This document shows positions 1 to 64,000 of a stretch of 64,000 bases of DNA, one piece after another. Source of the DNA: Thereva unica. Taxonomy: Eukaryota; Arthropoda; Insecta; Diptera; Therevidae. A model generated the notes under the pieces. It had not been told where the DNA came from. It did no database searches and saw nothing but the letters and a program-made list of their open reading frames with translations. Both the position numbers and the translations under genes were made by a program. Within the stretch, counting starts at the first letter, position 1, and every line of letters begins with the position of its first letter. The stretch is taken from assembly GCA_949987705.1 (NCBI GenBank), contig OX465281.1:159416393-159480392 (forward strand), given 5' to 3'.

Positions 1-2165
1 TTGGAACACCAAGAATAGAAGGTGCTTAGATCTGCTTGCAGAAGTTTGCAATCCTCTATACTCCTTATGTGGCGATACAGTTTGATGTCATCAGCGTAAA
101 TAAGGATTTTACAGTGCCTTAGCAGGGTAACAATATCGTCAATTGATAAAATAAAAAGAAGAGGGCCAAGATGACTGCCTTGCGGGACTCCAGAGGACGC
201 TTCGATGTTCTTCGATTTGACTCCGCTGAATAGAACCTAGTAGGTTCTATCGGCTAAGTATGACTGGAACCAATCCACAAGGGCATGCGGAAAGCCTAAT
301 TTCTTTAGTTTAAGAACTATAATAGAGTGGGAGAGCTTGTCGAAAGCCTTACTAAAATCTGTATAGACACAGTCAGTTTGGCAGCCAGTGACAAAGCCTC
401 TAATTGTGTGTGAAGAGAACTCCAGTAAATTAGTAGTAGTGGAACGGGCTGCAAGAAAACCATGTTGGTTTGTTGAGATAAGCCTCTTGCAGATAGGGGC
501 GATAGCAGAATAAATAATAGATTCGAAGAGTTTTGGTATAGACGATAACTTCGCAATTGGCCTATAATTAGATATTTCGTTTTTACAGCCTTTCTTATGG
601 ACAGGTATTATAAAAGAGTTCTTCCATAAGGTTGGGAAGCGCCCTTTATTTAGGGATTTTTGAAATAAACATAGTAGAGGAGACAGTAGGGCCTCTGCAC
701 AGGATTTTAGAACAGCTGGAGGGACTCCATCAGGGCCGGACGAAAAATCCTGTGGAAGTTCATTTATATGTTTCGAGATATCATCCCTGGTTATAGATAG
801 GGAAAAGTTTTGAGCCGTTTGGATTGCATTGATATGTCGAAAATTGTCTACATCTGGCTGGAATACGGGGGACGAGAAAGATTTGAGGAAGAACGATGCA
901 AAATTGTCACAAATTTCGGCTGAATTAGAACTAAGGGAGTTCTCGTATTGCATGGTGTAAGGGTAATTATCAACTTTTTTCTTTGTGTTGATAAATTGAA
1001 AGAATGCTCTGGGATCACCATATATTTTACCTTCCATGTTTCTGAGGTATTCCTTATAGAGGATTTTGGAGAGAGCATGAAATTGGTCATAGCAATTGAG
1101 AAATGCATCGAAACTCACAGCGTCTTTCTTCTTCAGATAGGTTTTCCAGAGTTTATTCTTCAGGTTTTTGGTACGTCTCAACTCGTTGTTGTACCACGGT
1201 GGGGATGATCTGGACGACTTTAACGGCTCTATAGGTACACAGGATGCGAAAGTTTCATACAGGACGGAATAAAATCTTGCTACATCGATATCCAGCTCAT
1301 TATGTGAGAGCAACCAACTGAAGTCGACCTCAGTGAGCTTGGATGACAATTCCTCAAGGTTGGCTTTTTTAAAGTTGAAGGTAAAGGTTGACTCCTCTGG
1401 GATTGGCTTATTGTTAAAGACAGAACAATAGCTCAGTAGGAGAGGAGGGTGATAATTATCGACAGGTGACAAGACAATTGAGCTAGGCTCAACATTCATG
1501 TTGTCTGAGTCGGAAAAGAATACAAGATCTAACCGCCTTCCTAAAATATTATTCACACCACTCATTTGGTTCAGGCCGCATGAGAATAGGGAATTCAGAA
1601 AGCTGGACTCCCTAAAATTAAGGTTGTTTTCAGGGAGGTAGTTATCGTCGTCATCACAAGATACCCATTGAACATTGGGTAAATTAAAATCACCTAAAAG
1701 TAGGATTTCGTCTTTAGAATCCATCATATCCTGGATATGATTAATGCAGGAAATTAGGATATCATAAAGGTTATGACCTTCATCGTCAAGAGTGCTGAGC
1801 ATATCGGGTGGGATGTAACAGCAGATCAAGAACAGGTTATTGTTGGCAAGAGAGACTTTAAGAGCGAGAAGCTCAATGTCCAAAGAGTTGGAAAAACTAG
1901 GAAGCGATATTGAAAAGCAATTGAGACGGTTATTACAGGCAAGTAGTAAACCACCTCCACGAGCCTCCGAGTCATTATGTCTATCCCTCCGAAAAACTTG
2001 GAAGGAGGAGTCGAATAGTTCGGCATTGAGGATCCCACTATATAACCATGTTTCCGTAAAAGCGATTATATCAAAATCGCTGGCCGAGGTTGATAGAAAC
2101 ACATCGTGGGTTTTCGACCTCACTCCTCTTACGTTTTGGTAATAGAGGGTGAGCGTCTTAAGTTT
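1..2165 (-). pseudogene. LINE ORF2: endonuclease + reverse transcriptase, one in-frame stop
   Basis: The frame encodes an endonuclease/exonuclease/phosphatase domain (AFTETWL; LLLGDFNLPNVQW, with the catalytic Asp-Phe-Asn), a linker, and then a reverse transcriptase (NYRPIAKLSS fingers; TDFSKAFDKLSH palm motif). It is open upstream of the first GTG at 2123, from about 2165, in the form LYYQNVRG, which is the normal beginning of this endonuclease. An in-frame TAG at 237-239 interrupts the RT. The same frame then continues to the edge with SSGVPQGSHLGPLLF and the catalytic YADD box at about 70-80. One amber codon is therefore the only visible lesion in this part. The C-terminal end lies outside the window. 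Confidence 0.85.
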
Positions 2166-2640
2166 TTTGAAACCTGGGGAGAGTCAGGAGTGCGATGTAC
2201 ACGTGTGCGGGGAACAAAGTATTTAGAGAAGGCACCGGGAGGCCAGAATGTCGGGTCCAAAAGCTTTTCAGCGGTACTGGGTGGTGCAGATAGAACAAAG
2301 GACGCGACCGGTTTGGAAGAATTGCTAATCTTTCTGCAGGAGATTGTTTCAGGGTTTATTTATTTTTCCTTTAAATAATCTTTAATTGCCCCTGGCGTAG
2401 TGTCAGGGGAAAAGCGCGAAATGAAAATATTTCGCGGCTTGGGTACCGTCACAAGGCTGGTACAGGTTACTGAAGACCTAGTAACCCCAGCGTCAACTTG
2501 CTCACTAATATCGCCAGAGAAGTTAGATGACGTATCAGAAGAGTTCATTGGAAGTAAAGGGGCGGGGACCGACAAGCTAACAGAGGAGTTCATAGAGACC
2601 ACCTCTGTAAAAGTCGCTTTACGACTAGATTGATATATTG
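2129..2640 (-). pseudogene. LINE ORF1 C-terminal part, one in-frame stop
   Basis: The frame reads PRNIFISRFSPDTT, the pattern of the RRM-like C-terminal region of ORF1 nucleic-acid-binding proteins in insect LINEs. It continues after a TAA at 2360-2362 through a Pro/Ser-rich stretch (FWPPGAFSKYFVPRTR) to a TAA at 2129-2131, and overlaps the start of ORF2 by a few dozen bases in another frame. No N-terminal half is visible above 2640. The family assignment rests on pattern recognition and on position ahead of ORF2. Confidence 0.55.
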
Positions 2641-2786
2641 AAATAAAAAAAAAACAATAATAATAATATGCACTCTTTTTCTTTTTAATCGCTCAATTTC
2701 TACAAATAATATTTTTCTGTGGTTAAAAAAAAAAAAGAATAGAATTTCAAAAGGCTTGTGATAGCCTAACAGAAGTATTTTCGTTA

Positions 2787-3557
2787 ATGGAAAAAAAGGA
2801 TTTAAATGAGAAAACTATTGCGGAATTAGAAGACAAACTAGAACAGTACAATTGCTATGAAAATTTTTATGAAAAAGAAATTGAGGAATTAAATAAGAAA
2901 ATTGAAGACTTAGAACAGAAAAACAAGATTATTAAAAAGATGTTATCAGTTAGATTGAGTAAAAAGGTTATTTTAGAAAATTTTGCAACAAGAGTTGAAG
3001 ATTTAATAGCGAAACTGAATGGTATTCAAATATCGGAACGTGGAGAGGAAAATAGGGAAATAATCACTACCCTAAATGATAAAACTGGACTTAATGCTTT
3101 TCAAGCTGGACTAAGTGAACCGTTCAAGACAGCCGTATTTGCAGCAATGCCGTCAACTTTAGAAAAAGCTGTAAAAATAGCATCAGAGATGGAAGCAGTA
3201 AATGAAACCCAAAGGAAAGTTTATCATTTACAGACGAGCAACAGGGATAATTGGAATCAACGTCCAACTTACAGGATGAATTTCAGAAACAACGGGCAAA
3301 GGACATATAACAATAATTACAATAGAGTATACCAGAAACCGAAATTTAACAGCCAAAGCCAAGCTCCGAGGAACAATGATTTTCAGAGGAGACCAATGAA
3401 TAGGCAGCAACAGAATCAGAGATTCAATAATCAGTCAAATCAAAGGGGCAACAGGTATAATACACAAAGTAGAAGAATAAATGTAATAAATACGGGAAAC
3501 GACGAGACCGTTCCCGAAGCCCATCCGTCGAGGGACGAGGAAAAAGAATTAATTTAA
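2787..3557 (+). CDS. gag: Gypsy-A Gag, C-terminal portion
   Basis: A 256-codon frame encodes a Gag fragment. An N-terminal Lys/Glu-rich coiled coil (residues about 1-55) is followed by a capsid-like helical stretch (LNAFQAGLSEPFKTAVFA; about 108-130). The tail (about 150-240) is rich in Asn, Gln and Arg (QRTYNNNYNRVYQ) and probably binds RNA. No CCHC zinc knuckle is seen, as in several gypsy lineages. The frame is open upstream from about 2740 (FQKACDSL), so the ATG at 2787 is probably internal. The capsid N-terminal domain is missing. It lies 47 nt upstream of the pol frame. Confidence 0.7.
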   Translation: MEKKDLNEKTIAELEDKLEQYNCYENFYEKEIEELNKKIEDLEQKNKIIKKMLSVRLSKKVILENFATRVEDLIAKLNGIQISERGEENREIITTLNDKTGLNAFQAGLSEPFKTAVFAAMPSTLEKAVKIASEMEAVNETQRKVYHLQTSNRDNWNQRPTYRMNFRNNGQRTYNNNYNRVYQKPKFNSQSQAPRNNDFQRRPMNRQQQNQRFNNQSNQRGNRYNTQSRRINVINTGNDETVPEAHPSRDEEKELI

Positions 3558-3604
3558 AGAAGAAACCCAAAGTAGCAGCCATATATTCATTTAACGTTAA
3601 AAAT

Positions 3605-6432
3605 TTGGACAACTACGTAAGAATAAGTATAGCAGGAACAAAAGAACCAGTAAGATTTTTAATAGATACGGGTGCTGAAATATCAGTAATAAAGAGAAGT
3701 TATGTAAACACTCCGATATTTGACGATGAAATTTGTAAAATAACAGGTATCACAGACAGCGATTTATACACTCTAGGAACAACTAATGCATATTTAAAGA
3801 TTGAAGGAGAAGAAATCAAGCATAAATTACATGTAGTATCAGATAACTTTGCCATTGGAACGGAAGCGATTTTAGGAAAAGACTTTATATATAAATATAA
3901 ATGTAAACTTAACTACGAAATTTTCACTCTAACGATTTCACTCAAGCAAATTGATCTTATTTTACCAATTTGCACGCTATATGAAATCGTTAATATACCA
4001 GCAAGATCACAAATGATACATGCTTTGAATGTAAAAATTAAAGAAGACAGCATAATACTAAGCCAGGAGCTAGAAGGCGGGATCTTTGTGGCTAATTCTT
4101 TAATACCATGTGAAGGAATAGCACACATAAGATTATTGAACACACGCGAAACGGGAGTAAGAATAAAGTTACCAAAGTTAGATATTCGACCACTCAAGAA
4201 TTACTATCTGGTGACAATAGATGAAGAAAGTAAACGAAATAGTCAAAACCGGAAGGAAAGATTGCTTAAGGAATTAAAAATAGACAGTCTAGATGCTGTA
4301 GCAAAAAATTCGATAATACAAATATGTCAAGAATACGCAGATATTTTTAACCTTGATAATGATCAACTGACAATAAATAATTTCTACAAACAAAAGATCA
4401 GGATGACGGATAAAACACCAGTATATATCAAGAACTACAGACTGCCGCAATCACAAAGTGACGAGATAAATAAGCAAGTAGAAAAGCTTATAGCAGAAGA
4501 CATAATAGAACCATCAGTAAGTCCATACAATTCACCATTATTAGTAGTTCCAAAGAAGAGTGAAAATGGCGATAAGAAGTGGAGAATGGTCGTAGATTTT
4601 CGACAGTTAAACAAAAAAGTTATGGATGACAAATTTCCCTTAACAAGATTAGATGACATACTAGATAATCTTGGAAAGGCGAAATATTTCTCGACATTGG
4701 ATTTGACGAGCTCATTCCATCAAATTGAACTTCATCCAAAGTCAAGACCAGTAACAGCTTTCTCGACAAGTAAGGGACATTTTCAAGAGATTGCCATTTG
4801 GATTAAAAATATCCACTAATAGTTTCCAACGAATGCTATCAGTAGCGCTAGCAGGATTGGATGCTGAAACATTTCTATATGTTGATGATATTATAATTTT
4901 TGGACGCAATGTAGAACATCACAACAACAGTCTACGAAAAACATTCCAAAGGTTAAGAGATTACAACCTTAAACTGAATCCACAGAAGTGTAATTTTTTA
5001 CGTACTGAAGTAGTATATTTAGGACACTTAATAACAAATGATGGGGTAAAAACTGATCCCAAGAAGTATGAAACAATAACTAATTATCCAATGCCTCAGA
5101 ACGCTGATGAAGTTAAGAGATTTACAGCATTTTGTAATTATTATAAACGATTCATACCAAACTTTGCCGCAATAGCAAAACCGTTGAATGCGCTAACGAA
5201 GAAAAATGCTACTTTTGAGTGGACAGAAGAATGCAAAAAATCATTTGAAGAATTAAAGAATAAATTAATCAATCCGCCGATATTGCAATACCCTGATTTC
5301 ACAAAACCGTTTGTACTAACAACTGACGCTTCAAATTTTGCCCTAGGTGCTGTACTATCTCAAGGAGAAATTGGCAAGGATTTACCAATATCTTATGCGA
5401 GCAGAACACTAGATAAGCACGAATTAAACAAACCGATAATAGAAAAGGAACTATTAGGCATACACTGGGCGATAAAGTATTTTAGGCCATACTTATATGG
5501 TAGAAAATTTATAGTAGTAACAGACCACAGGCCACTTGTCAGCCTGTTCACACACAAGAATCCTTCATTTAAAATGACCAGAGTGAGACTAGAACTAAGT
5601 GAATATGATTTTGAAATCATATATAAACAAGGATCGCTAAATACGAACGCAGATGTATTGTCAAGGATAAAATTAGATTCAGAGATGTTAAAAGCAATGA
5701 TACCAGTAGATGCAGATATAAAAGTAGTCACGAGGGCAGCAAAGAAAAGAAACGAAGTAGTGAAAGGAAAAACTGTACAACAACCTAAAGAGACTGATCA
5801 ACTCTACATTTGGGAATGTACATCGATTTCTGAAACTAGGAACATTACAAAACTAAAAACTGAGATAACTCATGAGAACAAGAAGAATAAGATGAAGAAT
5901 AAAAAGAAGAATAGTGTAGAAGAAATGATGCAAAGAATAAATAACATAAAGCATGCAGAAATAAGTTATAACAAAAGAAGAAACGAATGTACAATACATT
6001 TTAGTGATAATCTAGTAGCAAACTTGGAGTTACTACCGGAGAAACTAATGGAAAAGTACAAAGATGAGAAGATATTAAAAAAGCTTAGTGATAATCTAAC
6101 AGCAAACTGGGAGTTACTGTTGGAGAAGCTAATGCAAAGTGCACAAAAGTATAAAATTGAAAAGCTAGCAATGTCAATAGATGATGACATATTTAATTAT
6201 ATAAAGAAAGAAGAGCTCATAAAAATATATAACGAAAAGCATCAAAAAGGAGAAAATAAGTTAAAGATATTATTATATAAAGCGCCCATAAGAGTGACAG
6301 ATGTAGAAGAACAACTAGAAATAATAAAGAAATTTCATGATACACCCGCGATAGGAGGACATTCAGGAGTAAAAAGAACAATCAGCAAAATTAGACAAAG
6401 ATACTGCTGGAAGAATTTAAATAAAATGGTAA
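3605..6432 (+). pseudogene. pol: Gypsy-A Pol: protease, RT, RNase H, start of integrase
   Basis: The aspartic protease shows LIDTGAEISVI. The RT shows WRMVVDFRQLNKK, YFSTLDLTSSFHQI and, after a frameshift near 4785-4795, LPFGLK-type sequence and the YVDD catalytic box (about 4880). RNase H follows (TTDASNFALGAVLSQ; ADVLSRI). A Lys-rich linker leads to the integrase zinc-binding His pair (AIGGHSGVKRTIS). The frame then runs into an A-tract at 6431, where another element has inserted. The first frame closes at 4819 after going out of register. The second is readable from 4791 to 6449. The frameshift is a single-base-class lesion inside the RT palm, so no intact polymerase is encoded. Confidence 0.85.
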
Positions 6433-6440
6433 AAAAAAAA

Positions 6441-6807
6441 AAATTTTAAAAACCGACTTCAGAAAAAAACCCGCGATGCACAAAAAATGATGAAATAATT
6501 GTTTGTAATTCTTAACAACATCAATCCAATAAGAATGGATCTAGAAAGAAGAATCACTTTTGAAGACGGTGCACACACATGTGGGTGATATACATATTAA
6601 GGGCATAAGCCTAACAAAGAAATGTAAACAATTGCCGAAGCAAGAGTTAGTGCAATCAAAGTCAACTACTACCTGGCACCGTCTTCAAAAGTGATTCTTC
6701 TTTCTAGATCCATTCTTATTGGATTGATGTTGTTAAGAATTACAAACAATTATTTCATCATTTTTTGTGCATCGCGGGTTTTTTTCTGAAGTCGGTTTTT
6801 AAATTTT
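6441..6807. repeat. Long perfect hairpin (fold-back element)
   Basis: The left arm (6441-6572) and right arm (6676-6807) are reverse complements over about 130 bp with almost no mismatch. They enclose a 103-bp loop. The arms begin with TTTAAAAACCGACTTCAG and contain no open frame. The near-identity of the arms implies a recent origin or active homogenisation. Confidence 0.85.
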
Positions 6808-7204
6808 TTTTTTATTTCGTGCTTTTTAGTCCATTCATTTTTTAATATTGCCTGTCATTGCAAGGAGCCTACGTTTTTACGACGCCACATAGCGAAGTGT
6901 ATTCTACTTGTCACACCTTTTCATTTGATACCCATGTCTGGGGTCGGGGAGCGCAATTGCAAAATTTGATTGCAGATTGTATTGTCATGCGAACTATACG
7001 TATGTGCAAAATTTGCAGTTGATCGGTTATATGGAACTGGGTCAAAATCAAGTTGCAAGATTTGTTTACACTATACACACATACAGATCAAGATAATATA
7101 AGGTATATAAAAAGTTAAGTTGCCATTGATATCGGGGAAATTAAATGTAAACAATAAACTTCTTTGATTCTTCATACAGGTCATGGTATATTTATTTATT
7201 CGAT

Positions 7205-7470
7205 ATAAAAAATAGTTTTTTGAGCTGCAAATTTCGCCATAATTTCGTTCTTATCGGCTTTTGTTCCGGAAGCAAATTTACAGACGCATTCACGTCGAAA
7301 ACTTGTTTAATATGGAACAAAATTCCCCGAAGGAAATTAAAAAATAATTATTTTGTCGATATATAGAAAAAAAAAGCACCGCGAGCCCTTGGGATCGAAC
7401 TCGCACCCCACAGATCCCACAGACAAGAATAGTTGTATCTAGCCCTTTGCGCTATGTCAAGTACTATCGG
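7205..7470 (-). repeat. tRNA-like (SINE-type) dispersed repeat, copy 1
   Basis: On the minus strand the block contains A-box-like TAGCGCAAAGGGCTAGA and B-box-like GAGTTCGATCCC, the two internal RNA polymerase III promoter boxes of tRNA-derived SINEs. Downstream of the B box the sequence (GGCTCGCGGTGCTTTTT, then TTTCCTTCGGGGAATTTTGT) matches 63826-64000 on the plus strand, so this is a dispersed family. It does not fold as a clean tRNA and is not called as one. Confidence 0.5.
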
Positions 7471-7530
7471 CCACTGACCAATATGTTAATAAATCATTTC
7501 AGAACAAAGAAAAAGAGAAAAAGAAAAAAA

Positions 7531-7605
7531 CCGGCTGTCCCGACCGGAATCGAACATGCAACGCTGAATCGAGGACCCGACGCTCTACCCACTCCGCCAC
7601 CGGCC
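7531..7605 (-). repeat. Second tRNA-like sequence in the insertion
   Basis: On the minus strand this reads as a tRNA-like segment with an A-box-like TGGCGGAGTGG and a B-box-like GTTCGATTCC, closed by complementary GCCGG/CCGGC ends. The anticodon arm is not convincing. It may be a decayed tRNA or the head of a SINE. It lies 70 bp from the first tRNA-like block in the same orientation. Confidence 0.45.
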
Positions 7606-7889
7606 TGCTGCCAGACTCACAACAATAAAGTAATTTGTTCGGTGCCCGTGAAATGTTTAGGTTAAACTTTAACAGGTTGAATTTTAACAGTTTTTTCTGC
7701 CTAACTTCGAACTCCGTTATCAGAATTTAGAAAAAATTTAACGGGACCACCGTGGGAAGCTCCCCCTTCAAATGAACCAAAAAAAAAAGCAAAAAAGTTA
7801 TTGGGTTACAAAGTTATGCGTGAACAGGACCACAAAATACCTACACGTCGAATTGAGTAACCTCCTCTTTTTTTGAAGTCGGTTAAAAA

Positions 7890-8788
7890 AACATGTAAAT
7901 GCTTGTATGGATTGCAAAAAGAATAAACAAATAAGACACACGAAAGAAAGATTACAATTAACAAAAACACCAACGACGAGCTTCGAGACCTTATCAATAG
8001 ATACCGTAGGACCATTAAGACCATCAAAACAATACAGATATATATTAACGATTTAATGCGATTTAACAAAATACATAATAGCGATACCAATGGAAAACAA
8101 AGAAGCAGCAACAATAGCACGAACGCTAGTAGAAAACGTAATATTGAAATTCGGAACATTCAAAAATATCAAAACAGACATGGGTACAGAATTTATGAAT
8201 GAAACATTTAAGAATATATGTGAAATGCTAAAAATAAAACATGTAAACTCAACACCATACCATCACGAAACCTTAGGATCTATAGAACGAAATCATAGAA
8301 CACTAAATGAATATCTATTATCATTTAGTCAAGGATCAGATTGGGATGAATGGATCCAATATTATACCTTTAGTTACAATATAACACCACATTCAGATAC
8401 AGGATTTTCACCACATGAATTAGTATTTGGAAAAGTAATAAATTTACCTGCAGAGATAACAAAAGATAACCCAGAACCAGTATACAACATAGAAGATTAC
8501 GCAAAAGAACTTAAGTGGAAACTTCAACAAGCTCACCAATTAGCAAGAAAATTAATAGACTTAGCTAAAGAAAAAAGGAAAATAGCATATGACACAAAAG
8601 TCAAACCCCTAGAAGCTAAGGTAGGAGACAATGTTTTATTAAAAGTCGGTAACAGAAAGAAACATGAAGCACCATATGAAGGACCATACGAGGTAATAGA
8701 AAACATAGGAGTCAACGCTAAGATAAAAATAGGAGATAAAATTAAGGAGATACATATAAATAGATTAAAAAACACGCAAATCATATAG
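7890..8788 (+). pseudogene. pol: Gypsy-A integrase, remainder after the insertion
   Basis: Coding resumes with the Cys pair of the integrase zinc finger (NACMDCKKNK), then the first catalytic Asp (LSIDTVGPL). An in-frame TAA follows at 8054-8056, just before CDLTKYIIAIPM. The frame 8090-8788 carries the second Asp (KTDMGTEFMNE), the catalytic Glu (GSIERNHRTLNEY) and the C-terminal chromodomain-free tail (YEGPYEVIENIG), ending at TAG. The catalytic D,D,E residues are all present. The lesions are the upstream insertion and the ochre codon. Confidence 0.85.
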
Positions 8789-8833
8789 GAAGAAAAATTT
8801 TCGCTCCAAAGGCACCGAAAATTTTTCATTTTA

Positions 8834-8845
8834 CCCGATGGGGGA
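8834..8845 (+). promoter_or_regulatory. Polypurine tract of gypsy-A
   Basis: CGATGGGGGA lies directly before the TGTAGT end of the LTR. A purine run at this place is the expected primer for plus-strand DNA synthesis. Confidence 0.6.
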
Positions 8846-9480
8846 TGTAGTGAGATCAAGAATACATGAAAATCTCACTAACAACAATCCAACAACACAC
8901 AATGTTGCATCACTATAGCAACATAAAATCAAGCACACAAAGTAGAGCACTTGAACCCGAATGCAAATAATAAAATCGAAGACGCATCAAAAATCCATGC
9001 GGTAATAATTAACAGCCACGGTCACCGCGACCAAAGCGATGTAAACAAATAAATTACATCACAGAATGCAAGTGCAAGAACGATGCACATGTGACCCGAA
9101 TAAATGAGCATAAGAGCTGTTCATGAAAGAAATACCTTAATAAATACGAAGTTGGGAAAGACCAGGAACAAGAACGCTTGAATGGCATGAAAACGCGAGT
9201 ATGATTAAAACAATTTAGGTAGGGGAAAATTAAAGTAGCGTAGTGGTAAGTTTTCGATATAAATAAGGAAACTTAGAATTAAGAATCAGAATTGTAATCT
9301 CAACCGACCGAGAAGGTACTAACGGCAGCTCACTGCTGTAAAGCTTTGGTGGTCAAAATAAATACAAAAAACATAATAGAAAAGAAAATCTTTAATTTTA
9401 AAAGGAAAGATCATCTTTAATTGGTTTCTACGTGGGAAGCACCGACAAGAAAAATACCCCAGCATTATAAAGTAACTACA
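8846..9480 (+). repeat. 3' LTR of gypsy-A
   Basis: The 635-bp LTR starts TGTAGT and ends ACTACA, a 6-bp terminal inverted repeat. It lies just after the polypurine tract and 57 bp after the integrase stop. A TATA-like GATATAAATAAG (about 9255) and AATAAA signals (9357-9362 and others) are placed as expected for U3/R. No second LTR is in the window, so boundaries rest on the inverted ends and the tract. Confidence 0.7.
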
Positions 9481-9929
9481 GAGTTCGGGATTGATAGGGT
9501 TGTGAGGACTCGACAAAATAACCATACCGTTTGAGGCGAGAAGAAAACCACAATACATCTTGTTATATTTTTTTCGTTCGATATTTGTTTGTTGATTGTT
9601 TGTATTTTTTTTGTTACTTATATTGAGTTTTTAATTAATGATAATTATTCTACGTATTTATATTTTTTTGACATATTGTTATATTAATTGAATGGTATAT
9701 TTTCATATTTCTTTTGATACCACAATTACATTTATTGCATATTGTACATACAAAAAGAAAACGACGTTTTGGCCAATACGACGTCTTTCGTCAATTCATA
9801 TTTGAAATTAACGTGTATCTAAGTTCTGTTTTGTTTTGTCTGATGTATGCTGGTTATGATGAAGTAAATATGAAAGTTTTAACTAAGTATGCGTATTGTT
9901 CCACGATGAAGTGGTAAATTTTCATTGAC
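9481..9929. other. AT-rich spacer, nothing recognised
   Basis: T-rich sequence with short chance frames. I see no domain, tRNA or terminal repeat in it. It separates the gypsy-A LTR from a GC-rich block. Confidence 0.5.
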
Positions 9930-10228
9930 GTTTTCCAGGATGGTTGGGCGGATTCCCTTCTTAGGTGCGCTCGGGGTTGCATCGCTTTCGTTTTCAGGTC
10001 CAATGACTGCGTAGACATCCACGATTTCGCTCGCTAAGAAGCGACCATAGGCGAACCGGGGCATGAAGAGGAACGCGAATCGACATCCAGGTAAGTGGTG
10101 AACCACACTGCACGGCCCCGGCCACACACCCCACGACCCCTTCCGGCGAGCTAGCGTATACCGTGTGGCCGGCATAACACCCCCCTAACGGTTATTTCGG
10201 CGGATTAAGGAGGGTGAGTTTTCAGAAT
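9930..10228. other. GC-rich block of unknown origin
   Basis: The composition changes sharply here (CACGGCCCCGGCCACACACC). A 98-codon minus-strand frame (9879-10175, beginning MPATRYTLARRKGSWG) spans it, but I recognise no domain. It lies immediately before a LINE 3' fragment and could be 5' untranslated or ORF1 sequence of a LINE. This is not demonstrated. Confidence 0.3.
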
Positions 10229-11395
10229 TTTTTTTATGTCTGGGATTGCTGCCATAGTCAGCTTCTTCAGGGCTTCTGACTCATGGGGCATGACCTAGCA
10301 TAATGGCGTCCACAGATGCTATTGCAGCATAACGCCATTGTGCCAGTTACAAGCTGAACTTGGAGCCAATGATATCTTTGTCCGATACCATTCCTGCTAC
10401 TCTTGACTTTGACAAACCGTTTACGACGATTATTCGAAGTAGGTCAGAGTGGCAACATGGCAGGCCTCTATTTAGAGGAAGCACGGCCTTTTGGTACACA
10501 GATGGTTCCAAAACCGATAAAGGGGTCGGGCTGGGTGTTTATGGCCCAAGGAGCAAAATATCCATGGCTCTGGGCACTACCCCCCCTGTTTTTCAGGCTG
10601 AGGTACTCGCCATCTAGGTGTGTGCTCAGACTTGTATTAATATAGCTCCAAATAGCTCTAACATTGTTATTTTCTCGGACAGTCAAGCTGCACTGCTGGC
10701 CATTAAATCGCACAGAGTGTCATCAAAGACTGTCCTGGATTGTCTTCAATCCCTGAAATTCCTCAGCAGGAACAATAGTGTCACGCTGATGTGGATTCCG
10801 GGCCACGAAGGTCACATTGGTAATGAGATTGCCGATAGCCTGGCTAGAGCAGGCGCAAACTCATTACCTATTGGTCCGGAACCTTTCTGTAGCTTAGCAA
10901 GCTGCCACGTAAAAATGGCCTTAAAGAATTGGGTTGACCAGATGTTTCTTCAAAGCTGGTCTAGGACCCAGGGTTCTCGTCAAGCTAAAAGATTCACCCA
11001 AATCGATAAAGCTAAGTCGGGCAAACTTTTAAATCTCAAGAGGTGGGAGCTAAAAATAATAACAGAGCTCCTGACGGGCCACTGTTCGCTTAACTATCAC
11101 CTAAACAAAATAGGACTGGTGGCCGACTCTGGCTGTCGATTCTGCGGGACAGCTCCCGAAACCGCGGAGCATTTGATGTGCGACTGTGAGGCTACAGCGA
11201 GGAAAAGACTGAGCCTTCTCCATCGTGATTTCCCTTCTCCCAGGGAGATTTAGGACAGCAACCCTAAATTAGTTTTAGGCTACCTAAGAAGCCTTAACCT
11301 TGATGGTTTTTAAAGAAGGGGATGGCACAATAGACCAAACAAAATAGGTCGCAGTGCCCGCTAAAGCGCCCCTCAACAAGAATAATAATAATAGG
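10229..11395 (+). mobile_element. 5'-truncated LINE (I-like) with AAT-repeat tail
   Basis: This segment holds the RNase H coding end, a 140-bp 3' UTR and a terminal AATAATAATAATA run at about 11380-11393. A TAA/AAT microsatellite tail instead of poly(A) is characteristic of I elements. The tail abuts an RTE-type fragment on the other strand exactly at 11395, so one of the two inserted at the edge of the other. Confidence 0.65.
10330..11253 (+). pseudogene. I-clade-like LINE ORF2 3' end: RNase H and zinc motif
   Basis: The frame carries an RNase H domain (FWYTDGSKTDKGVGLGVYG; FQAEVLAI; IVIFSDSQAALLAI; WIPGHEGHIGNEIADSLAR) with the four acidic/His catalytic positions recognisable. A C-terminal CCHC-type motif follows (CRFCGTAPETAEHLMCDC). 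An in-frame TAG at 10615-10617 cuts the RNase H after LAI, and reading resumes at once in the same frame. The RT domain is absent, so this is a 5'-truncated copy. An RNase H after RT is typical of the I/R1/LOA groups of LINEs. Confidence 0.85.
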
Positions 11396-11735
11396 CATCC
11401 GTACTCCTGAGGTCACCTCAAAGCTGTCGGATAATTTTCCATTATGGAGATCTCTGCATTTGTAATTGTTTTATAGGGCTTTTATCCATTCTATTATTTT
11501 ATCAGGCAATCCACGTCGCCGTAGTGCCTGCCATATAAAGCTCCTATTGACCGAGTCGAACGCTTTCTCATAATCTACAAAAGCAAGGTAAAGGGGGGAT
11601 CGGAAATCATGTTTTGTATACCCAGGAAGAATAAGTTCCTCGCCCTCAGAACGATTCGGGATAATCGCCCTGAATATCCTATGGAACCGCAGTTCACCAG
11701 CCATATGGCTACGCGGATACGCGGCAAATGCAAAT
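11395..11735 (-). pseudogene. RTE-type LINE reverse transcriptase fragment
   Basis: The minus strand reads LYLAFVDYEKAFDSVNR followed by LPDKIIEWIKAL, the RT palm motif A region in the wording typical of RTE-clade LINEs. Past a stop near 11471 it continues LHNGKLSDSFEVTSGVR and breaks off at 11395, before the GVRQG/motif B residues. Upstream of 11704 similarity fades. It is a short decayed relic without catalytic YxDD. Confidence 0.7.
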
Positions 11736-11744
11736 GTTTGTGAT

Positions 11745-12620
11745 ATTGCTATTGTTATGTGTCCTTTAACCGTAAGACTAGGTCTTACCCAGAAGCCTTT
11801 TGCAGACCCATATGGCCCTTGTGGCTTTACTGATGACGTAGTCCAGTTGAGCGTTCCAGCTCAGTTTCTTGTCTTACTTTACATCTTTCAACTTCTCGGA
11901 GTGCTGTTCTCATGACCTCTGTAGTAGTCTAGTCAAACTTCCCAGAGACAATGATGGCAAGATCTTCTGCATAACCGATGACATCGAAACCTTAGAAAGT
12001 TTAGTCAAAAGTCCATCCACAACTAGTGGCCAGAGTACCGGGGATAAGCCTTTACCTTGAGGGCAGCCCTTAATAGCCTTAACACCAATGATGGAGACAC
12101 CTAGGGTAAAATAAAAGTCACACCTACAAGCATGGCATTTGTCCATCCACTTAATCGTGTGAGCATCCAGATTTCTGAGAGCCAGTGCTCTAGACATAAA
12201 ATCATAGCCAGTGTTATTGAAAGCACCTTTCATGTCAAGGCACGCACATAGAGCAGTTTCTTTAACAAGGAGAGGTTTCACGATTTTGCTGACCAGGTGG
12301 TGTAAAGCAATTTCTGTTGATTTACCCTTAGAGTAAACGAACTGGGTGCTATGTAGAGAGAGCGAGAGCTGCAGCTTGCACCTTATATGAAGGTCTAACC
12401 GCCTTTCCATCGTTTTCAAAAGAAAAGAGGTTAATCTGATAGTTAGGAAGCTAGGTAGGAAGAGATCAGTACATCAGTAAGCTGCGTGGCTGCATTCTTC
12501 AATTCACACACTGAGCTGATAGAAGCAGCAACAGGTCTGAGGCCACAAGGCTACTTATGCCAGTTGGTTTTCTTAGGAACTAAAGAAGAGACGCGGATAT
12601 TCCCTTTACCTTTCTTGATA
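11745..12620 (-). pseudogene. Decayed LINE reverse transcriptase (R1/LOA/jockey-like)
   Basis: The minus-strand frame 12419-11910 contains SLSLHSTQFVYSKGKST, ETALCACLDMKGAFNNTGYD (motif A, with Asp) and GCPQGKGLSPVLWPL (motif B). After a frameshift the catalytic box reads IGYAEDLAIIVSGKFD, with YAED in place of YADD. Further on it reads KKLSWNAQLDYVISKATRALWVCKRL, normal for the RT thumb. Stops and shifts are scattered. The altered catalytic residue fits old neutral decay. Confidence 0.7.
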
Positions 12621-12956
12621 AATATCTCTTAATGAAGGCTTCTAGGTGAAAAGTTTACTGGACATATTTTGTTCGTTATTGGATTTGCTACTAAGACTTA
12701 GCGTAAGGAAAGGTGGATTTTTGAAATTTCAATTTTTGCATTACAAAATAGCCGAAAACTGAGAGAAAAGTACCTAACGTAAAAGTTATCCCAAGCAAAG
12801 AAAAGATCATTATTTTTCAATATAATTCCGGAATTAAAAGTTTAAGGCATGTCGGTCAAATAGTTTTTGGATAATGTATTTTGCAACTAAGTGAATTTAA
12901 AAAATTAAATTTGTTACAGCGCCAAAAGAAAAACTCCCATGTAGGGCCTGGATTGT
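12621..12956. other. Unannotated spacer
   Basis: AT-rich sequence between a LINE relic and a zinc-finger frame. I recognise no coding or repeat structure. Confidence 0.4.
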
Positions 12957-13145
12957 TTACCTATACTCTAAGACTCTCTTTACAATATCCGCTATCAGCA
13001 GTTGATTTTTATGTTTATTGCTTTTAATATGGGTTTCAATATCACATGCACCTTTGTGTTTTATAGAAATATAACAATCACACACTGTACACAAAGCCTC
13101 AATAGGTTCTCTTCCCTTTCTCATCAACGGATATCTTTCACGCAA
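12957..13145 (-). pseudogene. N-terminal zinc finger of a hAT-like transposase (fragment)
   Basis: A 62-codon frame carries ALCTVCDCYISIKHKGACD and IETHIKSNKHKNQ, that is C-x2-C ... H-x5-H spacing with the YPLMRKGREP lead-in. This pattern opens many hAT-family or hAT-derived proteins in arthropods (BED/C2H2-like DNA-binding finger). It ends shortly after the finger and no catalytic domain follows downstream. A standalone zinc-finger exon of a host gene is a less likely alternative. Confidence 0.45.
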
Positions 13146-13700
13146 AACGTCTGTGAACGTACTTTGACGTAATACTACTCGAGCTTGATGCCATTTCAGC
13201 GTTTTCTATCACTAACTACTTTTACGTAATGGAAGTAAATACCTTGGCAAATGATTTTAGCGATTAATATGCGACACGGCATACTGCACGGCACACTGCA
13301 CGGAGAGATAAATCTTGTGTTTAGCGCGTGTGTAATTAGGTATAAGGCACAAACAATTGCGGCGGCGCAAAATTCCACATACATTTAATTTCAATGCGCC
13401 GCCTGCTATTTGTGTTAGAACATATGGTGGTCCGTTTATTTTAAACATTTTTCTCGACACCGCCGCAATCTGTTTGCGGTTAAACTTGTATAATGGTAGA
13501 GGCAGAGGCGGCCTTACCCATTGCGAGGCTCCGGGCGGCAGGTCTTTGCGAGGCCCTTTGTCCTTCGTGAAAAGCATGTGATGCGAAAGTAGGTCTGGTT
13601 CTTTGGTTTAGGTTTTGTCATGTTTGAGGAGAAATGTTAAAGTTATACAAATAAATAAAATTTGAGTTTTAAAATATTTTACATTGGAAGATTCACAAAA
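13146..13700. other. Spacer between two hAT-like fragments
   Basis: This stretch contains a GC-richer part (13330-13570) with a short inverted pair (GCGGCGGCGCA / TGCGCCGCC) and overlapping chance frames on both strands. No family was recognised. Confidence 0.35.
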
Positions 13701-14132
13701 TTAACAAATACAAAAATGATAAATTTCAAAATTGCGGCTTTTCCTAAGACTAAAATTAATTAAAGCATAATAATCCAACGAATGAGCTACGTCATTTTCG
13801 ATTGAAAGAATAGAAAGGGCTGAAAGCCGATCTTGTGTCATCGAATTCCTCAAATATGTTTTAATAATTTTAAGCCTCGAAAAACTCCTTTCAGCAGACG
13901 CAACTGTAACAGGTGTGGTAGCAATAATTCTCAGGACTCTTTCGATAGTGGGGTGAACTTCAGTTAATTTTTTTTCTATTATGTATTTCAGCACCGAGAT
14001 AATGTCGTCATTTCCTTCATACACACGAATGAACATATTCAGTTCTTCGTACAATTCATGTCCATGAATATCACATCGACTCATGCAACGAAGACTATAG
14101 TAACTCATTTTTGGGGGTTTTGTGCATGGCAT
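13701..14132 (-). pseudogene. hAT transposase C-terminal dimerisation domain
   Basis: The 143-codon frame ends in VTVASAERSFSRLKIIKT and LRNSMTQDRLSALSILSIE, the diagnostic hAT C-terminal dimerisation signature (A-S-A/N-E-R-x-F-S and the following Leu-rich helix). The catalytic RNase-H-like core upstream is absent. In transcriptional order this C-terminal piece lies before the N-terminal finger at 12957-13145, so the two do not form one gene in their present order. Confidence 0.8.
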
Positions 14133-14279
14133 ATATTTGGTGAAGTATAGTATCTCGAGATAATATAGTATTCGTTGTATTTTATGGCCAAAAATGACTT
14201 ACTATTTTTATGCTAGTATTTCTGGTTGCCTAACCCTTTCGTTTCGAACTTCAGGTAAATATATGCCATGCACAATGGT

Positions 14280-14660
14280 AAACTGCTCATCATCTGCTGA
14301 ACTGCTGAAAAAAGACAGTTTGCCCATACTTTGAACCTACATATCTTTTAAACGGAGTCACTCAGGTTTCTGTTATTTATTTCACATAAAAGAATACACA
14401 TTTACCTAAAAGATGAGAATAATTACGTTGCTCTACTATAATCGGTCTAGAAGTTATTAAGTAAATGGCAATTCGGCCATACAAGTTGCAAGTGAGGGGA
14501 TATGAGTGCTTTATATAAATCTTTAAAACGGCGATATCTCATGAATGACAATTCGTACGGGAAAATGAATAAGATCCTTTTTTGTAGGTAATCGCATAAT
14601 CTACCAACTTTGTAAACACTATTTTATGATAAAAGTTACCGTTTTGCTGAAAATCGCAAA
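14280..14660. repeat. Partial copy of the 43448-44220 TIR element
   Basis: Blocks here match the element at 43448-44220: TTTGAACCTACATATCTT, AAAAGAATACACATTTA, AATTACGTTGCTCTAC, GGCGATATCTCATGAA and the AACTTTGTAAACACTATTTTATGATA stretch (read in two parts). The divergence is visible, so this is an older or truncated member of the same family. It has no coding capacity. Confidence 0.6.
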
Positions 14661-14863
14661 AAAACCGTTTTTGTGACTGACCCCGAGTAAATCCAGGTTC
14701 CAGGTGCCGGATCGATGGGGATTTATAACGGTGCTTTGAACAATCCTACCAATTTTCAGCTAGGTGCGAATTTATGTACCCTCGGATGTCTAAATTGACT
14801 GGACTAAGAGTTGACAAACGAAATGAAAAACGGGGATTCCCTGAGCGATACACTGTAAATCTC
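14661..14863. other. Noncoding spacer
   Basis: I see no recognisable gene or repeat. The stretch precedes a tandem hairpin. Confidence 0.4.
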
Positions 14864-14907
14864 AATTCCCGAACAGCGGGAATTGTAATTCCCGAACAGC
14901 GGGAATT
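14864..14907. repeat. Two tandem identical 21-nt hairpins
   Basis: The sequence AATTCCCGAACAGCGGGAAT(T) occurs twice, at 14864-14884 and 14887-14907, separated by GT. Each has an 8-bp perfect stem (AATTCCCG/CGGGAATT) and a 5-nt loop (AACAG). Confidence 0.9.
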
Positions 14908-15956
14908 GACAAGTCGAAGGTAGAGAAATTTTCTGTATCCCCTTTGTTTTCCTAGGTTTCTGTATTCTCTTTGTTTTCTTGGTTTCGTTTTCTGGTAATC
15001 TGTTCTGGCTTCGAGTAATATTACATTTGCTCTTAAAATTTTGCTTCGATATTTTGTTTTTGACTCTTATTAAAATATGAATTTTCGTTTATATGGGCGA
15101 TTCTCCAGAACCTTTAACCTGAGCTAATTGGAAAAATGAAATTTCAAATTGATAGCACAACCGTGCCATGATATTTTTTGTGCTTCTTATTTCATAAATA
15201 AATGTTTTCTGATGTAGAACATTAAAAAATTCAATGCGCATATTTTTTATGACATGGTTATATTGACATGGTTACAATTTTGACATCAAATTTGACATGG
15301 TTACAATTTTGACATTCGCTTAAATTACTTTTTTTAAAGATTCATGAAACAATTTAAGTGAAGGAAACGTTACATATGATTTAACTAGTTACAATAGGTC
15401 ATAAGAAATTTTACGGGGATGAATTTAATGTAATATGAGCAAATTAATTGCAGTTACAACTTTGACATTTAAATGTAACCTACGTTCACGTTAGCCAGTT
15501 TTGCCCAAAAATCAACCAATTTCAACTTACTTGTGTCACAAAATGTATGCACATGTTCGTTAGTGTCTGAACAATAAGTGCGTTTAAAAAAATTTATGAT
15601 AAAATGAGACAATTCGGAGTACCTCGACTTACCATGCGGGTTACAACTTTGACGTCAAAACCTAGGGACAAACTTCAGAGTTGTTTTTTGGAAAATATAG
15701 CGATTTGACACTGCACCGAATACAACTGCATTTTTCCTTAAGAGTTAAACTACAACTTTTCACTTTTCACTATTTGTTTCAACGCTTCCTATCACAAATA
15801 TAAATAGTTTTTCATTCAGATTAGCGCTAAAGACAGGCCGAAAAGTGACAGGTAACGGAACATTTTTTCAAATTTTATTGCAATATATCGTTTTAAATGA
15901 CTTCGTACTTATATCTTATTGTTCATTAATAGTTTCTTAACATTATTGATAGCTTC

Positions 15957-16815
15957 TGTTCATCAAATTCAAATGGATGCTTTCAAATTCACAAAAGGTT
16001 CAAGAAATATTCGTGCAACTCAAATTAATTTCGCGTAAATTGCAGTATTAAAAAACTCACGTACACCAAAAACGTTAATTTTATTAAAAATGAAAATATA
16101 ACTTTATCAGTACATTTATTCGGATTCAAACTAAATTCTAATTAGATTAATTGCGGTATTCGCTACAATTTCGTCGCGATCAAATTCAAAAAGCACAAAT
16201 TCAAAAATCAAAATTCAAATTCAAGAGAGCCAAGAAAAATCTGTTGCTAACTTATATAGCAAAAGCCTACGTGACTACAGCACTTTGACCGCAATTTTCA
16301 CAAATCAGTTATTACCGCTGCATCGGTTTTCTTGTTTACTCCACCCACATCTTTCCCCTTTTCATATTAATTTCAATTCAATTCAATTAATTTCGAGTTC
16401 GAATTGTTTACATTTGAAATGTCAAATTGTAATGTGGGTGCAGCAAACAAATATTATTTGTTTAATGATTTTTTGTGATTGTTTACAAAGGTGAGTGACT
16501 TAAATCTAATTATTTGTTAAAATATATAATATATATATAAAATTTGTTCTTATATGTTTATTGTTTTTCGAAACTAATTTTTAATACTAATTCATATTAT
16601 TTCTTGAATGAACCTAACCTAAAATCTTATATGTTAAAATTTTATACACTATTTAATAACTAAATTTGTTTTCTGTATTTTAGCTGCTGTTGGTGCCCAT
16701 TGTTTGGTTTGAGAAGGACGTGTCGTCAGGAAACCTCGCAGGGAAGTATTTTGTATTTATGAGTTCACTGATGGCGATTGTGTTTTTTATGAACTTTTTA
16801 GGTGGATGTCCAACA
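15957..16815 (-). repeat. BEL-1 3' LTR
   Basis: On the element's strand this LTR begins TGTTGGACATCC and ends GATGAACA, with TGTT/AACA inverted ends. A TATA-like GCTATATAAG (RC of 16249-16258) and an AATAAA (RC near 16078) give plausible promoter and polyadenylation positions. The sequence just inside it (CAAGGCCCGGGAATA on the minus strand) is the purine-rich tract region. Confidence 0.9.
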
Positions 16816-16968
16816 TATTCCCGGGCCTTGGGTCCTGTGGATCCAAAACTAAGTCTGGAAGTAATGAAGCTTTAAGTTTTGCTACAAAATAAAAACAAAA
16901 AATGACATGGGAATTTAAGGACAACTAGGACAGGAATTATGCTAGGATGGAAAATGGTTTATGGTACG

Positions 16969-19900
16969 TTATTTTAACTTGGTGGTGTTTGTGCTGTCCA
17001 CTTGTTCCATATCTGTATTGTCTTCGCACGGTAGTAGGCACACCTTGGAAATTGGTCGCTTCAAGATCCTATCCTTAACTTTCAGTGTAACCACTCTAAC
17101 AAGTTGATCCGTCCCTGGATGCGTTTCGGTTATCCTTCCAAGCATCCACTTCGTAGGAGGTAGCCTTTCTTCCTTAATTAGTACTAGTTGTCCTACCTCG
17201 AGATTTTTCCTTGTTTGTAGCCATTTAGGCCGTTGCTGGAGACGAGATAAATATTCTGAATGCCAGCGTTTCCAAAACGATTGGACTAAATGCGTTAAGT
17301 GATGCCATCGTGTAAGTGCAGTGGGTTTCTCATCTAGGATTGATGGCTCTGGTAATGCCAACGGTGCTTCACCTAACAGAAAGTGGCCTGGTGTAAGTGC
17401 ATTCAAGTCCTCTGGATCGTCTGTTAATGGTGTGATCGGCCTAGAATTTAGACAAGCTTCTATCTGGGTCGCAATTGTGGCCATTTCCTCGTACGTTAAA
17501 ATTGCATCGTTTATTATTCGTTTTAGGTGATATTTCGTAGATTTCACCGCTGCCTCCCACAATCCTCCGAAATTGGGCGCTGATGGTGGTATGAAGTGCC
17601 ATTCTATTCTCAATGCTGTGGCCTTTGGTGGCATTTCCACATTCAATTGTTTCAGATGTTGTTCGAAATCATGATTTAATAGTTTGTTTGTCCCGACAAA
17701 ATTGGTTCCGTTGTCTGAGTATATGTGCAGGCAAAGCCCTCTGCGACTAATAAACCTCTTTAAGGCTGCGTAGAATGCTTCGGACGTCAAATCAGAGACA
17801 ACTTCTATGTGGACTGCCTTGACAGCGAGGCAAACAAATATGGCTAGGTAACCTTTGAATGTTTTTTGTCCTCTGCCTCTTGATACCTTCAAATTAAACG
17901 GACCACAGAAATCCACGCCAACGTGAGTGAAAGGTCGCGACATTCGTGTTCTGGGAGACGGCAGATTTCCCATCAATTGGGATTCAGGTTTCGCCTTATG
18001 TCGGAAGCATTTCATGCATCGGTGCACCAACCCTTTTATGCAGCTCCTCAACTTGAGAATCCAGAATCGATTCCTTAACCAGGTCATCATCAATTGGGGG
18101 CCGCCGTGAAGAGTTCGTTCATGCGATTCTAATATTATGAGTTTGGTTAATGGATGATCGGAACTCAATATGATGGGGTGTTTTTTGAACCACGACAAAT
18201 CTGCGTGATGTAGTCGTCCTCCGACACGCAAGACTCCTTCGTCGTCGAGAAATGGCGTCAAACTGCTTAACCTGCCATTCTTTACCTCTTTTCCTGACCT
18301 GCAGGTCAACAATTCATCTGCGAATTCATCCGCTTGTGCGTCTTTTATCCAATGTGTGAGTGCCGAATTCAGTTCTGCCGTAGTCAACCAAATCGATGAC
18401 TCCTTTTTTAATGCCTTGCAGTTGTTGATAAATCTGAAGCAATAAGCTGACACTCGCAACAATCGTGTTAAGCTTGAATACTTTGCCACTAGTTTGGTTT
18501 CTCCTGCTTTGAGGGTTACTGCCAAATAAATTTTCACGCTCGCTCTTTCTTCCAAATTGGTTTTGTCGACTTGAATCGGGGTCGGCCAATGTTCTTTAGA
18601 TTTTTTAAGCCAGTTTGGACCATGCCACCACAGTGTGTGCGAGATGAGTTCCGTTGGTGCTATGCCACGTGATGCACAGTCCGCAGGATTTTCCTTTGAA
18701 GACACGTACTTCCAAGAGGAGCAGTCGATAGTTTCTTGGATTTCGGCCACTCTATTTGCCACAAAAGTCTTCCATCTTGAAGGATGTGCCTTTATCCAAG
18801 CTAGTGTTATGGTGGAATCGCACCAAAGTGTTAAACGAATGTTACTGCTTTTCAAGGCCATTTTTATTGCTTTAAATAGACGCACTAACAAAACGGCTCC
18901 ACATAATTCAAGTCGTGCCAATGTTACCGGTTTGATGGGAGCGACCTTGGTTTTTGATGTTAGCAAATGAGTATGAATGTGACCAAATTTATCGACCGAC
19001 CGGACATAAAACACTGCTGCGTATGCCCGATTTGAGGCGTCACAAAATCCGTGCAATTCAATTTCATCGGTAAAGGTGTGCAGCCATCTGGGGATTTTGA
19101 TATCTTCAATGTGTTTCAGATCCTTCCGAAAGTCGTTCCAAGCTTGTGTAAAATCCTCAGATAATCTGTCATCCCAATCCAAGCCGCTTAACCAAACACT
19201 CTGCATGATAATCTTGGCTCGTATCATGATGGGTGAGAGAAGCCCCAGAGGGTCGAATAATTTGGATATTTGCGACAAAAGGTCTCGTTTCGTGATCAAT
19301 TCAGAATTAGCAAGATAGGTGTTCATTTTGTACATAAAGGTGTCTGTCTTGGGGCACCAAAGAACGCCTAATGTTTTAATTCCATCTTCGAAGTCGAAAT
19401 TGCGGATCTTACTAAGCTCTTGGTCCGCCAGTGGAATTGCCTTGATTAATTCTGGATCGTTGGTGGTCCATTTTCGCAAATTGAAACCGCCTAACTGCAT
19501 CAAACGTATCAATTGTTCTTGAAGTTGTGTTGCTTCTTCAACCGTACTTGCTCCTGTCAGAAGGTCGTCGACGTAGAAATCCGACTTAACTATCTCCGAT
19601 GCTCTTGGGAAGTTTTGATATTCATCATCAGCCAGCTGATGCAGTGTTCTTATAGCCAAATATGGAGCACAAGACGTGCCAAAGGTGACTGTGTGTAAGC
19701 AGAAGTCTTGTATCTTTTCGGCTGGCGATGGTCTCCACAACACTCGTTGAAAATCGACGTCCTCTTCCGACACCTTGATTTGGCGATACATCTTCTCCAA
19801 ATCTGCAGTGAAAACGATCTTGTGTTTTCGCCACCGTAAAAGAATTTGCCATAAATCATCTTGTAGTTTGGGACCGACCATCAAGACGTCGTTAAGTGAT

Positions 19901-22239
19901 GGCCCATGTGTGGATTTTTGCGACGCATCAAAAACAACTCGAAGCTTAGTTGTCGTGCTTTCTTTAAACACGGCATGATGGGGCAGGTAATATGTTTCAA
20001 AATGTTTTGTATTATGAAGGTCATCCTTTAATTCTTTTGTAGATGCCGAGACTGGGACCATGTGGTTGAGTTGGCGGTATTCCTGTATGCATGCTGAATA
20101 TTCATCGCGCAGTTGAGGGGATTTTTGAAATCTGGCTTCCAGTAAGTTGAATCGTCGTAGTGCTGTTGTTCGCGATGTGCCGAACTGAGGACGCTGTCCA
20201 TTCACAAACGGTAAACGTACTATGTACCGTCCGTCCGATGCCCTTCTCACAGTGTCCTTGTAGAACTGCTCGCACTTCATTTCTTCTTCGGTTAGATGTC
20301 GTTCTTCTCGAGTTTCTTCTAATTCCCAAAAACGCCGGATGCTGTGTTCTAACTCAGTATGGCTATGGCAGCTTACTAATGTCCTTGTTTGAGGTGTTGG
20401 TAACTCTCCTGATAAAATCCATCCTAGGGTTGTGTTCTGCGCGACGAAGCTTCCATTGTTACTCTTCCGAATGCCGTCAAGTAAAATTCGACCATATACA
20501 TCCGCACCAAGCAAGACTTGTATTTTATTGGGCTCAAAACATTGAGGATCGGCCAAACACAAATTTTTCAAATTGATCGAGTCGTCGGGCAATTTCATAC
20601 TTCGAGTAGGGAGTACTCTGGTAATCGATTTCAAAACTAATGCTGATGTCCTCATTATGTTACTGCCATGTCTAGATTTCAGCATGAATTGTACTGACGC
20701 TCTTGAAGTACCGGCCTTGGAATTTTCAACACCAAAAATGTTGACTGTAGTTGATGATTTCCTAAGTTTCAGCAGCTGCACAATCTGTTCCGAAATAAAC
20801 GACACTTGGGAGCCTTGATCCACTAATGCCCGTGCTGTAACTTCTTGCCCTGATGGCGCACAGATTCTAATTAACGCTGTGGCTAGAAGCACTTCCCTTG
20901 GTGTTGCAGACTCGTGGACGTAAAAAGACTTAGCATCTTCTAAGGCCGATGATGTGGTTGCAGGATCCTCAGTGACCTCTGACGACATGACCGCCTTTCC
21001 TTTACTTACAGCAAAATTCGCGATAACCGTGTCGCTATGGAGCAAAGTGTGATGACGGTGGTTACAGCGTAAACAGTTATGTACACTAGGGCATGACCTA
21101 GCCTTATGCCCAAAACCTAAACAATTTGAACACAAACCTCTTTTTTGTACTACGTCCCTTTTGCCTTCAAAATTTAAGTTTAAAAATTGTTCGCACGACC
21201 TTATAGTATGATTGCCTGAACAGAGTGCACACTTGACGTCAGAAGTGATATGATGAATGTGTCTTGTGGTGTTAAGTTGCCGCGGGGTTCCCGTCGACCT
21301 AATGCTTCTAGAATCGCTACCTAATGCTTCTAGGGCTCTAAAATGCCCCTCCAAGAAACTGCGTAAATCTTCGTAAGTTGGAAATTCGATTTTGCTACCG
21401 ATATTTTGTTCCCAAAGACGTTTCGTTTCGTTCGGCAACCGTTCACTTACAAGGAATGAAATCACCATATCCCACTTGTCCACTTCAATATTTAAATTCC
21501 GTAGGGCTTGCAAACATTCGTTGGTGGTGTCCAATAGCTTGCGGATGCTTGACGCCGAATCATTGCTGCACACAGGTTGTGACAATAATGTTTTGAGTTG
21601 CGACTTAATCAAAAGGCGTTTGTTGTTATACCGATCATTCAATGTTTTCCAAGCGGGTATATAGTTGACCTCGGTAATGTTGAAGTGCCTAAGGAGCTGC
21701 TCAGCTTCACCATGCAATGTCGATTTCAAATAATGGAGCTTTTGCACGTTGGAAATCCTCTGGTTTTCGTGAATTAGGGTAACGAATAAATCGCGGAACG
21801 ACATCCACTCATTGTAACTTCCACTAAATTTAGGCAAGTTGACTCTGGGGAGTTTCACTTCTTCGTTTTCACTATGCGCGATTTTTTCCGCTGGACTCAC
21901 TTTCGGCGAAATTGGTTCAGGGTACATTTCCTCCATTTCCTCTTCTATTTCGGACTTTCCGAGCAAAAAACATTCCTGCGCTTCATCGTATACATCCTCT
22001 TCAAAATATTTCGTGACTTCCTTCGGTAATTCTTCGGTGGATTCCTTTAATACTATAATTTTGCGATGGGCTTTCCGAAACTCCATCCAGTAATCGGCAA
22101 GCGTCTGTAACCGATTATTCAAATATGCCTTGCTTTTCCTTGATTTTGAATCCTTTTTGTAATTTTTAATTTGTTTTTTAATTTTGTCGAACGTGGCTTC
22201 TTGCTCGACAATTAGCACTTCTATTTGCTTTACGCTCAT
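16969..22239 (-). CDS. pol: BEL-1 Gag-Pol polyprotein, intact
   Basis: One frame of 1757 codons starts at ATG 22239 (MSVKQIEVL); an upstream GTG would add 8 residues but the ATG is preferred. In order: a coiled-coil N-terminus; Gag region (LPKFSGSYNEWMSFRDLF, about 140); zinc knuckles (CALCSGNHTIRSC ... CSNCLGFGHKARSC, about 336-380); A17-type protease (ALVDQGSQVSFISE, about 472); RT (RVVFDASQKSTHG; catalytic YVDD, about 888); RNase H (LHGFCDASNRAYAAV, about 1060); integrase with Cys pair (CMKCFRHK, about 1406), D (VGVDFCGPF), D (YSDNGTNF, about 1508) and E (FGGLWEAAVKS, about 1558); and a C-terminal DUF5641-type tail (LSRLQQRPKW). All catalytic residues are present. It should yield virus-like-particle proteins and a replicative enzyme set. 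Confidence 0.95.
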   Translation of the reverse strand: MSVKQIEVLIVEQEATFDKIKKQIKNYKKDSKSRKSKAYLNNRLQTLADYWMEFRKAHRKIIVLKESTEELPKEVTKYFEEDVYDEAQECFLLGKSEIEEEMEEMYPEPISPKVSPAEKIAHSENEEVKLPRVNLPKFSGSYNEWMSFRDLFVTLIHENQRISNVQKLHYLKSTLHGEAEQLLRHFNITEVNYIPAWKTLNDRYNNKRLLIKSQLKTLLSQPVCSNDSASSIRKLLDTTNECLQALRNLNIEVDKWDMVISFLVSERLPNETKRLWEQNIGSKIEFPTYEDLRSFLEGHFRALEALGSDSRSIRSTGTPRQLNTTRHIHHITSDVKCALCSGNHTIRSCEQFLNLNFEGKRDVVQKRGLCSNCLGFGHKARSCPSVHNCLRCNHRHHTLLHSDTVIANFAVSKGKAVMSSEVTEDPATTSSALEDAKSFYVHESATPREVLLATALIRICAPSGQEVTARALVDQGSQVSFISEQIVQLLKLRKSSTTVNIFGVENSKAGTSRASVQFMLKSRHGSNIMRTSALVLKSITRVLPTRSMKLPDDSINLKNLCLADPQCFEPNKIQVLLGADVYGRILLDGIRKSNNGSFVAQNTTLGWILSGELPTPQTRTLVSCHSHTELEHSIRRFWELEETREERHLTEEEMKCEQFYKDTVRRASDGRYIVRLPFVNGQRPQFGTSRTTALRRFNLLEARFQKSPQLRDEYSACIQEYRQLNHMVPVSASTKELKDDLHNTKHFETYYLPHHAVFKESTTTKLRVVFDASQKSTHGPSLNDVLMVGPKLQDDLWQILLRWRKHKIVFTADLEKMYRQIKVSEEDVDFQRVLWRPSPAEKIQDFCLHTVTFGTSCAPYLAIRTLHQLADDEYQNFPRASEIVKSDFYVDDLLTGASTVEEATQLQEQLIRLMQLGGFNLRKWTTNDPELIKAIPLADQELSKIRNFDFEDGIKTLGVLWCPKTDTFMYKMNTYLANSELITKRDLLSQISKLFDPLGLLSPIMIRAKIIMQSVWLSGLDWDDRLSEDFTQAWNDFRKDLKHIEDIKIPRWLHTFTDEIELHGFCDASNRAYAAVFYVRSVDKFGHIHTHLLTSKTKVAPIKPVTLARLELCGAVLLVRLFKAIKMALKSSNIRLTLWCDSTITLAWIKAHPSRWKTFVANRVAEIQETIDCSSWKYVSSKENPADCASRGIAPTELISHTLWWHGPNWLKKSKEHWPTPIQVDKTNLEERASVKIYLAVTLKAGETKLVAKYSSLTRLLRVSAYCFRFINNCKALKKESSIWLTTAELNSALTHWIKDAQADEFADELLTCRSGKEVKNGRLSSLTPFLDDEGVLRVGGRLHHADLSWFKKHPIILSSDHPLTKLIILESHERTLHGGPQLMMTWLRNRFWILKLRSCIKGLVHRCMKCFRHKAKPESQLMGNLPSPRTRMSRPFTHVGVDFCGPFNLKVSRGRGQKTFKGYLAIFVCLAVKAVHIEVVSDLTSEAFYAALKRFISRRGLCLHIYSDNGTNFVGTNKLLNHDFEQHLKQLNVEMPPKATALRIEWHFIPPSAPNFGGLWEAAVKSTKYHLKRIINDAILTYEEMATIATQIEACLNSRPITPLTDDPEDLNALTPGHFLLGEAPLALPEPSILDEKPTALTRWHHLTHLVQSFWKRWHSEYLSRLQQRPKWLQTRKNLEVGQLVLIKEERLPPTKWMLGRITETHPGTDQLVRVVTLKVKDRILKRPISKVCLLPCEDNTDMEQVDSTNTTKLK

Positions 22240-22562
22240 GCTTGCGTACACTTTATATAAAGGCACAAATAAAAAATGGAGTACTCACCGAAATAATCAA
22301 TTCGTAGTGATCCTCTCCGGTGATTCCTTGTTGTTTCACGTGGTCGAGATGGGCTGGGAAATATCCTTGCACTATCGCAATAACTTTGTCCACTAATTAA
22401 TTAGCACTAATTTAAGCTTTATTCACTAATTGTCCACGTTTTAAAAGTTATCAATATATAACCCGCTACCGTTCTTTGTCCACCACTTTGCAAATTAACC
22501 GGCACTTTGTCTTCCAAAACTTTCTTATTTCTCCGCACGAATATCTCACAAATTAAAACAAA

Positions 22563-22580
22563 ATCCGGCTCGAAGGACCA
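22563..22580 (-). promoter_or_regulatory. BEL-1 primer-binding site, tRNA-Tyr type
   Basis: The minus strand reads TGGTCCTTCGAGCCGGAT, seven bases inside the 5' LTR. It is complementary to the 3' end of metazoan tRNA-Tyr (...CCGGCTCGAAGGA plus CCA), as recalled from general knowledge. Confidence 0.8.
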
Positions 22581-22587
22581 AAAAATA

Positions 22588-23446
22588 TGTTCATCAAATT
22601 CAAATGGATGCTTTCAAATTCACAAAAGGTTCAAGAAATATTCGTGCAACTCAAATTAATTTCGCGTAAATTGCAGTATTAAAAAACTCACGTACACCAA
22701 AAACGTTAATTTTATTAAAAATGAAAATATAACTTTATCAGTACATTTATTCGGATTCAAACTAAATTCTAATTAGATTAATTGCGGTATTCGCTACAAT
22801 TTCGTCGCGATCAAATTCAAAAAGCACAAATTCAAAAATCAAAATTCAAATTCAAGAGAGCCAAGAAAAATCTGTTGCTAACTTATATAGCAAAAGCCTA
22901 CGTGACTACAGCACTTTGACCGCAATTTTCACAAATCAGTTATTACCGCTGCATCGGTTTTCTTGTTTACTCCACCCACATCTTTCCCCTTTTCATATTA
23001 ATTTCAATTCAATTCAATTAATTTCGAGTTCGAATTGTTTACATTTGAAATGTCAAATTGTGATGTGGGTGCAGCAAACAAATATTATTTGTTTAGTGAT
23101 TTTTTGTGATTGTTTACAAAGGTGAGTGACTTAAATCTAATTATTTGTTAAAATATATAATATATATATAAAATTTGTTCTTATATGTTTATTGTTTTTC
23201 GAAACTAATTTTTAATACTAATTCATATTATTTCTTGAATGAACCTAACCTAAAATCTTATATGTTAAAATTTTATACACTATTTAATAACTAAATTTGT
23301 TTTCTGTATTTTAGCTGCTGTTGGTGCCCATTGTTTGGTTTGAGAAGGACGTGTCGTCAGGAAACCTCGCAGGGAAGTATTTTGTATTTATGAGTTCACT
23401 GATGGCGATTGTGTTTTTTATGAACTTTTTAGGTGGATGTCCAACA
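22588..23446 (-). repeat. BEL-1 5' LTR
   Basis: Same length as the other LTR and nearly identical. It is 5' with respect to the minus-strand frame. The 348 bp between it and the ATG hold the primer-binding site and leader. Confidence 0.9.
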
Positions 23447-23535
23447 GCTTCTTTTATTTTTAATCTTCGTATAAAAATTATTATTCATAAAAATTTCGAA
23501 GCGACAAGCAGGTTAAAGGTTCTGGAGAATTGCCC

Positions 23536-25117
23536 ATATATTGAGTCAAGAAAAAAGGGATCAAGGATAGGAAGTTTCTCTTTATCTATTTGTTATTCTA
23601 ATGGGGTGGCAAGCGGCGTGTGTTGAATATAAGCTGATAATTTTGTAGCTTCCATTATATTTTTTAAGATTCTCTTTAAAGATAATTTAAAGGGATAGAG
23701 AATATTTTTATGAATTGTATTTTTCAGTACGGGTTGCCTGAAGTGTTTTTTTGCAAGAAAAATGTAATGATGGTTATAAAAGAGAATAGGTATGAGAAGA
23801 GGTATGCAGGGTTTTATTATTACTATCTTTTTTAAAGTAGTAGTAGAAAAAAATTTGTTTTGACTGGAAAAAATTCCTTATGTTTTCCTTTCTGACTCCA
23901 CTATATGTTTTTTTTTTCAGTTTTTTTAGTTAAACCTTCGATACTTTTACTTTAATCGTTCGCCTTGGGCATTGCTTGCTGTTACGGTATGAGGGGTTGA
24001 TTTATATCTTCCAATTGGTTTATTAATAATATTTGGATTCCTTGGATATTATTTGTAGTTTATTTTTCTATATAGATATATATAATTATGAATTATGGTC
24101 AGCGACTGATACGATAGTGACGGTGGCGGTGTGACGACTGACTGATCGTTGGATCCAGCTTCTTTTTGATCAACTTCCTTCGCTCAGACGGAAACGGATG
24201 AGTTGTTGCGATATTGTTGTAGCGGTGCTGAATAATGCTGCTTTGAATTATTAATGTTGGTGAATTTAACATAAAGCTGTATGCTTGAACACTTCCCTTA
24301 TCCTGACCCTTACGAACCGCCACTGATGAATGAATTAGTTAACTAACTTTCTTTTAATTTACCGTTATGTTATAACCTTAATAAGTAATTAAGGATCAAA
24401 ATCAAAAGTATAGTTAACCTTTAATTGCAGAGGCGGTGTCACGGTGACACAGCGCGTGTTGAAACTGCAATATTTTAAGAACTATCAAACTTATATATCT
24501 GAGTCTTTCAGTAGCTGCTTGTTTTGACTTGACCTTTCGCTAGTCGGTCTCGCGCAAGCGGAAAGTTCACAAGTGTTCTCTATTTCGGACCTCTGGTGTC
24601 ACGGTGACCAAAAAAGACCACAAAAAGTGTGCCAGATTTGTGCCAATGGTGCTATTAATTTATAAAATGTTTATTTTTTCTTGTTTGTCAGAAGTTCATT
24701 TTTTTAATTCTAAAAAAAAATTATAATACTTAGATATTTTAAGATTTCTCTCGTTTTTCATGAAGACTGATATTTAAGGTCCTAAAAATGTGCCATTTTT
24801 ATAATTTTGAAATTAAAAGAATTTATGATTTATTTTTGTTGTTTTCATACTATACATCTAAATCTTGAATGTTTAATCTTTTAGGTAAAAAAGGGTTTCA
24901 CAAGTTTTTTTTAATAAAGATTAAAAAGAATACCGGTTAAAGTAGGGTGTCACCGTGACGTAACCTCAGCAATTATGTTTCACAAAATAGGGTCGGTAAC
25001 TAAAGGTTAAAAAAATCTACATTTTTTAAAATTTGCTTGGGCCCTTGCGCAAGGCCCCTGCAAGAGCGAGGCCCCGGGCGATTGCCCTGTTTGCCACCCC
25101 CTAAAGCCGCCGCTGGG
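23536..25117. other. Unassigned AT-rich region with three GTCAC-GTGAC palindromes
   Basis: I find no coding frame with a recognisable domain. The palindromes GTCACGGTGAC (24438-24448, 24598-24608) and GTCACCGTGAC (24949-24959) recur over 520 bp. A GC-rich patch lies at 25040-25110. This may be older repeat or unique host sequence. Confidence 0.4.
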
Positions 25118-25345
25118 TAGAGGTCCCGCCAAAAGAGTTGATGCCGGAGCGCGCAGCTGGGGAAATTAGAACTGCACACAAATAAGAATTGGGCACATAT
25201 TAATAAGAAATGCCCTTATGTATTTTCAAATTTCCCCTTCGAAATTTGTTGCGACTTGGCTAAGGGACGGGAAAGGCATGCGGGGATTCTACTGCGCATG
25301 GAAAACCCGACTTTCTCGGCATCAACTCTTTTGGCGGGACCTCTA
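25118..25345. mobile_element. 228-bp MITE with perfect 30-bp TIRs
   Basis: The ends TAGAGGTCCCGCCAAAAGAG (25118-25137) and its exact reverse complement (25326-25345) extend inward to TTGATGCCG. The element begins and ends with TA, as expected for a Tc1/mariner-type TA target. The interior has no open frame. Confidence 0.85.
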
Positions 25346-25499
25346 TAAGTGGCTTAGGTAATAGGGATAATGGATTTTCAAAGCTTAGTTGATAGGATTG
25401 TAGGGTTTTAATAGCTCAGGCTTAATATTCAGTTTTGGAATTAATTTCTTTTCGCTCGGTGAAAGTACCCTCATTAGAATCGTTATTGAGAAAAAATGT

Positions 25500-25800
25500 C
25501 AGGAAATTTTCTAACAAGTCAGAAAATTTGTCAGGGAATCTCATTTTCAGTTCTGGTAACCCTATGTGTAAGTGAACCATTCAGGGCGGCAAAGAAATAA
25601 TCTCTCCATCGTGGGAGTTGCACTCTTAACGACATGTTTTTTAGTAGAGTGCTTTCCGGAGAGCTGTTTAGTGATTTGGTACAGCACCTTACTGTTGCCT
25701 GTGTTTGCCGCGTTTTCCGCTTTTTCTGCGAGCTCATTTATCTGCTGCCTTCCGGATGGCGACTCCCACAGCGATCTGCACTGATGTAAATTATTTTTTT
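25500..25800 (-). pseudogene. RTE-type LINE fragment, linker before RT
   Basis: The minus strand reads INELAEKAENAANTGNSKVL followed by YQITKQLSGK and, in the next frame, LPRWRDYFFAALNGS. This matches the segment between endonuclease and RT in RTE/BovB-like LINEs (linker helices, then R-W-x-x-Y-F). A frameshift near 25610 separates the two parts. Neither catalytic domain is present. Confidence 0.6.
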
Positions 25801-26335
25801 TATTTAATTTCTGCCAAATTGATCGCACGATGTGCTGATGGATGGTGATAATTTTACAGGATATCCTACGACGAAAGTTGATAAATCCACCGAAACTGTG
25901 GAATTTATCGATGTTGCGGAATCCAACGGTGAAAAAATGAGGAGTCCCACGACGAAAAATGAGGTATTCCGGGACGAAACTTTGGACCGAATGTCCCTCC
26001 TCGGGCGGCAATGTTTTAGATGTGGGCTTTTCCACACCCGTTCTGCTATCGGTTATGGAATATTTTTATTGAAACTCGTGCAGCCACGTTATAAATTACA
26101 TTTACTTTTCTTATCCTTGTGCACACTACTGAGATTGGAGAGTCACTGCCCAAGTACTTGCAGTAAAAACTCTTCGACCCGTTGAACTCTGCACCAGGAA
26201 TTTCTTGTACTAAAGAAAGCTGTTTTCCAATTCGTGATCCAGAGTTCAATGGGTTTTACATTAGACTTCACAATATCTTCATGTCTTAAAATTAAGGAAA
26301 ATTTGATTAGAAACTCAATTTATTAATTGTCGTGG
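25801..26335. other. Region with weak minus-strand frames, unidentified
   Basis: A minus-strand frame continues upstream of the RTE fragment to 26035 (PEYLIFRRGTPHFFTVGF) and another covers 26046-26249 (AEFNGSKSFYCKYLG). I recognise neither. They may be remnants of another element. Confidence 0.3.
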
Positions 26336-26339
26336 ACGG

Positions 26340-27075
26340 AACAGTATGCTCAAAATATTATTTGGTCCATGGCGACCATCTCAAGAGGGCGGATTAACAT
26401 TTTTTCCACAACCCCCTCGACATGGGTTTCAAATGAAAGAGTATCATAAGTAGAATACCATAAGCAATATATTGCTTGATCCATGGCGGCCATCCTCAAA
26501 AGAGCGGATTAACATTTTCTTCACAACCCCCTCGACATGGGTATTAAATGAAAGGGCATCATAAGTCGAATGCAATAATCTATGTCTTTAAATTCATGGC
26601 GGCCTCCTCAAGAGGGTGGATTATAATTCTCTTCAGAATCCTTTCGATATGAGTATCAAATGAAAGTGTATGAGAAGTAGAAGACCATTAGTTATATAGT
26701 ATACTCAATATATCGTTTGGTCCATGGCGGCCATCTCAAGAGGGCGGATTAACATTTTCTTCACAACCAATCGACATGGGTTATAAATGTAAGGGTATGA
26801 TAAGTAGAATACCATTAGCAATATAGTATACTCAATATTTCGTTTAGTGCATGGTGGCCATCTCAAGAGGGGGGATTAATATTTCTTCACAACACCCGCG
26901 ACGTGGGTACTACAGGAAAGGGTGTGATAAGTAGAATACAATAAGCTATATGGTGTCATTGTAAATTGAACTTGGTGGCTAACATAAACTGGTGGATTGC
27001 CTAACTTTACAATAACCTCGAAATGGAAATCAAATGAAAGGACATGCCATGTAGAATAAAATAAGCTATGTGACG
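26340..27075 (-). repeat. Satellite array, minus orientation, about six units
   Basis: Units of roughly 110-135 bp recur, each with GGCGGCCATCTCAAGAGG, GCGGATTAACATTTTCTTCA, CGACATGGGTATCAAATGAAAG-like and AAGTAGAATACCATAAG blocks. They are the reverse complement of the array at 31990-34450. The last unit toward 27075 is degraded. Confidence 0.85.
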
Positions 27076-27293
27076 TAATTCAAAATTTAATATGCACACC
27101 AGTTACAAAAAGGAAATTAATACAGAAAATTATTTAAAGTAAAATGTAAGATAAGATTTTCAGATAATTACGACTGAAATTTAATTTATAGATGTTTTTA
27201 TATGGAGAAAGCAGTTAAATACAATCAAAAGTCATCTAAACGTTTTTCAGTAAAAGAGTAGTTGCGAGTACTCACGAGTGGAAATAAATGATC

Positions 27294-27695
27294 AAATAAA
27301 ATAAATGGTTAAAACAATTTTTAAAAAAAAATTCTTTTCATTAACTAAAAAATGTACTGAAAAGTAAAAAATAAAAAATATTTTAAAGAAAGCGTGAAAT
27401 TTCAATTTTAATGAAAAAGTTAATTAAAAGAATGGCGCATTTTTCATCAAAAAATTTTGTTGGAATTTGAAATTAACAAAGCAAACAATTGAGGGTTATT
27501 GTAAATCTCACGCGATTTACAGTTATATTTTCAATTTTTGATGAAAAATGCGCCATTCTTTTAATTAACTTTTTCATTAAAATTGAAATTTCACGCTTTC
27601 TTTAAAAAAATTTTTATTTTTTACTTTTCAGTACATTTTTTAGTTAATGAAAAGATTTTTTTTTAAAAATTTTTTTTAACCATTTATTTTATTTT
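27294..27695. repeat. Long hairpin (fold-back), 163-bp arms
   Basis: The left arm 27294-27456 and right arm 27532-27695 are reverse complements with a few indels in A/T runs. The spacer is 75 bp and there is no open frame. AT content is very high. Confidence 0.85.
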
Positions 27696-27719
27696 CTACT
27701 TTTTAGTTTATTATATGTA

Positions 27720-28560
27720 TTCCGCCATTTTATGATGGCAATTCTATTAGATTTAAAATTACGTCACACAGTTTACTGTATTCATTTGATACCCATGTCG
27801 TGGGCTCGATGGAACATAATTGCAAAAACGGCCGCCATCTCGGAACCGTCTTCTTGATTTTTTTACAAAAAGGTCAGATTGCATTTAGTACTTATACATG
27901 ATGAGTTGAACTCAAGTTGAACCCAAGTCTAACTACATGTAAACGGGAGTCGAGTTGGGTTAAGGTTGACTGAACTCGACTCAGCTCTGCTACCTGGGTT
28001 TAGTTGAAATTATGCATACGGACATGAGTTCAGTATTTGAGTAGTTGAATTTAGTTGACAGCAGCATCTCTGTGTTTGTTTGTGATTTTTTGTAACGTGT
28101 ATTGCTTCTTTATTATCAACTCACCCTTAACTCAACTATTCATCTCATCATTCATACACATTAACCACCCGAACTACGAGTGTGTGCAAAATTGGAAGTT
28201 GATCGGTTATATTTTCTACTTTTTAGTCTATTATAAGCTTTCCGCAATTTAGTGTTGGCCGCCATTTTGAATTTGGAATGACGCCACATAGCTTATTGTG
28301 TTCTACCTGTCATATCCTTTCATTTGATACCCATGTCAGAGGGCCACGGAGCACAATTTCAAAAATCGGGCGCCATTTTGGAACCGCCATCTTGATATTT
28401 TTACAAAATGGCCAGATTGCATTGTCATCCAAACTAAACGTGTATGCAAAATTTCAGCTCTATCCGAAACCGGGAAGTGGGTCAAATTTAACTTCCAAGA
28501 TTTGACGACAAACAGTGTAAGTTAAATAAAAGAATTTAAAAAGCTAATATTGAAATAAAA
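27720..28560 (+). repeat. Dispersed repeat with TTTGATACCCATGTC units and gene-like 3' block
   Basis: Two plus-orientation copies of the satellite core (27780-27850 and 28310-28400) are each preceded by a TGACGCCACATAGCTTATTG-type block. They are followed by GTATGCAAAATTTCAGC ... GGGTCAAATTTAACTTCCAAGATTTG. The same arrangement occurs at 6860-7080 and closes the large array at 34190-34445. A GAGTTGGGTT-rich stretch (27890-28110) interrupts it. I see no coding content. Confidence 0.6.
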
Positions 28561-28733
28561 ATCATATAAAATTAATTTGGCTTACTTCTTCATTTTAATT
28601 TTCACGAATTTCAAAATCAAACATATTGGTATATTATTAGTAGATTTAGGTAACAACATATATCCGTCATAATATCATGAACATGTTAAAAAGTGATTGA
28701 AAAATGTCATACAAAAGACTAAAAAGCAGATAA

Positions 28734-29106
28734 TAATTATTAGATAAAAAAACTTTTTAATATAGCACGTTTTTATGACGAGCCAAAAAGAATAAAATAA
28801 TTTCTCCTAGCCCCATACAGATTTAGAACCTCAAACATATTCCTAACCCCATACAGATAGTCCTGAAAATTTGTGATTGTAATTTTGTAATAGCTTTGAA
28901 AATATTTGTAAGATTTTAAACGATCTTCCAAATATTTTCAAAGCTATTACAAAATCACAATCACAAATTTTCAGGACTATCTGTATGGGGTTAGGAATAT
29001 GTTTGAGGTTCTAAATCTGTATGGGGCTAGGAGAAATTATTTTATTCTTTTTAGCTCGTTATAAAAACGTGCTATATTAAAAAGTTTTTTTTTTATCTAA
29101 TAATTA
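28734..29106. repeat. Near-perfect hairpin element, copy 1
   Basis: The left arm 28734-28908 and right arm 28929-29106 are reverse complements from TAATTATTAGATAAAA inward, with a 20-bp spacer. It abuts the 3' end of the env relic. A second, more diverged member is at 38075-38386. Confidence 0.9.
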
Positions 29107-30210
29107 CTTTGTTACTGAAGTCTCTATTATTTATTCTGATAGTACAATTATTGAAATTTATGAAATAGTTTCCTTTTAGTGTAAAAATCCTTTCATCACA
29201 AGTTCTTTTTAACTTCCCAGATTTAATATTATTAACAATTAAAATGTTTTCTTCAATTAGTGAAATTTCTTCCTCTACTTGTTTTATGAATTGACATTTT
29301 CCGAGAATAACACAATTCTTGCTTTTACTCAATTCTTTTAGAGCCTTCCTTCGGAATATGTAAAGACTTTGTTATTATATCTAATTATATATTCGATTTC
29401 TGAAATTACTTTTATATTTTCCGAATTTACAATTGGTAGGTGATAACTTTTTGCTAACCATTATGCTATGAATGGGAATTTTTATTACAAAAATTATGGA
29501 TTCATCGAAATGTTTTGCGACGGCTAAACGAATGTTAGAAAGCTTATTGAAATCGATATTATACGTGTTTATCTCTTCGTCGGTTAAAATATTTGGTTGT
29601 AAGAGTCCTAATCTTTCTGAGGCTATGTTATTCACTTGTCTTCCTATATAATCCAATTTAAACATTTGTTCAATGAAAGCATTTTCCGATAAGATTTTCA
29701 TTTCTGTACGATTTAAGTAGTCTAATTTATCTAGAATTTTTTTTCTGTCTGCATTGATAATATTTTCAAAATGCATAAAGGTTTTATTAAAATTATTGTT
29801 AATCTTAACCTGTTGGTTAGAATTCTGAATTAAGTTATGGTTACTTTGATCTACCTCAGTGAGATGATTTTCAATAGCCAATTTATCATCATCATCCATG
29901 GTGCCGAATAACCACTTAAATACCTTAGCTCCTATATGTATTAATGAGCCCTCTCTTACTTCTATATGGGATAAGTGTTTTAATTCCACTTTTAATTCTC
30001 CTTACTTTATTGTTTATTAAATCCTTATTATCATCTAAATCTAATAGGGCTAAAGTTGACTCTAATTTGTTAACTAAGTTTAAAATTTCATGTGGGTAAA
30101 CTCTGTGCAGGATGATTTCAAACTGATCCGCTATTTCCACGATACTTACTTTTATTTCTGTATAACCTAAATCGGTCTCTATTCTTTTAATTGTCATTGC
30201 CTGTAAGGAT
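29093..30210 (-). pseudogene. env: Gypsy-B env (errantivirus-type) relic
   Basis: Three minus-strand frames (30197-29925, 29989-29381, 29332-29093) follow each other and together resemble the F-type envelope protein of insect errantiviruses. An N-terminal surface part leads to a furin-type site (RSKRGLI). Then comes a fusion-peptide-like stretch with VFKWLFGTMDDDD and a long helical region with Asn-rich and coiled-coil character. Frameshifts near 29950 and 29360 break it. The transmembrane anchor and cytoplasmic tail are missing because the hairpin at 28734-29106 marks the end. It lies downstream of a gypsy integrase once the 30470-34815 insertion is discounted. Confidence 0.75.
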
Positions 30211-30989
30211 ATTTTCTCTTCTTCTTATTTAGTATCTTATTTTATAATTCATTCACGTTATAAGACATTTTTTTTGTTTATTTATTTCTTTTTTTCTCTT
30301 TTTTTTCTCACTCTAATTTTACATCTTTATTTTAAGTATATTTTGTTTGTTATACCACCTTTTTATTGTACTAATTTAAGATTTATTCTTGTGTACAATG
30401 ATTATCCAATAAATAATAATAATAATATTACTGGTCTGGTTATCAGAAGTGTCCATAGGAGTAGTGTCGCCATTATGGGCCGTCCTCACTACGCGGACTT
30501 AGATCCTACGCGCTTTTCGCCGTACGGCCTCTGACAAAAGCGCGCATGAGTTCTGAATCGTGAGCAAATTGAGAAAACAAATCAATTTTTGTTTGAAAAA
30601 ACATACGCGCTTTTGAAAAGCCCGTATTGTGTAGATGTACAATGTACCTTTTTAAGCACAGCCTTTGGTCCGCGCAGTTTGGCTGTACTGCCTTTGCCAT
30701 TAAAAATATCGCAAAAAAGGCATTAAACTCTATATGAAAAAAAAAATCAGGTGCGGCCATGGGACCCCCGTCAGGAACGAAGTTCCTTACGATTTTTTTA
30801 CAACTGCGAATGTAACTCCAAATAAAATCTGTATATTTTATTTATTTTTACTTTATACCATTTTTCAAGCAAATAATGTAAAGGATCGAATCAAATCAAA
30901 AATTTAATTTAATATTTTAGGAAAATATTTATTATAATATTAACATTCCAAAACTTTCAAAAAAAAAAATTTCAAATTTTATCACCAAA

Positions 30990-32001
30990 TTGTAACATAG
31001 AAATTATTGGCTTATGATAACTATAATAAGATGCATATACTTCAGAATCAATTTTGTACAAGAATCTTGAAAAAACGGCATCAACTGTAGTACAGTATTT
31101 CGTTGTGTACTGTGCTGGATCATTATTCATACTCAAATTAAATGTGTCAGATAAAAAGGATGTGAAGATTTTAAATTTGTCTTTTTCATTGAAGTTAATA
31201 TTAAAGTCTCCAGATAATATTATATTAGTGGAAGTTTATGACATAGTAATTTATATTCTCTCTCAGTATATTCTAACAGGGATCGATGAATAAATAATGT
31301 AATATAGTCAATCTTTTGATTTCGTGATATATAAACAGCTACAATAACTATTTCATGATCTTTTCTTATTTTACAAATCATTGAACAAATGTCTCCAACT
31401 GATGAATGTCTAGTACTCAATGCACTCAAAATAGTTTCCATATTTGGTTGGCAAATGTTGACACTATCTTTATAGTTTTGGTATATTGCGACCCACCTGC
31501 ATGAATATTGTCTCGTTTATAATGAGAAATGCAATTGAAATTAGGAAGGATAATTTCTTCTTCATTTCTCATCCATGTTTCAGTAAGTAATAGAATATTA
31601 CAATTTTCAGTAACTGGATCAATGAAATCTAAAATATGATTTTTTAAACTTTGGCAATTAAAAGTTAATACTGAAAGACCTATTTTGGTACAAATCATAT
31701 CCAAAACCATTTGCGTTCTGGTCTGCAATGTGTTTAAAGATAATCTTTGAAATTCTTGCAGCTATTTCTCTGTTGATCTAGCTTGCTTTCGATTATGATA
31801 AAACTTAAATTTCGTTGGATCATCTTGAGGTGTTACAATATACAAATTTTCTATATTTGTTGCACGAAATAACGCAACGTATACAAGTTCTTGGGAATGA
31901 TCTTTGCTGTACTCGTAAACAATTTCACTGAAAGTTCCATTCTGCGATTTATGTATGGTCATAGCGCAAGCCGCAATTAAAGGTGGTGTTCCACTTATCA
32001 T
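30990..32001 (-). pseudogene. Helentron-type helicase C-terminus fused to endonuclease domain
   Basis: The first minus-strand frame (32001-31762) carries the last Pif1-helicase motifs: IAACAMTIHKSQNGTF (motif V) and ELVYVALFRATNIENLYIV (motif VI, with Phe where Ser is usual). Next, 31728-31426 opens an endonuclease/exonuclease/phosphatase domain (LSVLTFNCQSLKNH; ILLLTETWM). This continues in other frames to SGDFNINF (about 31200) and the terminal SYHKPI (about 31020). A helicase with a C-terminal apurinic-like endonuclease is the hallmark of Helentrons. Stops or shifts occur near 31760, 31435 and 31220. Everything upstream (Rep domain, most of the helicase) is replaced by the satellite array. 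Confidence 0.8.
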
Positions 32002-34450
32002 ACCCTTTCATTTGATACCCATGTCGAGGGAACTGTGAAGAAAATGGTAATCCGCCCTCTTGAGATGGCCGCCATGAATATAAAGACATAGCCTACTGCA
32101 TTCTACTTATAATGCCCTTTCATTTGATACCCATGTCGAGGGAGTGGTGAAGAAAATGGTAATCCGCCCTCTTGAGATGACCGCCATGTACCAAACGATA
32201 TATTGAAAATACTATATTGCTTATGGTGTTCTACTTATCATACTCTTTCATTTGATACCCATCTCGAAGGGGTTGTGAAGAAAATGGTAATCCGCCCTCT
32301 TGAGATGGCCGCCATGGACCAAATGATGAATTGAGTATGCTATATTGCTTATGGTGTTTCATTTATCATACTCTTTCATTTGATACCCATATTGAGGGAA
32401 CTGTGAAGGAAATGGTAATCCGCCCTCTTGAGATGGCCGCCATGGACCAAACGATATATTGAGTACACTATATTCCTTATGGTGTCCCACTTATCATACC
32501 CTTTCATTTGATACCCATGTCTCGGGTGTTGTGAAGAAAATAGTAATACGCCCTCTTGAGATGACCGCCATGAATATAAAGACATAGCCTACTGCATTTT
32601 ACTTATAATGCCCTTTCATTTGATACCCATGTCAAGGGGGTTGTGAAGAAAATGGTAATCCGCCGTCTTAAGATGGCCGCCATGGACCAAATGATATATT
32701 GAGTATACTTTATTGCTTAAGGTATTCCACTTATCATACCCTTTCATTTGATAGCCATGTCTCGGGTGTTGTGAAGAAAATAGTAATCCGCCCTCTTGAG
32801 ATGGCCGTCATGAATATAAAGACATAGCCTACTGCATTCTACTTATAATGCCCTTTCATTTGATACCCATGTCGAGGGAGTGGTAAAGAAAATGGTAATC
32901 CGCCCTCTTGAGATGACCGCCATGGACCAAACGATATATTGAATATACTATATTGCTTATGGTGTTTTACTTATCGTACTCTTTCATTTGATACCCATCT
33001 CGAAGGGGTTGTGAAGAAAATGGTAATCCGCCCTCTTGAGATGGCCGCCATGGACCAAATGATAAATTGAGTATACTATATTGCTTATGGTGTTTCACTT
33101 ATCATACTCTTTCATTTGATACCCATGTCGAGGGAACTGTGAAGGAAATGGTAACCCGCCCTCTTGTGATGGCCGCCATGAATATAAAGACATAGCCTAT
33201 TGCATTCTACTTATAATGCCCTTTCATTTGATACCCATGTCCTGGGGTTGTGAAGAAAATGGTAATCCGCCCTCTTGAGATAACCGCCATGGACCAAACG
33301 ATATATTGAATATTCTATATTGCTTATGGTGTTCTACTTATCGTACTCTTTCATTTGATACCCATTTCGAAGGGGTTGTGATGAAGATGGTAATCCGCCC
33401 TCTTCAGATGGCCGCCATGGACCAAATGAAAAATTGAGTATACTATATTGCTTATGGTGTTCCACTTTTCATACTCTTTCATTTGATACCCATGTCGAGG
33501 GCACTGTGAAGAAAATGGTAATCCGCCCTCTTGAGATAACCGCCATGGACCAAACGATATATTGAGTATACTATATTGGTTATGGTGTTCTACTTATCAT
33601 ACTCTTTCATTTGATACCCATCTCAAAGGGGTTGTGAAGAAAATGGTAATCGGCCCTCTTAAGATGGCCACTATTGACCAAATGATAGATTGAGTATACT
33701 ATATTGCTTATGGAGTTCTACTTTTCATAGCCTTTTATTTTGATACTCATGTCTAGGTGTTGTGCAGAAAATGGTAATCCGCCCTCTTGAGATGGCCGCC
33801 ATGAATCTAAAGACATAGCCTATGGCATTCTACTTATAATGCCCTTTCATTTGATACCCATCTCAAGTTCGTTGTGAAGATAATGGTAATCCGCCCTCTT
33901 GAGATAACCGCCTTGGACCTAACTATAAATTAAGTATACTATATTGCTTATGGTGTTCTACTTATCATACTCTTTCATTTGATACCCATGTCGAGGGGGT
34001 TGTGAAGAAAATGGCAATTCACCCGCTGGAGATGTCCGCCATGGACCAAATGATATTTTGAGTATACTATATTGCTTATGGTGTTCTACTTATCATATCC
34101 TTTCATTGGATACCCATGTCGAAAGGGTTGTGAAGAATATTTCAATCCGCCCTCCTGAGACGGCCTCCATGGATCTAAAGGTATATACTATATTGCATTG
34201 TCATGGGAGCTAAAGCTGTGTGCAAAATTTCAGCATGATAGGATACCCGGAAGTATTTGTAAAATCGATTGCAAAATTTGTTCCTTGAAGAAAACAGTAC
34301 TCCGTCCTCTTGAGGCCACGGCCATGAATCTGACGGTATAATTGGTATACCATAGTGCATTGTCATCGGAGCTGAAGCTGTGTGCAAAATTTCAGGGTGA
34401 TCGGGTAACCAGAAGTATTAAAAAAATCGGTTGCAAGATTTGTACCGGAC
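31990..34450 (+). repeat. Satellite array, 18 units of about 110-135 bp
   Basis: I count 18 occurrences of the core CTTTCATTTGATACCCATGT (allowing variants) between 32000 and 34115, each followed by GGTAATCCGCCCTCTTGAGA and TGGCCGCCATG. Two unit types alternate: one continues AATATAAAGACATAGCCTAC, the other GACCAAACGATATATTGAG and TATTGCTTATGGTGTTC. The last part (34190-34450) carries two GTGTGCAAAATTTCAG blocks and ends in ACAGACAGAC. The first unit directly abuts the truncated helicase frame at about 31990-32001. Confidence 0.9.
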
Positions 34451-34879
34451 AAACAGACAGACAAGAAAGCATAAGCATCTATCCTCGATAATGACCAATG
34501 CAAAAAGTGTGCACGTTCGTCATGCATGACACTTTGCATTATCATTTCTTCCTATAGCTATCGGTGCAAATTGATTCCAATTTCTAAAGAAAAACACTGC
34601 ATTCTGATTTAATAAATTCACAAATTGCCTACTGGGATCGATACTCGCACGCATACATACACAAAATATCGCATTTTGTTACGTGACGATTTCTCCCAAT
34701 TCACTCTACCCGCAAGCCGCGTTAAGGAACTTCGTTCCAAAAGAGGCAAAAGCGCGTATGACCTAAGTCCGCGTAGTGTGGATGCACCATTATCGCCGCG
34801 CCCCGGTCTGACCTGAAAATTTAAACGGTCTCTTTATATTGCTTTCATGGACATTTCTTAAGTTATATCTTCTGTACTT

Positions 34880-36330
34880 GGGCTGTTCCTTATGCCTAAT
34901 TGACATTTAGTTCTTTATGAATCCCGTATCTCTCTGCTCTTGATAATTTTCCCTAGATTCATTTCTTTTACTTATAATTTTCTCTTTTGTTTTTAACAAT
35001 CTCTCATATATAACGTTAAAATCTACTTCTCTATTCTGAACTGAAAGAGGTGTAGTTTGGATTACGAAATGGCAGGATTTATTATAGAGTTCTATTGGTT
35101 TAAGTATTTGTTCCTTGATTGGTAGTTTTTCATCTAAATTTAGCGCCCTTATTTTTTCCGTTATAGTACCATTCAGTCTTCGTCGGCGTTGCCAGTATGA
35201 TTATTTGGTTTGGTTGTGTGATACGCAATATTTTCCCTTTCGAAAATTTCTCTAATATATTTTGATCCAAATTCGTTATCAAATATTAATTTTTTCATTT
35301 TTCCTCTAATTGATATTATTTGTCTTATTTTTTCTAAAATTGTATTGTGAGTTCTATCTTCCAAATGTAGACTCACTGCATGCTTTGAGAACTTATCAAT
35401 TATATTAATAAAAATTTGCTTACTGTTTGTGTAGACATCGATATGCACTATTTCATTAATGGTTTTTGGGGTTTCGGTAATCTCGAGTTTTTTCTTTATT
35501 TTTTTTTATGTGATAGTCTAAGCTCAGGTGTCACCCTTTGTACTACTAGTACGTCATGTCGTTTAGGTCATGGTGCAATGTCCAGTAGTAAGCTTAGGGG
35601 GAGTCAAAGGGGTGTTGCAGAAAGTGGCGATGAACCTTGCGTTTGAACTCTTGGATGTTGTATGAGTTCGGGAATACCGTCTTTGGAAGGTTGTTCCACA
35701 GACGAGTGGTTCTTGTTATAAACGAATTTCTAGATAGGAGTGTGCGCGAAGATAAGGGCTGTAAACTGAGGGGGTGAGCCGAGCGGGCAAGTCTTGTGTT
35801 GCGGGAAAAATGTTGCAGTGGAGGCATAAGGTTACTTATTTCAGTGGAGCAATCATTATGAAAAAAACGATAAAATTTTGCTAGAGCTGCAACATTCCTA
35901 CGGTGGCTTAATGAGTCAATTGAAGAGCAAATGGCGCTGTCACCAATAAGTTTGAGAGCGCGGTTTTGCACCTTGTCCAGCCAAGCTAAGATGGTTCTTG
36001 GGGCCCCGGCCCAGATATACGAGTTATATTCAAGTTATTGGTTTCCTATCGTATTTAGCCCCTGTACAAATATCGCAATTATTTAAAAGTTTGTATATTA
36101 TGATTTTCAGTTTAGGGTTATATAGTTTGGTTTTGATTCCTTCGTATGTTGCGACTATTCCGCACTGTGCGGATTGTTTCTTATGGTAAATAGCAATTTG
36201 TTTTTTCAACTCTCCTTCGTCTATTATATCCTTCGCAAAATGGCTACATTTAACAAATTTTACTATACTTCTGTTTGGTTATAACTCAATTAGCTTTTTC
36301 TGTAATTTATTGTATTCGTGATCATTTTGC
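34880..36330 (-). pseudogene. pol: Gypsy-B integrase, split by a LINE fragment
   Basis: Minus-strand coding at 36300-36035 shows the His pair (IYHKKQSAQCG) and Cys pair (NNCDICTGAKYDRKP) of the integrase zinc finger. After the LINE fragment it resumes at about 35490 with the first catalytic Asp (EIVHIDVYTNSKQ), the second (LIFDNEFGSKYI) and TGNADED near the catalytic Glu position. A frameshift near 35175 leads to the C-terminal part (ITEKIRALNLDEKLPIKEQ) down to about 34880. A stop lies near 36255. RT and protease are absent above 36480, so the element is 5'-truncated as well. Confidence 0.75.
35500..36032 (-). mobile_element. 5'-truncated LINE, same family as 39970-41575
   Basis: The frame 35971-35594 reads QNRALKLIGDSAICSSIDS ... 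LSHRRNVAALAKFYRFFHND ... VFPNSYNIQEFKRKVHRHFL, colinear with the C-terminus of the LINE at 40099. A 3' UTR (CATGACCTAAACGACATGAC; GTACAAAGGGTGACACC) and a poly(A) run (poly-T at 35499-35509) follow. It sits inside the gypsy-B integrase between the Cys pair and the first catalytic Asp. No RT domain remains. Confidence 0.85.
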
Positions 36331-36489
36331 TGAGAGTATATGCCTATCTTTTCTTTATCTATGTATCTTGTAAAAATATCTATTTCTTGTTCTAAGTCAT
36401 TATTGTGCCGCTCAATTAAATTCCTAATGCTGTCGTTCATTTGTCCTTCCATATTAGCACTTATTTGTCGAATACTATCTGCCTATTAT

Positions 36490-38074
36490 TTAACATCAAC
36501 CAGTTCACCAAATTATTATTATTTTACAAGAAATTGATTGTGACTTATTTTTCACTCAATCGGAACTAATTTATCATCAATTATTATAATTTTTCAAAAA
36601 CAAATCGCTTTCGTAATATTCTCATTTGGTTTAAAATTCACTTTTATTTTTATCAAATTTTCACTTCAGACACAAGAATAGAGAAAAAAAGGAAGTGTCT
36701 AAATCCACTGGAAAACGCGAAACGCAAAACGCGAAACTTAGACACTTCCAAAAAAAAATTCAATTTAGACACTTCCAAAAAAAATTCTGTTAAGGGTGTA
36801 AAACTTGGTTTCTCCGCACTTCAAAATTTTATTGTTGTACTTTGTTTTCCACTTTTAGTCACTCAATTTTCTGACAAACTATTTAAATAATTTGTAACGT
36901 AAATTCGAACACTGGATTGTCAATCTTTTGACGACAATCCTACCGACTGCGCCACAAAACTTTAAATTAAAATGTTTAGTATAACCGAACAACATCCGAA
37001 CGGATTAAAATTTATATTTTAACTGACTAAAAAACATATAATAATTTCTTGCCTGCTTAAAGTTCTAACAGAAATTTGCTGATGTTATCAAATTCATTTT
37101 CTCACGATTTAACAATTTAGATGCAACTTGTTTCGGTTATTGCAACTTCAGATTTTTCTCTTTTACTCAGAATGTGAAGGAGGCAAAATTCTCCGACGTA
37201 GAAGTATTTTAATATCAACAAAATTGTTTTGTCGTGGGAAAATGAACTACATGATTATGATTAGTTATTTCTTATTTCTTGTCATATTTGTCTTTTATTT
37301 CTTGCCCAAAATTATCTTTATTAGTGTTAGTATCTAATGTATATCTAACTCGCGTAGGTACCATAAAAGATATCGACTTAGTTGAGGTACCGTTCGAAGA
37401 ATATTAACGAAAATATGATCTGAAAAGATTTTCATAAAATTCGGTCGAACCGTTTTTGAAGTTATACTTCTTTAGGCGCGTTTTGAAAATATTATGAGAG
37501 TAAATTTTGAGGAATTCGCAACACAGAAATGCGCATGGGGCAATGAAAGGCAAGCATTTCAACTCCCATTCTTCATGCGCACTGGGATTATCATTATAAT
37601 GGGCACATGAAAACTCCTAGCTGATGCCGGTTCGCGATGTCGATGGGTGAGGGGGGTTTTTATCCTGAGGCTATAGAGGGAAATAAATTCCATGTCCAAG
37701 TCTTCAGCTAAGCGAGAGTCACAAATCCTACTTTAATTTGTTCATGTGTTTAACATTAAAGCAACTGTAAAGGAGGGTGTTTTCCTTCTTCTTAACTATC
37801 GCCAATCATTCTCCCGAGCATGGTTAAAAATTAACTAGACCATGGTTTACCACGGGAGTTTTTGAAGGCCAAAAGTTACCCATAGTTAACCATGGTTAGC
37901 CATAGTATGGTGATTTTAGTTAGAATTAGAATCCCTTATAACCGACAGGCTGCTAAATATTAGTCGCCAAAATGACGCTAAAGAAGTATAACTTCTAATG
38001 CGCGTACAGAAGTACACACACCTACTGTTTATAACAAAATTTTTCGAGAAAAATAAAACTAAATTGAAAATATA
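36490..38074. other. AT-rich region: tRNA-like block, small hairpins, no gene
   Basis: This region holds a tRNA-like stretch at 36891-36960, a GACACTTCCAAAAAAAA-containing small inverted cluster at 36695-36785, and a 20-bp word GTTATACTTCTTTAGGCGCG (37461-37480) that recurs at 38389-38408. The sequence 36490-36660 could be a degenerate LTR of gypsy-B, but I cannot show matching ends. No coding frame was recognised. Confidence 0.4.
36891..36960 (-). repeat. tRNA-like sequence, degenerate
   Basis: On the minus strand TGTGGCGCAGTCGGTAGGAT resembles the 5' half and D arm of a tRNA. GGATTGTC/GACAATCC forms an arm, and GTGTTCGAATTTA resembles a B box. The pairing of the acceptor ends is incomplete. 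It is a decayed tRNA or SINE head. Confidence 0.4.
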
Positions 38075-38386
38075 GATAAAAAAAAACTTTTTAATATAGC
38101 ACGTTTTTATAACGAACTAAAAAGTATAAAATAATTGCTCCTAGCCCCATACAGATTTAGAGCCTCAAACATATCTTTCACATCAATCATGTATGCGCCC
38201 CACGTTTTTTCGTTTAAAATCTTACAAATACTTTTATAGCTATTACAAATACACAATCACAAATTTTCAGGGCTATCGCTATGGTGTTAGGAATATGTTT
38301 GAGGTTCTAAATCTGTATGGGGCCAGGAGCAATTATTTTATACTTTTTAGTTCGTTATAAAAACGTGCTATATTAAAAAGTTTTTG
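38075..38386. repeat. Hairpin element, copy 2 (diverged)
   Basis: The outer parts match the hairpin at 28734-29106 (AAACTTTTTAATATAGCACG ... CGTGCTATATTAAAAAGTTT). The inner left arm contains an extra non-matching stretch (38175-38215), so the arms are no longer fully complementary. Confidence 0.8.
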
Positions 38387-38408
38387 ATGTTATACTTCTT
38401 TAGGCGCG

Positions 38409-38733
38409 AGTTAGAAAAATTTAATTATATCATTAATAAAAAAAAAAAATTAAAACACAAAATTTATTTGAACAGGATTTAATCTACTTTCATTCAACGG
38501 TACATCGAGACTGAATCTTAAAAGTAACTTAAGATCTAAGATTCTACTTGTGCAAATTGTGTGTGGGATAATTCTGTGGAATTTAGATATGAAAAATGCT
38601 CTTTGGATATTTTCTTGAGAATTTTGTCTGGAGATAGGAAATGGATATGGGAACCTTGGAGTGCAGGTGCAATATCGCAACATGTTGATAAAATATTATT
38701 AATACTATTAGTTATTTGTTGATGTCCATAACT
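38409..38733 (-). repeat. 3' LTR of gypsy-C (errantivirus-type)
   Basis: On the minus strand the block begins AGTTATGGAC and ends TTCTAACT, giving AGTTA/TAACT inverted ends typical of errantivirus-type LTRs. A purine tract (AGAGGAGAGG, RC of 38734-38743) precedes it, and the env frame ends 25 bases inside it. An AATAAA-like signal lies near the far end. The length, 325 bp, is plausible. No partner LTR is seen. Confidence 0.6.
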
Positions 38734-39712
38734 CCTCTCCTCTAAGATGAAGCGAAGGCCAGGAAAGTTTCGTGGGCTGAGATTCTGGTATTGATGAAGT
38801 GATAATTATGTTTTCAGGAATCACCTTGGTTTTTCTGCTAATCCAGGATTTTCTTAACTTGTTGAAGATGTAAACGGCGATTGCTGCTATGATGAGAATT
38901 GATGTTAATCCATATAAAGAATACTTCTGTTGCTGGGTTTTTAGTTCTATGTTGTTTTGAAGATGGTAAGTTTCTAGTTGTTTTAGGTTTAATTTCTGGA
39001 CGGTTTTTGTTGATTTAATTTCGGTGAATGTTGAAGGGATTATTTGAACTTTGTCCCAAAATGTTCGCTTTTCGTTGGTATAATTTATATTATTAATTTG
39101 AATTTCGCAGTCTTTATAATGAATTAGTAGGGTTCCAGAAATTGTCTTCTTTTTGATGTCACAAGTCGCATTAATCTGCGATGGAGATGTGTCGATTATT
39201 AAAAGATATTGGTCCTCTGGTTGATATATCCCTGACTGGTCCTGATTTTCGATGAGATCGCATATGGCTTCTATATTTTTAATAAGGTTCGGTATGCAGT
39301 TGTTTGTTGGAATTTTGTCTAAGATGTCCTTGTAGCAGTAGTATGAATCTTCTATCAGCATGCATGGCTTGTCTAAAAATTGAATATAATTTTCGCTCAT
39401 AAAGGAATAGGGTTGGGGCAAGTTAATGGTAAAGGTCTTATTGATTGGAAGGTTAATCAAATGGTATAAGTTAAAATGTTCATGTGATACAACTGAAAGT
39501 TTTATGTTAAATATTATATTCTAACCATTATAGTATGCTTGAAGAGCTAAAATTTGATAAATTTGTTCGTCTGCTTTAATTGTAATATTTTGTTTTGTAA
39601 TAAAATCATATGCGAATTCCAATTCACTGGGGCTAAGAATTTGTTTTGATATTATATTGAGTTTAGCAAGAGTAATAGCTTCGGAAATTTCTTGCAAATG
39701 ATTAGTTTGAGG

Positions 39713-39935
39713 CCTATTCTGTCGCTAAAATTTTATAATTTTATGTTATGAAAAATCAAATGAGATCAAAGTAGTGGGAAAAAATTTCTAAAAAAGTGAA
39801 TTTTTGACTGTCAATTGTAGGTATTTTATGACAATGACAATCAAAAATTTGCTTTTTTAGAAATTTTTTCCCACTTCTTTGATCTCATTTGATTTTTCAT
39901 AACATAAAATTATAAAATTTTAGCGACAGAATAGG
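39713..39935. repeat. Hairpin element inside gypsy-C env
   Basis: The ends CCTATTCTGTCGCTAAAA and TTTTAGCGACAGAATAGG are exact inverted repeats. The arms are complementary for about 85 bp before a short unmatched centre. The env reading frame is compatible on either side of it, which marks this block as the insertion. Confidence 0.85.
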
Positions 39936-39969
39936 CCCCAATATTTCTATATTAAAATTTGTCTGATGA

Positions 39970-41575
39970 TTTTTTTTTTTTAATGAAAAAACCAAGCTTA
40001 GGTGTAACCCTTTGTACTACCAGTCCGTCATGTCGTTCAGTTCATGGTGCAATGTCTAGTAGTAGCTTGGTTTGAAGAATAGAGGAGAATAGGAAAGGTT
40101 AGAGGGGGTCTGGAGGGTGTAGAAGAAAATGACGATGAACCTCACATTTGAACTCTAAGATGTTGTACGAGTTCGGAAATACTGACTGCGGGAGATTATT
40201 CCACAGTCGAGTTGTTCTATTCATAAACGAACTTCTAAACCGTATTGTGCGTGAACGAGGGGGCTGTAGGGTATGGGGGTGAGCCGAGCGGGCTAATCTT
40301 GTGTTGCGGGAAAAGTATTGCCGTGCAGGCAGGAGGTCCTGAATTTCGATGGAACAGTCGCCATGGTAATAGCGATAAAGTATGGAGAGGGCTGCTACAT
40401 TCCTACGGTGGCTCAAGGTGTCTATTGAGGCGCGAAAGGGGCCATCACCAATGAGTTTGAGGGCACGATTTTGCACCTTGTCGAGACAAGCCAAGGTGGT
40501 TTTTGGGGCGCCTGCCCAGATATGTGAGTTGTATTCGAGGCGCGGCCGAATGTAGGATTTGTATATTGTAGCCAATGCGGCTGGCTGGAGGAGGAACTTG
40601 CATCTCTTGAGAAATCCAAGGCATTGGAAGGCTTGTTTGGCGATTTGGAATATGTGATCATTCCATCGCAGATGCTCCGTTAAAGTTACCCCTAGAATGT
40701 TGAGAGTTGAGTCAGCCGTTAGACTCTCTCCATCCACCGAGACAGGAGGAAGGTCAGTACAATTTTTGTTGGAGATCAGACAGTGCTTCGTTTTTGTGGC
40801 ATTTAATTCGACGCGGTTCATTTCGCCCCAATGAAGAATCGATTCGATATCCCGGTTGATCGAAGCCGACATCAGTTGACGGTGGTAAAGACAAGGTCTG
40901 GCGCGTGCTTGTCTTATATTGTCGAAGGAGTAAGAGAAATTCAGAGTACCGTCGTCAGCGAAGCAGTGAAGTGGGTTGGAGGGGATTGAGAGCAGATCAT
41001 TAATGAAGATTAGAAAAAGTGCGGGTGAGAGAATTGACCCGTGGGGAACTCCGGCCGAAATGGCGTGGGGGTTGGATTCGACGCCATCCAATACTACCTT
41101 GATTGAACGGCCTGAAATAAAGCTCTTAATCCAGTTCCTTAGAACTAAGTGTATACCAATAGCTTGGAGTTTATTCAACAGAGCTGGGTGCCATACTCTG
41201 TCAAAAGCCTTTGATATATCTAGAGCAACTAGGCTAGACTCGCCAAAGCTGTGAATGCTTTGGTTGATACGCTCGGTTAAACACACAAGCAGATCACCAG
41301 TAGACCGTTTAGATCTGAAGCCGTATTGCCTGTCGTGTATAATTTGGTTGGATTCTAGATATTTCATCAGCTTATTATTGATTATTGTCTCCATGATTTT
41401 GGAGAGAACAGAAGTAATTGCTATTGGGCGGTAGTTTAAGGGGTCGCTGGCTTCACCTTTTTTTTGGATTGGCTGAACATGAGCTAGTTTCCAAGAGTCG
41501 GGATACACTCCGGAGAAGTAAGACAGGGCAAAAAGTTTGCGCAGAGGTTTAGCCAAAGGTGAGGCACATATTCTG
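39970..41575 (-). mobile_element. LINE (CR1/jockey-like), 5'-truncated, with poly(A)
   Basis: This copy lies on the minus strand. Its 5' break at about 41575 joins env sequence directly to the middle of ORF2. Its 3' end is a poly(A) run (12 T's at 39970-39981). The 3' UTR contains CATGAACTGAACGACATGAC, GTACAAAGGGTTACACC and a CTTGG-rich end, shared with the copy at 35500-36032. Confidence 0.9.
40099..41575 (-). CDS. LINE ORF2: reverse transcriptase and C-terminal domain
   Basis: The frame is uninterrupted from the 5' break to its stop at 40099. It has RT motifs LNYRPIAITSVLSKIMETII, LVALDISKAFDRVWH (motif A), AGVPHGSILSPALFLIFIND (motif B; His in place of the usual Gln) and CFADDGTLNFSYS (catalytic FADD). 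The thumb (NILGVTLTEHLRWNDHI) and the C-terminal RLWNNLPQSVFPNSYN region follow. The endonuclease is missing through 5' truncation. The first 30 or so codons of the longer frame (41670-41576) belong to the gypsy env, not to the LINE. Confidence 0.85.
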
Positions 41576-42730
41576 CAAATGCTGAAAATCTTCATTCTCG
41601 GAACGGATTCTCTGTGATATTGATGTTTGATATTCATATAGATAATTTTGTAAAATTTGTTGTTGCTCATTAATGTGGTTGGTTATGTTATTAAACCGTT
41701 CTAACATTTTATTATTCAGAAATGTCTGTTTTGTCAGTCCGTCTTTAAGTGCTTGTTGGTTAAATCGGAGTACTTCAATTTCTTCGTTTATTTGTATTGC
41801 GTCGTTTTCGTCCAAGTTTCCAGTAATGAATTTGATTACACTTCCTAAACCGTTTATCAGGCTTCGTTTATTTCTATGTTTTGGAGATAATGTCGAAAAC
41901 TTGTGCTCTAATTCTTTAAATTTTAGATAAGTTATTTCTTTTAATATTCTTAAATTGCTATCATTACTATTTTTTATTATTTCAACGGATTATTTCTATG
42001 TTTTTAGCGTATTCTGTTCGATTGGCTATATGTATTAATTTGGCGTGAGACTCTATAAGTTTTCCTGATCCTAATTTCATTGATAATAAACCCTGACTAT
42101 TCGATAGGTCCTGGATCTCTATCCTTTGGCATGATATTATTCTGAAAATTAAGTTTATTTTTTAGTTTATTTTTATGTGCTTTCCTTTGATTAGGGGTTA
42201 CTACAACTACTTTGCGATTAGATACTACTTTTAATTTCTTGGCTCTAGGAGTCATTTTATTTCTTCTATTATTGTAATCATACACTATTTCATTTTCTTC
42301 GAAATTTCGTGGTGGTTCACGTTTTTTATTAAGATTATCAATTATTGATTTGTTATGGCTTTCTATTTTAGATTTTATTTTATCGAATAAATTCGTTTGA
42401 TATTCATGAAGCTTATTTAAATAGTCGTGTTCTGATTCATTAATAATTCTATTAAATTTATATGTCCTACCTGTCATTAACTCAAAAGGGGTTAAATTAG
42501 TAACTGAATGGATAGCATTATTATATGTTATAAGTGCTTCATTTAATATATCTTTTGATATTAACTTTTTATCTTTATCATAAATTATTCTGTATATTTC
42601 AGTGAGCGTCGAGTGAAATCTTTCAACTGTTGAGTTACCTTTTGAGTTTTGAGGGGTAGTAATATGTATTCGAATTGAATATTGATCGCTTTCTTAGGGA
42701 TACCATGTTGTGAAAAGGACTCTCTTAATT

Positions 42731-43208
42731 TTTTTTTTTTTTATGTGAGACACTAGAGACTTAGAGAAGGCCCCTTTGTACTGTCGACCATGTTTTTTTT
42801 TTTTTTTTTTTTTTGAAATGTCGAACAGCAGCTCTAGTCGGAAGATAGAGAGAGAAGTGAAGGAAAGAACTGTCCCAACCCAGCTGCGGTATTTTTATTT
42901 CACCTACTCCCAACCATTTCGCGACTCTGACATCGGGGCATCGAGAACAACTCGCTGGAGTGTTATGCCTCCTGAAACGAGTTGAATCTCATCAACCAAC
43001 CGATGACATGCGCTTGGTGGAGCGGGGAAGAGAACTAGTGAAGGCTATGACAGGAGGAATCAGGAATGCAAAAAGGTAAGAAGAAAGAAGGAAAGTTATG
43101 TAGGTGGGAAATTGGGAAAGGCTAGGACCGTGGCACCGCCGGGAATCGAACCCGGGACCTCTGGGGATTATAGTCAGGTGCCTTACCCCTAGACTACCGA
43201 GGCTCACT
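42731..43208 (-). mobile_element. tRNA-derived SINE with LINE-like 3' tail
   Basis: On the minus strand the element begins with a tRNA-like head (43203-43132) and runs through a unique body. It passes an A-tract (T-run at 42790-42813) and ends with a short segment (CATGGTCGACAGTACAAAGG ... TCTCACAT) and poly(A) (T-run 42728-42743). The last segment resembles the 3' end of the LINEs at 35500 and 39970 (GTACAAAGGG; CTTAGACTATCACAT-A), consistent with mobilisation by that LINE. It sits in the gypsy-C integrase. Confidence 0.65.
43132..43203 (-). repeat. tRNA-like head of the SINE
   Basis: The 72-nt segment has a D-arm region TAGTCTAGGGGTAAG (A box) and a strong T arm CCGGGTTCGATTCCCGG (B box), close to tRNA-Glu/Gly patterns. 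The anticodon stem and acceptor stem contain mismatches and no clear anticodon can be assigned. I call it a SINE head and not a working tRNA gene. Confidence 0.6.
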
Positions 43209-43447
43209 AGCACTAGCTATGGACAAAAAAGTACATTGCATGTACACATATGTAGTAAATATATTGTATAACAACCATAGAAAAATGAATTAATACGTGC
43301 TTTTTAACCTCTCTGAACTTGTCATTTTTATTTGAAAAGATCAAGATGAATTCAAAGAACCTTTTGTCAACTTCCGCCATAATGGACCATAGAGAAAGAT
43401 AAATATAATGTCGCCGATACACGACAAGCCATGTTGATCAGCTTGAA

Positions 43448-44220
43448 TATGTTAAAAAAAGTTTCGGAAAATTGATTGTACGCTACCCCTAAAAACAACT
43501 CCCTAAAACGGAAAATTCCGTTTTTGGCTAATTTCTCTTAAACAACAAGTCCTATCATAAAATAGTGTTTACAGAGTTTGTAGATCATGCGACTATCTGC
43601 AAAAAATGATATACTTTTTCTCGTACGAATTACCGTTCACGAGATATCGTCGTTTTAAGGATTTAAAATACTCATTTCCCCTCATCAGACGTTCAATAAA
43701 TCCATATTTTGAACCTACATATCTTCCAAACGGATTCAATTAAGCTCATGCACTTCAAATAAAAGAATACACATTTATCTAAAACAACCTAATTACGTTG
43801 CTCTACGATGATTAGTCTATGAGTTTAGATTTTTTTCTTTTCTTTCCACCCTCTATATTAGTGGATAGTGGGGTAGCCCCCTCTCTAGAACAATTTTTTC
43901 CCAAAATATATCCAGGAATCACCTGGAAATATTAGCCACGTTGTCTAACAGAGGATTTATTGAACGTCTGATGACTTATTCAAGTTACGATTTAGGGGAT
44001 GAGTATTTGACAGCGATATCTCATGAACGGCAACTCGTACGAGAAAATATATAATATCATTTTTTGTAGATAATCGTATGATCTACAAACTTTGTACACA
44101 CTACTTTATGATAGGACTTGCCGTTTAAAAGATATCAGCACAAAACGGAATTTTCAATTTTTCGGGGATTGTTTTTGGGGGTACCGTACAACCAATTTTC
44201 CGAAACTTTTTTTTGACATA
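43448..44220. mobile_element. Nonautonomous element with 266-bp TIRs
   Basis: The left arm 43448-43713 (from TATGTTAAAAAAAGTTTCGG) and right arm 43953-44220 are inverted repeats with moderate divergence. The ends read TATGT...ACATA. The 240-bp centre has no open frame. A partial relative lies at 14280-14660. Confidence 0.8.
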
Positions 44221-44625
44221 TTCTACTCACTAAAAACTATTAGGATTACTGAGTTAACATTTCGTTAGAGGTCTGTATTCGAATTTTGGACGACTGGACT
44301 ACAGTTTAATAAATGTTATTCAATATACAGTTAAAGATCCTTAATCCAGGTGGCCATTACTTTGTTCAAATTCTGAATAATTATGAAACCATATCAGTTA
44401 ACCGTAATAATTCACAACTGTTCGCTATTTTAAAGCTCTTTAAGGTTTTTAATAGCAAAATCATAATCTATACACTTATTGAAACCGATCTGATTAAAAG
44501 AGTTAATAAAACTGTTTATGTCTAGTCTGTTGTAATGACAAGTTCCTCGAGTTTTTTCTTTATAACAAATTAATGTGCCAATATTCACGAATATAAAACA
44601 CCAAAAATCATTGGTGTACATTAAG
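44221..44625. other. Unidentified segment between TIR element and gypsy-C integrase
   Basis: This segment has overlapping short frames on both strands (for example minus-strand 44621-44430, WCFIFVNIGTLICYKEKTRG). I recognise none. It may be part of the inserted DNA or a diverged piece of gypsy sequence. Confidence 0.3.
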
Positions 44626-45196
44626 TTCGATAGCTATGCCAACGCCCATACAAAAATGGACCATGTCCTTTTAAAAATTTATCTATTATTGTAAGAATAT
44701 TTTCATTGTGAATATTATATACGTCAATATGAACTATGTCCAGTGGTTTAGAAGGGGTTTCAGAATATCCGTATTGGACTTTGGGAGGATGTCTATCATA
44801 TTTCAGAAGTTGACATTTTTCGCAATTATTAATTGTCTTTGTAATTTTCTCTTTCATTTTTGGAAAGTAGTATGTTCTACGTAAGTAGTTAAGTAAGAGT
44901 TTCATTTATTCCACGATGATTGTGTTTTTGATGGTACTCATTTATTATTTGGTCCTGATGGTCTGGATCTACTACGTCGTTAAGTTTTTCAGTACATCTT
45001 AATAGGTTAAATGCTCTATTGTTCGACAAGAATTTGGAGTACACATTTTGTACAATTTTGAAAGTATCGTCGTCTGTGAAAATGGCTGTTAACTTACCAG
45101 GATATAAGTACTGTTTTAATATATTTGTTATAACTTCCTCTTCATGTAAATTTGGTTGCCTAAAAATGCGACGATGTTTTGTCTCGAACAATACAT

Positions 45197-45786
45197 TACG
45201 AGGTGTGGCTATTAAATAACGAGACTGACGCTGTAAAACATTTTATTTTTATTTCATACATTTTTACTTGTTATCACCTACAATATACACCCCTCCTCTA
45301 TCACTACAACGCTCCATGCGAATCTTCCATTGTTCGAAACAGTGCCGGAAGTCTTTTTCTGTCAGCTCCTTCAGGACCCGTGCCGCTTTCTCTTTCACAG
45401 CTTCAACAGACTCAAATCGTGTTCCTTTTAATGCAGATTTCACCTTAGGAAACAGATAGAAGTCGCACGGCGCAAGATCCGGCGAATAAGGCGGATGGTC
45501 TAACACTGGGATGCTGAATTTGGCTAGAAACCTCTTAACAGACAATGCGGAATGTGTTGCGACAATGCGTTGCTCTACTGTTACACTTAACATTTTTCCG
45601 GCGAAACAAAAAAACAACTCTAATGGGAACGAAGGCTACGGCTGTACTGATTTGTTTACAGAAGCGAGAGGCACTACATTCGAAAGAGAAGGCTTCACGA
45701 TAACAGCTGTTGGTTACTGGCGTTTGGCGCATGCGCACTTCTTCTGTAGCAGCGTCAGTCTCGTTATTTAATAGTCACACCTCGTA
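45197..45786 (-). mobile_element. mariner element with internal deletion
   Basis: The inverted ends CGAGGTGTGGCTATTAAATA (45199-45218) and TATTTAATAGTCACACCTCG (45765-45784) continue to GACTGACGCTG. They are flanked by TA on both sides. The total of about 590 bp is less than half of an autonomous mariner (about 1.3 kb). Confidence 0.9.
45264..45574 (-). pseudogene. mariner transposase, C-terminal third
   Basis: The minus strand reads HSALSVKRFLAKFSIPVLDH, YSPDLAPCDFYLFPKVK (third catalytic Asp of the DD34D triad), FESVEAVKEKAARVLKELTE and MERCSDRGGVYIVGDNK, ending in a stop at 45264. The start codon region (MLSVTVEQR, about 45590) is joined directly to this part, so the DNA-binding domain and the first two catalytic Asp residues are deleted. 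It cannot act as a transposase but could still be mobilised through its ends. Confidence 0.85.
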
Positions 45787-45821
45787 TATACCATAGGGGG
45801 TTTAACTATACTATTATGGGG

Positions 45822-46022
45822 CCCATCCACGGGCCAACTAGTTGCCCAAACTGAGTTGTGTTGGCACTGAATCGCAGCGTGTATGGGGCAGTTGGCAAAC
45901 TGATTTGACAGTTGGGGTTGCAGTTGGGATAAATCAAAATCTTTTAATTTTATGGGGGCGGGGCCTATAGTTTGGGCAACTGGTCGCGCTGTGTGTGTTG
46001 CAGTTTGGCAAACTACTTGCAT
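45822..46022. repeat. Possible small MITE
   Basis: AACTAGTTGCCCAAACTGAG near the left and TTGCAGTTTGGCAAACTACT near the right are imperfect inverted repeats. The interior repeats the CAGTTGGCAAACTG word. Boundaries are uncertain. Confidence 0.35.
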
Positions 46023-46197
46023 TAATTAAGCCTGAATTCGAAGTAATATTTTTTTTACAAGTTAATAAACATTGTTTGCATTAGTTTGTATTTAAATTAT
46101 AAAAATTAAATTAATTTCAGAATATTCTAAGAACAAAGTTGAAGCATAGTATTTATATTTTTAAAACAAATAAATATTTGTAACAATAATTAATAAA

Positions 46198-47287
46198 GGA
46201 GGTGGGTCAAAATTGCCCCAGGCCCGGCGCAAAAGAAAAGTATCTCAGATTATCGGCTATAATAAGTATAGAATTTCTGTATAGTTGTTATATCCCGTAA
46301 CTGTGGCTAAGGTGTTAATAATGCTATTTCTTTTTATTCGGGCGAAATGACTAATTAACCCTGTATTTTTGTAACGCCACCACATATCTTCATGTATAAG
46401 GTATCAGTGCACGCAGAATACTCCCACCTATCTAAAATTGTAAAAACGACGGTACCACAGTACCAACTTTCAGAGTTATGAGTCGTCAAAGTCAAAATTT
46501 TGTTGTTGTTTTTTTAACAAAAATGTCACTTTCAACCACCTTTTTCTCCAAAATATTCATAGTCAACTAATGTTTTTTTTTTCCCAGAATAAGAAAGCTT
46601 GGATTTTTTCCTATGAATAATGTCTAAACAATTTTTATGCTACGGCCTTTACTTTCGAAGTTATAAGCAATTTTAATACTAAAATTGGCGTTATTTCGTA
46701 CTTTTTTAGTACTCTTTTTCCTAAGCTTATGTCGAAAAGAACTAAGTGAAAAAATATCAAAGCCAAAATTGCTTGCGATTCCCGCAAATAAGGCCAGTTT
46801 TAGCATTTAAATTGCTTATAACTTCGACAGTAAGGCCGTAGCATAAAAATTGTCTGGACATTATTCATAGGAAAAACTCCAAGCTTTCTTATTCTGGAAA
46901 AAAAAAACATTAGTTGACTATGAATATTTTGGAGAAAAAGGTGGTTGAAAGTGACATTTTTGTTAAAAAAAACAAAATTTTGACTTTGACGACTCATAAC
47001 TCTGAAAGTTGGTACTGTGGTACCGTCGTTTTTACAATTTTAGATAGGTGGGAGTATTCTGCGTGCACTGATACCTTATACATGAAGATATGTGGTGGCG
47101 TTACAAAAATACAGGGTTAATTAGTCATTTCGCCCGAATAAAAAGAAATAGTATTATTAACACCTTAGTCACAGTTACGGGATATAACAACTATACAGAA
47201 ATTCAATACTTATTCAGCCGATAATCTGAGATACTTTTCTTTTGCGCCGGGCCTGGGGTAATTTTGTATGGGCTGTGACCCACCTCC
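46198..47287. mobile_element. Fold-back element, arms about 483 bp
   Basis: The left arm 46198-46680 and right arm 46805-47287 are reverse complements with few differences, starting GGAGGTGGGTC. The 124-bp loop contains CGTACTTTTTTAGTACTC and GTCGAAAAGAACTAAG. Arms and loop are related to the element at 54493-59655 (shared GAATACTCCCACCTATCTAA and TTTCCTATGAATAATGTCTA). There is no open frame of interest. Confidence 0.9.
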
Positions 47288-47739
47288 TTTTTAATTGATA
47301 TATAAATTTTTTCATTTACTTGTATAGATACCACAACAGGAGCTTCCAGATCATTTCACTCATAAGTGCATAACGTTCACTCTCAATTTTGTATTTCCGG
47401 TGGGTCCGTGCAATTTGTTTTATTGTAGCAGCAAAAGCCTTAATTGTTCATAACAAAACTACACTATCATGAACCTTATTTTGCTGTCCATTCAACGAAT
47501 CGTTACTACAATTAGTTACTACAAAAGTGTATAACTTTTTTTGATGTGTATGCTTGCTTTTCTCACCTGAGGTTAGAAAAACCGAAAACAGTTATGTATA
47601 TACAACCTTGTGTCCCTTTTGTGAAATGTTGATGACCTTTGGCCTGTTGTACTTACCGTTACACGTTTTCTTTTACTTTCGGGGAATATTTCTTGGTTTT
47701 GTGCTCATTTATGAGGGCAATAAAACATAAAGATTCCTT
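47288..47739. other. Spacer upstream of the MADF gene
   Basis: AT-rich sequence with no recognised coding region. It probably includes the left part of the Harbinger-type element and upstream sequence of its accessory gene. Confidence 0.4.
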
Positions 47740-47845
47740 CGTAACCATCCCTTTGTTGGATAGAGATGCAACTCTTGAGAAAACAAAGTGTTATTACGGT
47801 TTGGGATGACCTACTGGCTCACTATAGAAAGATAGTGCCGGAAGC
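47740..47845 (+). pseudogene. MADF-domain gene, 5' part (split by BEL-2)
   Basis: The last codons before the BEL-2 LTR read VWDDLLAHYRKIVPE. This fits the middle of a MADF domain. The continuation on the far side (SNLKQKIANIRTQYRRELQ, 61777 onward) supplies the next conserved segment. The BEL target duplication (GAAGC / GAAGT) lies at the split. The extreme N-terminus was not identified with confidence. Confidence 0.5.
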
Positions 47846-49307
47846 TGTTCCGGCGACACTAAAATAAAATCGCACCTGAAAAAAGCCAGCAAACTCCTGA
47901 AAGGAAAACTAAAAAAAACCGAAAGGGAATTAAAAAATAAAACACCAATTTCATTATTATTTTCCATTTTATTAAAACAACGAAGCAAAACTACATCGAT
48001 GCACAATTACAAAAAACTCACAAGTTAAAGGACAGCACTACACAACAACAAAAAAAAAACAACAAGAAATTCATACCTGGAAATAGAAAATAGTTAGTAA
48101 AGTACAAATATTAAACCTACAAATACTTACCTTTTTTAAAAAAGTTGAAAATTAAAATCCAAGGCGATGAAAGATTCATTCAAGAAAACCCATCCAGAAA
48201 GATGCCAAAAAGCCGTCGGCAAATCGACATCAGCAAAATCTGTAAACGAAAAATTAGTAAAAAATACAAACAAATTCCACTAAAACTCTTACCTGTCAAC
48301 CCTAATATGGATAATCCCAAAACTCCGCCTCATCATCCCCTCTAAATCGGTGCTAAAACCTAAAAATATAACTAAAATTAATAAATAAATGAAAATAAAC
48401 AAAGATAAAAATACTCACCTAGTTGCAACTCCATTTGACATCTGGAGGAAAAACAAGAACAGCTGATCGGACATTGCACGCAGATCTAGTACATAAACCC
48501 GAAATTATGTACTTCGAGAACGAAGCCCCCTACTACAGAATAGCCTCAACCATTATTCGAGGAGAAATAAATACCGACGCACAGACGGCGTTAAATCAGA
48601 TTGCTTTTAATCTTTCTAGAGTCTTGAACAAGAAGATAAAATCTGTATTGAGGTTTTAGCAATAAAGCAATTTCAAAGCCTAAGTATCGAACTTAGCATT
48701 CTGAAAAGACAGAATTGAGGTCTTTCCCAGTAAAGCCCGAATTAAAGACAGTTTTGAAGTCTTTAATACAGCAGTAACTTAATCACCAAAATTGATTTCA
48801 GCAGTTACTCTAACCAACCACAGAGGGACGAATTTGCGAAGAAACAAGGCAAAGCAGTCCAGCAAACACAACCAAGGCAGCAAGCAGCAACCAGGCAGCG
48901 AGCAGCAAGCAAATCCCAAGCGATTCACAAGAAACGAAACCAGAGTGCAGCAACACAAAGGTTATTCCTGGCTGTTCTAATTGCAGAACACATCAGTCGA
49001 AACATCAATCATCACGCTGACAGATAGGTGGCGTTATTCATTTAAGTTACCAGAGCAAGCAATATTTTGGTAATTTTTATTTACAAAACAAATACGAAAT
49101 TTCAAGTAATAAATAACGAATTAAAGATTGAATTGAATTATTTTGGCAATTTGTTGAATTTTTATTGAAGTTATATTTGAGAAAATCTAAGAATTAATTG
49201 CGAATAAATAGTAATTTTGATTTTGTGGAAAAGGTTATCTTTTTATTGAATCACACCCTTCCGGCACCTTTTTTATGAGTCAGAAATTAAATTGCTAATT
49301 CTGAACA
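47846..49307 (+). repeat. BEL-2 5' LTR
   Basis: It begins TGTTCCGGCGACAC and ends ATTCTGAACA, and is unusually long for a BEL element. It contains two plus-strand frames of 66 and 78 codons, present in both LTRs (48145-48345; 48423-48659), and a set of antisense splice consensus sites (48077-48441). The 3' copy differs by substitutions and small indels. Confidence 0.9.
48077..48441 (-). other. Antisense exon-intron-like structure in the LTR
   Basis: Reading the minus strand, acceptor CCTCCAG precedes ATG at 48441. Donor CTAG|GTGAGT (48418) is followed by acceptor TTTTTAG (48360), 59 nt. Donor ACAG|GTAAGA (48292) is followed by acceptor TTTACAG (48240), 53 nt. Donor AAAG|GTAAGT (48130) is followed by acceptor TTTCCAG (48077), 54 nt. 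The implied internal exons are 67 and 109 nt. The intron sizes are those of short insect introns. Joining the exons does not give one long frame from the ATG, so a coding role is not supported. The 3' LTR copy has lost the third donor (GT to TT). Confidence 0.5.
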
Positions 49308-49308
49308 T

Positions 49309-49326
49309 TGGTCCTTCGAGCCGGAT
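49309..49326 (+). promoter_or_regulatory. BEL-2 primer-binding site, tRNA-Tyr type
   Basis: TGGTCCTTCGAGCCGGAT, one base after the 5' LTR, is identical over its 18 bases to the primer site of BEL-1. Confidence 0.85.
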
Positions 49327-49365
49327 CGTGATTCAATAAGATAACTCAAGCCGCAATTCAGAAAC

Positions 49366-52300
49366 ATGGAAGAATTACTCGATCATCAAAAACGACTTCG
49401 AGAACGCATCGAGAAGGCATATCGCAACTTTTCCAAGGATGGACCAAGTAGAAAAACGGAAACATACTTCCAAAAGAAACTCGACGGTCTGGATGACGAC
49501 TGGAAAAAGTTCCGCGATAACGAGGAGAAAATAATGAGCAAAACGCTAAGTGAAGCCGAACACAAGCATCCATACTTCAAGGACGATTGGTACGCAGAAG
49601 TGGAGGAAACTTACATAAACACCTATTCCGCAATCAACGAAGAATACTTCAAGATCCGTCCAGCCGCAGACCCAAGAGCCGAGCAATCATCAACAGATCT
49701 AAATAATAGTCAAATTGCTCACCATAACAACGAGGTAAAACTTCCACGAATCTCAATACCCACATTCGCAGGCGACTATGCATCATGGCCATCGTTCTTG
49801 GACTTATTCACCAGCCTCATACACAACAAAGCATCATTATCAGGTGCTCAAAAACTCCAATATCTAAAGGCTCATTTATCTGGGGAAGCATTGAGACTAC
49901 TCAGCAATACATAAATAAGCGATGCCAACTATGAACCTGCATGGAATCTACTCGTTGATACTTACGACAATAAGCGAGCATTATTAAAGACACAGCTCGA
50001 CATTCTACTCAGCCAACCGAAGTTAAGTCGAGAGTCAGCACAAGGCATCAAGGAGCTGAAGACAAGGACCCACGAATGTCTCACCGCCATTGAGAATCTG
50101 AAAATCTCAACACAGAATTGGGACCCTATTCTCATCCATTTGCTTGTACAGAAACTACCGACCGAAACTCACGAGCAGTGGGAGCAATCCCAGAGTACTA
50201 AGTCAAGGCAAACCATTCCGACATGGCCAAAACTGCGTACTTTCCTCGAAACAAGATTCAGGACGTTAGAAGCTGTCAACAACCCATCAAACAGCAAGCG
50301 TGAACATCACGAGAGCAAAGCCAGGGAGCACCCAAGAAGAAGAACCCAAGCCTTCCATGTAGCAAATCAAAGCGTATGCATCCTGTGCAAAGGCGCACAT
50401 GCCATAGGGAAATGCCCCAAATATGTGCAGTTCAGCATCGATGATAGATTTAAAACAGTCAAATCAAAGGATCTATGCATCAATTGCCTGAGAGCAGGCC
50501 ATCGCTCATCACAGTGTCCCAGTAAAGGTAGGTGTTTCCAATGCGGAAAGACTCACCATACAACCTTACACAGAATCCAGTCAGCGAGTCAAACCAACAG
50601 CAGCGTTTCACCGCCTTCAAGTTCAAACGATGAATTACCATCCAACCAAACACAAACATACTTCGCTCAGGCAGCACCTTACGACTGCCGACAAGTACTC
50701 TTAGCCACAGCCCTGGTCACCGTAGTATCTCCAACTGGACGAGAGCAGGTCTGCAGAGCACTCATTGATCCCGGATCTCAATCCTCATTCGTACGTGAGG
50801 CAGTGGTTCAAGATCTACAACTCAAAAAGGAGCCAATACAAACCGCATTAAGCGTGATCGGTAACATGCCAGCGGGGAAAATCACAAAATGGGCCTCGCT
50901 GCAACTAAAACCACGAAACCAACAGGCGAAGAACATCCAGGTCCAGGCAATGGTAATTAACAAAATAACTAATCCATTACCAAATAGTGAATGTTCTAGC
51001 AAGGATTGGGCGCACTTAAAGGGTCTCGAATTAGCGGATCCAACGTTCCACAAGCCGGGTCACATCGACATCCTTTTGGGAGCAGATGTATTCCCCATGA
51101 TCATCTTGGCCGGCCTAAGGAAAGGCAACGAGGAAGCCCCAGTGGGACAAAACACGGTGTTTGGGTGGATCATCTCTGGGAAGACGACTCCAGCTGCACG
51201 AGCAAGCGCACATGTGAAAACATTCTTCACCGAGGTGACTCCTAACGACGAGCTAAAGAGATTTTGGGAACTAGAAGAACTTCCCCCAAGATCTAAGTGG
51301 ACAAATGAAGAAACTCGCTGTGAAACACATTTCAACAACAACGTCACTAGATGCAGCAACGGACGTTACCAAGTCCGGCTTCCATTTGTAGCTGATAAAG
51401 TACAACTTGGCGCATCAAGACACATCGCCATTCGAACATTGATGCAGATGGAGAAACGATTCCAACAAGATCCTGACCTGAAAGCAGACTAAGTCAAATG
51501 CATACAGGAATATTTGACGTTAGGTCACATGATGCCTGCCACCACCCTCGAATCAGCACTTCAAAATCAATTGCCCAACGACACAACAACATATCGATGT
51601 TGTTACCTGCCTCACCATGCTGTCATCAAACCGAGCAGCACGACCACCAAACTGAGAGTAGTTTTCGACGCATCCCGTCCGACTGCCAACGGAAACTCAC
51701 TCAATAGCGTATTATTGAATGGACCAGTGATACAAGACTCTTTGATGTCTACTCTCATGCGATGGAGAAAATATCGAATTGCTTACATGGCCGACATCGA
51801 GAAGATGTACCGGCAGATACGAGTTCATCCAGACGATGCCGATTACCAGCGGATTGTTTGGAGGGACTCACCAGATCAGCCTATACGAGACTACAAACTC
51901 TTGACTGTGACGTTCGGAACAAAGAGCGCTCCTTTCCTTGCCATCCGAACCATGCACCAATTGGCGAAAGATGAAGCAGAAATGTTCCAAATCGGATCCA
52001 ACGCTGTACTCAACGATTTTTACGTTGACGATTTGATGACTGGCGCAGATAACATAGAAGAAGCAAGACAGAAACAAAGGCAATTAATTCAGCTTCTCCG
52101 AGCTGGAGGGCTAGAGCTCCGAAAATGGGCCGCGAATCACAACACCATCTTGGAAGAAGTTCCGGCAACCGATCGAGAGGTCTCATTTCCACTCGCAGTG
52201 AATGCAGAAGAAGTCAAAGCTCTTGGCTTATTATGGAATCCTGCCAGCGATACACTGTCGTACAAGGTCAGCATGGAGTCAGCACCAGAAATATATACAA

Positions 52301-54459
52301 AACGGAAAATATTGTCCGAAATTGCGAAGCTGTTCGACCCCATCGGCTGGCTTACACCAGTAACAATTAATGCCAAAATTTTAATACAAAGTCTTTGGCT
52401 GACAAAACTCGACTGGGATGAAATAGTCCCGATCAACATCGATCAACAATGGCGAAAGTTCCGAGCAGACCTCCAAGTCATCCAAACTATTCAAATCCCG
52501 CGATGGATTGAAGCTCACAACAAAATCCAGAACATCGAAATCCATGGATTTTGCGACGCATCCATCAAAGCATATGCAGCAGCCGTATATATCCGGACAC
52601 AAGACGAAGACGGTAACTGCCATTGTCACTTAATCGCTGCCAAGAGCAAAGTGGCACCCATCAAGACCATCTCACTGCCAAAGCTAGAGTTATGCGGAGC
52701 GCACTTATTGGCCAAACTACTGGCGCAAGTAAAGGACGACATGAAGTTCGAGCAGGTAACTACACATGCTTGGACTGATTCTACAATTGTCATCGCATGG
52801 CTAAGAAAGCACCCATCATCATGGGAAACATTTGTGGCGAACAGGGTCTCACAAATACATCAGCTGCTAGACCAAAGTAGCTGGAATCATGTTAGAACAG
52901 AAGACAACCCTGCCGACTGCGCCACAAGAGGACTATCACCGAGTGAATTGAAACCACATAAGTTATGGTGGACAGGCCCTCATTGGCTCCAACAGACACA
53001 GGAGCATTGGCCCAAAAGGAAGGAAATTCAAGATACCACGGTGGGAGTACGAAAGACCACCACCAATCTGCATATCGAAGTAGATCCCTCCAATCACGAT
53101 CTGATCAACAAATATTCGTCATTAACGAAACTGCTAAGAGTCACAGCATATTGTCGACGGTGGTTAAAAACATCAAAATCATCATCCAGCCTTCCTCAGC
53201 CTAGCTACCTAACTTCAAGAGAAATCCAAGCAGCCCTACAGTGCTGGATAAAAAACGTCCAATCACAGGAATTTGAAGAAGAAATACGAGCAATACAGTC
53301 AAAACAACCAGTGTCCAGCAAAAGTAAACTCAGAAGATTGACACCGTTCCTCGATCAAGAGGGTATTTTAAGAATAGGAGGGCGCATCCAGAATGCCGAT
53401 ACAACATTCTCCGAGAGCCATCCCATTATCTTGCCAGAAACTAGCCCCCTATCCAAGCTCATCATCGACAATATACATCGCACGACATTACACGGAGGTA
53501 CGCAGCTAATGTTACACACGCTAAGACAGAGATATTGGATACTGAACGCACGAAACGCAGTAAGACGGCATAATCATCGATGCATGCAGTGTTTTAGGCA
53601 AAGAGCAGCAGGACAAACACAACTAATGGCCAATCTTCCGACATATCGGGTCCGTCCTGCAAGGCCCTTCGCTCACACTGGAGTGGACTATTGTGGTCCT
53701 TTCGAATTAAAATTATCCAAATTACGAAACGCTCGAAGCCAAAAGGGCTACATAGCACTATTCATCTGCATGGTGACAAAGGCCATCCACTTAGAAGTTG
53801 TCACCGACGCCTCCACAGAAGGATTTCTCACGGCATTCCGGAGATTCATCGCAAGACGTGGGCTATGTTCCGACATGTATAGCGATTGTGGATCCAACTT
53901 TCTCGGAGCAAACAATATGCTCACACGCTTTAAGATTGAAGCCAACAAGGCAAGGCAACAATTGGAGACGCAAAATTGACTTACGAAGAGCTTAGTACCC
54001 TCACAGCGCAGATTGAAGCTACGCTCAACTCGAGACCACTCACTGAATTAACCCAAGACCCAGACGACATATCGGCGCTAACCCCAGGACACTTCTTGAT
54101 AGGTGGTCCACTACTGACACCACCAGAACCTAGCCTACTCGACGCAAACATCAATCGGCTAGACAGATATCAATTCATTCAACGGTTACACCAAGGATTC
54201 TGGACACGCTGGAGCAAGGAGTACCTAAATAGACTCCAACAACGGCCAAAGTGGCAAAAACCCACGCCTGAAGTCGCAATCAATGATCTAGTTCTCATCA
54301 AGGATGAGACTGCCGCCATCTCGATGGCTACTAGGAAGGATCATAAATACTCTCCCTGGACATGACAATCTCATCCGGGTAGTGACTGTAAAAACAAGGA
54401 ATAATATCATCAAAAGACCCATCACAAAAATATGTTTATTACCAGCAACGAAATAAAAG
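49366..54459 (+). pseudogene. pol: BEL-2 Gag-Pol, two stops, deletion and frameshift
   Basis: The domains in order are Gag (ISIPTFAGDYASWPSFLDLF), zinc knuckles (CILCKGAHAIGKC ... CINCLRAGHRSSQC), protease (ALIDPGSQSSFVRE), RT (RVVFDASRPTANG; YVDD at about 52025), RNase H (IHGFCDASIKAYAA), and integrase Cys pair (HRCMQCFRQR), D (GVDYCGPF) and D (YSDCGSNF). TAA codons at 49912-49914 and 51490-51492 replace sense codons found in the nested copy at 55091. Near 53975 a deletion removes the integrase part with the catalytic Glu. Coding resumes in another frame (LTYEELSTLTAQIEATLN) and shifts again near 54318 before the end at about 54459. It is defective. Confidence 0.9.
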
Positions 54460-54492
54460 ATAGTTAAGACCAAAACCTCAAATTTATTATAC

Positions 54493-57400
54493 AGGGTGTT
54501 CCGTTACTCATGGTACAAAGGAAAATGGCAAATAGTACAGAAAAAATTATCGCAAAAAAAAGTAAAAATTGGGGGGGTACCTCTTTTAGTTTTCGAGATA
54601 TGGCGTTTTGAAGTTTTTTTGGTAGAGGTTTACATATTACCCTGTATTTTTGTCACCTTTTTAGATATTTTAATGAATAAGACATCAATCTACGCAGAAT
54701 ACTCCCACCTATCTAAATCTGTAAAAGTCAAGGGGTCAACCCACCAACATCCAGAGTTATGAGTCATCAAAGACAAAATTTTGTTTTTTTTCACTAAAAT
54801 TTCCACTTCAACCACCTTTTTCTCCAAAAAATACGTAATAAACCAATATTTTGTTTTACAAAATTGGAAAGCTTGGACAATTTCCTATGAATAATGTCTA
54901 ACAACTATTATGCTACGACCTTTACTTTTGAAGTTATTAGCAATTTTGATAGAGAAATTGGCTCTATTTCGTCCATTTTTAGTACTTTTTCACCTGAGTT
55001 TTGTCGAAAAGTACCAAATAAGCACCAAATAAGGCCAACTAGAAGGCCTAGATTTAGAAGCTCAAACTCAAACTCAAGCAATTCAGAAACATGGAAGAAT
55101 TACTCGATCATCAAAAACGACTTCGAGAACGCATCGAGAAGGCATATCGCAACTTTTCCAAGGATGGACCAAGTAGAAAAACGGAAACATACTTCCAAAA
55201 GAAACTCGACGGTCTGGATGACGACTGGAAAAAGTTCCGCGATAACGAGGAGAAAATAATGAGCAAAACGCTAAGTGAAGCCGAACACAAGCATCCATAC
55301 TTCAAGGACGATTGGTACGCAGAAGTGGAGGAAACTTACATAAACACCTATTCCGCAATCAACGAAGAATACTTCAAGATCCGTACAGCCGCAGACCCAA
55401 GAGCCGAGCAATCATCAACAGATCTAAATAATAGTCAAATTGCTCACCATAACAACGAGGTAAAACTTCCACGAATCTCAATACCCACATTCGCAGGCGA
55501 CTATGCATCATGGCCATCGTTCTTGGACTTATTCACCAGCCTCATACACAACAAAGCATCATTATCAGGTGCTCAAAAACTCCAATATCTAAAGGCTCAT
55601 TTATCTGGGGAAGCATTGAGACTACTCAGCAATACATTAGTAAGCGATGCCAACTATGAACCTGCATGGAATCTACTCGTTGATACTTACGACAATAAGC
55701 GAGCATTATTAAAGACACAGCTCGACATTCTACTCAGCCAACCGAAGTTAAGTCGAGAGTCAGCACAAGGCATCAAGGAGCTGAAGACAAGGACCCACGA
55801 ATGTCTCACCGCCATTGAGAATCTGAAAATCTCAACACAGAATTGGGACCCTATTCTCATCCATTTGCTTGTACAGAAACTACCGACCGAAACTCACGAG
55901 CAGTGGGAGCAATCCCAGAGTACTAAGTCAAGGCAAACCATTCCGACATGGCCACAACTGCGTACTTTCCTCGAAACAAGATTCAGGACGTTAGAAGCTG
56001 TCAACAACCCATCAAACAGCAAGCGTGAACATCACGAGAGCAAAGCCAGGGAGCACCCAAGAAGAAGAACCCAAGCCTTCCATGTAGCAAATCAAAGCGT
56101 ATGCATCCTGTGCAAAGGCGCACATGCCATAGGGAAATGCCCCAAATATGTGCAGTTCAGCATCGATGATAGATTTAAAACAGTCAAATCAAAGGATCTA
56201 TGCATCAATTGCCTGAGAGCAGGCCATCGCTCATCACAGTGTCCCAGTAAAGGTAGGTGTTTCCAATGCGGAAAGACTCACCATACAACCTTACACAGAA
56301 TCCAGTCAGCGAGTCAAACCAACAGCAGCGTTTCACCGCCTTCAAGTTCAAACGATGAATTACCATCCAACCAAACACAAACATACTTCGCTCAGGCAGC
56401 ACCTTACGACTGCCGACAAGTACTCTTAGCCACAGCCCTGGTCACCGTAGTATCTCCAACTGGACGAGAGCAGGTCTGCAGAGCACTCATTGATCCCGGA
56501 TCTCAATCCTCATTCGTACGTGAGGCAGTGGTTCAAGATCTACAACTCAAAAAGGAGCCAATACAAACCGCATTAAGCGTGATCGGTAACATGCCAGCGG
56601 GGAAAATCACAAAATGGGCCTCGCTGCAACTAAAACCACGAAACCAACAGGCGAAGAACATCCAGGTCCAGGCAATGGTAATTAACAAAATAACTAATCC
56701 ATTACCAAATAGTGAATGTTCTAGCAAGGATTGGGCGCACTTAAAGGGTCTCGAATTAGCGGATCCAACGTTCCACAAGCCGGGTCACATCGACATCCTT
56801 TTGGGAGCAGATGTATTCCCCATGATCATCTTGGCCGGCCTAAGGAAAGGCAACGAGGAAGCCCCAGTGGGACAAAACACGGTGTTTGGGTGGATCATCT
56901 CTGGGAAGACGACTCCAGCTGCACGAGCAAGCGCACATGTGAAAACATTCTTCACCGAGGTGACTCCTAACGACGAGCTAAAGAGATTTCGGGAACTAGA
57001 AGAACTTCCCCCAAGATCTAAGTGGACAAATGAAGAAACTCGCTGTGAAACACATTTCAACAACAACGTCACTAGATGCAGCAACGGACGTTACCAAGTC
57101 CGGCTTCCATTTGTAGCTGATAAAGTACAACTTGGCGCATCAAGACACATCGCCATTCGAACATTGATGCAGATGGAGAAACGATTCCAACAAGATCCTG
57201 ACCTGAAAGCAGACTACGTCAAATGCATACAGGAATATTTGACGTTAGGTCACATGATGCCTGCCACCACCCCCGAATCAGCACTTCAAAATCAATTGCA
57301 CAACGACACAACAACATATCGATGTTGTTACCTGCCTCACCATGCTGTCATCAAACCGAGCAGCGCGACCACCAAACTGAGAGTATTTTTCGACGCATCC

Positions 57401-59655
57401 CGTCCGACTGCCAACGGAAACTCACTCAATAGCGTATTATTGAATGGACCAGTGATACAAGACTCTTTGATGTCTACTCTCATGCGATGGAGAAAATATC
57501 GAATTGCTTACATGGCCGACATCGAGAAGATGTACCGGCAGATACGAGTTCATCCAGACGATGCCGATTACCAGCGGATTGTTTGGAGGGACTCACCAGA
57601 TCAGCCTATACGAGACTACAAACTCTTGACTGTGACGTTCGGAACAAAGAGCGCTCCTTTCCTTGCCATCCGAACCATGCACCAATTGGCGAAAGATGAA
57701 GCAGAAATGTTCCAAATCGGATCCAACGCTGTACTCAACGATTTTTACGTTGACGATTTGATGACTGGCGCAGATAACATAGAAGAAGCAAGACAGAAAC
57801 AAAGGCAATTAATTCAGCTTCTCCGAGCTGGAGGGCTAGAGCTCCGAAAATGGGCCGCGAATCACAACACCATCTTGGAAGAAGTTCCGGCAACCGATCG
57901 AGAGGTCTCATTTCCACTCGCAGTGAATGCAGAAGAAGTCAAAGCTCTTGGCTTATTATGGAATCCTGCCAGCGATACACTGTCGTACAAGGTCAGCATG
58001 GAGTCAGCACCAGAAATATATACAAAACGGAAAATATTGTCCGAAATTGCGAAGCTGTTCGACCCCATCGGCTGGCTTACACCAGTAACAATTAATGCCA
58101 AAATTTTAATACAAAGTCTTTGGCTGACAAAACTCGACTGGGATGAAATAGTCCCGATCAACATCGATCAACAATGGCGAAAGTTCCGAGCAGACCTCCA
58201 AGTCATCCAAACTATTCAAATCCCGCGATGGATTGAAGCTCACAACAAAATCCAGAACATCGAAATCCATGGATTTTGCGACGCATCCATCAAAGCATAT
58301 GCAGCAGCCGTATATATCCGGACACAAGACGAAGACGGTAACTGCCATTGTCACTTAATCGCTGCCAAGAGCAAAGTGGCACCCATCAAGACCATCTCAC
58401 TGCCAAAGCTAGAGTTATGCGGAGCGCACTTATTGGCCAAACTACTGGCGCAAGTAAAGGACGACATGAAGTTCGAGCAGGTAACTACACATGCTTGGAC
58501 TGATTCTACAATTGTCATCGCATGGCTAAGAAAGCACCCATCATCATGGGAAACATTTGTGGCGAACAGGGTCTCACAAATACATCAGCTGCTAGACCAA
58601 AGTAGCTGGAATCATGTTAGAACAGAAGACAACCCTGCCGACTGCGCCACAAGAGGACTATCACCGAGTGAATTGAAACCACATAATTTATGGTGGACAG
58701 GCCCTCATTGGCTCCAACAGACACAGGAGCATTGGCCCAAAAGGAAGGAAATCCAAGATACCACGGTGGGAGTACGAAAGACCACCACCAATCTGCATAT
58801 CGAAGTAGATCCCTCCAATCACGATCTGATCAACAAATATTCGTCATTAACGAAACTGCTAAGAGTCACAGCATATTGTCGACGGTGGTTAAAAACATCA
58901 AAATCATCATCCAGCCTTCCTCAGCCTAGCTACCTAACTTCAAGAGAAATCCAAGCAGCCCTACAGTGCTGGATAAAAAACGTCCAATCACAGGAATTTG
59001 AAGAAGAAATACGAGCAATACAGTCAAAACAACCAGTGTCCAGCAAAAGTAAACTCAGAAGATTGACACCGTTCCTCGATCAAGAGGGTATTTTAAGAAT
59101 AGTGAAATTGGCTCTATTTCGTCCCTTTTTAGTACTTTTTCACCTGAGTTTTGTCGAAAAGTACCAAATAAGCACCAAATAAGGCCAACTTTTGCTTTAA
59201 AATTGCTAATAACTTCAAAAGTAAAGGTCGTAGTATAATAGTTGTTAGACATTATTCATAGGAAATTGTCCAAGCTTTCCAATTTTGTAAAACAAAATAT
59301 TGGTTTATTACGTATTTTTTGGAGAAAAAGGTGGTTGAAGTGGAAATTTTAGTGAAAAAAAAACAAAATTTTGTTTTTGATGACTCATAACTCTGGATGT
59401 TGGTGGGTTGACCCCTTGACTTTTACAGATTTAGATAGGTGGGAGTATTCTGCGTAGATTGATGTCTTATTCATTAAAATATCTAAAAAGGTGACAAAAA
59501 TACAGGGTAATATGTAAACCTCTACCAAAAAAACTTCAAAACGCCATATCTCGAAAACTAAAAGAGGTACCCCCCCAATTTTTACTTTTTTTTGCGATAA
59601 TTTTTTATGTACTATTTGCCATTTTCCTTTGTACCATGAGTAACGGAACACCCTG
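54493..59655. mobile_element. Fold-back element carrying a BEL gag-pol fragment
   Basis: The ends CAGGGTGTTCCGTTACTC (54493-54510) and its inverse (59638-59655) start arms of about 455 bp (54493-54948; 59198-59655). The outer dinucleotides are TA on both sides (TATA if four bases are counted). The 87-bp loop sequence is present twice in direct orientation (54954-55040 and 59104-59190, one mismatch seen). Between the two loop copies lie a short stretch (55041-55077) and the BEL fragment 55078-59103. Without that DNA the element would be about 1.05 kb, similar to its relative at 46198-47287. Confidence 0.9.
55091..59182 (+). CDS. pol: Captured BEL gag-pol (open, integrase lost)
   Basis: A 1363-codon frame is nearly identical to BEL-2 Gag-Pol but lacks its two stops. 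It has Gag, zinc knuckles, protease (ALIDPGSQSSFV), RT (YVDD at about 57750) and RNase H (IHGFCDAS), and stops matching BEL after FLDQEGILRI at 59101. The last 26 or so codons are read from the fold-back loop. The integrase is absent. The fragment starts 13 bases before the BEL ATG, so it carries no LTR or primer site. Differences from BEL-2 are few (for example RVFFDAS here against RVVFDAS), implying a recent common source. Confidence 0.9.
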   Translation: MEELLDHQKRLRERIEKAYRNFSKDGPSRKTETYFQKKLDGLDDDWKKFRDNEEKIMSKTLSEAEHKHPYFKDDWYAEVEETYINTYSAINEEYFKIRTAADPRAEQSSTDLNNSQIAHHNNEVKLPRISIPTFAGDYASWPSFLDLFTSLIHNKASLSGAQKLQYLKAHLSGEALRLLSNTLVSDANYEPAWNLLVDTYDNKRALLKTQLDILLSQPKLSRESAQGIKELKTRTHECLTAIENLKISTQNWDPILIHLLVQKLPTETHEQWEQSQSTKSRQTIPTWPQLRTFLETRFRTLEAVNNPSNSKREHHESKAREHPRRRTQAFHVANQSVCILCKGAHAIGKCPKYVQFSIDDRFKTVKSKDLCINCLRAGHRSSQCPSKGRCFQCGKTHHTTLHRIQSASQTNSSVSPPSSSNDELPSNQTQTYFAQAAPYDCRQVLLATALVTVVSPTGREQVCRALIDPGSQSSFVREAVVQDLQLKKEPIQTALSVIGNMPAGKITKWASLQLKPRNQQAKNIQVQAMVINKITNPLPNSECSSKDWAHLKGLELADPTFHKPGHIDILLGADVFPMIILAGLRKGNEEAPVGQNTVFGWIISGKTTPAARASAHVKTFFTEVTPNDELKRFRELEELPPRSKWTNEETRCETHFNNNVTRCSNGRYQVRLPFVADKVQLGASRHIAIRTLMQMEKRFQQDPDLKADYVKCIQEYLTLGHMMPATTPESALQNQLHNDTTTYRCCYLPHHAVIKPSSATTKLRVFFDASRPTANGNSLNSVLLNGPVIQDSLMSTLMRWRKYRIAYMADIEKMYRQIRVHPDDADYQRIVWRDSPDQPIRDYKLLTVTFGTKSAPFLAIRTMHQLAKDEAEMFQIGSNAVLNDFYVDDLMTGADNIEEARQKQRQLIQLLRAGGLELRKWAANHNTILEEVPATDREVSFPLAVNAEEVKALGLLWNPASDTLSYKVSMESAPEIYTKRKILSEIAKLFDPIGWLTPVTINAKILIQSLWLTKLDWDEIVPINIDQQWRKFRADLQVIQTIQIPRWIEAHNKIQNIEIHGFCDASIKAYAAAVYIRTQDEDGNCHCHLIAAKSKVAPIKTISLPKLELCGAHLLAKLLAQVKDDMKFEQVTTHAWTDSTIVIAWLRKHPSSWETFVANRVSQIHQLLDQSSWNHVRTEDNPADCATRGLSPSELKPHNLWWTGPHWLQQTQEHWPKRKEIQDTTVGVRKTTTNLHIEVDPSNHDLINKYSSLTKLLRVTAYCRRWLKTSKSSSSLPQPSYLTSREIQAALQCWIKNVQSQEFEEEIRAIQSKQPVSSKSKLRRLTPFLDQEGILRIVKLALFRPFLVLFHLSFVEKYQISTK

Positions 59656-59734
59656 TATATCAAACACGTCTACCAACAATTAAGCAAAGAATCGTGCAGA
59701 TGTCCGTTAGCTACCCAACCGTTAAACCCAATCA

Positions 59735-60211
59735 GTGAAATCAGCGCCATTTCCAATCAACAACATAAAAGTCATGGATCATATAAATAAAAGTTCAAAT
59801 AAAGGGTTCGCAATATCAGAACTAAGAATCCCATCATCTCCACGAAAACCAGTAGTGAAACGGCCTTTTGAGGCAGTTCCGTGCGGGCCTGAAATTAGGA
59901 AACGAACTCAGCCTCAACCCATTCTTACGTCCAAGGCCAGAAAAGTCCATCAAGTGGAGAACAATGCAACAGGAAAAAGACGCATCTCGTTAGAGGAATA
60001 TCGACGGCGCCAGCAGCAGCCACCGCCTGATTTCCAGGTTGAACAGGAACTGTGGGAGAAAATCCGCCACCTCCCGCTACCGTGGGAAAAAATTAAGCAA
60101 ATGAAGAAATCCTACCGGACGCCGATCAAGGATGGCATCATCCGCTTCACGAAAAAGGAAAATAAAATCCTAATACGCCTTCAAAAAATATATAGAGGAG
60201 ACAATAAATAA
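59735..60211 (+). CDS. Extra open frame between BEL-2 pol and 3' LTR
   Basis: The frame is open for 158 codons; the first ATG is at 59774, giving 145 codons (MDHINKSSNKGFAIS...). The product is basic, Pro- and Arg-rich and has no membrane segment or signal peptide, so it is not an envelope protein. A short motif, GKRRISLEEYRRRQQQPPP, stands out (about residues 80-98). Similar I/V-S-L-x-E-Y-R-x-R words occur, as I recall, in SETD5/KMT2E-type chromatin proteins, but a short match proves nothing. BEL-1 has no counterpart. It may be a captured host piece or a lineage-specific accessory gene. Confidence 0.5.
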   Translation: MKSAPFPINNIKVMDHINKSSNKGFAISELRIPSSPRKPVVKRPFEAVPCGPEIRKRTQPQPILTSKARKVHQVENNATGKRRISLEEYRRRQQQPPPDFQVEQELWEKIRHLPLPWEKIKQMKKSYRTPIKDGIIRFTKKENKILIRLQKIYRGDNK

Positions 60212-60292
60212 TGAATCATAATGCACAAGCGTTTTATTTATGCATCTTTTACAGCCTCCTTCAACAATAATTTCGTTGAAGCTCAACGCTTC

Positions 60293-60305
60293 AAGGCGGG
60301 GAGAA
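60293..60305 (+). promoter_or_regulatory. BEL-2 polypurine tract
   Basis: AAGGCGGGGAGAA directly precedes the TGTTCC start of the 3' LTR. Confidence 0.8.
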
Positions 60306-61767
60306 TGTTCCGGCGACACTAAAATAAAATCGCACCTGAAAAAAGCCAGCAAACTCCTGAAAGGAAAACTAAAAAAACCGAAAGGGAATTAAAAAATAAA
60401 ACACCAATTTCATTATTATTTTCCATTTTATTAAAACAACGAAGCAAAACTACATCGATGCACAATTACAAAAAACTCACAAGTTAAAGGACAGCACTAC
60501 ACAACAACAAAAAAAAAACAACCAGAAATTCATACCTGGAAATAGAAAATAGTTAGTAAAGTACAAATATTAAACCTACAAATACTTAACTTTTTTAAAA
60601 AAGTTGAAAATTAAAATCCAAGGCGATGAAAGATTCATTCAAGAAAACCCATCCAGAAAGATGCCAAAAAGCCGTCGGCAAATCGACATCAGCAAAATCT
60701 GTAAACGAAAAATTAGTAAAAAATACAAACAAATTCCACTAAAACTCTTACCTGTCAACCCTAATATGGATAATCCCAAAACTCCGCCTCATCATCCCCT
60801 CTAAATCGGTGCTAAAACCTAAAAATATAACTAAAATTAATAAATAAATGAAAATAAACAAAGATAAAAATACTCACCTAGTTGCAACTCCATTTGACAT
60901 CTGGAGGAAAAACAAGAACAGCTGATCGGACATTGCACGCAGATCTAGTACATAAACCCGAAATTATGTACTTCGAGAACGAAGCCCCCTACTACAGAAT
61001 AGCCTCAACCATTATTCGAGGAGAAATAAATACCGACGCACAGACGGCGTTAAATCAGATTGCTTTTAATCTTTCTAGAGTCTTGAACTAGAAGATAAAA
61101 TCTGTATTGAGGTTTTAGCAATAAAGCAATTTCAAAGCCTAAGTATCGAACTTAGCATTCTGAAAAGACAGAATTGAGGTCTTTTCCCAGTAAAGCCCGA
61201 ATTAAAGACAGTTTTGAAGTCTTTAATACAGCAGTAACTTAATCACCAAAATTGATTTCAGCAGTTACTCTAACCAACCACAGAGGGACGAATTTGCGAA
61301 GAAATAAGGCAAAGCAGTCCAGCAAACACAACCAAGGCAGCAAGCAGCAACCAGGCAGCGAGCAGCAAGCAAATCCCAAGCGATTCACAAGAAACGAAAC
61401 CAGAGTGCAGCAACACAAAGGTTATTCCTGGCTGTTCTAATTTCAGAACACATCAGTCGAAACATCAATCATCACGCTGACAGATAGGTGGCGTTATTCA
61501 TTTAAGTTACCAGAGCAAGCAATATTTTGGTAATTTTTATTTACAAAACAAATACGAAATTTCAAGTAATAAATAACGAATTAAAGATTGAATTGAATTA
61601 TTTTGGCAATTTGTTGAATTTTTATTGAAGTTATATTTGAGAAAATCTAAGAATTAATTGCGAATAAATAGTAATTTTGATTTTGTGGAAAAGGTTATCT
61701 TTTTATTGAATCACACCCTTCCGGCACCTTTTTTATGAGTCAGAAATTAAATTGCTAATTCTGAACA
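60306..61767 (+). repeat. BEL-2 3' LTR
   Basis: It has the same length as the 5' LTR. Seen differences include a TAG that shortens the second LTR frame (at 61089-61091) and the change CTTACC to CTTAAC near 60590, which destroys one of the antisense splice donors. Confidence 0.9.
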
Positions 61768-62563
61768 GAAGTAAATGTGAGCAATTTAAAACAGAAAATT
61801 GCAAATATCCGAACGCAATATCGCAGAGAACTCCAATTTAATAGCGAAAGATCAGGTGCTAGTTCGGAGGATGTTTATGTGCCGTCAATATGGTATTTTG
61901 ACATTCTTAAATTCATGAAGGATGATGCAGAACCACTACCGTCACAATCTACAGATAGTGATTTGTTCGGCGATGTTGACAATGAATTCAATATTTCGGT
62001 AAGCTATTTTGCAATATAATGCTGTAGACATATGTATATATGTATAAACAAATACGTACCAAACAATTTTTTACTTTCAGGGGCGCCAAGTAACAAAAAA
62101 AACTCGGAAAATTGATGCAAGCGGTGAAAGGACACAGATCCTCAAAGAAGTTGTGCACCATTTGGCAGCAAAGTCTGGTCAGAAGGAAGAGGATGAAGCG
62201 GACATATTTGGAAAATCCTGGGCGTGTGCGTATAGGAATTTATCTGGTATCCAGAAAATATACGCCAAAAAAGCGATAGAGGAGATCTTCATTTATGGGG
62301 AGTTGAAAAAGTTAACCCTAGATTCCGTTGGCCCAGCGCCAACACCATCAATTTCAACCCGTACGTGGCGAGTTCCCACACAATCTTCTTCCAGGTCATC
62401 CACTCCTGTGTTGACAACTATACCATCGCCAACTGCAGCATCGGGTGATACCAATATAAGGCATTTCTACGCTTTATCGGATGGGACTTTTGCTGTTCCC
62501 TTATGTAATCAATCGCAACATTCAAGAACCAGAGATATGTCTTTGGATGAAGATTTCTGCTAA
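61768..62563 (+). pseudogene. MADF/BESS accessory gene of a Harbinger-type element, 3' part
   Basis: 61777-62019 continues the MADF domain (KQKIANIRTQYRRELQ; DVYVPSIWYFDILKFM). After an intron-like gap (GGTAAGC at about 61998; acceptor TTACTTTCAG at about 62080) the frame 62153-62563 shows a BESS motif (DIFGKSWACAYRNLS ... KIYAKKAIEEIFIYGEL) and a Ser/Pro-rich tail. MADF/BESS proteins accompany PIF/Harbinger transposases in insects and supply DNA binding. BEL-2 cuts the gene in the MADF domain. The opposite-strand transposase lies 120 bp downstream, in a convergent arrangement. Confidence 0.75.
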
Positions 62564-62682
62564 GAAAATAGTTTAATAGTTAGTATATAGTATTAATAGT
62601 TTGTTTCAGCAAAAATATTGAATGTTTTTATTACTATGTTACTTTTCTATGTTTGTTATAATTCATAATATATTACATTATT

Positions 62683-63290
62683 TTATTTTGATAGAGTATT
62701 TATCACTTCACAAAAATTCCTCCTTATTTGTATCGCTTCGTTGGAAGCATTTCTTGATGTTGTGGCTGCAATCGGTGTGAAGCTTGAGGCATTTGTTGAA
62801 CAATGGACTGTATTACCATCCACGTTCATATAAATATTGTCACGACGCCTATGCAGAAAATTATGTAGGTAACAACATGTTAAGGTAATAGTTGTCACCT
62901 TTTCTGGGCATAGATTTATAGAAGTCAGCAAAACTCTAAACGGGAGGCCAAAATACCGAATGTATTCTCCACTTCAACACGCGCACTACTTAAATGGGTG
63001 TTAAAACACATTTCTTCTGGAGATAAATTCGTGTGGGAAAAAGGCTTCATTATATTCGCCCTCAAGGCGAAAGCATCATCCGCAACAAAAACATATGGAA
63101 GACTCAAGCTTCCAGGAAACACCATCTCGGGCGAAGGTAAGTTAAGTCGCTGCTGTTGTAGCTTCGACTCGGCCATTGGTTCCAATATTTACGTAAATGA
63201 ACTCGCACTGTGCATTTACTACGGCGAGTAATACAATGCTGAAGTGCTTTTTATAGTTGAAATAAAGGGACCCTGAATGCGCTGGTTTTT
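62683..63290 (-). pseudogene. PIF/Harbinger transposase (HARBI1-like), broken
   Basis: Minus-strand frames read NYKKHFSIVLLAVVNAQCEF with YVNIGTNGRV (about 63265-63180). After a frameshift or small deletion near 63165-63180 they read RLNLPSPEMVFPGS, LPYVFVADDAFALRANIMKP (catalytic Asp), ARVEVENTFGILASRLEF (catalytic Glu) and TLTCCYLHNFLHRRRDN. This is the DDE_Tnp_4 pattern. The segment expected after GTNGRV, where the first catalytic Asp lies, is missing. The N-terminus beyond 63290 is replaced by unrelated sequence. A stop also separates the two last frames near 62930. Confidence 0.8.
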
Positions 63291-63800
63291 TAGCTTTTAA
63301 ACAAAAAAAGCTTATACAGAGGCTCTGTCCGTCTGTCCGTCTGAAGCCTACTTTCATCTCTGAAAGTACTGCCGCTACAGACTTGGGCCATATCTCAAAA
63401 TGTAGCTCTTGGTCAAAAGACCAAAAACTGAGAAAATGGTCTGGAAATTTCAACCAGAAGTATATTTAAACAACAAAAAAGAGCCTTTAAAGCAAATATT
63501 GTGACCAATTTTTGTGTTCTAAGGCTTATAACTTCTTAATTATTCATTTTAGCACTAAATTGTAGATTATTTAATTCTAAACAAAAAGTGTCCTTGCAAA
63601 TTTCCGGTAAGATGTGCCGTTTGGGAGATATAGTGGAAAAACCATTTGTATACGTTTTCCAAGATGGGGGCCAAATGGGGGAGAGGGGGGGGGGGGGTTA
63701 GAATCCCGAAAACTCAAACTTAAGCTCACACTGACCCCCCATACACATCCCAAAAATAAAACCTTGTCCTGCATTTTTGCAATGTTAAAGTACCATTTCC
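63291..63800. other. Noncoding repeat-like sequence
   Basis: This contains GTCCGTCTGTCCGTCTG (microsatellite-like), a long G-run at 63680-63698 and otherwise no recognised feature. Confidence 0.4.
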
Positions 63801-64000
63801 ATGGACTATAAAGGGCGAGGGAAAGTCCCTCGTCTGTGGGGCTGCGAGTTCGATCCTTCGGCTCGCGGTGCTTTTAAATTTCCTTCGGGGATTTTGTTTC
63901 ATAGAAACAAGTTTTTGACATGAATACGTCTCTAAATTTGCTTCCAGAACAAAAACCGATGATAACGAAATTATGGCATATAGTTTTTATTTGCTGCTCA
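63800..64000 (+). repeat. tRNA-like dispersed repeat, copy 2
   Basis: The B-box-like GCGAGTTCGATCC at 63843 and the following GGCTCGCGGTGCTTTT, TTTCCTTCGGGGATTTTGTT and AATTTGCTTCCAGAAC match the reverse complement of 7205-7440. It runs off the right edge. Confidence 0.6.

What the first reader, a model, noticed from the sequence alone, without database searches (positions are those of the whole stretch)
54493..59655. Fold-back transposon that carries a retrotransposon gag-pol between two copies of its own loop
The arms (about 455 bp) are intact at both ends. The 87-bp loop occurs twice in direct orientation, and a 4.0 kb piece of BEL coding sequence lies between the copies. The piece begins 13 bases before the BEL ATG and ends mid-pol, so it is neither a normal retrotransposon insertion nor a normal target duplication. 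A repair or template-switch event inside a hairpin that duplicated the loop while filling in donor sequence would explain it. The whole unit still has both ends and TA flanks, so it could move as a cargo-carrying transposon.
Basis: partly seen in the sequence, partly recalled or inferred. Interest (0 to 1): 0.82.

Follow-up and report, generated by a model that had tools for sequence, protein, structure and literature searches.

The report
Hairpin transposon patched with neighbouring retrotransposon
A hairpin-shaped DNA transposon sitting inside a retrotransposon has a 4 kb piece of that same retrotransposon copied into its middle, most likely by DNA repair that switched templates; it looks like an unusual local repair scar, not a new kind of mobile element.

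Summary
The unit lies in the 3' noncoding part of a BEL copy (LTRs 47846-49307 and 60306-61767), and the captured piece matches that same copy (49342-53377, same strand, ending 1.1 kb upstream of the fold-back) better than any other scored copy. It is a local duplication, not foreign cargo. One junction has 4 bp of microhomology, the other a 30-bp filler. Both junctions and the fold-back/BEL border matched only the window over full length (capped lists), so nothing shows that the unit has moved. Best reading (0.6): a break at the hairpin loop, or excision, was repaired from both ends, each regaining arm plus loop, with a template switch into upstream BEL. This works like the gap filling published for animal Pack-TIRs, with loop duplication as the twist. 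Rivals: reverse-transcription/cDNA route; assembly artefact.

The parts
47846..49307 (+). 5' LTR of the host BEL copy (1462 bp)
   Evidence: 99.5% to 60306-61767; 5 substitutions and 2 one-base indels
49342..53377 (+). Donor stretch in the host BEL: end of leader, gag, protease, part of pol; two stop codons in frame (49912, 51490)
   Evidence: nearest relative of the piece among scored copies
54490..54491 (.). TA on the left of the fold-back
54492..54946 (+). Left arm of the fold-back, about 455 bp
54949..55040 (+). Loop, first copy (92-bp repeat unit)
   Evidence: compared with ordinary copies
55041..55070 (+). 30-bp filler at junction 1; its first 21 bases occur once in the genome with up to 2 mismatches
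55071..59102 (+). Captured BEL piece, gag ATG at 55091, open frame listed as 55091-59182
59099..59102 (+). Junction 2: microhomology ATAG shared by BEL and the start of the loop unit
59099..59190 (+). Loop, second copy (92-bp repeat unit)
59200..59655 (-). Right arm of the fold-back
59656..59657 (.). TA on the right of the fold-back
60306..61767 (+). 3' LTR of the host BEL copy
   Evidence: flanks GAAGC/GAAGT, 4 of 5 bases alike

Best explanation
A fold-back element jumped into the 3' noncoding part of a BEL retrotransposon. Later a double-strand break opened the element at its hairpin loop, or the element was excised. During repair both ends regained a full arm plus the loop. One end then switched template in cis to the BEL sequence lying 1.1 kb upstream, copied about 4.0 kb, and was joined to the other end, with 4 bp of microhomology on one side and a 30-bp filler on the other. 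The loop therefore appears twice, like a long staggered-cut duplication. Shown: anatomy, insertion at TA, nearest relative of the piece, junction types, one occurrence among scored candidates. Inferred: the break and its place, the repair pathway, and the direction of copying.
For: Both arms and both loops are complete and nothing of the element is lost. The nearest relative of the piece is the host copy itself: 5 differences against 7 and 9 for the next copies over 2051 bp, 2 against 10 over 1666 bp; T at 49648 is shared by host and piece where the six other copies readable there have C. The donor lies 1.1 kb away in the same direction. One junction has 4 bp of microhomology. The junctions are single in the scored candidates. 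Tan et al. 2021 report the same pattern (nearby donors, microhomology, single copies, internal breaks) for gap filling in animal TIR transposons (PMC8277862, section 8 read).
Against: Tan et al. find small losses between the breakpoints (median 4.6% of the TE), whereas here 92 bp are gained. The filler shows no more templating from its neighbours than shuffled fillers (p 0.25). The divergence of piece and host equals that of the two LTRs (ratio 0.87, 95% interval 0.29-3.16), which also fits an origin during reverse transcription. No other fold-back with a duplicated loop was found (the two patterns by design catch only part of the possible cases). No reads were available.
Confidence: 0.6

Rival explanations
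1. Reverse-transcription or cDNA route: the fold-back was already in a parental BEL, and template switches between packaged RNAs, or capture of BEL cDNA at the loop, put the piece there at or near the time when this BEL copy was inserted.
For: Piece/host divergence equals LTR/LTR divergence within error. The piece starts about 35 bases inside the 5' LTR border, near where a primer-binding site is expected (inference). Capture of truncated retrotransposon sequence at breaks, with short microhomology, is published (PMC4516963, passages).
Against: It needs two non-homologous switches, both at loop edges. No other BEL copy with the fold-back at this place appeared among the 40 scored of 373 candidates. 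The nearest relative is the host itself.
Confidence: 0.19
2. Assembly artefact: the assembly stopped in the hairpin from both sides, each side carrying the loop, and a BEL stretch (for example the other allele of the host) was misplaced between them.
For: Hairpins of this family can trouble the assembly: L027 runs into 200 N 32 bp into its second arm. A hairpin entered from both sides would give two loops. The difference between piece and host (0.3%) could be allelic.
Against: There is no N in the window. Many fold-back copies are assembled with both arms. The 30-bp filler is not found elsewhere, and the overlap at junction 2 is only 4 bp, which overlap-based joining would not give (inference). 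Piece and host carry 6 and 5 private changes, so the piece is a separate old sequence and not a copy made in the library.
Confidence: 0.15
3. Chance nesting of two separate fold-back elements, one on each side of a BEL piece.
For: Single-arm copies exist in the genome.
Against: The outer flanks are contiguous BEL sequence in other copies and fit one TA duplication, so both outer ends come from one insertion.
Confidence: 0.03

Closest known systems
Single-copy Pack-TIRs made by gap filling in animals (Tan et al. 2021, PMC8277862; sections 4, 8 and 12 read)
   Same: A TIR transposon with an internal filler copied from nearby DNA, microhomology at one breakpoint, breakpoints inside the element, single copy.
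   Different: The filler here is retrotransposon sequence (their definition: non-TE), and the element gains a 92-bp loop duplication instead of losing sequence.
Ssk-FB4, a foldback element that captured a gene in Drosophila (same paper, passages)
   Same: A fold-back with long inverted repeats and captured sequence between the arms.
   Different: Ssk-FB4 has 9-10 bp target duplications and several transposed copies; here TA and one occurrence.
Capture of retrotransposon sequence at double-strand breaks in mouse zygotes (PMC4516963, passages); Ty1 cDNA capture in yeast as cited there
   Same: Truncated LTR-retrotransposon pieces without LTRs, short microhomology, short sequences of unknown origin at junctions.
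   Different: There the captured pieces were a few hundred bp in the cases seen and came from other copies or cDNA; here 4 kb that matches the host copy itself.
Galileo, a foldback-like element of Drosophila (PMC3573991, passages)
   Same: Very long inverted repeats; truncated copies ascribed to errors in break repair.
   Different: A P-superfamily element; no relationship in sequence was tested.

Membership tests
Pack-TIR (gap-filling type) | Filler flanked on both sides by parts of one TIR transposon | tested here: met
   Both arms and TA flanks, uninterrupted site in other BEL copies
Pack-TIR (gap-filling type) | Filler is non-TE sequence (definition in PMC8277862, section 4) | tested here: not met
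   The filler is BEL gag-pol
Pack-TIR (gap-filling type) | Donor nearby in cis | tested here: met
   Nearest relative is the host copy, ending 1.1 kb upstream
Pack-TIR (gap-filling type) | Microhomology at one or both breakpoints | tested here: met
   ATAG at junction 2; none at junction 1, which has a filler
Pack-TIR (gap-filling type) | Transposon without the filler at the same site in an outgroup | not testable with these tools
Mobile cargo-carrying transposon (multicopy Pack-TIR) | More than one copy with the same chimeric structure at different sites | tested here: not met
   Junction queries matched over full length only at the window (40 of 1135 and 40 of 1645 candidates scored, so within a capped list)
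Fold-back element | Long inverted arms separated by a short loop, many copies in the genome | tested here: met
   72 matches to the left arm, with 3332 first-look candidates; arm-loop-arm in L004, L008, L030
Tc1/mariner superfamily | TA target duplication | tested here: met
Tc1/mariner superfamily | Related transposase in an autonomous copy | not tested
   No transposase was looked for

The most novel reading that the evidence does not exclude
The hairpin loop acts as a defined break point: both strands' hairpins are opened on the 3' side of the loop, each broken end carries the whole loop as a 3' overhang, and captured DNA ends up between two loops. Single-arm copies of the same family that end at or within 30 bp of the loop would be the one-ended outcome of the same process.
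Probability: 0.2. Interest if true: 0.55.

Novelty: new variant of a known kind. Interest (0 to 1): 0.32.

Why it matters
If real, it is a well-preserved scar of template-switch repair at a natural hairpin, with donor, both junctions and the duplicated loop all readable. It shows that gap filling in a TIR transposon can duplicate part of the retrotransposon in which it landed. It makes one prediction testable: breaks at long hairpins leave loop duplications. It does not show a new kind of mobile element.

Tried and rejected
Internal tandem duplication as a habit of this BEL family: paired BEL hits 4.4-7.4 kb apart suggested it. Of the 6 stretches fetched upstream of second copies, 5 showed LTR sequence there (L036-L039, L041) and the sixth (L040) ran from pol through the 3' tail into an LTR start, so these look like copies separated by an LTR and not like this event.

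A second cargo-carrying fold-back: L020 looked like one (4.5 kb between arm pieces), but the insert has identical 159-bp terminal repeats and one long open frame, so it is an ordinary LTR element in an arm (the Copia label is my reading). Patterns for odd loop edges gave two places each: L016 already known, the window itself, one truncated copy (L093) and one chance match without loop or arm (L092). The patterns by design catch about a third of odd edges, and the first misses the window's own junction 1.

Templating of the filler by its neighbours (a polymerase-theta sign): not above chance.

Single-arm copies as proof of breaks at the loop: of the 19 loci fetched because no full partner arm was listed (L011-L029), 9 (L011-L014, L016-L019, L022) show no second outer end in the fetched stretch and break in the loop or within about 30 bp beyond it, as does L002 (my motif failed for L012 and L016, which rest). 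Against it: L015 and L029 are also one-ended but break more than 100 bp into the arm, and L027 breaks at a run of 200 N, so the assembly itself may stop there. I do not lean on this. L011 is followed by 197 bp of another repeat (98-99% to L083/L084), but the repeat on its left (L082) does not resume in the fetched stretch, so it is no clean gap-filling case.

Dropped rows: pieces shifted by indels (copy A piece 0, copy C piece 5, copy F pieces 0-2) were left out of the reading by eye, the second piece of C2:34557086 was out of register (663 differences) and was not used.

Full report
What is there. The unit 54492-59655 has two arms of about 455 bp that are inverted copies (96.8% over 504 bp), ends CAGGGTGTTCC/GGAACACCCTG, and TA on each side. 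Inside, a 92-bp stretch holding the loop occurs twice in direct orientation with two mismatches (54949-55040, 59099-59190). Ordinary copies of this family run arm-loop-arm (L004, L008, L030). Between the two loops lie a 30-bp filler (55041-55070) and about 4.03 kb of BEL sequence (55071-59102).

The same BEL family surrounds the fold-back. LTRs of 1462 bp lie at 47846-49307 and 60306-61767 (99.5%; five substitutions and two one-base indels), with flanks GAAGC/GAAGT. Between them are pieces that match DUF1759, Peptidase_A17, RVT_1, Integrase_H2C2 and DUF5641. In the stretch shared with the piece the host frame has two stops (codons at 49912 and 51490); the piece has none there. The fold-back sits between the end of pol and the 3' LTR. 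Three other BEL pieces read straight through this place (L032, L087, L088) and fit a TA duplication; L090 shows the left flank only, L087 and L088 are one tandem pair, and 6 of the 10 pieces fetched for this did not hold the site. These copies have one or two extra 11-bp units just left of the site.

Where the piece came from. The first 2051 bp of the piece were compared with 40 scored copies of 438 candidates. After itself, the best is the host copy in the window, then C2:34557086 and the pair at C4:44032926 and C4:44040303; differences are 5, 7 and 9 (the 9 was counted for C4:44032926). For a further 1666 bp (40 of 872 candidates) the host is again best, with 2 differences against 10 for C4:44031001. 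Host and piece share T at 49648, where the six other copies that could be read there have C. So the piece was copied from this BEL copy or from its own immediate parent. The donor stretch ends 1.1 kb upstream of the fold-back and has the same direction. The lists are capped, so a better donor among unscored copies is not strictly excluded.

How old it is. Of the 12 host/piece differences, 5 are private to the host, 6 to the piece and one is unresolved (six other copies, some pieces out of register). The divergence equals that of the two LTRs within error (ratio 0.87, 95% interval 0.29-3.16). So the event is not fresh; it may date from near the BEL insertion or somewhat later. This timing cannot tell repair from reverse transcription. 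Each of the two loop copies carries one private change against the other copies compared (54953, 59125); no test was run on this.

Junctions. Junction 2 has 4 bp of microhomology, ATAG. Junction 1 has a filler whose first 21 bases occur nowhere else in the genome with up to 2 mismatches; it does not share more 6-mers with its neighbours than shuffled fillers do (p 0.25). Both junctions and the fold-back/BEL border match over full length only at the window (40 scored of 1135, 1645 and 373 candidates). Nothing shows that the enlarged unit has moved.

How it most likely arose. Duplication of the loop, with no loss of either arm, means that each repair end carried arm plus loop. This follows from a staggered break at the hairpin loop, or from excision followed by copying of arm and loop from the sister on both sides. 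One end then switched to the neighbouring BEL sequence. Tan et al. 2021 (PMC8277862; sections 4, 8 and 12 read) describe such gap filling in animal TIR transposons: nearby donors, microhomology, single copies, and breaks favoured inside the element. Their definition asks for non-TE filler, so this is not a Pack-TIR in the strict sense; it works like one. They also report small losses between breakpoints, unlike the gain seen here. Capture of truncated retrotransposon sequence at breaks is published too (PMC4516963, passages).

Limits. No reads were available. Fold-back hairpins can trouble this assembly (L027 stops at 200 N, 32 bp into its second arm). The filler, the lack of N in the window and the private changes of the piece speak against a misjoin, but a misplaced second allele is not excluded. 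Papers were searched; in the listings and passages seen I found no report of a loop duplication around captured sequence in a fold-back, which does not prove that none exists.

Noticed in passing
window 46208-47266: A plain, related fold-back hairpin (arms 46208-46696 and 46786-47266, 95.7%; about 79% like the arms here) lies just upstream of the host BEL's 5' LTR.
   Followed up: partly
window 15957-22887: A second BEL-like element on the minus strand: direct repeats 15957-16256 and 22588-22887 are 100% alike (300-nt reference copies as reported, true length not measured), with a 1765-aa open frame between them.
   Followed up: partly
window 31985-34236 and 26343-26954: Tandem arrays with units of about 112 and 128 bp; the two arrays are inverted relative to each other.
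   Followed up: no
window 237-2123 (minus strand): A LINE-like open frame with endonuclease and reverse transcriptase matches.
   Followed up: no
L002, G000:C1:159493600-159494158: A single-arm fold-back about 17.6 kb beyond the right end of the unit is the closest relative of its left half (99.3% over 559 bp, one mismatch and two gaps); it lies between TA-repeat stretches.
   Followed up: partly
L011-L014, L016-L019, L022: Fold-back copies with only one arm that break in the loop or within about 30 bp of it; real breakage or assembly trouble is undecided.
   Followed up: partly
L011:1555-1751: Directly after the loop of this single-arm fold-back comes a 197-bp piece of another repeat, 98-99% like L083 and L084.
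   Followed up: partly
L036-L041 and paired places: This BEL family often occurs as same-strand copies 4.4-7.4 kb apart, separated by LTR sequence in the stretches read.
   Followed up: partly
L020:3875-8416: An ordinary LTR element (159-bp identical terminal repeats) inserted in a fold-back arm.
   Followed up: yes
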